Shown one piece after another: positions 1 through 64,000 of a stretch of DNA of 64,000 bases (positions are counted from its first letter, which is position 1; each line of letters starts with the position of its first letter). Source of the DNA: Clavelina lepadiformis (Eukaryota; Chordata; Ascidiacea; Aplousobranchia; Clavelinidae); the NCBI RefSeq assembly GCF_947623445.1, contig NC_135243.1, positions 18,918,479-18,982,478 of the forward strand. The letters run 5' to 3'. Under the pieces are notes generated by a model. It searched no databases. It was not told where the DNA came from and saw only the letters and a program-made list of their open reading frames with translations. A program made the translations under genes and the position numbers.

Positions 1-1529
1 TTACTGCAATATTATTGTGTGCTTTTGACCCGGCTAATAATTGTTGTGAATAAAACAACAGATGAAGTTTCGGAAGCAACGTTGTGACCTATATGGCATA
101 TTGTGAAAATGGAAGGTGTTGCACTTTTACTGTCGTTCATTGTTAAACTTATGATAAAGTCAGTTTCTGAATAGATGTATAGTAGTTGTTTAGCATTTTT
201 TGGCTTGCAGTTATAAGTTTGTGTTTAATCTTGAATAAAACAGCCATAAGGGAGCTTGCATGCTTTGAGTGACGTAAAGTTGTTCTTTGATGATAACTGC
301 TAAATAGCTAGTTAACGTGAGCCAACTTGTCCGCAAGTTAAAATTTGTTACCTCGATGATCAAATTTTAGCACTAAGTAACTCACAATGTATTTGGATCA
401 GACATGCACATCATACAGCCCGCCAGAACTTTTTTGGTGGCCCGTTTACATACAACAATAGAAAATATATGTTTTAACTCTCGTGCCCATTTTTGGAGGT
501 CCAGTAACAAGAAAATTTCTGTTAATCTGATATTAAAGGGAGTTGTACAGAGCTGACAAAACTTTGCACTCCACTAAAATAAATTTGTAATTAAGGTTGT
601 CATTATAATATGACAAGTGTTACATACTTATAACACAATTACTTTGACAAATTTTGCCTATTCATCCCCTTCCATTCAAGTGTAACTTCACTTCACAAAA
701 GCAAAAAAGTTTGTTTAATCTTGTTTCTGCTCGATCGTACCAGGTTGACCGGCATTTATGCGTAAAACAAGTGTCTCCATTACCCAGCTCAATAGATTGG
801 AACCATAAGCAAGTTTGAGAAGTGGATGTCCTGGGCAAGCATTTGCCTAAAATGAACTGCCCAGCGTTTGGGATATGCAATCAGCATCACTTTTAACCAG
901 TGCATTATAGCTGTTAGCTGTGCTTGTGTACATGTTCGCTGCAACAGTATGTGCTGTGCGCTTGTCGCCAACTCCTCGTGATGAACGAGTATAATGTACT
1001 CGTTGCGGTGCCCTGGTTGCCAAATCTTATCCAAACCGTCACAGTAATGATGTACACGAGAAGATTTCAAAACAAAAAAGATAGAAGCAGTAAAATTTCC
1101 TAGATAATAAAATTATCAAAATCCGTCACACAAAACTGGAGAAAAATTTGGTTAAAAGTCGGCTAAAGTTGCTGATTTTGAAATTCTCTCCGCCATTTGC
1201 AGTTCGAAAAATATGGTGGCGAAAACAGCAAAATGGTTTATTGTTCGGATTGTTCACATACTTCCCGAGGTAAATATTTGTTAATTTTTGTTGCCCTTTC
1301 GTGTTTTGAATTGTGCAGGACTGATTTACATGATATGAGACAAATGTTGTTGATAAAAAGTATTGTTCCTGCCTACTTTAAATGAAGTGTACAATCTGAA
1401 ATGGGTTATAATTATAATCAGACGCTGCCAGTTTTTTAAGGCCGTATACCGATATCGCAGCACGTTTTCTGTGTGATGTATAGCAAGAAAGAAATATCTG
1501 TTTACCTTGATGGTTCTGGTGAGTATCAT
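1..1529. other. Left-edge non-coding stretch
   Basis: I see no supported gene. Short ORFs on both strands (for example minus 1070-789) have no recognisable domain and no convincing splice context. A short plus-strand segment near 1233-1271, ending in a GT donor-like site, could be a first exon but nothing supports it further. Confidence 0.4.
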
Positions 1530-1688
1530 CATAGTTAATGTATAATCGATTTATTAACTGTACTTTGCACATTGATGCCAGACATAACTAATTAAAACAC
1601 GTCAAGATCAAACAAGATTTTGTAAAAATTGCTGACATGGCTTGAAGTATACAGATAAGCGTGTTGTGTATACGTGACATTTTAATAA
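1530..1688 (-). repeat. Dispersed repeat, copy 1 (inverted relative to 4934-5084)
   Basis: The reverse complement of this roughly 155-bp segment matches 4934-5084 over nearly its full length, including the shared words CACGTATAC, CAAGCCATGTCAGCA and TGTCTGGCATCAATGT. No coding potential is visible. The two copies lie 3.2 kb apart in opposite orientation with a LINE fragment between them. They may be terminal parts of a larger element or two insertions of a short repeat. Confidence 0.7.
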
Positions 1689-3599
1689 GCGATAAATGAT
1701 TTTTAAGCTTTAGCAAATTGAACAACTTATTAGTATGTTACCTTGATATTCTTTTTTACCATTTACAGTTACGTTTCACAGTTACTGCTTTTTATTTTAA
1801 AGAAAACTTTTAATATGGCACAATCCTGACTTGCTGTATTTCTCTCAAAACTTAGCTTTGAAGGCTTTTTAGCAAAGTAGAAGCAAGTCACATTCAAGTA
1901 ATATGTCAAATTACATTCATGTTAAGCTATAATATACATATATTTTGTATAAGTAGTAATTTATACACTTTGTACTTTATTGCTTTTTTTTAACAAAATT
2001 AGAACTGAAGCCTTAATTCTACTGGGTACAAGACAGAAAAGTTGTTTTCGTCAGTGTTTCTATATAAGCAGCAAACATCATTAGAGGTGTCTTGAAAAGC
2101 GACTAACAGACGTGGTTGCCGCATCAGGAAACGATGTTGCCTCCATGAAACAATCATCTGCCTCTCTTTCGAATGTTGCGTGTTGTCTTGGGAAATACTC
2201 TGTTACACCATATTGTTACGAGACCTTCATGAAAACGCGCGTGCTCGAGACTCGAATTGTATTTTTATCTCGATAGACTTTTAAATGGCGGTCGATCCGA
2301 TAAATACCTTGGCCATTACTGTACTATTAATTACTTTTTTAAATCAAGACTGTTGGAAAGATGAAAATAATGAGCACAGTGCATCGCTTGTGTTTGCTTG
2401 CTCATGTAAGCTGTTCAGTCTGTTCCCGTCATGCAAGGAAAATCCATTGCCAGCTTCGAAAATATTAGTCTCACTTTGTTTATAACAAATGTCAAGTTTG
2501 TTTCTTCACTTCGTGGTACCTTATAAAAACAATTACTGTATTATCTGCTCGTTAACTGTTCGTGAACATGAATCTTATAGGTGCTATAGAACGTGCTATA
2601 GCTACAACGGTTAGCATCGTAACTTTTGCTCTGCACAATTAATGGCGAAAAATAAACAATACAATACAATACAATACAAGCTTCCTCGTTCTCTTTCTTA
2701 TTTAGTCGGCTTGTGTCTTAAAGGTTGTGCCAGAACAGAGTGGACTAAATTGGTTTCAAGTATTTGATAGCCCGCGTGCCCGAGTTGAAATTCACACGTA
2801 CATCATATATTTAAAAATATTTTTTTTGCTGTTTATTTTTCAAAGATATCTTATTGATAACATGTATATTTTCTATACACATTAAAAACACAAATGTTAA
2901 CAACCGAAACCGTATATACGAAATGATATAGTTGCACAACAACAACAAATAATGATGTCATTAATTTTAGTATGTGTCTTGTCAGTACATGTCTTATCTT
3001 TAGTACACAGCCAGGCCAATGCCAAACTGTTGTTGTTATTCTACCTATACAGAACTAAGCAAGAAATAAGAATTAACATAACCAACAAGGCTGGTCACCC
3101 CCGTCTGACTGAGTTTACGCTGCTGTAGTCACGGTTCAGTAATTATCGGAAACACGCTTTTTATTCAAACGCCGGCCGAGCAATTATGGTTAGGCGGGGA
3201 AGCGTGTGTTTGACAAACGTTTATGCCTGAACTACAGCAAGATAATTATCTTTAAGAGTGATCTAAAAAAAGACATTTTGTTAGTAAAACTGCTTTATAC
3301 ACAATTAAAACGTAAATATATGCCATGAAACTATCAATAATTGCATATGATGTTACATATTACAAAAGTACCACAAACGCAAAGTTATTTTTGTTTTTTA
3401 GTACAATTTCTGCATATTGAATTCATCACTCTGGCTTCCCTTCACAGTATAAATCTTTCGCCTTTTACTAAAGATTTCCGTGTTTGGGAGCAATACAATG
3501 AGTCTGTTTATTTTTCTACCTTGCCAAGGCGAGGCAATATTCTTCATTAATTAAAAGTTAAACACAGCAGTTTGCCACGTTACTTACAATGTTAAAAGA
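1689..3599. other. Intergenic, no gene seen
   Basis: AT-rich sequence without a supported exon. The only structured item I can name is the pentanucleotide tail at 2656-2679. Confidence 0.4.
2620..2680 (+). repeat. Retroposon-like 3' tail with (ACAAT)n
   Basis: A short conserved segment (TTTTGCTCTGC...TTAATGG) is followed by about five copies of a pentamer ending in CAATA. Such tails are typical of SINE or LINE 3' ends. A related segment lies at about 51152-51185. I cannot assign a family. Confidence 0.4.
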
Positions 3600-4730
3600 A
3601 CGTTTATGCCGGTTGCGTTCGATGGTCAGCGTCACTACACGGCGGTTATGACATACTCAATATTCCTGTGTATGCGGATTTGTTTTATTTAAAACGTTTG
3701 ACCCCATTTTGCAGGGACAAAATAGAAAACAAGGTTCTGTCTTTCGAAAACCGCACGATAGAACACCAATTGTCCAACCTCCTCGGTTTCCAGATTGATA
3801 ATAATCGTACACCGCATGCCACCTCCCCATCGATTTATTATGAACATATGCTCGGAATAATCAGGAAGCATCGTTTCTCACTGAAAGAGATTTTAAGTGG
3901 AAAAGTAAAAAAATACACCAGCGTATCATACGCGATTGTGACCCACAATCTTATTTTAATTCGCCAGAACAATCGACATGGCCCTAAGTACACAACGCAA
4001 TCCTCGCAAACGCCCAAAGATCTTTCAACTACAGGTTAATATGGAATGATTTACCCACTCGAGATGATATGACCAACTTTGTCCCCTACACGGAAACAGC
4101 ATGTCGTTTTTACGCCAACAGTCCCGACTTAGTGCTGCACACGATAGTTAAATGTAAAAAAATAAGCACTATTTGGGAATGTGCTTCCGGCGTTGCGCAA
4201 ATTCTAACTGGTAGTGACGATATTAACTTCGATCCAACCACAATAACAAACTTCGACGGAATAGGTGGCCCAGATTTCGAATCTGCAGACATGTTAACCA
4301 ATTGGCTAACAGTAGTAAAACAAAAGATTTGGAAATATAGAAACGCGATTCTGTTTGAAAACCAAACTTTTAACCCTGACGAAATTATCAGGTCTATTAA
4401 GAGGACCGCGTATGCTAGACGCACATGGGACCGGCGAAATGAAGGTCCCTTCAAACAGCAGATTGAAAAACTGTGTGCAGCAATGCAAAAGTATTTCACC
4501 CCGCCCTAACCATAGCTTTTGATGAAAAATGTCCACGCTTGTGCCGTTGCTTTGACGTCGTTATCAAACTTTTTATGACTTAGAACCTGTGTATTCTTGA
4601 TAAACGTTGTGTTGTAATTGTTGCTTGCGATGTATAACCTTTAACCGTACCTGCCACATACGTTTTGCTTATACTTTATATATGTGTCATTAGTATAATC
4701 TTTTTACTTGCTTGAAAAAAGGAAGTTATA
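3600..4730 (+). mobile_element. LINE fragment: C-terminal part of a reverse-transcriptase ORF plus 3' UTR
   Basis: Two adjoining plus-strand reading frames (3668-4039 and about 4012-4509) read like the end of a non-LTR retrotransposon ORF2, after the polymerase core. The second contains an RT-associated zinc-knuckle-like pattern near its start (a Cys, then HTIVKC) and a basic tail rich in KYRN and RRTWDRR. The frame changes around 4010-4035, so the copy is broken by at least one frameshift, and no polymerase motif remains upstream. The roughly 220 bp after the stop ends in a short A-run and is probably its 3' UTR. The family resembles L1/Tx1-type LINEs; that assignment is inference. Confidence 0.5.
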
Positions 4731-4779
4731 CTGTACAATGATGTTGCGTGCCGGAAATAGTTCAATGTATGAAATAACT

Positions 4780-4850
4780 ACGCGGGCCAAGTTTTATTGT
4801 AAAGCGGGCCGGATGTGGCCCGCGGCAGTTAGTTTGACATGTATCGTCTA
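4780..4850 (+). mobile_element. hAT-like terminal fragment
   Basis: The segment contains GGGCCGGATGTGGCCCGC followed by AGTTTGACATG, a signature found at ends of many animal hAT-derived repeats. No partner terminus or target duplication was found, so this is a solitary fragment. Confidence 0.35.
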
Positions 4851-4933
4851 TGTAGACTACAGTGTCATAATTTTGAAAAATGCTAAAATTGCTATCACTA
4901 AGAATCTATTATACAAATAAAAATGCTCCTCTT

Positions 4934-5084
4934 TAAAATATCACGTATACAACACGTTTATCTGTACAATTCAAGCCATGTCAGCATTTTGTGCAAAATC
5001 TTGTTTGATTGTGACGTTTTTTAATGAGCTATGTCTGGCATCAATGTACAAAGTACAATTTATAGATCGATTATACATTAACCA
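4934..5084 (+). repeat. Dispersed repeat, copy 2 (inverted relative to 1530-1688)
   Basis: Reverse-complement partner of 1530-1688. Homology begins at the TTAAAATATCACGTATAC block and ends after CGATTATACATTAAC, with unrelated sequence on both outer sides. Confidence 0.7.
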
Positions 5085-7743
5085 TGAACTTAGGTGGCTT
5101 GCAAGATTTTCACTAAACATTAACGACAGTGTGTATGACGCTTACCCTAACCAGGGTTATTCCCTATTGTGGAAAACCTGATGCCATCGGGTTAAATTTT
5201 TCTGGCACGTGAAAAACAACTTTATTTGTATTAAAATAAACAAAGCTCATTCTCATAATTTGCTAAAGCGTGTAAAACTTGTGAATTTATCATACGATTA
5301 TAACCTTAAGAAATGAACTAAGCACACGATACATAAGTTGCACACGAAACGAGTTGACCTAAATTCAAAGAAAAGTTACAAGTATGTAGCCTATAACGGA
5401 GAAACAACTTTCAAAAATAATATATGTTGTGGTTAAGAAGTTATTGCCGAAAACGAATTGCTATGAGGGAGCTGGCGACGGCGATGGTAAAGTCACAGTG
5501 GGAAAAATATCTAGTTGATTTTTGTTATTTGAACAGTAAAGTTTTTAATTTGCCCTTATAACTTATACCTCTCAGTGCTTAGTAATATCAGATTGACTCT
5601 CTTAGCTCTATATAGTTTTCTTCATAAGAAACTAATTGCATGTTGATACGAAATTACTGACTCCAAAGGATAAACTATAGACTATTTCTTATCTGACTTC
5701 TGAATTAGGTCTACTAAATGCGTGTCCAGTTTAGAAGTTATTTAAAGTCGAAACTGTATCGGCTAAGTAAAATTAACAATCGCAATGCCGAGTATAAGAA
5801 TCATATTTATTGTTTAAAGAATCAATTGTTATAATGCTAAACATAGACTCAGTAATTTAATTATTGCTATATTATGACACCATTGTGTCATATTATTCAC
5901 TAACTTAAATTTTTCATGTCGTACTAAAGAGAGAGAGCCATTTAAATAGTCAGAATTGTAGTAAATGATGAAACTTGACTATAACATGGGAATGGAAGAA
6001 ACGCAATAACTTGTGCAATAACGAGCAGGCCTAGGCACGTAGACCTAACCCTGTAAGGCTGTAGGCAATAACCTAAGTAGGCAGGTAACTAAAATTATCA
6101 TAAAAACTTACGTGAGGACACATAATGGATATAACTGAAAGAAGTTGAAGGCCACAAAATCACATATCACAACTATTTGCGCAATATATCAGCTTGATAT
6201 GCCATGGAGCTAGGAACGAAAAAGACAATATTCACAAGAAATGCATTTACGAACGACAAAATTACTTACATAGGTTACAAACACTACTGTACAGTTCTGG
6301 ATCAAGAAAAGGTGTTGAAGTGATTTATAATTGCTATAAAAAATGAGAAATTTTAATACTGTAATGTTCTGTTGGTGAAGGAAAAAGGGCATTAAGCTTG
6401 CGCAATACGCTTGCAATAGAGTTACAAAACTATAAAACGGTTCACAATATTAAAAGGCGACTTAATGTGTATGGTATGATAATGTTTATTTTCGAAAAGA
6501 AGATGCTTTTTGCATGGCTTAAACACGGCGATGATTCCACCCATCCCCGTTTACCAAGCTAGTATTTGTGCAAGTTCTAAATGTCACATTTTTGAATTTT
6601 TTTTATATCGTATTGCCCAGATTTAGAACTGTCTACCAGGTCTACTGAACAGGAACAAGTATACTCGCGCCCGAACCTCTCGGCTACCTAGGCGACTTAT
6701 CATTGGTTATGACGTTAATCACGTGGCAACTTGATAGCAATTAGAGATACAATACTGTATAAACACGTCAGCTAATAACATTAGACTTGATATAATCACA
6801 TATTAGCCTCGGCTACTACTTTTTTGATCATTCGCACGGCTTCTATTCAACGGGGTCTTTTAATCAAGAAAATACTTTGTTATTTTCGTCACCTTTCTAC
6901 GTCAATAACATTTTTTAGACAAACTTGTTTCTTTCTTTTATTAGTTGGCTGATACGTTTTGATACTGTGTAGTTACATTATAGCTTAATTTTGGCATTTA
7001 AAATGGCCTAACGCATGTATATGCGGTAATTCGTTTAATCAAAGCCATTGCGTGCATTTTCATGACTTTTGATGCCTTGCCACTGCTATTCACCGCAGCC
7101 GCATCTGGATTAAGATTAACTATTGTTCGAAGTGCGTCCTATCGACCTCACATACATAACTAGAACATCACAAGTGACAAGTTTTAGGGACCAGTGCAAT
7201 AAGGAATCGTGCGCCTTTCAATGTTTACCACTTACTGCAGGGGAATCTTTCAATAGTTGGTTTCCCAACACTGTTTCTAGATTTCAATGAGCAGCATGTT
7301 ACTAATTTGCAGCAGCACACATGCTGTTAACTGATGAGTGAGTTTATAAAAAATACGCAATTTAAAACCATGGACGTTCTTACGTCTTTTAAAGCTGATA
7401 CTTTGTTTGCATCCGTATTGGTCTAATGATGAGTATTCATTGACGTTTTACTACTTTTAAGCCTACAAATTGTAGTAATGCAGTGTACACTGTACAGGTA
7501 AGCTTACATGTGCAATGCAATTTACACAGGTTTAAGTACAAGTGAAAACTTTGAACCTGAAGACTGATAGTTACAAAACGTACACGCAATTACAAGTGAG
7601 TCACATATCAACACTGCAATTAATCAAAGCAAAGCAACTTAGCAAACTACTAATGAAAAATTTCATTGTGCATAAAATTCACAGTGGTTGAAAAATAATT
7701 TGTCAGTTACATTGATAACTGCATTGTGATGAGATAATCATTT
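5085..7743. other. Intergenic between repeats and IRF-A 3' end
   Basis: No gene is supported. A roughly 100-bp dispersed repeat near 6560-6660 is also found near the right edge. The last few hundred bases before 7744 are probably the 3' UTR of IRF-A, but I see no exact AATAAA on the minus strand there. Confidence 0.4.
6585..6660 (+). repeat. Dispersed repeat, left copy (partner 63612-63680)
   Basis: Shares ATATCGTATTGCCC, ATTTAGAACTGTC, ACCAGGTC and ACAGGAACAA in the same order with 63612-63680, about 57 kb away in the same orientation. Weaker similarity extends some 50 bp upstream. No terminal repeats or coding capacity are visible. Confidence 0.6.
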
Positions 7744-10700
7744 TTAAAAAGTAACTGCCATAATTGTCTCAATCAGCCGGTCAATGGAGTCCTCCGCACT
7801 GAGAGCAGGGATGCTGTCCGATGAAGCAAAGACTTCATGCAGCTGTGGAGCCACAACTGGTTCCAAGACCAAACTGATAGGAACACGAGAAGTTGGCTTT
7901 CTCGGCTGCTTTCCAAATGCAAGAGCAACTTCACAGTCAGGCAACTCACACGCGTCACGACGGCATTTACGTAGGTTCATGATGTACTTCGAGAATGAAA
8001 ACAATTCATACTCATGATATCTCGTCATTTCATTAAGAATGGGTTCTTCTACACAATTATCAAAGTAGAATCCGTGGCTCCTACAGAGTCGGGTGCCAAA
8101 AAGGGCGATCGATCCATCTGCTTTCTTAGTCTCAAATTGAACGCCTTGAAGAAAACCGTCTACCACCATCTGCACTGCTTTATTTCTGCCTTCGTATGGA
8201 GGCATTTTGTAAATTTCAGCATCGATGCCTTCCATTCGTCCTACTTCTACAGCTCCATACTGTAAAATAAATTTCTTTGAAAGATCCCAAATCCATGTCT
8301 TTATTAGCTCTCCATTGTAACGAAGGTAGGCATGATATTTATGAAGCTGGTGCTCTGCGGAAAGAGCAAAAAAATTAATGTCCAATTTGCAATTTAAAAC
8401 TTTAATTAGTGACAGCATACAATATCAGTACAGTCAGACCTTGCTTAATCGAATCATGAAAAGCAAAATCCCAGCGATATGACATGACGATTTAGATGTG
8501 GATATGCCAAATCGATAGTAGAAACACCAAGACTACTACCTAGACACCTGCTAGCCCAGATTGCTACAAACGCCACATATTTAAATATGAATTCGGTTTA
8601 GGTGCAGTGACTAAGCAATTTTCTAACATCCTTTACTTGAATTATTAGAGTTTGGACACAGTTGGACCTTTGTTAAAGCTCTTTTTTCGTGTCATAATCT
8701 AGTGTAATCCTAATCGCATGCTATCTTAGGTAACATGATTTCAAAATAATAAAATCATTCGATTTTGATTATATACCCTGTCTGGATAACTAACAAAACT
8801 GACATTTTTCGATGAAACAAAGTGGTCTAGATTAAAGAGTTTTAACTGTAATTATGTTAATAACAAATAATTATTTCTATAATATACAACAGATAATAAT
8901 TATCAGTAAACAACAATTTTATAAAATAGACCAGTTTACCATCAGTAATTTTACAGTATAAAGTTATACATAATATCACAATGGATTCAATTTTAGTAGT
9001 CTCAATGTGGTGCATGTGTGGAATGTGGATATCTATTTGTGGTAACATTTTTAAAGGTATATGGAATTTCAAAATCACTAAGTTAGATGGGAAAATGGCA
9101 AATTCCATACCTTCAATACCCGACTGATTCAAAATATCAACCCAACTCATGGGAGCTGTCTCCTTCGGAACTTCATTTATTAAAACAGGATTTTCCACAG
9201 GATTTACTGAAAACAAACAACAATTTGTACCACTTCAAACTTATACTGTTTAGCTTTTACAAAGTGGACAATTAAATATTTTTTGTTAATTTCATAAAGT
9301 TTTACAAGCATTACTTATGAATTAATGCTTAAACACAAGCATGTAAAATTTTTTAGTATATATATATATATATGTAAAGTTATAATTAGTTTAAAAAAAA
9401 ATTTATACAAAACTATGCATTATATTTTATATACGTGTAAAATTCGTAAATGCATATACAATTTGAATGTACAGTATATTTGTAATGATCTAATTTATCT
9501 TTGCCAAAATAATTTTGAAATGCATTTCAAAATGGAAGTACTGTCTGTATTATACACACGCATCTACTGTGTATATGAAACTGCTAAATTGCCTTCTTCT
9601 GGTTAAGTTTTTCCCTTTTGACTTTACTTTGTTTCATCACACAGTCCACTGTCCCATTTGTTGAAAGGGGTAAAACAAGATTTCATAACTGCCAAACTTT
9701 TTATGTCATTTGCATATTTACCTGTTCTATCTGCTGCAGTTGTGTAGTTCTGTAATTGTAGTTCTTGCTGCAAATCTGAATAGGTCACATTTCTAGATGA
9801 GTTCTCCAGGTCATCAGGAGTAACAGTTTCTATGTCTTGAGGTTGATCTTCAAAGAGGTTGCCGGATAAAGGAGGAAGCTCTGCACATAGTATAGATATT
9901 AATGCCATCATGGTATTTCAAATCAAACGCAGATTGCAAGTGGTAAAAGTGACAGATTGCTTAGTTTTTGGACTAAACACTTTTTCTTCATGCTAAACAA
10001 TGCTCATTAACAAAGACACACCAATTAACCGATATAATAGAGATTTCAGTACTAATCAAAAATTTTCAAATCTTGGATGTCTCTGTAATTACCTTCTTGT
10101 GCATTGACAGCTAGGATGTCATGAGGAGACAAGTCGATATTTTTCATAAACTGCTCTCCAAGTGTATCACAATCACCAACTTCAGGGGAAGATATGCTAG
10201 ACATTGGTAAAAACAGCTGAGTTCCATAACTCGCAACAGAAAAGTCTACACTTGGTGTCAGTGTCTGGGAAGCAGGGCTCTATAACAAAAATAAATATTT
10301 TATATAAATTGACCTTGTTAAAAATGGAAGCTGTAAATTCTGTAGCGAACTAAATGCATCAATCCTTTACCTAGGGCTGGACGCTTAAACTATATTTTCT
10401 TTCAGATTAGATTACCCTATTTAATCGATTACGAGTCGCAGCTTTTAAATTTTTTATTATCATTTTTGCAACTAATAATCAAGGGAAGCTTACACATTTT
10501 TTATCAAACCGAAATTTTGACTGGCACTTTTTGCCACTTTTATGAAGTAAAATCTTTCTCTCCTTCTTTCTTCTTTGTATCTCTCTTTTTATTTATTTAT
10601 TGTATTTTATTGTGAATAGAAAACATATCTTACATCTATATATTACAAATATAGGTCTGCCATTTGATGAGTGCAGCTTAACATACAAATACAAGCAGCT

Positions 10701-12836
10701 TACAATCGAGGACAACTTACAATCAAGTAAATACAATATTTTTAACATCATAATTGATTCTTGTTAACAACACATATTTACTTCAGTTTGTTTCAGGCAC
10801 ATGATCTCAAGTGGCAGGTTTAAATTATATCACTGAATAGCAACACCTTGCTTTTGCCAGCCTAACTTCTTTTGGTTTTGGAGATTGGACACAAGTACTC
10901 AACGGGTATGCAGTGTATGTGAAACACACCCTAACACCTAATAGGCCTAATATATATATATGCGAGTATTTCTTTACTTCTTTCATACAGACAGTTGTAA
11001 AATTTAAAAAACATCTGAATTTTGTTATACAAGACAAAATAGTGTTTTAGCGTTACAAAAAATAGTTCTTTTTTTGCACTGTTACGTATAATGCAATTGC
11101 TGCATGTAAGTACAACGAACACACTCACCTACGAACAGAACTACTCAACCAATTTTTAGAAATGGATCATGTGGCACAGACTGGTTGCCTTAATTTACAT
11201 GCTTATTTGCAACGGCATCATATTTTATCAGAATATTTTCTAGACAAAGCAAGTAATCCAATGACTTGTAGTAAAGAACAATAAAAAAGCTTTTAATGAT
11301 ACTACTGTGATAGTTTGGTGATAAAACAGTAACAAAATTTATAGTTTAGATGCATGCTTTATCATTGCACTCATCATAATCATTTCGGCATTTATGTGTG
11401 TGAAAGGAACAACATTTCCTTGTTTCCTTTGAAAATACGCCGACTATTTGGGGATAGGTGTGATAAATCGTTCAACTACTCTAGAGTGCAAAAAATGTGA
11501 AGAATTAGATTAATCTGTGATCTTGAACAACATTTGTTTCTTCGTGGCAAATTCTAAAACATATCTGTGTATTGTTATCTTTATAAAGGCATTTGCTTTA
11601 AGAATTTCTGTAATAACCTCTCCAATTATTGTTTTTACAAACCTTTTTATGTTTGTATGGGCCATTTTGTTAGCACTATGAAAAGTTCGCTTTGTGGTGC
11701 CAATAGATGTTGAAAATGCCCGTGCAACACTAAACTAAATTGTTCTTAATCTTTTACGAAGCAATATGTAAATAAAATATAGTTAATATAATCACCCATG
11801 TCTAAACTCAAAAGTTGGATTTTCAGTTTAGGGTCTGTAAGATACTTTCTCATAACTACAACAACAGCTTGCAACATTCATGTAAATAAGTGCATGACAA
11901 TACAGCTTCTGATGTAAAAATATTGGTAAGAGAATTTACAATTTGAAATAGTTTTATGAAAATACCACACTGTTACGCACTGAAAAAATTCCACTTTTTC
12001 CTTCTGCAGCTGGTCCAGTGTTTACAATTAACCCTTCATCACATTGACTCCTTCGTACGTCTTGTGCTCTTTTGTATCCAGGAGCCTCAATCGAATTGTT
12101 TTGTTCGGGATTTTTAACACATTTTGGGTGACTGCGTTTGCGTTCAGCTTTATCTGAAACATTCAGCATAAATTGCGTATTTTTCAGGGCTTGAATTACA
12201 TTTCAATATTTTTGTAAGTAATACTGAAACTTTGTAAATTTAACGGACTAGGATTCCACAACAAGGACCAACCTTTCACTTCGCTTGGCTGTAATAATCT
12301 GTAAACTCTGAAGTTGTTCATTTGTTGATCAGTGACACTCAGACTTCTGACATGTTCAAAATGTTTTGATTTGTCCAAAACACCGCGGAAATTTGTTTTT
12401 AAAGTTTGGTTATCAGGAGGATTGCTTTCATCAAATTTACCACGATGCCTCGCCCAAGCCTAAAAGATTGATCGTATCAATGATAAATCAGCTAGTAAAA
12501 TGTTTATTATTGAACTAATGAATAGCTGATTAAAACATAGAGTTGGTGTTACCAGTTTACAGAACATGACAAATGTCAGCATTGTTCATGATTAAAACCA
12601 TCCCCAACTAAAAACAACCAATACCTAATGATTTAAATAGCACAAAGGCTAAAACTGATTAAGTAACTACTTACTATGCGTACAGCTAATGTTTGTTCAG
12701 AGTTCTTTGTCCAGGGTATTTTAATTAAATGCTTGTCTCTATTGTACCACTCTAACCCATAGTTTCCTTGTTCAGTATTCCTTTGAAGCCACTGCCTTAG
12801 TGGAAGCTTGTAATCATCAGCGTTGTTATTAGCCAT
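7744..12836 (-). CDS. IRF-A: interferon regulatory factor-like transcription factor
   Basis: Seven exons on the minus strand: 12836-12675, 12459-12273, 12153-11966, 10279-10093, 9880-9722, 9206-9111 and 8354-7744. All junctions are GT/AG and phases run through to 529 codons plus stop. Exons 1-2 encode the N-terminal IRF DNA-binding domain (about residues 10-115) with tryptophans in RQWL, LEWY, IPW and the exon-2 AWARH; the domain ends NFRVYRLL. The recognition helix reads NFRGVLDKS, so the Arg of the canonical NFRCA is kept but the Cys is Gly. Exon 3 carries a basic linker (ERKRSHPK, then NNSIEAP). The last exon is the IRF-association domain (IAD), used in this family for dimerisation and partner binding in the nucleus after activation. 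The start ATG has a good context (CGCCATGG). The tail DSIPALSAED resembles the activation segment of its paralogues but lacks the phospho-acceptor Ser. Confidence 0.88.
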
Positions 12837-13567
12837 TGGCGTGTAGCTTATACAAATTTGAAACAGAAAAAGTATATATATATATATTTAAATTTACTGT
12901 TTCTTTGCTATGGAAAAATATTAAGAATAGTTTAACTAGATATATTGTGTCATTAAATGGCTATTATTCTGATATTTCAATGTGGTTATTTAGCTGTCTT
13001 GCTAAAAACGGCCTTACTCTGCAGTCCCGACAAGAAAGTACGGCAGTTTTCTACAAGAAATCGTGCATGCAAAGACATAAATTCTGGTGGGATGATCTGC
13101 ACTGAAGGCTCAGTTCTTTGTGCATTTAATATAAATTGGCGTTCAAACAACCAGCTTTTCTTTGTTTATTTATGATAAAGTGGCGTGAAAATAAAAAAAT
13201 TTGGCGTGCACGTTGATGAACCTCATTTGTGCAGCTGCCACACTTTCCACTATGGCAGTATGGTATGCAGTCCGGCAAAAAGTAAAATAATAAGCTAAGT
13301 CTGATCAGATTGCACAAACCGAAATAAATGTAAAGAAATCAACAACTTGGAAACACAACTTTAGCGTAAGTGCGTAACCTTATTTAAATCTGTTAATTTC
13401 TTAGCTTACAGGATCTAGCTTCCTACAGTCTACAGTACTAGTTTCTAGTTTACAGAACTTAGCTTGCACCTAGTTTCCACTTATCACAATCACGCTTTCC
13501 TATACAAGTTTTTGCCACTTTTGATAGCAGAAATACTTTTAATCAGAGAATACTTAAAACTTCCGGG
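12837..13567. other. IRF-A upstream region
   Basis: Likely 5' UTR and promoter of IRF-A. It includes a short (TA)n run near 12872-12889. ORFs on both strands here lack recognisable domains. Confidence 0.35.
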
Positions 13568-13669
13568 TCTAGTAGGCCTATACAAGTGCACAACCAAATA
13601 ACGTCACAATGTGAGTAGCTGGGGTCTAGTATACAAAGGCATCCTGTGGTTGTGCACTTGTATACTAGA
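13568..13669. repeat. Hairpin-forming dispersed repeat, copy 1
   Basis: The left end (TACAAGTGCACAACCA) and the right end (TGGTTGTGCACTTGTA) are inverted copies. The middle holds AACGTCACAATGTGAGTAGCTGG and GGTCTAGTATACAAAGGCATCC-type sequence in two blocks. A second, more diverged copy of the whole unit lies at 59900-59996. About 100 bp with inverted ends and no coding potential suggests a small MITE-like element. Confidence 0.6.
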
Positions 13670-15088
13670 TCCAAACTTTCACGGTAAGCTTGTATATAAG
13701 CGGGTCAGTGACCATTATCGTTAGTCTTCTCTTCACAACGAGAATTTCCCGAAACTGTAGAAATAAAAGAAAACTTCACTATCGATTCGCTTTGTTTCCA
13801 GTATAGGTGAATACCCGGTTACACAGCGTAAATCCCCGACATGAAGGGTATACAGAACGGAAACAAATTCACTAAACGGGGAAATTCTAAAGAAGGTAGT
13901 AAAAACAAAACGCAACTTATCATGATAAGAAAATGTCACACCACATTGTTCAAACTATTAGGTATCGTATTGTTTAGTTTTCTTCATTGACTGTGGGGAG
14001 TGGAAGGAATGGTGCTAACCTCCTTATAGCAAACCATAACACGATATACGCTCACAAACAATCAACGAACGGGAAAAAGCGGCAAAGCCCGGAAGCTTAA
14101 AACGCGCAAAGTGTTAACTATACAGTGGTGCTATAACAGTGAAACGTTAGCTAGTCCACCAAACCTAACAAATGTTTATGTTGACCAAAAATTGTTTAAT
14201 TAAAAATGAAAAAATACACACAGTAACAAAATTACAAGAATATAAATCGAAACAGACGGGGGAAGAGGACATGCTTACAAGGAGTTGTTCAACCTATTTG
14301 TGCATGTAAATGGTTAAAATAAACCTTACCAAAAGAAACACCATGCTAGTGCTCAGAATCCCGTCCAAGATAGCATACCGTAAAAACAAAGGACATTAAA
14401 CAAACCGAAAGTAAAACGTTACTCTGCCCTCTAAATGAAAAAGGTTTTCAATAACTAAAAGAAGCAAAAAATAGATGCTGTAAGTTACAAATGAATTCAA
14501 TAGCGTGCGTAATTCTAACGAAATAAGAAAGGCCTTTCGATGAATTGTTTGTTAAAGTTAAAATTTGTTTTTAAACCTGTTTGTTGTCAATATTGCAAGT
14601 GTAAATCAAGTTTTTTACTATTTTTTTGGAGTTTGGCGTTGCAGCGTAAATGATTCTCGTTTGCCACTATGTAGGTACATTAGAAGATATGTGGACGACC
14701 CACACCTCAAATGGTGTAGCCCAAATAAAAGGTAAGTCCTAAAACAAGTCGACCTTAATCCATAGATTGATTGTCTGCAAGTAGGCCATAGGCTATCTGA
14801 TAAGGAATTTTTCAATAATAAGCTAATAGGTTAAAGCTTAGCAGTTTTTGCCTATATTATTGTAACAAATTTAAAGCAAAATTTGACGGAGTTGGCGGCG
14901 ATTATGATGTCAGAATGTGAAATTAACATGCTTGATGGCTGGTGTTATAATTAAGTATGGTAGTAACCTACATTTAGTGGTAATATAATAATTCTTTTGA
15001 ATTATAAATGATGTTTATTTTCGGCCGTTTATTTTTAACCGTTGCAAATAATTTTTATTTTCGGCATAAAAACATCGTTTTGCTAGAA
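13670..15088. other. Intergenic, no gene seen
   Basis: AT-rich sequence without a supported exon, RNA gene or complete element. Confidence 0.35.
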
Positions 15089-15154
15089 AATGACGATAAT
15101 GACAATGATGGTATAATGAACAATGACGATAATGACAATGGTGGTATAATGAAC
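15089..15154 (+). repeat. 33-bp tandem repeat, two copies plus partial third
   Basis: Two near-identical 33-bp units begin AATGACGATAATGACAATG and end GGTATAATGAAC, followed by a shorter degenerate unit to about 15200. It is a local minisatellite, not an array with spacers. Confidence 0.75.
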
Positions 15155-15569
15155 AATGACAATGGTGATAGACAATGTCGGTAATGGACAACATAGCAGT
15201 ATTGGACAATAACGATAATAATCAGTGTTTCTATTTTTGTTAAAACAACAGCTCTTTTGAACATAGATCCCGATTTTGATTTCCACCCTGAAATAAACCA
15301 AATTCCACAGCCTCGTAAACATCTTAACTAAATGTTTTCAATTAAATTCTTCAGTTGTTTTCAAAACAATACTGATGCCCAAACTCTTGAAGTTAGTCAA
15401 CTTAAATACAGTAGGCTAATAAATACGTCTGTATTGCTCAGGATATAAGGTAAATACGTGGTAAACAACAACAAATTAAATGGCTAGGCATCGATCTTGA
15501 GAATATATTGCCAATTTTCGCTTATACTGTAATGTTAAAACGTTGAAAATTTTATTAAATATTAACGTT

Positions 15570-17350
15570 AGGGGTGTACCCAGCCATATTTTGTGGATTC
15601 GGTCCGAAACCAAATTTTTGGGAAAAGTAACCAAATTACTTCGGCCGAATCGACCGAATCAAGCATTGAATGTATTCATACACCTATTCGTGTATTGTAA
15701 AAGTGAGCTGTGCTGAACAATGTCTTCACACAGCGGCTTATATAAGAAATAGAAGATTTGAATTATAGTATAGGACTTAGTTGTAACTTGAAATGGAAAG
15801 GTAAGTAAATGATATACTTAGATTTACTGTTACGTGCAACAACAATCATATCCGTTGTTGTTATAGTTTTCTTGCAATGAAGGAATTTTAAAGCAGGTTT
15901 TTAGAAGTGTTTTAATATTTAGTTTTTGGCCAAATCTTGAAATAATTTCGGCCAAAAACTGAATTAGGGTATTTCTACCCTATTCGGCTTGTTGAATATT
16001 CGGATTACGGAGCAGCTATAACTAACATGTTGAAATTTCGAATTTGCGGAAATGTACAAAACTCTGCTTGTCAATACCATATCTCCATACAATCAACTTA
16101 TGCACGCGATCTCTTTGGGATATTCTGACGTCATAGCGTGGACAGCAACCAAACATTTTCGACACACTCAAAACACAAGCTATCGCAACAAATCAGAAAC
16201 TTCATAACTGATTATTTCCGTTATTACTCAACCGATTTTAAACAGAATAACATATTTGCTTTCAGTAGAAAAAAACTTTCAAATCAAAAAACAATGTTTT
16301 CTCTACAGGTCCACTTTGAGCTGTTATTTTCAACTTACGCTTGTCGATTTATTACACGATTAAGTAATGTATGACTGAATACTTAAACTCACTTAAGAAC
16401 ATTATGCATGCCGCAATTCGAGCAACAAGAACACACCCATCGGTTTGCCAACTGCAATTTATAAATATAAAAGTTATAAAATTTCTTTGCTAACCACACG
16501 GAGTTGACAAAGAGTATATTAAATTTCATTTTACACGCGTGACTCAGCGCTATTGCCGCACCAGTAATCTCATTGTGACCAATTGTTGTTGTACTTCAGA
16601 TTATACTGAGAAACAACAGTAGTTCACAGTAGTCAGGTTAACCCTATCCTAACCAGGCTCGCGAGTTTACTAAAAAACTAGGTGTGGCCGACCCCGTACA
16701 CACATTTTCAATCGTTAATTACTAGAAAACTATACGTCGTAAACTTATCGGATTTTTACAGGTTAGTAGAAAAATCATCTGGCTTCCTGTATACATCATA
16801 ATTGTAAAACTAAAGAAAGTGAATTTAGTGTAAATTAAGTATTTCTAAAAGTGACACATTTCTAGAAATTCTTCTTGTTACGCCGCGTCCCCGCTGTGCG
16901 GAAAACCAGTTGACCGCGAGAAGAGAACGAAAGAGAATAGTTAGTCGAGTTATTGGTGCGTAAATGAGTAATACGCTTCAATGCGGAGAGCAGAGCAAAG
17001 CAGAGGAAAATTATGAAAATATCGCAATATCTTAAAAATTACAAAATCCAACTTTATCAAACAAACATGGACAGATAGCTGAACATTTTTTAGGAAAAGT
17101 CACCAAATTTCAAGTTTCTACAGCAAACAATGCAACTGTACGCCACGTTTTGCTATGACAGTGTGCGGGAGAAGCCAAGCCTAGTTAGAATAGGGTTAAA
17201 GCTTGCATTGTTCTGTCTGTATAAGTCCCATGTCTATCGGTCGTGAAATCTTTCGCAGACAGTTTTGCTACTATTGCACTTGCAAATTCAGCCAAAACCC
17301 GAATTTGGGCGTTTTTAACCTTTTCGGCCTGCCGAATATTCGGTGCACCT
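15570..17350. mobile_element. hAT-like repeat, probably nested or composite
   Basis: The left end (AGGGGTGTACC, then ATTCGGTCCGAA) and the right end (GGCCTGCCGAATATTCGGTGCACCT when read outward) look like the AGGGGTGCACCGAATATTCGG termini of animal hAT elements. A second right-end-like block lies at 15950-16005 (CTATTCGGCTTGTTGAATATTCGG in two blocks). This suggests a roughly 440-bp copy beside or inside a larger one. No target duplication was recognised and no transposase is visible. Confidence 0.4.
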
Positions 17351-17794
17351 CAATAGTATATGTTATATTTACGTAACGATTGAGAACTTAAGGCTTTAAT
17401 CAGTTGCAACGAGTAAATATCAAAAAAGTTCAGGCATTCACCATGTAATATATGTGTGGCTTATTCCCGGCTGAAAGTCACCTACCAGATCGTGGCGTTT
17501 TTGCAATGCCTTAAAAAGAAAAAAGACTACGCAAACATTTCCTTCAATTCTGTTCTTATCGAAATTTGCAAACCGACGAACAAAATAGACTCAGCAGCGA
17601 CACTAGCATCTCGTTTGTTTTGTACGTCACAAACGGCATGTGACGTCCTGCAACAGGAGAAAAAGGCGATGCTGTTGGGACACTTTTACAATTGGTGAAA
17701 ACGAATTTAGTGCCTATAGGCAATAAATATATACATAAGTGACCTGTTTCATTTGAACTTGATTTCATTGGCGCAGTGTCGGTATCGTTTTGAT
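17351..17794. promoter_or_regulatory. GATM upstream region
   Basis: About 440 bp before the GATM start. It contains two CRE-like cores, TACGTCAC near 17621 and TGTGACGTCC near 17640. Proximity makes this the likely promoter; factor binding is inference. An 80-codon ORF at 17456-17698 has no recognisable domain. Confidence 0.35.
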
Positions 17795-20700
17795 ATGAGT
17801 TGTTTTGGTTCAGTAGTTCGTTTGGTTTCGCAAGCCCAACTGTCCTGTATTCGTTCAAAGCCGGTAAGTATAGTAGTTGATAAAATACAATTTAAAGGTT
17901 TAAACAAACAATATTTGTTGAAGTTTTCCTAATCAGAAGTGAAAAGGTTTGTTAAACAAGTGATATTATCTCTCCTATTAATTAAGTTATTTTCTACGGT
18001 ATTGAAAGTTCAAAGCCAATTGTTCAGAGCTAAGCGGAACATGATTCAATAAATGCAGGAAGAGGTAAAAGTGAAGCAAAAAACATCTTTGAATTGTATT
18101 TTTAGTTGTTACAGAAAATTTGTTCTGCTGTTTCTGTGGCAACTCGAAGGCAACATGTCGCTACGCAAATGTCTGCGCAGGAGGTAAACCATTTCCGAGA
18201 AGAGATCATTGTTAGGTCAATGTATAGTCTCAATTCATTCGGAATTTGGACGCGATGTTCTAAGTCAGCCATGTAATATTTTATGACGAATCGGCTTCAT
18301 TTCAATGTCAGTGAACAAAGTATACCATTGCAGGAGAAAACAAAAATCCCAGTCTCTTCTCACAATGAATGGGATTTACTTGAGGAGGTTATAGTGGGGA
18401 GGGCCGAGAACGCTTGTGTTCCAGAATTTACCACGGAAGTCAAGGTAAAACGCAAACTAACTCGCATTTCTACTTTTAAATGCTTATAAATTGACGTGAG
18501 TAAGATTGTATTCTTATCAAACGTGTATTTGTACTTGTACCGAGACATGCCGAGTACGAACTCGGACATTTGTAACAAACGTCATCTTTTTTAAGTCTTC
18601 TCACCTATACCCGAAGTTTATCCAAACGTTTATTCTATCGCCCAAAAAGTGTAATATTGCTGCTAGAGCATTCTTTACAAGAGTAATTTAAAAGTTAATA
18701 TAATGCCTTATAAAATTCGCCGTCAGTCACTACCAGGCCAGCACTTTCCGCTTGCATAATATGATAATAAACCCTACTTGTGAAACGTACTGGCCAGTTT
18801 CCGTCGGATACGTTTAGCTTCTTCACGTTACGCGTTGAATTTTCACCGGTCCGCACAAAACACTTAAGACTGTTCATTCATGTTTAAAAAAAGACTATTT
18901 ATTTCCCTCAGTTATGAAACCAGACAAAAATGAATTCTGAATACTACAAAGTTTTGTTTTGTATAATTTGCTGCGATAATTCTTCCATGTCACTGGTTTG
19001 TGATAACTAGTATTATTTTTACACCTAAATATTTTTATATCGGTTAGTTTCAGACTAGTCACTTTTGGTTTATGTGCTTTCAGGTAATTATATTTGTTTT
19101 TTTAGTTGCACACGTAATGAGTTTAACCAGTCTATGTCATGCATATTCAGGCCAATACCTATGAAAAGTACTGGCCTTTCTACCAGAAATACGGCGGAAA
19201 GCCTTTTCCGAAGAAGCACATACAAAAGGCGGTCGAAGAAGTAGAAGAAATGTGCAGCATTCTGCAACAGGAAGGGGTTGTCGTTCGCAGACCGGATGTC
19301 GTGGAATGGGAGAAAGCATTCGAGACCCCAGATTTCAAGTCACGAGGTAATGGCCAAACGCCACAGCAACTCCACTATACTTATACTTTTGTGTGCAAAT
19401 TTTGACGTTTAAAGATGGATTTGAACTTAACAGGTTAGATAACTTAACAATATGTATGTCACGTACGCTGCACAGTAACTAGGGCATGTAAACACTCCGT
19501 CATATATCTCAAAACTACAGCGTGTATAGCCTGCCAGAAACTTTCTATTAGTCCTAAATAGAAAATTCGCTAAGGCCTACTTAATTATTAACAAAGTCTA
19601 ACTGTTCAGACCGTGGCGCGTATATATAATCTATTCAGCGTCGCTGTCAAGTGGGAACTTTGCTTTTTCAACCTGGGTCCAGATTACCTCCCTTAAGGCT
19701 TTGAATTAACTCACGTACACAAGCGACAAAAGATATTTTCCGTATACTCTGCGTTCCGTGGAACGATGATGTGGCATTTGTAAAAACGAAAACAATTTCA
19801 CAACTTATTGCACTCCCATGTTTTGTTAACAGTAATAACTATATGCAAGTCACTGCGCAATGTACATTGTTCCACAATACCACAAATGCTTTGACGTTTT
19901 CGGAATTTGCGCGCAGGTTTTTCTTAGAAAGAGATTCCTGCATGTCATATTGCACGGGAATAGAAGGAAAAAATGGAATGTGGTCAAATTACACGACCGA
20001 TTGCAGCAAAGAGAAATTAACCATTTGCATTCAACCATTTGCGTTTACTTTAAGATCTATTAACCAACCATACCATATTAACCATATTATTAACCAAATT
20101 AACCATACTATACAGTATACACTATCTTCAACAACAAGAAAAATATTTACCATGGTCGATTAACTAAGTTCATTTTACTTCCACTTCCATATACAGTAAA
20201 TGAAGTCGTGCTTGCTATTTAGGTATGTATGCAGCAATGCCACGAGACATTCTCATTGTTATTGGTAACGAAATTATTGAGGCGCCAATGGCTTGGAGGT
20301 CAAGGTTCTTCGAATACCGTGCATATCGCTCTCTTATTAAGGAATACTTTACGGAGGGGGCGAAATGGACGGCAGCCCCTAAACCATTAATGTCCGACGA
20401 ACTCTACGACATGGTCAGTATCTTAAGTGCTTTAAAAGTTAAAATCATTTAAATTGTTTCAAGGATACTTGTTTGCTTAATTTTTTTTGCAGAATTATCC
20501 CATGCACAGTGTCCAAGACAGACATGAATTGGCCAAAAAGGGACAATTTGTCACAACGGAATTCGAACCGTGCTTTGATGCTGCCGACTTCATCAGAGCA
20601 GGGCGGGATATTTTTGTTCAACGAAGTCAGGTGAGATATATGCGTAAGCGTCATAACGATATTTCATGAAAATATAGTTGTTAGCTGTACGCACCATTGC

Positions 20701-23181
20701 AAGTAATGACCCAGCGAAGCTATACTGTTCAGGTGATGGGTAAAAGTGCAACTTATGTTCGTCCGCAGCATCAGCAAGACAAATACCAATATCGTAGTGG
20801 TCTTTATACCAATTGCGATAAAGTTTTTGTGATGGCCGCAGTTTTGCATTTGAAATAGGTTGGTATGCGCATATAACTTTGCTTCGAGCAGAAGAAAGAC
20901 CAAAAACCGAAGCGTTTTTCGGCAAATCCATGGGTTAGTAGGAGATTTTAACATGGAATATACCACAAGCTAATGCGAGGCAAATGGAGCCGTGGGCAGG
21001 ATTTCGCGCCTTTCGTGTGGATCGAACTACTTTTTTTTGAACTTGCTCTTCACTTTAATGTTTTGTGCACAATTATGACGTCATGCTTTGGTGTGAAATC
21101 CACTACTGTAACACGTATATGTGACAATGGTCCAGTGGATGGGGTCGATTTACCATGGTTCTACTGTAGTAGTTTCTAAGAAAGAATTTCGTCCTTTTTT
21201 TGAAAAAAATAACTGTAAAAAGTTAAACGTTTTGACAAATTGTATAAGAATCGTAACTTCCTATTTAACTTTGTAGATTAAACATCTAATTTCAGAATGG
21301 AATTACAAATGATATATACAGGGCAATACTTGAGTTAAGTCATGCCGAAACGTCAACTCATAAGCTATTAGTATGTGGGTACGTGCCCGTAACAACTTGG
21401 CCTAAAAAACTTAAATTTGTCTGGTCCTGCAGTTTTCATAAATTTCCTACACGCACTCAACGCATGATCGCTGCATGGTCACTATTGGACCTTTCAATGT
21501 AGTAATTTTCCTTTCCTAATAGTAAGGTTGCTTATAATTAAATAAATCCCCGGTTCATAATGACTCAGTTCTAAGCAAATATTTGCACACCCATAAGCGT
21601 GTGCCAGTATAGTAATATGCTGCCTGGGATAAAAAAATGATATGTGTACAGTATTGCAGTTTTCATTCGTGTTTCATTTATACTTTACATGGTCAGTAGA
21701 TGATCACTCCATGAGTTATGTAGTTAGTATTCTTTTTTATATTCCACTAAATCGCTTGTTTGCAGTTGTTCCAAAAGTATTTTGTATACCGGTTTGTCGA
21801 CCTTTAGTTTGTCGATACGTGGCTATTACCAATCTAAGGTTTTGACGCCATTTTTAAGTTCACTGACCACAAAGACGTTTACGAGTTGTGATTACTAATT
21901 TTGCACTTCTTCAACTACAAATTCAACTTTCAATTTTAACGTTGTTTATTATTTGCATTAGGCCTAATCTTTCCTTCTTAATGTTCTATACCGATAAATT
22001 AAGGTCACAAATCTGATGGGTATCAAATGGATGGAAAGACACTTGGGCCCAGAATATAACCTCCACCAGTTAACTTTCAAAGATCCCAACCCAATGCACA
22101 TTGACGCTACTTTCAACATCATTGGTCCTGGCTTGGTGGTGGCCAATCCTGACCGGCCGTGCAACGAGGTTAAAAATTCTTTAGAGCCAGTCTAAGCTGA
22201 AGAATGCAGTCTTGCAATCGCAGCAACAGCTAAATTAATGCATTTAGATTTTTAGCAACTAAAAGTCTGAATCGTGGCAATTTATTTTTAGCCCTTCTGT
22301 AACCCTTTTTTATTGTGATTAATAATTTTGAATATTTTAGATGCACCTGTTTAAGAAAGCTGGTTGGACCGTCGTAGAAGCACCAACACCCACTCGATCT
22401 GATGGTGAGTTATCAGTATAGTAACTAGGGCACTAGTCTATAGAGCAATCATTATTTGTCTTTAAATTGTGTTCTATGACGAAAAATACGTTAGCATTTC
22501 TAAGAAATTAGCAAAATGTGTGAGGTGTGATTTCCTCCAGTCTGATCCTGATTAGGAACCCATAAATTATACTGCAGGCTACTGATTTTAGTAATGAAGT
22601 AGTAAAAAGTAAAAGTCTAGTAAGTAAATTAAAAGCTGCGGAATCACGTTTTGTAGATCTTCCGTTGTGGATGTCATCAAAGTGGCTCAGCATGAACGTT
22701 CTTATGTTGGACGAGGAAAGGGTTATGTGCGACAAGAATGAAATCCCAACTATGAAGATGTTTGAGGAATTAGGTAATAGCTGCAGCTTACCTATACGCA
22801 TTGGAGCCTATGCTGGCATTAAAATGCAAAAGCCTTCCCTTGACGTAACGTTTTACACCCTTGTTTTACCCACTTGCGACCAACAATTGTTAGAACTACA
22901 GTATAATATCCACTCAATTCATTCTTTCTTAAGATTCAAAATCTTTTTACACTTGGTTTTCTTGCTTGGTATTATCTTTGTATAACTATGCAAGTTTTGA
23001 AATAAGCAAAGACTACTGTTGCCAAAGCATTTGGAAGAAGCTTTCTCACTCAAATAAACGTTGTTTGCCAGGTATAACGACAATACCCGTAGACATACAG
23101 CATGCTAACTCGCTCGGTGGGGCGTTTCATTGTTGGACAACCGACGTCAGGAGGCGGGGAGAGTTAAAATCATACTTTTAA
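17795..23181 (+). CDS. GATM: Glycine amidinotransferase (AGAT), mitochondrial
   Basis: Ten exons: 17795-17863, 18106-18183, 18334-18444, 19151-19346, 20223-20413, 20493-20630, 22004-22168, 22341-22404, 22657-22773 and 23072-23181. They join in phase to 412 codons plus stop; human AGAT has 423. The enzyme moves the amidino group from arginine to glycine, giving guanidinoacetate and ornithine, the first step of creatine synthesis. Family blocks are easily read: [74 protein letters not shown] and [19 protein letters not shown]. These supply the catalytic Asp, His and Cys known for AGAT. The first about 48 residues are rich in Ser, Arg and Gln and lack acids, as expected of a mitochondrial leader. 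The start in exon 1 is the only Met that gives such a leader. It sits between IRF-A and IRF-B with no obvious functional link. Confidence 0.95.
20055..20160. repeat. Low-complexity TTAACCA-rich tract in GATM intron 4
   Basis: Irregular reiteration of AACCATA/TTAACCA words between 20058 and 20112. Simple sequence with no coding relevance seen. Confidence 0.5.
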
Positions 23182-23242
23182 AAGATCTTACTCACATAAT
23201 ATTGTTATTCTCATCTGGTTCGAGTATCTTACATTTGCGTTA

Positions 23243-23248
23243 AATAAA
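23243..23248 (+). promoter_or_regulatory. GATM polyadenylation signal
   Basis: AATAAA 62 bp after the GATM stop codon, the first exact hexamer downstream. Confidence 0.6.
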
Positions 23249-23813
23249 TTGTTTCCATTTATATGGAACATATAACATATACCTAAATAATGTAACATAT
23301 TCCTATATTGTATCAAACGTTTATGCAGTGCATTTTTATATTGTCGTCTTCGTGCATCAGCATAGCCATAGGTACGGAACAGTTATAGTAAAGCTGATTT
23401 TTATTTTTTAATACTCTAATTTAATCTACAGTACATAAAGACAAAGTTTTCCAATTATGAAATTTAACATCAGTGTGTCAACTGATATTTTTATAAAATC
23501 ATTTGAAAGTTAAATATTTTTAAAAAAGTGCCAAATATTTTACATTCTTGTAAAATTAGTTTGTGTTGATTAATTATTCCAGTTTGACATTGTCATGTGA
23601 ATTCCAATTGTGTGCAGCAGTATTGATAATAGAAAAGGTTTTGATTTTGTGTAAAACTGAGTAAAAGATTTAATAACTTTATGTAGCTGGAAAAGTATAA
23701 TTTACTTTCAGTGTTTTCTTTTTTATGTCACAAGGAAAAATTAAACAAAAAGATTAAAGATCGCATACCAAAGGGGCAATTAACTTAACCCTAAACTCAT
23801 GAAATCAGTTAAG
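23249..23813. other. Intergenic after GATM
   Basis: No gene or named repeat seen; AT-rich. Confidence 0.35.
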
Positions 23814-23939
23814 TTAGTTGATGAATGTTTTTTTGTCATGGAACCAAGCCAATCCATAATCGTTTTCATTTGAATGTTTAACAAGCCATGGTCTGATGGT
23901 CATGCTTTGCTCATCTCTGACAATATTTTGACTTTCCAT
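23814..23939 (-). pseudogene. Inverted partial copy of IRF-B exon 1
   Basis: On the minus strand an ATG opens a 41-codon frame that starts MESQNIVRDEQSMTIRPWLV, nearly the same as the first exon of IRF-B (MESQNIVSDEQGMTIRPWLV). It runs colinear with it to about KKTF and then stops two codons later, where homology ends. No splice donor or remaining IRF domain follows, so it is a truncated duplicate of the first half of a DNA-binding domain. The frame is undamaged within the homologous part, which suggests a recent copy or gene conversion with IRF-B. Confidence 0.8.
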
Positions 23940-24263
23940 TGTCTCTTATCTAGCTTAAATTCTTCTTCAGAACAAAGTAAAGTTGACAAATAGTTAGGAC
24001 TTCAGCTTTGTTACGTCTCTAAGAATAAGCATATAAAAGCAGACTAAATTAAAAACATCAGAATAAAAAGAATAGTAGGCCACTTATAATGGAAGCTTCT
24101 ACCAGGGAACTAAGCATGCAGACAGGAATTTTCTGTTAGTAGCATACTAAACGCCATGGACCCGTGACTATGATTAACATAATTGATCAAACTTCAAAGG
24201 CTTCTGCAAGATTTAAAAGTTTTGTTGAAAACAGAAACTTTTCTTTCCATGCTGGGAGTATGG
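23823..24263 (-). repeat. Left arm of large inverted repeat (IRF-B promoter plus exon 1 start)
   Basis: Reverse complement of 24812-25262 with scattered substitutions and small gaps. Shared blocks include TTGACAAATAGTTAGGACTT, CTAAGAATAAGCATA, AGGCCACT and CTTTTCTTTCCATGCTGGGAG. The arms are about 440 bp and the centre of symmetry is near 24540. Confidence 0.85.
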
Positions 24264-24811
24264 CGAACTAAGAGTCGTGGGAAAGATGGTTTGCTGGACT
24301 TGTTTTTTATGAGGTGCGATGAAGGCACCTGAGTTTTCTAGACCGAATTTAGTGCAATGAAGTCGCTGTCTTAATTTGACATTTGTCGCTAGACTCCAGT
24401 TGACTATACAGAAGGTGTCTGCTTGCCAACTTAAGTCGCACATATATTCTCTAAACCTGAATTTTTTATTATCATATTCAAGACAAAGTCTGAAAAGTTG
24501 AATGTAAGAAAACTGATAAGTGGCGCTAAGTAATATCTGATAAGTAACAAATCGAGATAATACGACAGTCCTATTTTCTCCTTAACTGCAAATGTGATAA
24601 CCCCACCTAGCAACAATGACAAATTCGTTCAACGGCCGCTACAGGAGTTTTTTATTTCCGTAAATATTTTTTTGAATGACGTAATGCAATGAATCTTTTA
24701 GTAAACTATGTGAAATAAAATAAATATCAATTCTTATTGTGAGCGCAGACACTGCTGTACACTAAAAATTTATGGCATTACGTCATTTATAAACCTATTC
24801 GTAGAAGTGAA
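24264..24811. other. Spacer of the inverted repeat
   Basis: About 550 bp between the two arms. It holds its own small inverted pair, AATGACGTAATGC at about 24675-24687 and GCATTACGTCATT at about 24776-24788. Both contain a TGACGTAA core like ATF/CREB sites. No exon is visible. Confidence 0.6.
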
Positions 24812-25262
24812 AATGGGGAACTCCCAGCATGGAAAGAAAAGTTTCTGTTTTCAATAAAGTTAAAATCTAAATCGTGCAGAAGCCTTTGAAGTTTGATCAG
24901 TTATGTTAGTTATAATTACGGGTCCATGGCGTTGAGTATGCTACTAACGGAAAATCCCAGTCTGCATGTTTAGTTCCCTGGTAGAAGCTTCCATTATGAG
25001 TGGCCTACTATTCATTTTATTCTGATGTTTTTAGTTTAGTCTGCTTTTGTATGCTTATTCTTAGAGACGTAACACAGCTAAAGTCCTAACTATTTGTCAA
25101 CTTTACTTTGTTCTGAAGAAAAATTTAAGCTAGATAAGAGACAATGGAAAGCCAAAATATTGTCAGCGATGAACAAGGCATGACCATCAGACCATGGCTT
25201 GTTAAACATACAAATGAAAACGATTATGGTTTGGCCTGGTTTGATGACAAGAAAACATTTAT
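24812..25262 (+). repeat. Right arm of large inverted repeat, carrying the IRF-B promoter and exon 1 start
   Basis: Partner of 23823-24263. It includes about 330 bp upstream of the IRF-B ATG and about 119 bp of its first coding exon. The upstream part is therefore probably a promoter present twice, facing in opposite directions. Confidence 0.85.
24829..24853 (+). promoter_or_regulatory. ISRE-like element upstream of IRF-B
   Basis: GGAAAGAAAAGTTTCTGTTTT lies about 300 bp before the ATG. On the opposite strand it reads AAAACAGAAACTTTTC, close to the GAAANNGAAACT consensus bound by IRFs. The same element is kept in the inverted arm near 24233-24255. Autoregulation by IRFs is inference. Confidence 0.35.
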
Positions 25263-28200
25263 CAAAATTCCTTGGCCGACATCAGTACATCATCCAGATT
25301 CAGTAAAAGATTTAAAAATTTGTGTGGTGAGTGCTAATGTATTAAAGAGTTACTAAGCAAGTGATATTTTATGTGTATTGTGTATAATAATAGTATGGTA
25401 AGGTACCAGTATTAATGTATAACGAAAATAGTTTGCCAAATTTTTGACATTTTAAATTTATTAGTTACCTATGTTGTTTGAACCTATGGAACGTAAATGC
25501 TGATAATTTGATTAAACTGTGAATTACATGAACGATTTTAAAAGTACCGTAAGCACATAGACCTTTACCCTTTTCCATCTTCAAATCTAGTTTTGTTGTT
25601 TGCATAAATGTATGATGGGTTTAATATCATGCATCAACATACATTATAAAAAGCTCCAAAATCATTTAATATGTTACAACAATTTACTTAATTCAGCATT
25701 ATTACCTGCATTATTATTACTACTAGCTATTATTATTTTTAAAATAATATTTTTATTACTATTTTACTACATAATTATTATTACTACTATTATCTGCATT
25801 ATTAAAACCTTACTGGTATAGAATAAAAACAACTTAAGTAAATATAATTGGATCTGTATAAATACCAAGAAATTATCATTCAGCGACTCTCAAACCAACC
25901 CCAAGCTAGCTTTTCTTATCAGTGAAATCAGTATTTGTTATACTTTTATTTATGGAAATAAAGTAGAATCCACTTAAGGAGCTGTCAAACACCAGAAAAT
26001 GCCATAAAAGTCTTGTTTGTGTTATTATGCAGTAAATTTACTAAAAATGTAATTACTCAAAAAAGTTCGCATGGAATTTCTAAAATTTTGCACATAGTTT
26101 TGGTATGCATTGGACTAACCTTCCATAAAATTCAAAACATTTTTCAGACTTTTGTAACAGAGGCACAAAATCAACAGCAGAATTGTTGGCCTAAAACCCA
26201 ATTTTAGCTATTCTCATGGCAATTTTTAGCCTAAGTCTGCATGTGAACTAGAACATTCAAGCACGCCAACTGCTAGGGTAATACCCAGGCTAAAAACAAA
26301 GACAAACTATACCGCCCTCTGATTGGTCTAGTCAAGTATTTAAATGCTTTCGTTAGAGTCCAACAGAATCATAGAGATCTTAGTTTTACCCTGTCTGATT
26401 CCTTCTTAATATGACCACATGCTTTATATGATCATTTTGGTGTGGTCCCAAATTTTACCATAAAAAGTCTGTTTACTATGAACAGTCTTCGAAAATTTTT
26501 TACCACTTCTTAAAGTTAAAAAAAGTTTCGTTGCAGTTTTGATTATTTTGACCATTCGGATATTATAAACAAAATAGTCTGGTCCCAAGGTGGCAATAAT
26601 AAGTGGAGTCTAAAGTGCTGTTTTACTTAACTTCCTAATTTTACACTAGATTACATACACATTTATGTATATTGTATTTATGATAATAGAATAAATATAT
26701 ATATATATATATGTGTGTATTATATATATTACACTTTACGTTATAATTTTTTTAGTTTGTAGACCTTTGTTCAAACTGTACACATGATGTCATATTTATA
26801 TCTATGATATGATATGTTACAGGCCTGGTCAAAACACAGAGGAAAGTACAGTGAACCCCCAGCATATTCCAAAATTAAAGCAAGATTTCGTTGTGCTTTA
26901 GACAAGTCAAAACATTTTGATTACAGACAAGACTTAAGTGAAACAGATCGCCAGTTTGGTAGTTTTAGGGTGTATGAGCTTAAAAGCGGATCTAAAAGCA
27001 AAGGTATATATACAAGTGTGGAAATGTTCAGCAGTTGCATTAAAAACACCGATATCGTTCATAAATTTATAATGATAGCATGCTCTTGTCACATTACTTT
27101 TTCAATGTTTGTTGTGTTTAGATGTTAAACCAAAGAAGCAGAAACGGCCTCATCCACATATAGATGATCATCCATCTCTGAACAATTCAATTGAAGCACC
27201 TCAATGCAAGGATAATTTGGGACCATTTGGAAACTGTCTAATTCCAGTAAGTGAGGTCCACATATTAAGTTTTGCGCAAAGATTTACGGTAATTATTTTC
27301 AGATGTTATTATTTACATATAATTTATCATTGGTGAATAACGTTTTTTTATAAAGAGTATACGCAGTACAATGAACAGTGTATGTACCTGCTTTAGTTGG
27401 ATAAGTATGTTGTGGAGTTACTTGAAAGTAGGCTTAATACTGTAATTCTAAACCCAAGCGCTATTGATTATGTCACAACAATGTTAGGATGTACATAATG
27501 GTTCTAATAAACTAAAACACTTGACTTCTATATTTTCATACATTTTCTGTTACAGTTGTTTGTGTAATGTTTTAAACATATAACTAAAATTGTTCTTAAT
27601 TCCACTAAATTGGTTTCTAGATGACTTCTAACCCAGCTGATCCACTTGCATTAACCCAAGGATTTATGCAAAACATAGAACAACCAGTTGATGATTTGTA
27701 CCATAGCAGTTTATATCTACCAACTCCGCTAGAAGCAAATTATTTGCCGGTTGAAGCTCTGGCAAAATCTCAGCAAAATTTTGAAATTAATGAAATGGAT
27801 GCTGAACCTAGTAACCAATTTGGTAGAAAAGTTTTATTACACATAAGATTTAAATTAAAGTTGTTTTGACAGGTTTAGTTATAAACTTTACTTTATTTAC
27901 TATTTACTTTAAGCATTTACCAATATTTGAGACAACTCAAGATTTGGCAATGAAATAAGAAAAATATAAAAAAGTATTATGTTTGGAGAAAGTAGCATTT
28001 CGCCTGTCTACTATAATCCAACATGCTGTTTAGAAAATCTATTTTAAATTTCAGGTACAAGCAATGGAACTATAGGTTTTACTCCAGTTACACCACAGCA
28101 TGAAAAGATTTTGAATCAGAAATTTGATTTTGTTGGTAAGAAAATTTTAGTTTTTTAGGACATAAACTTATTTAAAGCTTTTTGCTATTCCAAGTAGTTA

Positions 28201-29201
28201 GACCGACAAACAACTTGTGAGTTACGGTGTTAACTTTCAGACAAGACTGTGAAGTATGACAATGAGCTCAATATACATACACCATGAATCGTTTTTTTAA
28301 ATACATTTAATACTGAGGTTAACGTGAACAAGTTATTATAGTTATTAGTAAATGTATGCTTTTGAAATGGTTTGTTTTCTTTTGCTCAGCAAAGAATCCT
28401 GAAAAACTTGCCCAATACAAGATGTGTGTCTACTACAGACAAGTTGGAGAATACAATGTGCCCATCATAGAGCAGATAAAGGAAAACTTGCTGCTGGACC
28501 TTTCTCATTCAGGTGCCCGGTTGTTATATGGAGACTTCAACACAACCTCTGGTTTTCAGGCTGCTGATGAGGCCCCAGAACAATCTTATCCGCTACCAAA
28601 AGCAAATACCATAAACCCTGAAATAGCTGTGGAAAGTACGCTGGTTGGCAAAGTGCTGAAAAATTTTGATGGTGGCATTTCCTTTTGTATGGATGAAAAA
28701 CACAATCTTAAGGTAACAAGGCACTGTCAGAGTCAAGTGTTTTACTTTGAAAATCCTTCCATTAATAGCAACAGCATCAAAATGAATCAGGGTGAACCAA
28801 TCATACTGTTTTCTTTGGAGAATTACATCAATGAATTAATTCGATTTAGTCGTGAACTGGGTGCACCCAAACCGGAAAAAATCATACCAATTGTTATTGG
28901 CAGCAAGCCTAAAACCTTGACTTCAAACGCTTTGGTTCGAGTAACATTTGAACATGTTCTCGCCTCTGACTTAGAAAAAAGGTTTGGAATAAGTGACAGC
29001 CTTCCACAACTTGCTGTTAGTAATCCACCCTCTAATGCATCTAATCGAGCGGCTGGTTTTTTAAAAATGCTAGAGGTAAATGACAGTTTGCCAGAATTTA
29101 CGTTTACGCGCCAATCCCCTAATGCATCTCACCAATTAGACGAGTTGAACTCATTCCTAGAAAGTCTATATGAGTATGCAAACATAGATACAGCAACATA
29201 A
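25144..29201 (+). CDS. IRF-B: interferon regulatory factor-like transcription factor
   Basis: Six exons: 25144-25326, 26823-27003, 27122-27246, 27621-27822, 28055-28135 and 28390-29201. All are GT/AG and sum to 527 codons plus stop; the exon 4 donor (TTTG|GTAGAA) is weak. Exons 1-2 form the IRF DNA-binding domain with Trp in RPWL, LAWF, IPW and AWSKH, and the recognition helix RFRCALDKS, which keeps the Arg-Cys pair of canonical IRFs. Exon 3 is a basic linker (KKQKRPHPH then DHPSLNNSIEAP), plausibly a nuclear localisation signal. Exon 6 is the IAD, with VLKNFDGGI and FSLENYI blocks. The tail reads DSLPQLAVSNPPSNAS, aligned with the phospho-activation segment of IRF3/IRF5. A second related unit, DSLPEFTFTRQSPNAS, follows. 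The gene begins inside an inverted repeat. Confidence 0.92.
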
Positions 29202-29682
29202 AACACGGAAAATATATAAATGCTAATTCTCTACAATTGAAATAGAAATGATTGATAAAATCTACATGTCACCTGCTTTGATGTGTTGATGATTTTGTAT
29301 TTTATTTGAATGTTGAATATTTCGCGTCCTTATCAACCGCTTTAAAGTTAAAAAACTTTTATTGAGTATTTTTGAAAATATGCCAGTGTTAAGTTAACTG
29401 AATTCAAAGAGATGTAGAGACTTGGGTGGTAGTCTGCTGCAGTACAACCGTACACACGTTTTGTATGGCTGTGTTTTTAGTACCGATGTTTTTAGAGCAA
29501 ACGTGAAACTGGTTCATATAGAAATCTTTTCTGAATCTTACTGGGACTAATCATGTTATTGCAATTTTGCTCCAACATAGTAAACTTGATTTTGTGCTGC
29601 AAAAATGCATTATGTATTTGTGTTACACATTGTTTTTAATCATGGAAGGTTTGCTTATGGACTGACTATCTTTAGTTATTAC
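29202..29682. other. IRF-B 3' flank
   Basis: Probably 3' UTR and spacer. No exact AATAAA was found in the first 150 bp. It ends at the hAT target duplication at 29675-29682. Confidence 0.4.
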
Positions 29683-30681
29683 TAGGGCCATTTTTATTTT
29701 GACCTAAAAAAAATTTTTTTTGACTTTATTTTTATCAAATTTTGACTTTATTTTGACCTAACGAAATTGCTTATTTGTAGAGGCCACAGTTCTTCCTCCA
29801 GTTACCCAAACATAATGTTTTGTCGATTTCAGACCCAAACGTAATATTTTGTCGAAAAGTCAAGGTGTTTTATGGATTATAAAAAGTGCGTCGTGTTTTT
29901 TGGCGATAGATTTAGGTAGCTTGTGTTATTTTGTCCTTGTGAAAAGGGCACTTTGCCTCGATTTTCTCCGCATGGTAAATTCTAATAAACAGCAAATTAA
30001 ACAGGGAATGCTTGTTGTTGCTCCAATCCAGCTTGATGGCGTTTACTTTTCCTGTGGCTTTCAACAAAATACTTTTTATCGCACTTCACTATAACCTCGC
30101 AAAAATTGCACCTTAAATCACCCCCGGGAGTTGCATTAAATTCATCAGAAAAATCTCGACAAATCTGTCTAACTTTTGCTGAAGACGATTTAGCTTGCTT
30201 AGGCATTTTTGTATTACAGAATGTCAGTAGGCTATTCCTAAAATCCAAACTGTTGATCTTCGAAAATACCACGTTTATGAAGAGGAAGTGTTTTATAAGA
30301 ATTATTTAAATACGTAACAATGAATAAACAATGGACAATTTGCGATAAAAGTTACTGCTGATCCAAGTGGGCATTGTGACTTATTTCCTGCTTTTATGTG
30401 TTAATATGGTTTAATTGTGTCGCAGTTCCTGATTTACAATGCTTCCACGAGGATTTTTACAAGAATTACTCTCAAGAAACACAAAAACTTTGTAAAAAGC
30501 CATATTTTGACAAATTTTGAGTTTATTGAAAATTTTGACTTTATTGTAAATTTTGACTTTATTTTGACCTATAAACTTCTTAGAAACAATCCCCTAGGTG
30601 CTGAAAACAACTTTTTTCTTTGATTCGTGGTCAGACGAGGTCCTTAAAAATTTTTGACTTTATTGACTTTTGCGGGCCTTA
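29683..30681. mobile_element. Non-autonomous hAT element with 8-bp target duplication
   Basis: The element opens TAGGGCCATTTTTATTTTGAC and closes with AAGTCAATAAAGTC-like sequence ending GGGCCTTA, giving imperfect terminal inverted repeats (TAGGGCC/TAAGGCC). It is flanked by GTTATTAC on both sides (29675-29682 and 30682-30689), the 8-bp duplication expected of hAT. The 999-bp length and single short ORF mean it cannot encode a full transposase. GACTTTATTTTGACC-type words recur near both ends. It lies about 480 bp downstream of IRF-B. Confidence 0.8.
29997..30272 (-). pseudogene. hAT transposase N-terminal fragment (BED/CGGBP1-like zinc finger)
   Basis: A 91-codon minus-strand frame inside the hAT element. 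From an internal Met it reads QICRDFSDEFNATP, then a zinc-finger-like pattern with Cys-x2-Cys (RCNFCEV) and a later His pair (ESHRKSKRH). This is the layout of the small finger at the start of CGGBP1-related hAT transposases. No catalytic domain follows. A C-terminal piece of a related transposase lies separately at 31761-32165. Confidence 0.65.
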
Positions 30682-30689
30682 GTTATTAC

Positions 30690-31760
30690 ATATACAGTAT
30701 ACCCAAAAATAATAAAAATAATGTTTAAACAAACGCGCTTCCCCCAACGCATTTTGTGGATCCGCTTCTGACCTGTACGGCCGGTAAACTAATTGCCAAG
30801 CACTCGTACTATACCAGCAGTGCCTTTCTATGTTTTGTTGCAATATATCGGATATTATAGCCTACCCTATTATGGTAAAACTGCATGTATGTGTTGTATA
30901 TATTATTATTATATGTATGTATGTGTGTTTTGTACATTAAGCACTATGACAATACAGTGTTGATTTTACTCGCTTTTGTCTGTTGTAAAGTGCCACATCG
31001 AAGTTACGGCAAAGTAAAGTTATCTAGAACCACAACGACCTTTAGTCTAATTGATTTTCAACTTTTTTTACGAAGTCGATTTTAATCCTCATTAATATAC
31101 AGTGGCGCCTTCATATTTATTCCTGTGCTTTAGAGACAATTTGCTTTCAACACGAGGCCTATCTAGCATTGCAAAATGGATTGTTATAACCTTTGTATCG
31201 TCGGACTGAGGAATAGAGACGCAGACATAGACGCTCACAGTGGGTTTTAACATTCTCATTTGTGACAAGCTTCCGGAGTGAAATGTTGCGATTTACAAAC
31301 TCAATGCAGAACGGTAAAAGAGTCCCTATGACAAAGAACATATTTAAAAACAGAAGTTTTAATTGACAATTGCAACAGTTATCAATGCATGATACTTGAT
31401 GATATCCATTTGTTACGGGTTAAAACAGTGTGGTATTAGCTGTTAGCGTAACGTGCCAAAGAGTGAGTTTGGCTGTCCAGCGAACTCGATTACTACACCC
31501 AACCGTAAGACCAGGGATTCACCATTAGTGGGTCATTTCCACTGTGCAACTGTTGGGCCCTGGAGCATTTTGAGGTGAGCCACAGAGCTTTCATCAAATC
31601 TCAGTCTGTTCCTTTATTTCAGAATTTTTGTCTTATTTTAGTATAAGGTTGACAAACATCATATATTTTATATACAGCAGCTCACGGGCAAGTTCTGTTG
31701 CATTAAAATCGTGAGAAATTTACATTTATTTTTAACACAAGTTGCAGTAAAAAGTTGCAT
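30690..31760. other. Intergenic with possible hAT terminus
   Basis: No host gene seen. CAGGGATTCACCATTAGTGGG at about 31511-31531 looks like a hAT end that could belong with the transposase fragment just downstream, but no matching right end or target duplication was found. Confidence 0.35.
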
Positions 31761-32165
31761 TTATACACAGGCATTTTTAACGAGAGTGATTTGCTTAAGC
31801 GATCTAGGCCTATTTACATATAATGCTAAATGTTTCCAAACATTTTCTGGGGAGAAATGGCGATCTTTTGCCAACAATTTGCGTAGCATGCTAAAACTTT
31901 GTTCCACAGTGCATGAATGTGCTTGGAAATTTAACAATTTGGCATACAGTTCTGGACTGATGTTTGGCCGGGTCATTTCTACAATTGCTTTTAGGTCACT
32001 ATTAAGCTCGAATCGTTGATCCAAATACAATTTTGCACAATACTTTATAAAAGTTGTAAAAAAGAAATAAGTTGCAATATAAAATTCCTGAAAACAGCCT
32101 AAACATCGTACTACATAAAAATCTGAGTACTTAGAAAGCTGTAATAAAAGTTGCAAACGTTGCAA
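31761..32165 (-). pseudogene. hAT transposase C-terminal dimerisation fragment
   Basis: The minus-strand frame ends with AHSCTVEQSFSMLRKLLAKD and HFSPENVWKHLALYVNR. This matches the conserved C-terminal dimerisation region of hAT transposases, especially the CGGBP1-related group. The upstream catalytic domain is absent and the early part of the frame is unlikely to be original protein. It is a decayed remnant. Confidence 0.7.
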
Positions 32166-33309
32166 GAAAACTTGCCCTAGTTATAACAGATATTGGCTTA
32201 GGCATAAAATGTCACATATTCTAGAATACTTAAAGAAAATGTTTAGGTTGGCTCCATGTCAACGCCGCGGAATTGGCTATAATTTCGTTGCTTTGCTGTC
32301 TTTAGATTTCTTAGTAAATTTCCCGTTATTTGCTTTACTTTATATCCATTCACCGTTTGTCAGTTCACTCAGTCGTTCATTTGTTTCTTAAGCTACAAGT
32401 TCAATACAGTTTATTTTCTTACGTATTGGTCAATCGATCCCTGCGAAAGTGCTACCGAGAAAGATATGCCACCTCGTAAGGAGTCAAGGTGGGTTATGCT
32501 CGCGCTCTTGGTTTTGACGATTATGAAAAAAGCTCTGTCGGCTTTCATGATAGAAGGCTGTTCGTCGGTAGAGCGTCCGGAGCATCGTCAGTCGGTAGAG
32601 ACGGTGGGGTTTATTGGTTTATACTTTATACAGTATACCATAAATATTTAATATATTGCAATCTGACTCTTAAGGTCAATCAGAAGGTTGCGAATTCTGT
32701 CTAGAAATTCCTAAACTTCCGTTGAATAGTTTATATAATTTTAAACACTGACGATCTGATTAAGACGATCGATCATATCGCTTTTAATACTCTTCATTAT
32801 TACTTCAAACAAACACTAAAAATTACAGAAATATTATTATTTATATAAAAAAAATTTTAAGAACTCATTAGCAATCAAAGCGCATCACTCGAGATCTACA
32901 TTTCACGATGACTTAAGGAAATTCTTCACAGAGTTATTACGATCTATTTCTTCTCATTCATTTAACTTTTAAAACTCTGTACTGGATACTGAAGAACTCA
33001 ATATTAAATACTAGTATTAATACTAATATACTAATACTAAACTAATAAATTCATAAGCATGCAACGATACATTTATGCGCTGAAGGAGATGATAAAGAAA
33101 CAGAATTCCAAATTGAGGCGCAATGCATTTATCAATAACAGGAAATGATTTGGACTTTTAGACTTGAAGTTTTACAGGTCAAGTGATAATTCCAATTAGA
33201 GAATGTTTAATGAAGGGAAATAAATGTAAATCAACATTGTCTATTTTTAGAAAAACAATGCTGTTAATTCGAGGTCAATCGTGCTGATAAACATGTTTAC
33301 CAATTAAGT
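32166..33309. other. Intergenic, no gene seen
   Basis: AT-rich sequence with short ORFs that lack domains or splice context. Confidence 0.35.
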
Positions 33310-33620
33310 TTTCAATCACATAGGGGTTTTTTCGAATTCGGCAATTCATAATGCAATGTAAATAACATGTTTACAAAATGGGATGACAAGTATGGGTTAT
33401 CTTAGTACAATAAGTTCAAAAAAGCAAGGTAGATAGCATGTTTACGGAAAAGATTGTCAATCAACTATTCTTCGATAAGCTAACAATTAAACCGTGAACT
33501 GAAAATGAACGTATGGCAAGCATGACGTTAGGTAGTAGCGCGTAAATAGCAGAAATATAATTATAACGACACAACTTGGAAGGCGATGGAAACAGCGGCT
33601 TCCAACGGGAACAAAAATGA
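33310..33620 (+). repeat. Start of IRF-C/IRF-D segmental duplication, copy 1
   Basis: Matches 45345-45640 along its length. Shared blocks include TTCATAATGCAATGTA, GGTTATCTTAGTACAAT, TTGTCAATCAACTATT and ACAACTTGGAAG. This shows that the duplication joining IRF-C and IRF-D includes flanking DNA several kilobases upstream of the genes. Confidence 0.8.
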
Positions 33621-33807
33621 GTCAATTGGCGCAAGAAAGGATGCAAATATAGGTTGCACAGTTTAGCAAATTAGTCTCCAGGCAATCTGCTTTTATAAAA
33701 GAGAAGCAAAATTCTATGGATTTTATGCAGTTCTAGGCCTTGTACATCCAAAATTTACTCATTGAACATGCCCACGTACCCTTCCTACTTCCTCAGATAG
33801 TCTACAA

Positions 33808-34166
33808 CAGAGGTCGGGAACCTATGGCTCGCGAGCCAGATATGGCTCTTTTGATGACGGCATCTGGCTCGCAGATAAATCTAAGCTGGCATTTCTTAGC
33901 ACAATTGTTACGAATAAAACTTTTCTGTTATTTGTAGTTTTGTAATTTCTGTACCATGCAGCACCAGAAATCGCATTAACAGTAATTAGCATGTTATTAA
34001 AGAGTAAATTCAGACATTTACCGTTGTCTAAAATAGTTGGTTTTGCTTAAAAATGCACACGTTAGTTGCATTAAGTGTTGAAAAATATTATATGGCTCTA
34101 ACGGAAATAAAATTAACAATATGTGGCTTTCATGGCTCTCTTACCCAAAAAGGTTCCCGACCCCTG
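33808..34166. mobile_element. hAT MITE with 8-bp target duplication
   Basis: A 359-bp element with terminal inverted repeats CAGAGGTCGGGAACC and GGTTCCCGACCCCTG. It is flanked by GTCTACAA on both sides (33800-33807 and 34167-34174). The interior holds the TGGCTCGCGAGCC motif and repeated ATGGCTCT words known from animal hAT MITEs. It encodes no transposase and looks structurally complete. Confidence 0.9.
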
Positions 34167-34174
34167 GTCTACAA

Positions 34175-35144
34175 CTACCCTCGGACGTTCCATAAATTGT
34201 AACATAGTCTTTGCACAGCGAGCATTAATGGGGGCTCTTTTCTGAACAGACGTATTCCATTAATTCTGAATTATATGCGACTTTTCAAAGAATGTCATGT
34301 AATAATAATTCTTTGAAATGATGTTGGCCATCTTTTGTTTTCGCAGACACAGACCTTAGGTTAGAAAGTAAAGGTTCGTAAATTTACTAGCGAGGCATTT
34401 TGTTAAAACTATCAATTCCATAATCCCATTTACTCAGAACATTGAGAAGTGGAACAGGAAAGATTTTACAGAACAAAAATGAACCACGACTATAAGAAGG
34501 TTGAAAACTCCTGCATTAGAACACGGACGTCTTCTTTTTTGCACGACCAACGAGAGCACAGTTAAGGTTGTGATGACATTAATACACGGAACATATACGA
34601 TATAAAATTCTCGTCTTCGAGTATCGAGTCAGCGAAGCATAACATAACGTATCAATGATTTCCTGCTTATCGTTTTAATTCGTAGCATTAAATATCATGC
34701 CTATATTGCGTGAGTTATTTTTTCATTCGTGTACTAAGAAAATAGCAGCGTCATGGTTGCAGCAGCAGCTTAATGCTGTTGCTGTGCTAATTATTTGTGA
34801 AAATGTGTTTGTTCAAAGACGCTTCAAAATAATCAGCTTATAGCCTACAGTTGTCATTCCTGTGTAACAATTGTGAATTCAATTTAAAGAAGTTCAGTGT
34901 CAAGTTAGACAACTTTGTTGTCATCTTCACAAGACAATAATTCGTTAAGGTGAACAATTAAGTCCAAGGTTGAGAAAAGCAGACAACGACCTTATGATAC
35001 TCATACATCATCACCCGCAATAAACAATTCAACAAGCAAACATTGTAGTGAAGTGAATTAAACTGTCAAGTTCAGCTACTATATACAACCCATTTCATTA
35101 AAAGGTGTTTTACAAGCTTTGCGTAACTTGCATTATTTTTATAT
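34175..35144. other. Intergenic within the duplicated unit
   Basis: No gene seen. Similarity to the IRF-D upstream region is patchy here and becomes clear again near 35110. Confidence 0.35.
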
Positions 35145-35157
35145 GTGAAAGGAAAGG
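35145..35157 (+). promoter_or_regulatory. ISRE-like site upstream of IRF-C, displaced by the P element
   Basis: GTGAAAGGAAAGG resembles an IRF-binding GAAANNGAAA element. The paralogous site GTGAAAGGAAAAG occurs at 46702-46714, about 350 bp before IRF-D. Here the 2.8-kb P element lies between the site and the gene. Function is inference from conservation and motif. Confidence 0.3.
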
Positions 35158-35529
35158 CTTAGTTATTTAGTACCACGCCCATAGACACCTTAAATAGAAG
35201 GACTGGTAACTTCTATGCTCGGTATCTGGAACTTGGGTCCCAAGTTGGAACTTGGGTCCCATCATAATTTGTGTCAAATACATGGTAAAACCTTCATTCT
35301 GGTGTCTCTTGGGGGGTTTTGAAGGGTGAGGAATTACTTTTTCATACTTTTAACCTTCTACAAGGTCATCTGAAGGTCATCTAAAGGTCAAATCACGAAA
35401 AAATAGTCCAAAATCACTCAAAATATTGCATATTTTCCCACTTAAACAACTGAAACACACAGTATGTTCCCCTGTGACTGAATTAAAATGTATTCATGGA
35501 CAGTTTAGCCTGAATATTTCAACACGAAC

Positions 35530-35629
35530 AATGAAATTTGTGAAACAACAATGAAAAACAACAACAAACAACAATGAAATTTGTGAAACAACTATGAAAA
35601 ACAACAACAAACAACAATGAAATTTGTAG
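35530..35629 (+). repeat. 43-bp subterminal tandem repeat in the P element
   Basis: About 2.4 copies of a 43-bp unit beginning AATGAAATTTGTGAAACAAC, followed by AACAACAACAAAC. It lies between the transposase stop and the left terminal repeat. Confidence 0.8.
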
Positions 35630-35673
35630 AAATGAGTAATCAAAATACTTGTTGGCATACTAAAGATACTTGT

Positions 35674-37131
35674 TCAGTTTTTAGTAGAGAGTTTTTCTTT
35701 TCTTCTCAAACAGCCGAGTTGTCTTTCTTTGTCACTGTTGTCAAGCACAAATGCTTTCAAAAGAATGTTTGATAAAGTAAGACATGCTCCTTGAATTACA
35801 ACCATTGGACTGTCGATACGACGCAAAGCATGGCTGAGATGAGCTCGGCAGCAATGCAAGTTGCACTTACCAAACAGTTTATAGGCTGAGTGTACAAAAT
35901 GTACTGTTGAGAGTAGAGGTACAGTTAGTCCACCTCTATTTAAGTTTGTGAGAAACTCCGAATTAATCCGATGGTCGTCATCATTTTCAGTTTCGATACA
36001 CAAGATATTAGCTGGATATTTGTGTTCCAAATATCCAGCTAGAAAAATACATTTATGCTTGACACTGTCATTAGATTGCACTAGGTCTTCAGTGTCAGCA
36101 ATGGTGATGTCAAATTGATCATCATCAATGCAAATGTTAGAGGTGCAAGGCACATCATGAGACTCGCACGGAGTTGACTCATATTTTAAAAGTGCATGGA
36201 GATTTTTGGTTTTTGCAGCTGCCTTGATATCTACAATGTCAATATAGAAATTACCTCCACTGCATTGTCTGGCTTGACCAAAGAACTTTTCAAGGGCCTC
36301 ATCAGCAAACACACCAGGTAGAACGTAGATGAAGTTGTGCTGAGTCAGTAGCAACTCTGCGGCTTCGATGTTGGCTCTTGTAGACACTACAAATGCTTCT
36401 GCAGTTTGATTAGTAAGCTTCTGCGTCCGACCTCGACCACCTGACCATGCACAAGAGGATATAATGTCACAAGTTTCATTAAGTTTCTTGAAACTAGTGC
36501 AGTTCTTGGTCCATGGTTGACGACACTCATCACGCATGTTAATACCAGAATATCGATCAATAAAGACTTTACCAGGGCCATGTAATTTACCATAAACTGC
36601 AACATTTGTATTGCAATTATCACCTACACAAGAAATTATACTACCACCAGCATTTTTTACCGCTACTAGAGCTTCCAATAGAATTTTCTTGAGTTGATCT
36701 GAATTAAGTTTTGCAACAGGGTAAATGCGTAGTATATATCTAGGGCCACCAAAATGGCAGACAACTTCAATCACCAAAGCATGTGTTGCAAGAACTTCGG
36801 TATCACCAGAACCATTTTGCGCATAACCAACAACACGACCACCTGAGTACCTAAGTGTTTCTGTGAGCTTTACTTCATCAAAAAGAATGTTGACGAGACA
36901 CTGCTGAGGTTGAAGCTTTTGGAAAAGTTGCTCTAAGTTTTCATCATGGAAACTACAGGAGAGTAGTTTTTTCAACAGTTCCACTCTCGGTAAAACAATT
37001 GAACCGGACTTTCGTACCATTTTATATGCAGCTGGAGAAATGTTATGAAGTTCGGCAGCAAGAATATAAAGATTTTTGTTGATTGAACGATTGAACGCGT
37101 TGAAAATGAAGAAATTGAATAACAGAACGTC
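35674..37131 (-). CDS. P-element-type transposase, catalytic part
   Basis: A long minus-strand frame, convincing from about NKNLYILAAELHNISPAAYK onward. It contains the P-element/THAP9 core: NILFDEVKLTETLRY (first catalytic Asp), SCVGDNCNTNVAVY (second Asp region) and the C-terminal NRGGLTVPLLSTVHFV block. It cuts and joins the transposon ends. The N-terminal THAP domain is in a different frame just upstream with about 170 bp of frame overlap, so either a small intron or one frameshift separates them; no strong splice pair was chosen. Length (about 480 residues from the switch) is shorter than THAP9. Activity is undetermined. Confidence 0.85.
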   Translation of the reverse strand, partial: DVLLFNFFIFNAFNRSINKNLYILAAELHNISPAAYKMVRKSGSIVLPRVELLKKLLSCSFHDENLEQLFQKLQPQQCLVNILFDEVKLTETLRYSGGRVVGYAQNGSGDTEVLATHALVIEVVCHFGGPRYILRIYPVAKLNSDQLKKILLEALVAVKNAGGSIISCVGDNCNTNVAVYGKLHGPGKVFIDRYSGINMRDECRQPWTKNCTSFKKLNETCDIISSCAWSGGRGRTQKLTNQTAEAFVVSTRANIEAAELLLTQHNFIYVLPGVFADEALEKFFGQARQCSGGNFYIDIVDIKAAAKTKNLHALLKYESTPCESHDVPCTSNICIDDDQFDITIADTEDLVQSNDSVKHKCIFLAGYLEHKYPANILCIETENDDDHRINSEFLTNLNRGGLTVPLLSTVHFVHSAYKLFGKCNLHCCRAHLSHALRRIDSPMVVIQGACLTLSNILLKAFVLDNSDKERQLGCLRRKEKLSTKN

Positions 37132-37597
37132 CTTTTGCATCAGTTTTAGAAATGTAAATGTCATCACTATCACAAAAAAAAAGATGATCCTTTGAGAAAT
37201 GCTGCTTGATTTCATTACAAAAAGAAGAAAAGTCAGCTATCTTATCCAGGCCTTCAGTACGGAATCGTTCCTTTTCAGCTCTCGCCTCTGCTGAAGCAGT
37301 TCTAGGCCTAGTTCTGGGTGCTGAGGAGACCTGCTTTAAGCATGACTTTAAAACTCCAGGGAAAATGGACGGTGGTTGGCTTGGTCTTTTTCCACCTTTA
37401 ACTGAAATCCATTTACAGTCAAAATGATTAGCACAAGCATAGATCTGCTTAAGCTGTAGCAAACTAGAACGTTCATTTGGCATGGCATCAATCCAGCGGT
37501 TTCGTTCTACTTCATCAGTTGGAAATGATACCACTTTAGAGTACGGTTCCTCCCTGTAATTGCCTCGACAACCATATACATTACATTTCTTAGGCAT
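37043..37597 (-). CDS. P-element transposase, N-terminal THAP domain
   Basis: The minus-strand frame starts MPKKCNVYGCRGNY. It shows the C2CH THAP zinc-finger pattern (Cys5, Cys10, then ACANHF) and ends the domain with a PPSIFP motif corresponding to the AVPTIF box. THAP fingers bind transposon ends in P elements. The last about 30 codons of this open frame are probably not protein, because the homologous transposase sequence continues in the next frame. Confidence 0.85.
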   Translation of the reverse strand: MPKKCNVYGCRGNYREEPYSKVVSFPTDEVERNRWIDAMPNERSSLLQLKQIYACANHFDCKWISVKGGKRPSQPPSIFPGVLKSCLKQVSSAPRTRPRTASAEARAEKERFRTEGLDKIADFSSFCNEIKQHFSKDHLFFCDSDDIYISKTDAKGRSVIQFLHFQRVQSFNQQKSLYSCCRTS

Positions 37598-37956
37598 TGT
37601 GTGTTATTAACAGAGACCCCTGAAAAAACTTTGTTCCGATTATGAAATAGAAAAAAAGAAAAGTTGCTTTAAAAAATTACCCTACTCTATCGGCATTGCC
37701 ATAGCCTATAATTGGTTTCATCGTCACATGTGCTTATTTATCAGCTATTGAAGCAGTTAGAAAGCTTTAAAGTCACATATGCTTGTCTGCATGCCTTATT
37801 TTAAATATTTATACAGTTCTTTTCCAAAATTCAAAAGATTCGCGGCACACCTGAGAATCTGTGACGGCGCACTAGTATCTGTGATTGGGACCCAAGTTCC
37901 GTAACCCGAGAGTGCGAGTTACTAGTCCTTCTATTTAAGGTGTCTATGACCACGCC

Positions 37957-38267
37957 TGAAAATGGACTACAAGAAGAGTAAAGTTTGAGATTGGCAAAAT
38001 TAAAACAACATAAGATGTTTATAGATTGAAAGTTTGTAGGTTATTTACCACGGGAATAACCCAGCTTTGAGAGTCCCAAACATGAAAAGAGGAACTGATT
38101 TTCATTTTTTGACATTCTCACTTAGTCAGATTCTTGCTTTTTTACTAGTTCAAGTTTACCTTATTGCTTTATAAATTCCTTCATTTACAGAATTATTTAT
38201 TAGATACAATGTTTTAGCTTCTCATTTACCAAGTATAGTGTGGTGGAAAGTACACCGATACAGCAAT
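37957..38267 (+). promoter_or_regulatory. IRF-C proximal upstream region, conserved with IRF-D
   Basis: Closely matches 46770-47060. Conserved blocks include AAAATTAAAACAACATAAGATG, split as AAAATTAAAACAACATAAG plus ATG, TTACCACGGGAATAACCC and ACATTCTCACTTAGTCAG. TTCATTTACAG near 38190 could be a 5' UTR acceptor. The near identity marks it as the core promoter or 5' UTR of both genes. Confidence 0.5.
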
Positions 38268-41200
38268 ATGGATGAACAAGGTAAAAAGCTTAAACAATGG
38301 CTTGTTGATCACACCAATCAAAACCGTTTCCGATTGAGTTGGGATAATGAAGATAAAACAAGGATCAAGATACCATGGCCGAAAGTTGGTGATCCAAATT
38401 TTGAACAAAATTTAGAAGTTTGTGTGGTAAGACCAAGTAGAATAAAATTTCCTCATACTTTTGAATGATTAGCAGAGTGAAGTCTGAAAGTGAATGTATT
38501 TCAGTGTCTTTAGGTAGTGACCCAGGGTTGGAAGCCGTAAAGTGCAACGACCATAGCGGAAAGTGTGTATGATTGCAGAATTGCCCCATATCATAAGCAT
38601 TACCTTGACATTGACATTGGCATTGGCATGGCATAAACTTTGGCATTACATTTGTTGGTGCATTTATTGGGTGCTCTAAAGGCAAACTTTCCATTACGGT
38701 TCAATGGTAAAATTTTAGGTCACAAGGAGCCAATTTTCTTGGACAAATTGCTAAAAACTGCTTGTAATATCATGTTCTTTAGACATCCTCAGAAAAAAGA
38801 GCACTTATTTGCTTGAAATTCATCAAGAAATCATTCATTGTAACAGAAACACCATAGCCATTCACTTCATTAATGGGCTGTTATAGGATAGAAATGTTGA
38901 ACATTAATTTTTCGTTGTATAAGCTCATGTAAAAACTGTCATGATCCTGAAGTTTAAAACTGCTAATCTGGCAGGCCACATACAGTGTATAGAACTCTTT
39001 CAAGGGCTTAAAAACGATTCCAATTTTTTACAAAACTTAGGCCAAGTATTATGATGTGGCACTACTGCTTTTGCTACAGCACTGCATCAAAATTTTGTCT
39101 AGCCTAATCTCGTACAACACAATAACTCACTGGTATTCAAAATATTCAAAGTCTGCATTTGTGGTTACAGGCTTGGGCTAAGCATGGAGAAACATATACC
39201 GAACCAATGAGTACGGAAAAGTATAGTCAGATGAAAAAAAGGTTTGCAGATGTGTTGAGAAAATCAAGATATTTGGAGAAATTGGAAAAAATTAAGCGTC
39301 AGTCTGGTGACTTCGTAGTGTATGAGCTTTTATCAAGACCCAAAAGTAATGGTGAGACTTGTTCATCTGCTTTTATTTGCATTACGTTAAATTACGTGCT
39401 GTTATTTACTTTCTTGGTGCCAAGTGTCATATCTTATATTGCAGTGTTTCTTTAAGAATTTAGCATTCAAAAGTTTTCATATTTATTAAATTAGAAAGGT
39501 TAAATATTTAGCTCAACAGCAGCTTAACTCTAACCACTATATTCTATGTTGCAAATTATTTCAATTTGCATTTGAACTATGTGTTTAAAGGAAATTGAAA
39601 TCATTTTCTACATACTTTCTAAAAATGGACAAAATATGTTGATTGCCTAAAAGTAGAAGAAATTACTTTATCTTTTTTTTGTTATTGGCGAGTTTTTATT
39701 ATTGGCAAAATCGTTTTCAAAAAAATTTACCGGGAATGGATGTGACGTTACTGGTGTTGTTGGTGTTCAAGCATGGTTCAATCAATCATGTCAGATCAAT
39801 GGAAAGTTGCTGTTTCATGACTTGTTTTGACAAATTTATTGTGCATGTTGAACATTTTTTATGTCATTGCAATAATGGATGACTGAACAATTATATGATG
39901 TGTTTTTAATGAAACAAGTATTATCTGAATATGCGTTGTGTGACGTTAGCTCCAAGCCTAGCCCTCAGAAAATATATAAAGTTTTATTAAGCCTATTTGG
40001 CTTTTTGCTTTTCAATAATTTTTATTTTTATTTTGATCTTAAGGCCATTTCAAAACGAGATAATGCGTGGATTAAAAATACATGGCATTTATTTTAAAAA
40101 AGAAACTTTAGCTTACAATTCAAAACACTTTCTCACTCAACTGTTGGGTCTAGTAGTGCCGAACAACCTGACATAACAAATTGACTGAAAGAGGTGAAGT
40201 AGGTGAAGTAGCTGAAGTAGCTGAAGTAGCTAATGTAAAACGTGGTACTGCACGTCTTTTCGTTCACAGTCCTGCAACTTGACAATCAAGTTAACCTAAT
40301 TTTTGGTCATTTAGGCAATTTTTATCTTAAACAATGTTTTGTCACATTTGGTAAGATCTAAAAGTCTGCATTTATGAATATTACTGAAAAGCTGAAAAAG
40401 ATAAAGAAATTTTGTTTACATTTTCGGAATCAACGAATTTTTACCCTTTTTTGGAAAATAGATTAACTTCATGAACGCCTTAAGTTCCCATTTCATTAAT
40501 CAGAATTAACCTGCCTTTTAGTCATAATAAACCATATGTCAGTAAAACTAGGTGTTTTACTGTTTTCAAGATCCGGGAAAGATGAAAAACCAGAAACGCT
40601 CCCATCCACATTCCAGCGATCATCCGTCTTCAAATAATTCATTTAAAGCACCTTTAAGCAAAGTTCAGAACCCTACATTCCCTGAACATGAGGCATGTGG
40701 GGACACAAAAAAACAGGTGAATGTTTACTTCTGTATTTAGTTTACTTGTCCTGCATTGGATTTGAAATAAAGTGATCATTACTGGATATATCATACAACA
40801 CAGATTAAAATTTACTAGGGATGTGCTGAACACGAGCTTCACCAATTTTCAGTGTTCTCACCAACTTGTGGGAGCGCTTCACTCCCAGATTTATATAAAT
40901 GTTTGTTTTTTGTGCAAATAAAAAGAAAGTGCAATATGTTATTGTCAGAAATATTTTTTCAAAGAGAATTGAAGAATAATATATTGCCATGCGAAATTAT
41001 GCTGGCTTTGTTTGATACTTATCTTTGGTAACAATTGGTTTTTCTCTTGCAGTAAAAAAGACAAAAAAAGAAAAGTCCCTAATGAAAAAAGTGTGAAAAA
41101 AAAACCTTAGAGTGTGCAGAAAGTCATGCATATCACGCTCAATCTTTTAATTTGTTTTACTAACCTATGAATTACATGTGCGAGTATATACTATATACCA

Positions 41201-44200
41201 GTTTATGTTCTTGAAAGATCAATCTTATATTTTATGCCAGTAAAATTGTAATTGTAAAATTGTTTTCACTTCATGCAGCCATTTAAATGTACATGGACCA
41301 GGGAGGTATACTCCAGTCTGGATTGTGGGCGTAGCTTACATAATGACGACAATGACATTTTGTTCAAATGTAAACTTCTTTGTTTGTTTTATTATGATGT
41401 CATACGTTCTAGCTCAGTTCAAGTACTCAATAACATTAAAGAAAAAAGCACAAGTTCATGTATTTCTTAATATTCCACGTCTCTAAAAAAGCAATTACAA
41501 CTAAACAATAAATGAATTTTGCCTAAAGTATATTACCCAACAGGTTCGCTCTGTTTATGGAAACAATTAACAAACTTGGAATAGCACCAACATAATGATG
41601 TATTTGCAAATTGTATAAAATTGTGAGGCAGAGTAGTGTTGGAACATTTTTATGTTTGTGTATCTGTATTATCATCTTATTCAACAATTTAAAAATGTCA
41701 ATGATTTTATTGTGTAAGAACCAATCTTAAATTTACACTGGCACTTTAGATGGAGCGTGCCAATCAAGACTGTGTTCAACCACCTTTTGCAACTCATAAA
41801 ATCAATCAAAAAACTTTTGCCCAGCAGCTTCCGACTGGTGAACCACCAGAAATAGGTCAAAATCTTGGTAAGTTTTCCTATATCGGATTTAAGTTTCTGT
41901 TTATTTAGTTTATATTATTGCTGGAGTTTGTATTAGGGCCTTCAAACGGCTGGGAATTTCTGCAGCAATTAGCAGTGGTATAGTTGTAAAAATTATATTG
42001 TCGAAATGATATAGGGACATAAACTCAAGTTTTCATAAGAATTTGTACTAGTCTTAAACCTAAAAAAGTTCTTGCATCGGGACAAATTAAAGTTAAGAAA
42101 AATTGTCACTTGTTTCATGTACAATCGGTTGTTTGTTCTGCTGATTTTGATTTCCAAACTTGAGAAAATAAAAAACAAATAGAAGCTCCACTCAAAAGTT
42201 TTTAATATATCTGAGTGTAAATGTAGTTGCTTTGAAAAGTAAAATTATTTTTGCTACTTGTTTAATAGAGTATAATCAACTAACACTGATTTTCAAGTTT
42301 ATCTGAATCGAATAAATGTCATAACACTCAAGTCAGATATGTGGCATTATGTCATTTTCTTCTGATTATATGATAGGTGAAACTCCTATATTACCATTGA
42401 CCACTAGTCACTTTTAAAATAACTCATCATGTTATTATATAGATTTAATGTTTGTAATTGCAACTAAGCTTAGTGAAAAATTGGAGTTGGTACTTCATTA
42501 TAATCTAATTCAATAGTGATTTCCGTTGAAAGTGAAATGAAGAAAATTGCTTCACAAATAGTTGCAGAATGTTAGCTGCGTAATCATGATAAAGTTTTCC
42601 AAAGTTATTTCATTGTGATAATAAGATTTTAACTTTAAACTTGATTTTGGACTATGATTTCTGTTCTGAGCCAGTTTTTATTTAAGTCTTACCAGTTAGA
42701 GTGATCAGTATTAAATAGTAATGTAAGTATTCGCTGTATACTTGAAGCGAAGTTCATTCATTGTTGCTAGGTGTTCAAAGTAGGAAGCAGAAACGGCCTC
42801 ATCCATGTATAGATGATCATCCATCTCTGAACAATTCAATTGAAGCACCTCAATGCAAAATTGACAATTTTGAACCACTTAGGAATAGGAGAAGTGAATT
42901 TTTTGTAAGTATTGGCCACCTAATTGTATTTCTAGAGTTCATGCATTGCAGTATGGAGTTATGGAAAAATTCTTGTTAATGTTAATCTGCTATTACTTAA
43001 TATATTACGGCCTATTTGTGCTGCACATTACATTTCTTATTGCCTTGGTTATTGAAAATCAAGCATATATCACTACAGGGTCCTAATTTAAGTCACAACT
43101 TGGAGCCAATTAATTGGTTAAATTATTATGTTTTACTACATGTAATTTTTACTATATTTTCATTCTGAACAACGGTGTTGTACACATTAAAAACATTTGA
43201 AGAAATTTATTCAGACATACAGTTTCTATCTGCCCAATGGTCTTATCTTTGATGTTAAATGAGAACCGCAACCTATAAGTTCATTTAGTTCACTTAGAAC
43301 TAAGAAAAATAGCAGTATATAGATTTTAATTTAAGAAAAGATGACACTTACTCATCCTAGGATAGTTTTTCAGATAGCATAAAGAAATATTTTGTCAGTG
43401 ATCCCAGTATTTAAGGAATTTTACAGTCTATCAGGTTTGGTTAATTCTAGTATACAGCGTAAGTAGAAACTAGCCAGCAATTTATGGCCATTTATAATTA
43501 TTTTGGTGAAATAATAAAAAAGTTCTGCTGAAAATATTGCCATGTTAACTTTATTTCCCTCTATGTCTTCAGTTGGCCTATTTTGATTTAATTGCTATTT
43601 TATTTTTAGGCGACATCTCGACCAATTAACCCCCCCACATTGATAGAAAACTTGGATTTAGCCGATGACTTCAGTGGTTCACAGTCTTATCATCCAGCTC
43701 CGATTGAAGCAAACTTTCCCCAGTGTCACATTCTAGAACAACAGCAACAAGACCTCCTTTCTAGTTCAGTAAACTTTTATTAGAATTCAACAGTTTTGCT
43801 TCTTTAGAAAGTAAACCTAAGTGCGTTTGAATGCTTATTTGTCATTTTCACATTGCTGATTCCATTGGCAGCTAAAAACAATTACTGAAAACGTTTCAGC
43901 GGAACTTATTTGGAACAAGTTATCAATATATATACATAAACAGTGCAACATCTATTCATCAATCTTTTTTACCTTTTGAAATTCAACTTTGATCCAAAAA
44001 TAAAATTTCTTAATTGAATTTAAAGGCACAAGAAATGGAACTGGACTTGACGTTCCTATGATGTCACCACAAGAGGAAAATCTTGTTAACTGGAAATTGG
44101 ATTTTCTTGGTATAAAAACGAAATTTTTCATTTTACCAATTTCTCAAACATTTATAAAGCAATTTTTGTGGCACAAATTATGCAGCTTTAACTGTTTAAA

Positions 44201-45137
44201 TTAAGATATTTTCAGGGAATAGTGATTAATATATCGTCCAGCATTTGAATTTAAATGTTTTTATTTTGTTATGAGTAAACACTATAACTCTGTAACGGTA
44301 CAGCAAAGTTAAAACAGAATTTGACATTTTGTATGCGATTTGATTTTAGTATTAAATCATTCACTTGTAGAAAGATATTTTATTGCAGAAAAACACCCTG
44401 AAAAACTATCCCGTTACAAGATAAGCGTCCACTATAGGCAAATCAGCAGGGAAACCCTCGAACCAGTCATAGAGCAGAGCTTTGATAACTGGAAAGAACT
44501 TGACTTTTCTCATCCAGGACTCCGGCTGGTCTATGAAGATGCCAACATATCCTCCTGTTATCCATCTTTGAACACAACCAAAGAACAGAAGTATGTGTTA
44601 CCTGCTGCAAAGACCGTAGATCATGAAGTTTCTCTATGCCGAACTATGGTGGGGGATGTATTGAAGAATTTTGATGGTGGCATCTCCCTAATCGTGGATG
44701 ATAAACTCAATCTTTATGTAACAAGACACCCCCAAATTAGCACAGTTTTTTACTTTAAAAATCCTGTCAATAGTTGTAGCAGCAGCACTAAAGTTAATCA
44801 AGGAGAAACCGTTATTCTATTTTCTCTTGCTAATTACATCATTGAGTTGATTCAATGTAGATCAAAACAAAGTACTTCGAAACCAGTGAAAAGTATACCA
44901 ATATTTATCGGTAATAAGCCTAAAACCTTAGACTCAAACGCCTTTGTTCGAATTACAGTAGAGCATGTGTTTGCATCCATGTTAGAAGAAAGATTTGGAA
45001 GAAGTGATAGTCTTCCAGAACTAGCACTTAGCAATCCATTGTCCATTGGATCACATAATTCATCTAGCTTAAGTTCATCACTTCTGGAGGACGTTGAAGA
45101 AATTCTTTCTAACATGTTGGTTAAACAGAACCTTTAA
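38268..45137 (+). CDS. IRF-C: chimeric interferon regulatory factor-like transcription factor
   Basis: Eight exons: 38268-38426, 39171-39351, 40571-40716, 41750-41867, 42771-42904, 43610-43763, 44026-44109 and 44389-45137. They sum to 574 codons plus stop; the exon 6 donor (TCTA|GTTCAG) is weak and was chosen on phase. Exons 1-4 are almost the same as IRF-D: DNA-binding domain, basic linker KNQKRSHPHSSDHPSSNNSF, then the MERAN exon. Exons 5-8 match IRF-B: a second linker exon (RKQKRPHPCIDDHPSLNNSI), the IEAN exon, the NGTG exon and the IAD (VLKNFDGGI). The joint keeps phase 1, so the chimera reads through. The recognition helix is RFADVLRKS, without the canonical Arg-Cys. The tail SDSLPELALSNPLS resembles the IRF3/IRF5 activation motif and is followed by a Ser-rich stretch. 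The ATG was preferred to in-frame non-ATG starts upstream. Confidence 0.85.
40194..40231 (+). repeat. 9-bp tandem repeat in IRF-C intron 2
   Basis: Four copies of a GTGAAGTAG/CTGAAGTAG unit, followed by diverged sequence. Confidence 0.8.
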
Positions 45138-45272
45138 TGATACACTTTATGGAGGTCTCTCCACTTGGTTTGTTTAATGTTTATAGCCTATAACATCTGC
45201 TTTTCCTATTTTTTGGTGCTAGTGATTTAGTATTCAGCTGTTTTGAGCAAACTAAATAGGTAGACAGATGCA

Positions 45273-45278
45273 AATAAA
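45273..45278 (+). promoter_or_regulatory. IRF-C polyadenylation signal
   Basis: AATAAA 136 bp after the IRF-C stop, the first exact hexamer. Confidence 0.55.
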
Positions 45279-45344
45279 CTTGTATATTTTTGTTTATCGT
45301 TTTTGGATTTTTTTCAAATTTTACGTAAATATTTTGCGATGTAA

Positions 45345-45640
45345 GCAACTTATTTCGAATTCGGCGAGTTCATAATGCAATGTAGATAATATGTTTATAA
45401 AATAGGATGGCAATTCATTAGGTTATCTTAGTACAATGAGTTCAAAAGTGCAAGGTGGATAACATGTTTTCGGAACAGGTTGTCAATCAACTATTTTTCC
45501 ATTGGATAACAACTGTGTCGTGAACCGAGAATGAACTTATGGCAGGTATGACATCATGCAATAATAGAGCGGTAGATAGCAGATACATAATTATAACATC
45601 ACAACTTGGAAGACAATGGAAATCGCGTCTTCCACCCCCT
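45345..45640 (+). repeat. Start of IRF-C/IRF-D segmental duplication, copy 2
   Basis: Partner of 33310-33620. It begins at TTTCGAATTCGGC, shortly after the IRF-C 3' end, so the repeated unit starts right behind the preceding gene. Confidence 0.8.
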
Positions 45641-46670
45641 TAAAAAAATCGCCCCCCAACTTCATAAGTTATCACAATTAACCCTTAAAAGACAATATCG
45701 CCCCTGTTGAATAACCCTGGTTTTAACTTTAAAGAAAAGAATTTTAAAATAGCGCAAATCACCTATTTTAATTCATTTCTATTTCAGCCTAAGCCTAAAG
45801 ATCTTAAGTCACTGATTCTTGTGTTTCCTTGTCTGCGATGGTTGTTAGGAATACGTGACCGCCTCCATGAAAGCACTTTTACCGTGTTACGACATGTTTA
45901 ATTATGGTTTCCTCTATTTCTTTTGAAATTATTTAGCCTACTGCTTGTATATTAAAATTTTAACGTTGTGGACTACAATTATTCTACAGATTTCTTTTCT
46001 AGCCTTAGCGCTTTGGACAACTAACTCTTACGATTTTTTTCATAACAAACATTAACAAATAAACATATTTTCAGAAACCAACAGTGTTTTCAGCAAAATT
46101 TGGATACAGATCAAAACATATGTAGACTTGAGTTATTAACTAGAAATGTACTTTACGTTTCAAAAAGTTCCAAAGCTTTTCCGACTGCTGTCGGTTCCTA
46201 TATTTTTTTGTGTTTAGCTCTTATTTCACAAATCATTTGATGTGTGTTTCTTATTATGCCGCCATTGTCACACCCATATTAACAACATAACGATCATACA
46301 GTAAGATACAATGTATATTGCAAAAGTAGAGTACCACTAGTAGGTGGTTCGAATACTAGCTGATAATAACCAAATAAACATATGTACAGAAGTTGACTAA
46401 TTGACAAATATAATATATTTGATTACATCATCAAGTTCATGTAAAAGGACATTATACAAGTTTTATACCACCAATTTTTAAGGAGATAAAAATGTGCAGT
46501 AATAGTTGTTAGCCTATAGTATACTTTTAATTTTAATCACGCAACAAATCGTGATCATATGTATCATTTTAAAAATGAAATATGAACTAACATTCCAAAA
46601 AGCGAGTTTGAATATTCATTGAGTTTAGTTACAAAGCGGCCAACGAGAGCGCTTGGTTTAGGCGTTTGAC
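45641..46670. other. Intergenic, no gene seen
   Basis: AT-rich; no supported exon. Similarity with the IRF-C upstream region resumes near 46670. Confidence 0.35.
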
Positions 46671-47060
46671 AAGGTTTGCCTAACTTGTATCACTTTCGTT
46701 TGTGAAAGGAAAAGCGTAGTACAATGCATTGTTACGAGAAGTGGACTGTTCCTCTGTACAGTACGAGAAGTGTAAAATGTGCATAAGCAAAATTAAAACA
46801 ACATAAGATGTCGATAGGTGTAAATTTTGTTTGATATTTACCACGGGAATAACCCAGCTTTGAGAGTCCCAAATGTGAAAAGAGGAACTGATTTTAATTT
46901 TTTGACATTCTCACTTAGTCAGATTCTTGCTTTTTTACTAGTTCAAGTTTACCTTATTGCTTTATAAATTCCTTCATTTACAGAATTCGTTATCAGACAC
47001 ATTGTTTTGGCTTCTCATTTACCAACTTCATTGTGGTGGAAAGTACACCGATACAGCAAT
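46671..47060 (+). promoter_or_regulatory. IRF-D upstream region, uninterrupted counterpart of the P-element site
   Basis: Aligns with both sides of the P element upstream of IRF-C (35110-35179 and 37949-38267) without the insertion. It contains the ISRE-like GTGAAAGGAAAAG at 46702-46714. The last about 200 bp are nearly identical to the IRF-C upstream sequence. Confidence 0.55.
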
Positions 47061-50000
47061 ATGGATGAACAAGGTAAAAAGCTTAAACAATGGCTTGTTG
47101 ATCACACCAATCAAAGCCGTTTCCGATTGAGTTGGGATAATGAAGAGAGAACAAGGATCAAGATACCATGGCCGAAAGTTGGTGATCCAAATTTTGAACA
47201 AAATTTAGAAGTTTGTGTGGTAAGACCAAGTAGAATAAAATTTCCTCATACTTTTGAATGATTAGCAGAGCGAAGTCTGGAAGTAAATATGTTTCAGTGT
47301 TTTTAGGTTGTGACTCAGGGTTGGAAGTCGTAAAATGCAACCGCCTTAGTAGAAAGTTTGTATGATGTGCCAATTTTTTCCTGCACATAAAGCTTGTTCC
47401 AGCACCCATTATCTGGCACAGAATTGCTGTGTTGCCCTATATTCTATAATCTATATTATAAGTATTACATTGGCATGGTACAAAAGTTAGCATTAAATTG
47501 ATTGGTGCATTTATCCGACTCACTGAAGGCAAACTTTCCAGTAGCATTCAATGGTCAAATTTTGGATTACAAACAGCCATTTATTTTTGACAAATTGCCA
47601 AAAACTGCTTGTAATATCTTACTCTAAAACACCTGCAGTTAAAGGCAAGCTCATTAACTTTTATACAATTTTGCCTGATTCAAGATTTCTTATTATTCAA
47701 AGCAACGATACTAGTCTTGCTGAAACACCCAACAAAAAGATCAAAAAGTAACTACAGATAACTCAGAGATTTTGTAGTCCTCAAAAATATTCAAAGTTTC
47801 ATTTGATATTCAAAATATTCAAAGTCTGCATATGTGGTTACAGGCTTGGGCTAAGCATGGAGAAACTTATACCGAACCAATGACTACGGAAAAGTATAGT
47901 CAGATGAAAAAAAGGTTTGCAGATGTGTTGAGAAAATCAAGATATTTGAAGAAATTGGATAAAATTGAGCGTCAGTCTGGTGACTTCGTAGTGTATGAGC
48001 TTTTATCAAGACCCAAAAGTAATGGTAACTTGTTCATCTACTTTTATTTGCAGTACACTATTACATGCTGTTATTTACTTTCTTGACGGCAAATGTCATA
48101 TCTTTTATTGCAGTGTTTCTTTAAGAATTTAGCATTCAAATGTTTGCATGTTCAATCTTTAGCAAGATTACATACTTAGCTCAACAGCAGCCTAACCTTA
48201 ACCACTATGTTACATATGGCAAATTATTTCAATTTGCATTCAGTTCTACAGTTTTTATCAAAAAGCAAACAGAGTTAAGCTTCCTTTTAGTCGTAATAAA
48301 GTACTGGTCAGTAAAACTGGGTGTTTTATTGTTTTCAAGATCCAGGAAAGATGAAAAAGCAGAAACGCTCCCATCCACATTCCAGCGATCATCCGTCTTT
48401 AAATAATTCATTTGAAACTACCCTTAAAAAAGTTCAGAACCCTACATTCCCTGAACATGGGGTATGTGGGGACTCAGAAAAACAGGTGAATGTTTGCTTT
48501 TGCATTTAGTTTACGTGTCCTGCATTGGATTTGAAATGAAGTGATCATTACTGGATATATCATACAACACAGATTTAAAATTTACTAGGGATTTGCCGAA
48601 CATGTGCCTAAAGGCTCAGAAAGAGCCTCACCAACTTTAAATGTTCTCACCTACCTCTGGAAGCGCTTTACTCCCAGATTTATGTGCATGGTAGTTTTTT
48701 TGTGCAAATAAACAAGAAGTACAAAATGTTGTTACCAGAGATTTTTTTTCATAGCTAACTAAACATTTATATTGTTATGCCAAATTTGCTGTCAATCTTT
48801 GCAAGCCTAGTTATGCCTACGGTTATTGTGTAGCGTGCCGGCCTCCTGTGACGCTTAATTTCGGTAACATTTTATCTTTTTCCTGCAGTAAAAGAGGCAA
48901 GAAGCAAAAATCACTAACAAAAAAATGCATTGTCATATTAATTCACAATTTAAAAATGTCAATAATTTTGTTGGTTAAAGCCCCATCTTAAGCTTACACT
49001 GACTTTAGATGGAGCGTGCCAATAATGACTGTGTTCAACCACATGTTGCAACTAATAAAATTCATCAAGAATCTTTTGCACAGCAGTTTCCAACTGGTGA
49101 ACCACCAAAAATAAGTCAAAATCTTGGTAAGTGTTTCTCTATCTGATCTAAGTTTCTGTTCATTTGGAGTATTATTGCTGAAGTTCAAAGTAGGACTTTG
49201 AAACGCATGGGGTTTTTTTTGCATAGAGATTGGTAGTAGTGCATAGAGACATTTAAAAGTGAAGTATCTTTCTGCCAAAATTTGAACTTACGAGTAGATT
49301 ATGTAGTCAGATTAAGCAAATTATACTGGTGTAATAATGCAAACAAAAATGTGTATCACAAAGGAAGCAGTTTCCCAAGCTGCCTTGTGATTATTGTATG
49401 TTTTTGTCTGTCTATCTACATCCCATAGTTCCACCATTTTTTTCAGTTTTGGTTTGAAATATTTGAAAATTATCTTTGTTAAGAATTTACTAATAATTTT
49501 GTTAGATTAAGCAAACGTTTCCTTGGTAACCATTTTAACTTCAGGTTCTTGTCTTAATGTTGATCGTAACATGAAATCTACTCCCCAGGAGTTACAGATG
49601 CTTAGCCAACAGTTTCAGTTTCTGCGTATGTACACACTTTAATATCTTTGTGTATGAGATCAATTTATTGCATTGATATACTTCTTTTAAACCAAGTTTC
49701 CGACCCATTTAACTGCCTTATCTTTTTTCATTTATTCAACTCCGGCTAGTCACTTAGTTCTTTTGTAGCTCATTACGAGTTTAATGTTGTTATTTCTAGA
49801 TATATGGCCTGAAGAAGAGTTATTCACTTTTAATATAAGTGTTTCGTACAAGGAAAATGACCACAATGACTATTATGTGCCAATTATAGAGGAGTCATAT
49901 GAGTGGCATGAGGTGAATCTGCACGGTGGCATCCAACTAGTTTATAGTGATACCTCACAATCTACTGCTCAATTGAATCAGAGTTCTCAAGCAAAAATTC

Positions 50001-50500
50001 TAAACCTTCCTCAACCAACCATGATCAATGAGCAAAAGGCTTTCGAAAATACTATTATTAGAATTGCGTTGGAAAAATTTAAGGATGGAATCCTTCTTTG
50101 TATGAATGAGGCCTATGAACTCTACGCAACAAGGAACTGTTTGAGTTGTGTGTATTACTTTGAAGATCCTTCAGTAAATTGCGGTAGCACAAAAATTGAT
50201 CAAAACCAAAGGATTAAACTTTTCTCACTTGAGCAGTATCGTAAAAATCTGCTCCATTACAGAGGCAAACAGAGAAGTGTAAAGCCTGAAAGCAAGATAC
50301 ATATCGTTGTGGGGAATCAACCTAACAGAATCACTTCAAATTGTTTAGTTCGGATTACTCTGGAGCATTGTCTTGCACCTGCATTTCAAGAAATGTTTGG
50401 TAAAGGTGATAGCATTCCTGAGCTTGCTATTAGTGATCCTAATTCCAGTGAATCGCTAAGATCCTTACTGCGCAAGTATGGTGCCCAAATTGATTCATAA
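47061..50500 (+). CDS. IRF-D: interferon regulatory factor-like transcription factor
   Basis: Six exons: 47061-47219, 47844-48024, 48340-48485, 49009-49126, 49545-49625 and 49800-50500, summing to 461 codons plus stop. The DNA-binding domain (exons 1-2) is nearly identical to IRF-C, including the recognition helix RFADVLRKS that lacks the canonical Arg-Cys. Exon 3 is the basic linker (KKQKRSHPHSSDHPSLNNSF) and exon 4 the MERAN exon. Exon 5 (NMKSTPQELQMLSQQF) corresponds to exon 7 of IRF-C. The IAD in exon 6 is the most diverged of the cluster (LEKFKDGILLC where B and C have VLKNFDGGI). The tail DSIPELAISDPNSS contains an exact pLxIS pattern (ELAIS), the phosphorylated motif of IRF3 and its adaptors. 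The exon set matches that of IRF-B, so D probably keeps the ancestral layout. Confidence 0.92.
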
Positions 50501-50621
50501 AACTTTGTGTGTTAAATGGAACAAAGATGATGCTAACCACATACTGTTAAAATTGTTCACTGCTATGGTCATGATTCATGAACCTACATTTATATGCTGT
50601 AATATTTGTTATTCGATCCAG

Positions 50622-50627
50622 AATAAA
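50622..50627 (+). promoter_or_regulatory. IRF-D polyadenylation signal
   Basis: AATAAA 122 bp after the IRF-D stop codon. Confidence 0.55.
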
Positions 50628-51738
50628 CAAAAATCATTTTTGATATATGAAGTGTTTTTTTTTGTTTTGTAGATTTTATATATACTGTATAGATAATTTG
50701 TAGATTTTATAAATTTACTTGATTACAGAATTTTAATTGAATTTTAACGTAATGTGCAATTCCTTTTTTTAAATACAGTTAGACCTGCTTCTTAGAGGGT
50801 AGGCTCGTATTTTTTGCTTTCGTCTTACTTAAATTAATTTAATTTTGCGCAGCTTCAAACATTTTGTTTGTTAATGTGTTTATAGATTTTATTATTCAAC
50901 TTGTTTTGCATAATTAGTACTGTATGTTGTTGCAGACATTCATTTATTCAGAGGTGGGCACGAGCGCGTTCAATTTTTTTAACGTAGGAACAGCCATGAG
51001 CGCGCTCCTTTTTAAAGGTTATTATTCGTTCTTCGTTCATTTTTTGCTTAAACAACGTGGACGCACAAAATGGATACAAATGATTGGATTGGAAAATGTT
51101 TAGGTTTTTGGTCTGCGGTAAGGGATGCTTTGAGAGTAATTTCACACACCATTTTTGCTCTGCAAAGTTAATGGTGAAGAATTAACAACACGAAAGAAAC
51201 GATGTGAACATAATACACAATACAAAGCACAGCACGTCAGACACATGTTGTAGCGGTTCGATATAAATGCTTTGTTTTTTAAACTGACAACAATGAGCAG
51301 AGTTGTCATCATTGTGTCGTAAGTTGCTTCAGGGTGCCGGTATTTTTATAACTAAACAGATGTATGCTTTGAGAATCGTGTTGCATGTAACTCAAATTTT
51401 ACTTACGTAGTTTACGTACCAAATGACTGTAAGTAATTACGTAATTTTTTCTGCCACTATGCGCGTTGTTCTATGGAATGCTGTGATATTGTTGTTTACT
51501 GGCAAAGCAGATTTACATCACAAGCAATGGCGTAATATTAAGTTTTAATGCCGAAAAATTTGCGTTTCTTCTTAATGGCAGTCACTAAAACTTTCCCAAA
51601 AATACTTATCTTTTAATCTTGTTTTATGTAGGGAAGTTGAAATGTAAATAAAGGTTATCTTTATATATTAATTATTCATATACACTATACAGCATATATA
51701 TATATCTGTGATTTACTCTGTCAGTTTGTGACTCACAA
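50628..51738. other. Intergenic with repeat fragments
   Basis: No gene seen. CAGAGGTGGGCACGAGCGCG near 50950 looks like a hAT left end, but no right end follows. A retroposon-tail-like segment at about 51152-51185 resembles 2620-2655. Confidence 0.35.
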
Positions 51739-51990
51739 ACCGGAAAGGCTTCAACGGCCGGGTCGAGACGCCAAATTTGACAGACGATGTAGCTCAATAC
51801 CGGAAAGCTTATAACGCCCTTCGATTTTCGATCGAACCCCCGGGGCCGCGCAAGGAGCGAAAAACCCGCCCCACGACCCTTCTCTCCGGCCGCTTCGGAG
51901 AGAAAAAAGTGCGCATACGATTGTGGATCCGGTCTGAAAATTGTTGAACTTTTCGCTATTACTCGACGTATGTTGGGTCGATTTCGACAA
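51739..51990. other. GC-rich structured island of unknown nature
   Basis: About 200 bp of CpG- and GC-rich sequence in otherwise AT-rich DNA. It includes a perfect 9-bp stem TTCTCTCCG/CGGAGAGAA at about 51881-51905 and clustered CGs around 51840-51875. I compared it by eye with rRNA, 7SL, U1-U6, U3 and tRNA features and found no match. It could be a structured RNA, a repeat fragment or a CpG island. Confidence 0.4.
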
Positions 51991-53776
51991 TTAAAACATT
52001 TCTAACATGAAGAGACATTCCTCTTTAGAACCATATCATCGCTTTCTGTTTCACTGCGGCAACAACCGAGGAAATCGAACATATACTGTAGGAGCTTTAC
52101 TCCGGCCGGCAAAGCAAAACAAGCGTTGTTGCGATCTTGCAAATCTCACGCTTTTGTGACGTGGCGTCACAATTACCAGTCTGCCTCAAATATGCGATGT
52201 ATACGCTTGGAATAGGTAGTTGTGAATGTGCGATGTTTAGGAAACTTTAACTCCACCACGATATAGCCTATTTTGGGACAGCGTCAACAGCAATAAGCAT
52301 TGGAAATACACACGTTAAGGTCATGCTTGAAGGTTTATTGCTAGGCGTTAAATTTTTGAAAGTGGCTATTTCATCGTACGTACAGGTACACTACGAGGCC
52401 TGTTATTAAAGATTGGCGCTTTAGTGGTGAGAATTGACAACGTACCAACGATGTTACTATAATTATCAACAAAGACTGAGGTAACAAAGACGCTTTGGGA
52501 CACAGCGGATAAACATACAAATTCGCTATATGTGAAGTAACTTGGGCTGGCTATACCACGATAAATAAAAAGAATCTTTTTATGAAAGGTGCCATCCAGT
52601 GGATGGCGGGTAATCCAGTTTATTGTAGTCCTGAGTCCGTGACTAGTTTTCAATAGGACTTATTTTCTGACAAACGTTTTCCCAAACTAATCGCTTATTG
52701 TATATACTCGTCTATTAATCATTTGTGATAGGTGTGACCAAAGCATGGGATTTCATCTAATTTCCTATAACATTTACAACAAATAATGATAAGCAATTAC
52801 AGTTGCAGTTAGACAAATGTTTTACGATGTAAATCTGCAACATTTGAACGCGACTGATGTTTAAAACTGCCCTGGAGTGAAAATGTGTTTTAATTGCTAG
52901 AAGGAGCGGGAGGTACCAAAATCAGCTCTTTCTTTACAAAAGCACGAGCCACGCTCCTTTGGCACAGCATGTTTTGCTTACACTGTATCAATTTTCAATA
53001 TAAGACAAATTTCTCGTTCTTCGTTGTTACTGGCAACACTGTTAACCTGTCCTCAACAGACGGTTGCCATTATTCGTTTTATGAAAAATGAAGTGACCGC
53101 CAGTTATTCATGCAAGTTCTTAACATATGGCTTAAAATGTATTTTATAAACAGTAACGTCTCAAAGCAACAAAAGCTTTAAAAACTTGGTAGAGAAATCC
53201 AGTCATTGTGCGCATACGTAGTATATGTGACATTTGAACGATTTATGAATAAAATAGATAACAATTCATAATACTTCTAAACTGATAAGAAGATTCAAAT
53301 TTTGTTATCAGAAATAATCTTGGTTTGCTGCTTGATTACGCGTTCCATATTGAATTTAGCCAGTTGATAAAAATTCAAATATCATGGGTTATGGGTTTGA
53401 ATTAAATTGATAATTCAACATAATTGCCATGAAAATACTACTGGTTGTTGAAATGCAAGACAAAATTTGTTTAGATAAATAAGATTAAAAAAATACAAGG
53501 AAGTGAAATGGTATGCGAAAAAAAAGTAACATTGTTACAAAGATGGTTAGTATACATATAGTATACAAAGTTATTCACGTAAATATGATTAGACAATAGT
53601 AAGCAAGACTGAATTCAAATCAGCTTTTGGCTGATCTAAGATGGAACAATGACAGTGGAAGCAAAGCAATAACAAAAAGGTTAAAACTTTAGAGTTAGCA
53701 TTTATACAATGCAAACTGGATAGCCTGCTGACGTTAAGCAGAAATGAAGGTGTTTGTGTTGACAAAAATAACCAGC
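51991..53776. other. Intergenic, 3' flank of the CDYL-like gene at its right end
   Basis: No supported exon. ORFs on either strand lack domains. The part next to 53777 is presumably the 3' UTR of the minus-strand gene. Confidence 0.4.
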
Positions 53777-56700
53777 TTATGTCATATATTGTCGAACATA
53801 AGTAGCCATTGTCTTTAAACATTCTGGAGATGATAAACATCGTCGAAGAGCTCGATTTTCACATTCGTTTGCAAAAACAAGTTGCTGCAATTGATTAGAA
53901 CGCAACATGCGTTTTGTAGTTTTCAGTGCCTAAAAAGAAATGTCTGTTAAACATGGGCAAACTATATTTCTTTCATGCTATTGTGAAAATTAATGCTTAA
54001 GACGATAATTACAGTAGACGGCGCTTAATAAATTCACTATGGTCCCAGCCGATTTAAAGGCGGCGATTATATTAATCAGCGCACCTAGGCCAGCAGCGAA
54101 ACAACGATTCTGCACTAAAATTACAATCAATCATTTTTTCAACAAGGTAGAATGTAACAACATGGTTTCAATGAAAATGCGTTTGTAGATGAAAATCTAT
54201 TTCGATTTTCACAGCATTAACTATACCAATGTCTATTATACCATGTCACTGGTAATGTGTTTGTAAATAGTCAGTTAAACGTCAAAATAAGCCTTTATTC
54301 ATTTAAAAATGCACATAAAATTGAAAATGGATTTATAAAGCGGAGTTTGGATTAATTTAACTGGGAATTGTATAAATTGTTTTAAATCAGAAATCTCCTT
54401 CACAGACATAATTGGATTTAATTGACGGGTGGATTTACTATTCGTGGAATTTACTAAGCAGCTTCTACTGTATAGTGTACGATAAGTTGATAACCGTATT
54501 TACAAAACAATAAACAAACAAGATATTTTCGTTTTAGTGAAATTTTATGATTTTCCAGTTTTTCACTCACTAGTGAGGAAGAAGAACAAATGTCTCTCAT
54601 ACGAGGAATAACATGGCGCATGAAAGTCTCACGAGGTAACACTTCCGAAAACAAACCACACTTGAAAGCTTCTAGGGCAGATAAGGTTTTGTTTCCGTAC
54701 AGTAACGAGTTTGCCTAGAAAGAGGTAAATAGAACAATTCGATGCAGAAACATCATTTGAAAACAATTTCAGTACTGTTTTATTTGATTCTTTTTTATGC
54801 TTATCACCTTTGCAAGAAACAATGTGCAACGTATCTGTTACACATATATCTTTCTGGAGTGGAAGGTCAGGCAATTTTTAATTACTTTTCATGTCCAGCT
54901 GTACAATTTGGAAAGAAAATATATCTGGATAATATTAATCAAACCAACCACTAACCATAGATTGACCAACTACATGAGGTAGAAGGAAGGTAGAACATCC
55001 ATCTGGAGTTAATCCTTGCTGAGGATAGGGAAGATGAAAACACGCATCCTCAGAAGAAAGGATGATATCACACAGACATAACATTGCCGCCCCCAGACCA
55101 ACGGCTGGTCCCTGGATGGCCGCGATAATCGGTATGGGAAAATGTATAAGACAATTAACAAATTTTCTGAAAAAAAGTGATCACATTAATTACCACTAAA
55201 AAATTAATTGTGACTGTTGTTTAAAAACGAAGGTTCCTATAAGCAATATAACATTGCTGTATTCTGGGTTATAAATTAAACACCTTAGTCCATCCAGTAA
55301 TGAAAACAATTCACTTCTATGGCCTTGCTTTGCGTGATGGAGAATGTATTGAAGATCCAAACCCGAACAGAAAACTTTGCCAACTGAGCGAAGTAAGATG
55401 GCCTTGCAATTGCTATCTTGGGCATTTTCTAATGCTACGCAAAGCTCTTCTAACATCTGCGAGTAGAAAAAAATTGGTTTACACTTTCCTTTGAAACTTT
55501 TTTCATTGAATATTTCAACTAATAACTGTTTATTTTCAAGGTTGCAAATAAAAATTAGGATGAAAAACTGCAAATTTAATGGTTAAAATTTCCAGCTTTA
55601 TCATTCTATATAGTATTCGACATAGTTCATTCATCATTTCGAAGGTAATGTAAGTACGATGGTGAACTCATTTAATCCACTTAGGTAATTCTTGAATCGT
55701 CATTGTATCAGAAAAAAATATAACTGGTGCTTACATCAGAATTAATTGGATTAAAATGTGACGGTAAACGGTCTGCTCCATCTGCTTTGCGACGAGCTGA
55801 CTTTCCACAACCATCTAGACTTAACGAATTTATTTTCACGTAGCGTTCTCTCTTTGGACAAATACAAATTTGAACATATCCTGAAAACAGAAATGTTACA
55901 ATTCTGCTGCTTTATGTATCTTGCAGTTACTAGCACTAAAGCAATCCTCTAAACATCACCTTGAAAATGTTTTACATTGATCTCAGTGAATATAGGAACA
56001 GAAAGTGATGATGCTTTTTCACTCTTTTGCTTTCGAGCGACTGAAACATAGAGCAGAAAACCCATGAACAAATAAAAACACTACATTTCTATTTTCTTAT
56101 GGATCAGCATAAAAGCTCACCACTTTTTGCTGTTGTTTTTTTCACTGCCAATGCAGTTTTCTTTAAACCATTCGGGGATAAATTTTTCAGAATAACTTTC
56201 ACAGTGGGTGTTGTAAAAGAGGCAACAGAATCTGAAGTCAGAGGCTGCCTGTTTCCTTTGGATGGATCTGCGGAGGTTGAGTAAAGCTGAAGAAGATTTG
56301 ACTCTTCTGCTTTGACTTTGACCCGTACAGGCTCAAAACTTAATCTTTCAAACTGTTTTGAAGCCGAAGTGCTACAATTCTTTTGTTTTCGAGGTTCTCC
56401 TTTGCATCTATCAGATTGTCTCAATGCATAGTTCTTAACCTTAACAACCTTTGCAACAGTGTTTAAATCTTTGTCATTCAAGTGGCCGATTATGGAAGCA
56501 TCTTCGGTGACCACTTTAAAAGACTTTTTTGGTTTTTGTATGGTTTTCTTCAAAGGAATTTCAAAACTTTTCTTTTCTTGTTTTGAATTTTTTGGAGAAT
56601 TGTGTTTTTCAGTGCGTAATTTACGCCTGGTGTCGCTAGTTGCCAATGTACCCTTGCTAATGTTTGTAACATTACGTTTGCGCAGAGCACGACCTCCGAC

Positions 56701-56856
56701 AACACATGAACTCAGAGAACGTGTCCATTTTGCTGGACTAAAGTCCAAGTTGTTGTTATGCGAGGACTGTTCTTTTAATTTTCTTTTCTGCTTGGAGCCT
56801 TCTTTAACTGGAAAACTTTCACAAGAAACAACTTCAGAATTCACAGATCCTGGCAT
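53777..56856 (-). CDS. CDYL: CDYL-like protein: basic N-terminal region plus crotonase domain
   Basis: Seven minus-strand exons: 56856-56121, 56040-55960, 55880-55735, 55456-55284, 55166-54956, 54714-54571 and 53929-53777, giving 547 codons plus stop with continuous phases. The first about 245 residues are Lys/Ser-rich and basic without a recognisable fold. Residues from about 300 on are an enoyl-CoA hydratase/isomerase-like domain of the CDY family: SVGKVFCSGLDLQYIL (like GSVFCCGLDFIYFI of CDYL), IIAAIQGPAVGLGAAMLCL, and LTPDGCSTFLLPHVVG. In vertebrates CDYL is a nuclear corepressor that reads methylated histone H3 through a chromodomain and uses the crotonase fold on acyl marks. No chromodomain is visible here. 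A CAG acceptor-like site just after the chosen ATG (near 56850) leaves room for an upstream exon, so the start is uncertain. Confidence 0.85.
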
Positions 56857-57718
56857 AGTAACATTTGTTGAGTGCAGAATTGTTACATACCGTTCATGTC
56901 ACAAACTCGCTGCGAATTCGGTCACTTTTACTTTTGCACTCCTCTGTTAAAAACGATAATCAATGCTTTATAAGATTGGTCTAATAATAATAATAGAGTT
57001 AACAGGCCGCTACATCTGTAATAAAGATCTTGAACATGACAAATTAGCTAAATTACATTAATGCTAAATTAAATATAAATTTTCCGTTAATAAAGTAGGT
57101 TAATGATCAATCGATTTAAATAGAGGTTGTTGCGGTGTTTTGGTGTGTTCTGTCATCATTCGCTTTCTTCAAGCTACTCATTAAAACTAGGCTATTTTGA
57201 AATCAAACATACAATTCTAAACAAATCTGCATTGTCAATCACTGTTTGTTAAGCTGTTTTGTGATGAGAGTCCATCTGTCTAGGCATGATAGACAGAGGG
57301 TCAATTCCATGATAATGTTGCAAAGTAGCAAAAATTGAATCAACAAAAATGACAAATAAATTTATGTTTATATTATATGCCTCTGCCGTTCTGAAAAAAA
57401 CACTCTGTATTGTTATACTTTTTGTATTTTATGTTTAAAAGCATTTGTGTATCTGATATGAAGTCTTCATATACAACTGTAATTCCACCTCTTCTTATAA
57501 CATAATTTTTTTCTAGTTATTAGTACATAGGACAATTATTACTCTTTTTGCACATATTATGGAAGTAAGTGTTTGCAATAAAACATCCGCCAAGTTCTAC
57601 TCACCTTTCCCTGGATACAAATTTAAGGTTAAAAAACGACAAACACTTTTTTTGGATCAAATAAGGCTTAATTGTCATAAATTATGAAATTATTAAGCTA
57701 TACGAAATAAGGTATTCC
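56857..57718. other. Upstream of the CDYL-like gene
   Basis: Likely promoter region. I searched both strands for a chromodomain (WKGY/WEP motif) and saw none. AT-rich with no other feature. Confidence 0.4.
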
Positions 57719-58045
57719 ATGTATTTGTTTGTGAATAATGAACAAATGGACTGTTTTTCATTTATTGGGTCAAATGAAGTGTTATTTCAGCCAAAAGGAG
57801 GAAATGATAAAGATTTTGCAATTAGATCTTGGGTTAAAGTAAAATACTTAGCAGAAGACTTTTATGGGTTTGTAATAAATAAAATAACTAGTGAATATAA
57901 AATACAATGCCTAAAAAAATCAGATAGTTTGTTTTTAATTCATAAACTAGAACTGGATCATGATACTGTATGGTTAAGATTACATTCTCAACAAAGATCA
58001 GCTGAAAAATGTACCAATTCTTATAAAAAGCCGGGGCATGTATAA
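57719..58045 (+). CDS. Unrecognised 108-codon ORF, possible repeat-derived fragment
   Basis: The frame reads naturally in its middle part (IRSWVKVKYLAEDFYGFVIN followed by a KIQCLKKSD segment). This faintly resembles a small domain with a W-V-x-V-K-Y opening found at the C-terminus of some transposon-derived animal proteins. The surrounding DNA is very AT-rich and has no splice or promoter evidence. I cannot assign a function; it may be a chance ORF. Confidence 0.25.
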   Translation: MYLFVNNEQMDCFSFIGSNEVLFQPKGGNDKDFAIRSWVKVKYLAEDFYGFVINKITSEYKIQCLKKSDSLFLIHKLELDHDTVWLRLHSQQRSAEKCTNSYKKPGHV

Positions 58046-59899
58046 AATAGTTTAGAACATTTAAAAATCAGATGCTAAAATTTATTGTTATTTTAATTTT
58101 AAAGTTTTCTATATTTGAGTTGTTTACGGTTGTTGTTTGTGTTTTATTGACATTTACTAGTTCAGATGCATTTCTTCAAAAGTTACAGGGCATATACAAT
58201 TTATTTGTAAGTAAGTTTGCAATTTAAAATGATTTTATGGACCACAACGTTATTTTTATGCAGTGCTATAGAAGTTTATTGTCATGTTTTTACAGCTTGT
58301 CATTTTGTTAGTTGTTTGAAGTGTCAATTAGTATTTTCAGTATTTTACTGCATGTCTTGCAAAAAATTTGTCATTCAGATTAAAAAACTAATTAAATCTT
58401 ATTTAGTTTCAGTTGTTAAATTGAGTTGATGATTTTATTTAATACTTGATCCAAAAACTGCGAGTATCCTTTTATTACTTCAGATGCTGTCCCGTCGGTC
58501 ACATACAAAATGTCCCGTCTGTCACGTACACAATACACTGTAATTTTATACTTAGTAATTGCAGCCAAAGTTCGAAATTAGTTTAAAGCACAGTTCGGGT
58601 CAACAATGAAATACCTTGATTTCATCAAATAATGAGATAGAAATTTGACTACTGTCCAAAAAATGCATGTTAATTTCTGTCACGTCAGTCATGCTAACAT
58701 AAGGTGGTTTTCAAAACCTTTTTCATATTCTTTTACAAGAATTTATGATGCCATTTGATAACATGCAACTACCATAACTGAAAACACATTCCTTTTTTCC
58801 AACCTTATATAAAACTAATAATAATGCATTTATAATTTTAAAAATTCTATCTTTTGTCTTGTCAGTCACGCTTGAATTGACCAGAGAAAAATTAATTACC
58901 ATAAAAATGACACTGAAAACTAGATTTGCTTTAGGGCGCAATACTTCAAACACCAAGGCAGAAAAATAGTGACAAAAGAAAGCATTAGAAGTATGAAAAT
59001 ACATGCTGATGTTCCTGACGATGACAATAAAGCTATGGACAAAATTCTGGTGTATATGTATTTTTGAACAGCTTCTTATACTTAGTTTAGGATACACTAT
59101 TTAACTGGTCCTAATCAAGATAGTAACCTTAATCCGTTATTATTTGCATTAGTCATACATTATGCAGTATCATACACTGTATTCAACGTCAATAACTGTT
59201 TTGAAGCTTGGCCAAAATGTTTTTCATTAGTTCACTAGCTGGATCTTTTCTTTCCTTCTGGAATGTTTAAATAAAAACTTATATTATAAGTGCTATATTT
59301 TCTTTCATTAAATTTTACTAATCATTGCATGCTAAAAACCACAAGATTTTCTGAAAGTAAATGTTAGTTTTGTTTTGGAAAAATCTTCATGCCTTTTCAA
59401 AATTTTTAATGCTGCACATTAAGCTATTCTAACAAGATGTAAAATTCTACAAAAACAATTATGTGATTTAAGCTAAAACAGCAATGATGCATGCTATTAT
59501 TTGTTCGTGAATCCCTGTAAGAATTTTTAAATTTTGGCTCAACTTTTATTCAGCCATGGTAGCGTGTAAAACTACATTTATTAAGCATGAAATCATGATT
59601 TGCAATTATGTATGGTAAAATAATGAAAAGAATCGCGTAAATTTTTTGAGCGTTAGCATGCATGATTTCTGATCGAAAATTGCCAACACTTGATCATGAA
59701 ATAGGAGTGCAAAAGAAAAGCTGAAAAGAGACCCCCTAAACCTTTCATGACTAAATAATCCCCAAAACTTGCTCACTGTTGACCTGAATTGTGACAAAAT
59801 GAAGCTAATGTAATGTCTTTCATCTCTGTTGAATTAGCGACAAATCAGGTTCATAAGTTCAAATTAGTTTAAGACTAACATACATTAATGAATTAATTT
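58046..59899. other. Intergenic, no gene seen
   Basis: AT-rich. Words of the TGTC(A/C)CGTC(T/A)GTCAC type recur near 58490-58530, 58677-58690 and 58859-58870, suggesting a diverged local repeat. No coding support. Confidence 0.35.
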
Positions 59900-59996
59900 G
59901 GGTCTCGTATGTTAGTGCGCAAACAGATGACGTCACACTTTGAGTAACTGGGGTCTAGTATAGAAAGGCATCCCGCGGTTGAGCAGTTGTATACTA
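59900..59996. repeat. Hairpin-type dispersed repeat, copy 2
   Basis: Diverged copy of 13568-13669. The shared order is GGTCT, GTGCGCAA/GTGCACAA, ACGTCACA, TGAGTA(A/G)CTGGGGTCTAGTAT, AAAGGCATCC and TTGTATACTA. Same orientation as copy 1. Confidence 0.65.
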
Positions 59997-61317
59997 TATA
60001 AACCAATAACCCATACATTTATCCCGTCATATTCTAACCTAAATAGCAACGCTTTAACCTTCTCTATCGTCTCCTGCAAGAGTAGCCTAGATATACACCA
60101 CTACGACATACCGGTATTTGCATGCCTTGGGGCTGTAGGGTTAAGTCATAGGTCTAGCACCTAGTGGTGCGGCTGTATAAGAGCCTATAACGGTAAACAA
60201 CAACTTCCCATGTCTGCTCGTGACCACGCAAGTTGAGACTAAAATTTCTCCAAACGTGGCGGCTTGCGGCATTCGCAAAGGATTTGAAAATGGAAGCGTT
60301 CCGCTAAGTCACTCCATGCGTTTTACATTACAATCAGGAAAAAATTTTACGGGGGGGGGCAGAATTCTAACGACACAGGCCACCGGTGTCGTACCAGCTG
60401 ACCAGTGTCGAGGTGGATCAGGTCAGCCTATTAATTAATTTTAATGAGGTCTATTAAGCGGGATGCGCACAGGCTTGCGGCTCCTTCTTGCTAGTAATAA
60501 CACAAAAGTTAAAAAGTGTGTTATCTTTTAGAAATCAGAAAATGGCAGATATAATTCGTAGTGAATTGACTGGTTTTGCGGGCTTCACAAGTGTAACGTA
60601 TTTCACAGATGTGATACGCGTAGACGCGCCATTGTATGTTTAAAAATTCCGATTTGTTTGAATCTTTGAAGGGCGTATTCACACCAGCCTAACAAGAGCA
60701 GAGTTGCACACTCGCCTCATATTGTTAACCCCAAAATTTATTTGAAGCCTGAGTTAAGCTCCAAAGTGAAATTTATTCAATAAATGAATCAAAGTCATTT
60801 TTTGATGCCATTCTTTGACTGTCATCGTTTTTAAAGTTGCGCTTTGCTCTCTGCGAAAAGTTTTTAGCGCAATGCGCACATGCACATTCGTGCAAGGAAA
60901 GAGAAATTACGACGCAAATGTGGCAAAATGTGAGTATTAATTGGGGTTCAAATTTTTTTACAAACTTATGCCCGAACCCGATCCGAAAATCCCGGTTCGA
61001 CTTATACTCTGCACAGGAGGTAAAATGCTGAACTCAAGAGGCGCCACGCTGGACTACACATGCATAAAGAACGACAATTCCAAAAGTACATGATTGATAA
61101 ATTACAAAGAAATCTTACTACCCATGTGACACTGCACACCACAAAACTAAAAGCTAACACTTTTATTTAATCAAATTTTTTATTTATACCACGTTAGTAA
61201 CGTCATGTATATGTTATAAAATCGTTCTTAAAACAAAATTTTGTAAAAAATTTACAGCATTAGTAAAAATAAAGTCAAAAAGGTTACTCCTCAAAATAAG
61301 GGAACGTATGATGACCT
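59997..61317. other. Intergenic, no gene seen
   Basis: No supported exon. A G9 run lies near 60351-60359. Confidence 0.35.
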
Positions 61318-61722
61318 TGTGACGATTACGTCACGAGTCACTAGTTGTTTTGAGCTGTTTGGAATTTAATTTAGAATCCTGTAATTCAATTGTTTACCAA
61401 ACTTGAGTTTTCCTTAATGACGTCAGATAATTTCCTCGCTTGAACTGGTGTGCCATATATAAATCGATGCAATGTTTTCAATCTCCCCTTTTCCTTTTTA
61501 CCGTTTCACGTGTTACTGAGCGCGATGTAACATTCAGCAAGATTTGCCCGAAGGCAAAAGCCTTTGTGTTATAATAAATAAAATGGTACTTTATAAATTA
61601 GTGATATATATAGACAGAAATTAAACAAACAGCAGAAGCAAACCGTTCGAGAAATAACAACCATCTCATCGAGTGAGAAGAAAAACAAGATATCAATTCA
61701 ACGAACTATTTCTTTGTCATAA
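61318..61722 (+). repeat. 5' LTR of a small LTR-retrotransposon fossil
   Basis: Begins TGTGACGATTACGTCACGAG, contains a TATA-like CCATATATAAATC and an AATAAA region near 61578, and ends near TTTCTTTGTCATAA. Nearly identical to the first 300 bp of 62366-62872. Confidence 0.8.
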
Positions 61723-62365
61723 ATTGGTGCCCTGACAAGTTCGAAATTGCTGAGTTAGTTGCACATTGAGCGAAAAAGACTGTTACCGGCTATTTATGAA
61801 GTTTTGATAACCAAGTTTCAACAGCTAGATCAGCCAACTACGAACGCTAGTCAACGAGGAAGCTTTCAAGAAATTCTATGTCCAATATAAGCAACGAGAC
61901 ATATTCGGAAACAACAGTACTAATGGCATTGATACCTGGTTGATGTGATGAAGTTTTGATCGCCTAACTAACGTGTTATACATCTCCAAGAGCATGAGAA
62001 AACTATTGTATATATTTTTTACGCATCAAGACAAAGTCCACTGGACATCGCAACAAACTGCATCTCTCTACCGCGAACAAGGCTTGCTACAGCCGCGGAA
62101 CGACACACGCAGACGTGATCGCTCATTTTTTTACCTTCGACACGCAAGGGAATGCGACACTTCTGTCAGCTTATGTCTCATGTTTTGTATTTCAAGTGAA
62201 ACGGTGTATCGATATTTGTTATATTTGCCGAACTCTGTCATTGTACTGTACCAAATTCTTGTTTTAACAAATGTGATGAATATTGTAACCACAGAAATAA
62301 TTTTGTCGAGTTAACCTTGCCTTCAATTTCATTTCAGGCAAGCTTTACTCTGGGTAGGAAGGCTA

Positions 62366-62872
62366 TGTGACGATTACGTCACGAGTCACTAGTTGTTTTG
62401 AGCTGTTTGGAATTTAATTTAGAATCCTGTAATTCAATTGTTTATCAAACTTGAGTTTTCCTTAATGACGTCAGATAATTTCCTCGCTTGAACTGGTGTG
62501 CCATATATAAATCGATGCAATGTTTTCAATCTCCCCTTTTCCTTTTTACCGTTTCACGTGTTACTGAGCGCGATGTAACATTCAGCAAGATTTGCCCGAA
62601 GGCAAAAGCTTTTGTGTTATAATAAATAAAATGGGAACTTTATAAGTTAGTAATTTGTATAGACAGAATCAAGCAACTAACAGCATAGTCACGCAAATTT
62701 GAGAAATGAGAACTCATCCATCGAAGCAGAAGTAAAACAAGTTATCAACCATCAATCGTCCTCGCTCACATTCTAACAATAACCGCCAGCATACGCGGTC
62801 TTTATGACAGATATGTTTCTTGTGTAATACCTCACACGAGTAGTGCACAAGCGAATTATTTCTTTGTCATAA
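62366..62872 (+). repeat. 3' LTR of the fossil element
   Basis: Direct repeat of 61318-61722 for about 300 bp from TGTGACGATTACG. It then contains extra sequence before the shared end TTTCTTTGTCATAA. Confidence 0.8.
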
Positions 62873-63366
62873 CCTTCCAATTTTTTGTCTGATTTTGACT
62901 TGCACTGGAATAATGACGTTTTGATTAAAATCTGTTAAGAGCTTAAACTGACAGTGGTGGCAACTGGCTGCTTATAAATTATGTATAGTAAGTTATTTAG
63001 GAACAACGAGCTTACCTAATTTTTGCTATTATTGCGCTCTACATGGCCCTTGCGACGTCATAGCCTACATTCCATTCTGATTATACCGTAGTTTTAAATC
63101 AGCAGAAAACGAGTGCTACCGCACTTAGTAAATTAATTGAATATTTAAACACTAGCATATTAAACCAAATTAAGTAGTTCGGATAAAACATTCATAATAA
63201 CTGCATGCGTATGTGGACGTGGTCCATCTTACAGTTAGCAGCCCAACAAATAGCCTTTAAGCCTTGTTGACATTTTTTTAAACAAGCAAAGAAAGTGCTA
63301 AACTTATACTTTATGTGATCAGCAGTCAAAGGTATTTTAAAATTTGGAATGGTATACTAATATTTA
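62873..63366. other. Intergenic, no gene seen
   Basis: No supported feature. Confidence 0.35.
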
Positions 63367-63471
63367 ATGCTGCGAACTCAGCTCTTTGAGGAAATGAAGG
63401 ACGAAGAGTTCAATATCCAAACTGCGCTAGCGGCTGGTCAGGCTACTACTCCTTTTCTGCTGAGTGGAATG
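63367..63471 (+). CDS. Possible exon, unrecognised
   Basis: An ATG-led frame reads RTQLFEEMKDEEFNIQTALA and ends at GGAATG followed by a GTATGC donor-like site. Its codon use and acidic/amphipathic composition look more protein-like than its surroundings, but no partner exon was found. The nearby minus-strand gene end argues against a long plus-strand gene here. Confidence 0.2.
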
Positions 63472-63611
63472 GTATGCCAATCTTTATCCTCGGAATGAAA
63501 CAATTATTTGCACGTCTTAAACCCAGCGAAAACTTGTCATCGTTCCATCAATGGTTACTGAGTTACTAAAGCAAGCTGTTGTACAAGTTCCAATTATCAA
63601 ACGATTTTGGT

Positions 63612-63680
63612 TTGGATTTTTTGATATCGTATTGCCCGAATTTAGAACTGTCCACCAGGTCCAACAAACAGGAACAAAGT
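63612..63680 (+). repeat. Dispersed repeat, right copy (partner 6585-6660)
   Basis: Same block order as the left copy. It is followed by GCCTTACCCAAGGGCATTAC, an inverted-repeat-like motif seen in some short interspersed elements. Confidence 0.55.
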
Positions 63681-63877
63681 GTTGTTAATGCCTTACCCAA
63701 GGGCATTACAACGGTATCGACCTGGGGCAATGTATCCTAACCTTTTTGAGGCACGGGCTATTATCGCACCAGCGTAAATCTTTCGCGGACTCACGGTACA
63801 ACAGTAATTGGTTTAACTGTACAAACATTAACATTACAAAATTGGTTTACTTATTGCTCGCATTTAATTAGCAATTT

Positions 63878-64000
63878 TTATTGAGAACCTTTTCCCTGAA
63901 CTTGCTTCACAAGTTCGTCGAAATTGGGATCCATTGTCGTCAACGCACATCTGATGTCGTCTTCTGGTTGAAATTGATTGCAGTACCCTACTTGCTTTTT
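63878..64000 (-). CDS. 3' end of an unidentified minus-strand gene (partial)
   Basis: The minus strand is open from the window edge to a TAA at 63880-63878. It encodes a C-terminus that includes NQFQPEDDIRCALTTMDPNF and DELVKQVQGKGSQ. An AATAAA on the same strand overlaps the stop region. The protein-like composition and polyadenylation hexamer favour a real last exon. The product is not recognised; a true acceptor may lie inside the window or beyond it. Confidence 0.4.
   Translation of the reverse strand, partial: KKQVGYCNQFQPEDDIRCALTTMDPNFDELVKQVQGKGSQ

Follow-up and report, generated by a model that had tools for sequence, protein, structure and literature searches.

IRF genes of the IRF4/5/8/9 type, which combine a DNA-binding domain (DBD) with an IAD1 domain (PF00605 + PF10401), are among the closest described relatives of the gene discussed here; the human representatives IRF4, 5, 8 and 9 have intron phases 0,1,0,1,1,1,0, as given in Table 1 of PMC2885996. 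A comparison from within the tunicates is offered by the IRF-like genes of Ciona intestinalis, several of which lie on one chromosome arm – three are named 3q – and whose printed phases are 0 1 1 0 1 and, twice, 0 1 1 1 1; no chimera figures among the genes described in the portion of that source used here (PMC2885996).

The gene considered here, IRF-C, belongs to a cluster of IRF genes in the ascidian Clavelina lepadiformis. The window – the whole stretch of DNA that was analysed – spans 64,000 nucleotides (C4:18918479-18982478), and genome-wide searches covered 209.06 Mb in 95 contigs. One further IRF locus (L022, to the left of the window) and IRF-A lie on the minus strand, followed on the plus strand by three genes:

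25144..29201, plus strand: IRF-B, open, six exons, 527 aa; recognition helix RFRCALDK
38268-45137, plus strand: IRF-C, eight exon-like units
47061..50500, plus strand: IRF-D, open, six exons, 461 aa; kin of the IRF-C front

Like the IRF4/5/8/9-type genes, IRF-C has a DBD followed by an IAD, and its exons 1-4, 7 and 8 have phases (0,1,0,1,1) equal to the first five tabulated for the human genes (PMC2885996). Unlike them, it shares with IRF-D a recognition helix without the four GAAA-contact residues of IRF1, has the fourth of the five tryptophans replaced, and appears to derive its front and back from different paralogues. With Ciona it has in common that several IRF genes of a tunicate lie together, although the phases printed for that species differ. 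Among the literature matches listed, neither IRF-C nor any chimeric tunicate IRF was described, which is not proof of absence.

On balance, we think it probable that IRF-C is a real chimera, composed of a D-type front and an older B-like back, and that its productive message skips exons 5-6 as leftovers. Recombination of tandem-array paralogues into chimeric genes has reportedly occurred among the spiggin genes of the stickleback. The recombination between tandem paralogues would be common to both cases; in IRF-C, however, front and back have diverged to very different degrees, and the joining intron retains leftover exons. If so, tandemly clustered genes for immune transcription factors can give rise to a novel combination of domains, with unused exons left behind in the intron at the joint.

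Exon map and reading frame of IRF-C

The initial annotation had described exons 1-4 of IRF-C as D-like and exons 5-8 as like exons 3-6 of B, so that a linker exon is present twice. This order and homology are borne out by pairwise sites, Ks and DNA homology, as is the description of B and D as six-exon genes: both are open, with intron phases 0,1,0,1,1 (IRF-A has 0,1,0,1,1,1), and exon 4 of A, B and D leaves in phase 1 in each case. The units of IRF-C and its flank are:

37968..38267, plus strand: 5' flank, presumed promoter and 5'UTR; 90% identity to D 46762-47060
38268..38426, plus strand: exon 1, DBD part 1, D-like; phase 0 out; 3 nonsynonymous and 0 synonymous differences from D
39171..39351, plus strand: exon 2, DBD part 2, D-like; recognition helix MKKRFADVLRKS; phase 1 out
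40571..40716, plus strand: exon 3, first linker, D-like; phase 1 in, 0 out
41750..41867, plus strand: exon 4, the MERAN exon, D-like; phase 0 in, 1 out
41960..42752, plus strand: breakpoint zone; D homology stops at 41959, B homology begins at 42753
42771..42904, plus strand: exon 5, second linker, like B exon 3; phase 1 in, 0 out
43610..43768, plus strand: exon 6, like B exon 4; 159 nt, open; weak phase-0 donor that mismatches exon 7
44026..44109, plus strand: exon 7, like B exon 5; phase 1 in and out
44389..45137, plus strand: exon 8, IAD and stop codon, like B exon 6; phase 1 in

Intron 3 of both C (41018-41090) and D (48854-48925) contains a lysine-rich stretch behind an acceptor-like site, which might be a decayed extra linker exon.

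The further claim that the chimera is in frame held only as far as exon 6. The joint between exons 4 and 5 is phase 1 on both sides, and reading runs on through exon 6, but with homologous splice sites exons 6 and 7 do not match: exon 6 leaves in phase 0 at 43768, the position of B's donor, and exon 7 (44026) enters in phase 1. The distance between the landmark GAAGCAAA, which both genes share, and the donor is 63 nt in C against 91 in B (0 versus 1 modulo 3). An eight-exon message spliced at the homologous sites meets a stop at 44059-44061, 11 codons into exon 7 and 48 nt before the last junction, and has 310 codons and no IAD. By contrast, exons 1-4, 7 and 8 join into 478 uninterrupted codons with the phases 0,1,0,1,1 of B and D, a pattern that the eight-exon reading fails to give.

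With exons 5-6 included, keeping the frame requires one of three sites of which B and D make no use: donor 43673 or 43676 inside exon 6, or acceptor 44076. Each of them leaves all eight units open to the natural stop (544, 545 and 559 aa, respectively). On a generic donor matrix, not trained on this species, the scores of these two donors are -1.2 and -1.8 and that of the homologous 43768 is -0.4; the exon 5 donor is fair (3.8 bits) and that of exon 7 weak (-1.0 bits). Acceptor 44076, located 50 nt inside exon 7, has 9/16 pyrimidines (modelled acceptors: 7 to 13); the acceptor scan ran over 43780-44480, and the additional phase-0 acceptors fall within the IAD exon. The doubled linker that had been envisaged would, in an IAD-bearing protein, call for non-homologous splice sites. 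Exons 5-6 are probably relics or alternative exons. Their open frames are weak proof of use, because intron stretches of this length can also be open in a given frame (251/4202 at 132 nt, 143/4027 at 159 nt) and the time since the fusion is short; the divergences suggest, very approximately, that 293 nt free of selection would have gathered around one stop and one indel.

Divergence of the front and the back

C and D are alike over 37968-41959 and 46762-49216: the homology consists of five blocks (74 to 90%) with insertions between them, and it takes in stretches of intron; the first 606 bp of the homology show 92% identity, and the four best blocks have blastn E values of 0 to 3.5e-77. Chance is excluded as the source of this likeness between the fronts. 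The homology has a sharp 3' end in intron 4, 92 bp past exon 4, and none was found further into the back of IRF-C except that of the paralogous linker and IAD. In the whole genome, 37968-38800 gave 30 matches – itself, two D pieces and 27 short ones due to a small repeat in intron 1 – and block 37968-38573 was matched at length only at C and D. A search for the origin of the stretch 41960-42770 brought up, apart from the self match, two fragments of 67 bp on C5 and C6. In C, tblastn (E 0.01) detected neither residual B-like DBD exons nor traces of D-like exons 5-6.

Front exons 1-4 of C and D differ by a Ks of 0.07 (0.072) and a Ka of 0.065 (per-exon Ks 0, 0.03, 0.15, 0.14). As Ka/Ks is about 0.9, with 30 nonsynonymous and 8 synonymous differences, purifying selection on the front protein since the C/D split is not shown. 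The exons nonetheless diverge less than the alignable non-coding DNA including the 5' flank, with 38/604 against 220/1456 substitutions and 0 against 12 gap events; this holds for nonsynonymous (p 8e-8) and synonymous (p 0.013) sites, and the lower synonymous divergence fits gene conversion as well as constraint.

The back presents a different picture: Ks between C and B is 0.27, 1.33, 0.39 (5/16.5 sites) and 1.45 for exons 5-8, and that between the IAD exons of C and D (C8/D6) is 2.4. The C/B IAD exons are 68% alike with a Ka/Ks of 0.24. Since the core of exon 5 (42784-42858, B 27135-27209) has 97.3% identity over 75 bp, compared with the 68% of the IAD exons, and its flanks are poorly alike, it points to a short gene conversion between linker exons, which is neutral on the use of exon 5.

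Sites at which two of the three genes are identical divide accordingly by half. In front exons 1-4, C=D-only sites number 25, 26, 15 and 19, against 2, 0, 2 and 1 for C=B only and 0, 0, 3 and 2 for B=D only; in back exons 5-8, C=B-only sites number 12, 9, 9 and 62, against 0, 2, 2 and 17 for C=D only and 5, 6, 4 and 27 for B=D only.

Separate trees, proposed earlier as a check, were built from 9/10 DBDs and 8/11 IAD matches, leaving out L024 (exon 1 not assembled) and the partial IADs at C9:2.81 Mb (two) and C4:22.72 Mb; DBD exon joins outside B, C and D were set by eye. The DBD tree places C with D (100/99) and rejects B+C (p-AU 0.0001). The IAD tree places C with B (83/89) yet does not reject C+D (p-AU 0.155, 8 rows; 0.291 without A and K, 6 rows; 0.152 for exons 5-8, 5 rows). 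The halves are thus nearest to different paralogues, the IAD topology not being significant by the AU test; in our assessment the IAD tree is outweighed by the abrupt stop of the homology together with the additional B-like exons.

The DNA-binding domain and the upstream DNA

After splicing, the DBD of C reaches 52.7 bits in the Pfam IRF model PF00605 (D 51.4, B 69.6; cut-off 27) and its IAD 55.7 bits in PF10401 (cut-off 27), although in an exon-by-exon search with PF00605 neither C nor D was among the 15 matches at E 0.001. By alignment numbering, C has four of the five repeat tryptophans, with F at the place of W46 (the fourth) and those of Trp 11, 38 and 58 kept; A and B also have 4/5 and G has 5/5. 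The C/D DBD thus probably folds as an IRF domain.

What it binds is another matter, although the initial annotation had given the chimera a D-type DNA specificity. The direct GAAA contacts of IRF1 are listed in PMC7819612 as Arg82, Cys83, Asn86 and Ser87. At the aligned places C and D have A, D, R and K (0/4 matching) and B has R, C, D and K; the Arg at the Arg82 place is missing only in C and D, being kept in the other 7/9 aligned DBDs and also in exon 2 of L024, which lies outside that set. Because the four IRF1-type contact residues are absent, the C/D DBD may not read GAAA; the probe sequence named for comparing the binding of the C/D and B DBDs is AANNGAAA. For the same reason the protein might act as an IAD-bearing IRF partner, a modulator of other IRFs rather than a classical ISRE activator, and the loss raises the question of whether classical GAAA binding is dispensable for the function of some ascidian IRFs.

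The D-like unit also takes in DNA upstream of the gene, which has since been split:

35103..35163, plus strand: upstream DNA common to C and D, 80% to 46660-46720; severed from the gene by the transposon
35180..37948, no strand assigned: DNA transposon whose minus-strand ORFs are THAP and TNP-like; its inverted ends match exactly over 25 bp and are flanked by a target duplication of 8 bp

The transposon lies 320 bp 5' of the IRF-C start codon, where D has 41 bp, and appears to be recently mobile, since near-identical copies occur on many contigs. In C the D-like unit extends at least to 35103, and no C/D match was found beyond it. IRF-C would have begun with D-like upstream DNA and, because the insertion splits this DNA, its expression may now differ from that of D.

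Other matches around the gene were considered as well. That the 61-bp match 35103/46660 is a dispersed repeat was discounted, as the repeat search returned only the match to itself, at a sensitivity that missed even the D copy. Two weaker matches, 31406/46471 and 31649/46401, are not colinear.

Probable origin of the chimera and alternative readings

The initial annotation had traced IRF-C to unequal crossing-over between tandem paralogues. A single recent crossover of today's B and D would make both halves the same age, and we reject it because their Ks values are so unequal (0.07 for the C/D front, 1.45 for the C/B IAD exon). Of the footprint expected from such an event, like DNA in the B-C and C-D intervals, about 400 bp beside exon 1 stood, transposon-split in C; the colinear 285-bp match 33327-33604 / 45350-45634 fell away, being a dispersed repeat of about 280 bp with at least 40 copies of the first one.

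The wide difference in Ks instead makes it likely that the back is that of a B-like paralogue which is older and has no DBD exons of its own. The 5' half of a D-type gene, comprising upstream DNA, exons 1-4 and the start of intron 4, would then stand as a copy before exons 3-6 of this old tandem gene, whose DBD exons were lost. In the simplest history, the 5' half of D was copied in front of it, or a whole D copy was followed by a deletion; one breakpoint would fall within intron 4 of D and the other in the intron that precedes the B-like linker, placing the junction, by homology, between 41959 and 42753. That the copying went from D to C we infer from the composite nature of C. Judged by phase and open frame, the productive message most likely runs from exon 4 to exon 7, both phase 1, skipping exons 5-6; it would encode a six-exon IRF of 478 aa with a D-type DBD, one linker and a B-type IAD, whereas inclusion of exons 5-6 with homologous sites would lose the IAD.

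Other accounts of the same exons accept the fusion and differ over the message. That both forms are made – skipping giving the full IRF, inclusion a 310-aa protein with two linkers and no IAD, acting as inhibitor or decoy – we hold to be unlikely, though it is helped by the fair splice sites of exon 5 and the open frames of exons 5 and 6, which may, however, stay open this long without selection. A stop 48 nt upstream of the last junction lies near the usual distance limit for nonsense-mediated decay. Truncated splice forms of IRF-3 in humans (PMC3639176) provide a precedent. More specifically, exons 5-6 might constitute a built-in switch whose inclusion form escapes decay and competes with the IAD-bearing chimeric IRF; we doubt this version, under which debris of a gene fusion would have become a regulator of an innate-immunity factor. 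IRF-C is, in either event, a case for telling relic exons from a new splice switch by RNA-seq. Equally doubtful is an eight-exon protein, with two linkers and the IAD (544-559 aa), in which a non-homologous site restores the frame. The phase-1 joint 4/5, the open exons 5 and 6 and the three variants that reach the natural stop speak for it, as do the scores of donors 43673 (-1.2, hardly below the homologous -0.4) and 43676 (-1.8) and the pyrimidine content of acceptor 44076, which is within the range of the modelled acceptors. Yet every variant requires a site that B and D do not use: the two donors lack the usual +4/+5 bases and would remove sequence of exon 6 that is conserved with B, the acceptor costs 50 nt of exon 7, and the six-exon route requires no site change.

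The remaining accounts question the fusion itself. IRF-C could be a truncated D-like copy (exons 1-4) beside a headless B-like gene, the two having no joint transcript, or a locus dying through transposon silencing, which we regard as improbable: the six needed exons are all open with matching phases, exons are less diverged than non-coding DNA, and the IAD exon has a Ka/Ks of 0.24 against B, though much of that may predate the fusion. Pointing the other way are the front Ka/Ks near 0.9, the lack of any second DBD found for the back and the transposon with its target duplication 320 bp upstream, by which the gene may have been silenced; intron 4 also contains AATAAA/ATTAAA motifs (42086, 42167, 42311, 42710) that could be counted with these, but such motifs are common (17 in 38427-44388). 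We likewise have little confidence that C and D are plain sister duplicates whose fronts were kept alike by gene conversion as their backs diverged. The IAD tree does not reject C+D, and exons 1-2 are more alike than exons 3-4 (synonymous differences at 1/~63 versus 7/~53 sites, Fisher p 0.02), a contrast that suggests some gene conversion between the fronts. Such a history, however, leaves the extra B-like exons 5-6 and the abrupt end of the homology in intron 4 unexplained, and the back has just 21 C=D-only sites against 42 that are B=D only.

Partial 5' duplication has at least one further instance at the locus, an inverted copy of the 5' end of B: upstream DNA and most of exon 1 recur at 23818-24259 versus 24820-25265, with 92% identity over 446 bp and about 560 bp between the copies. 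Downstream of the IRF cluster, two minus-strand ORFs at 54935-55582 match enoyl-CoA hydratase/isomerase (PF00378), and 61318-61696 / 62366-62748 form a direct repeat of about 385 bp with 92% identity.
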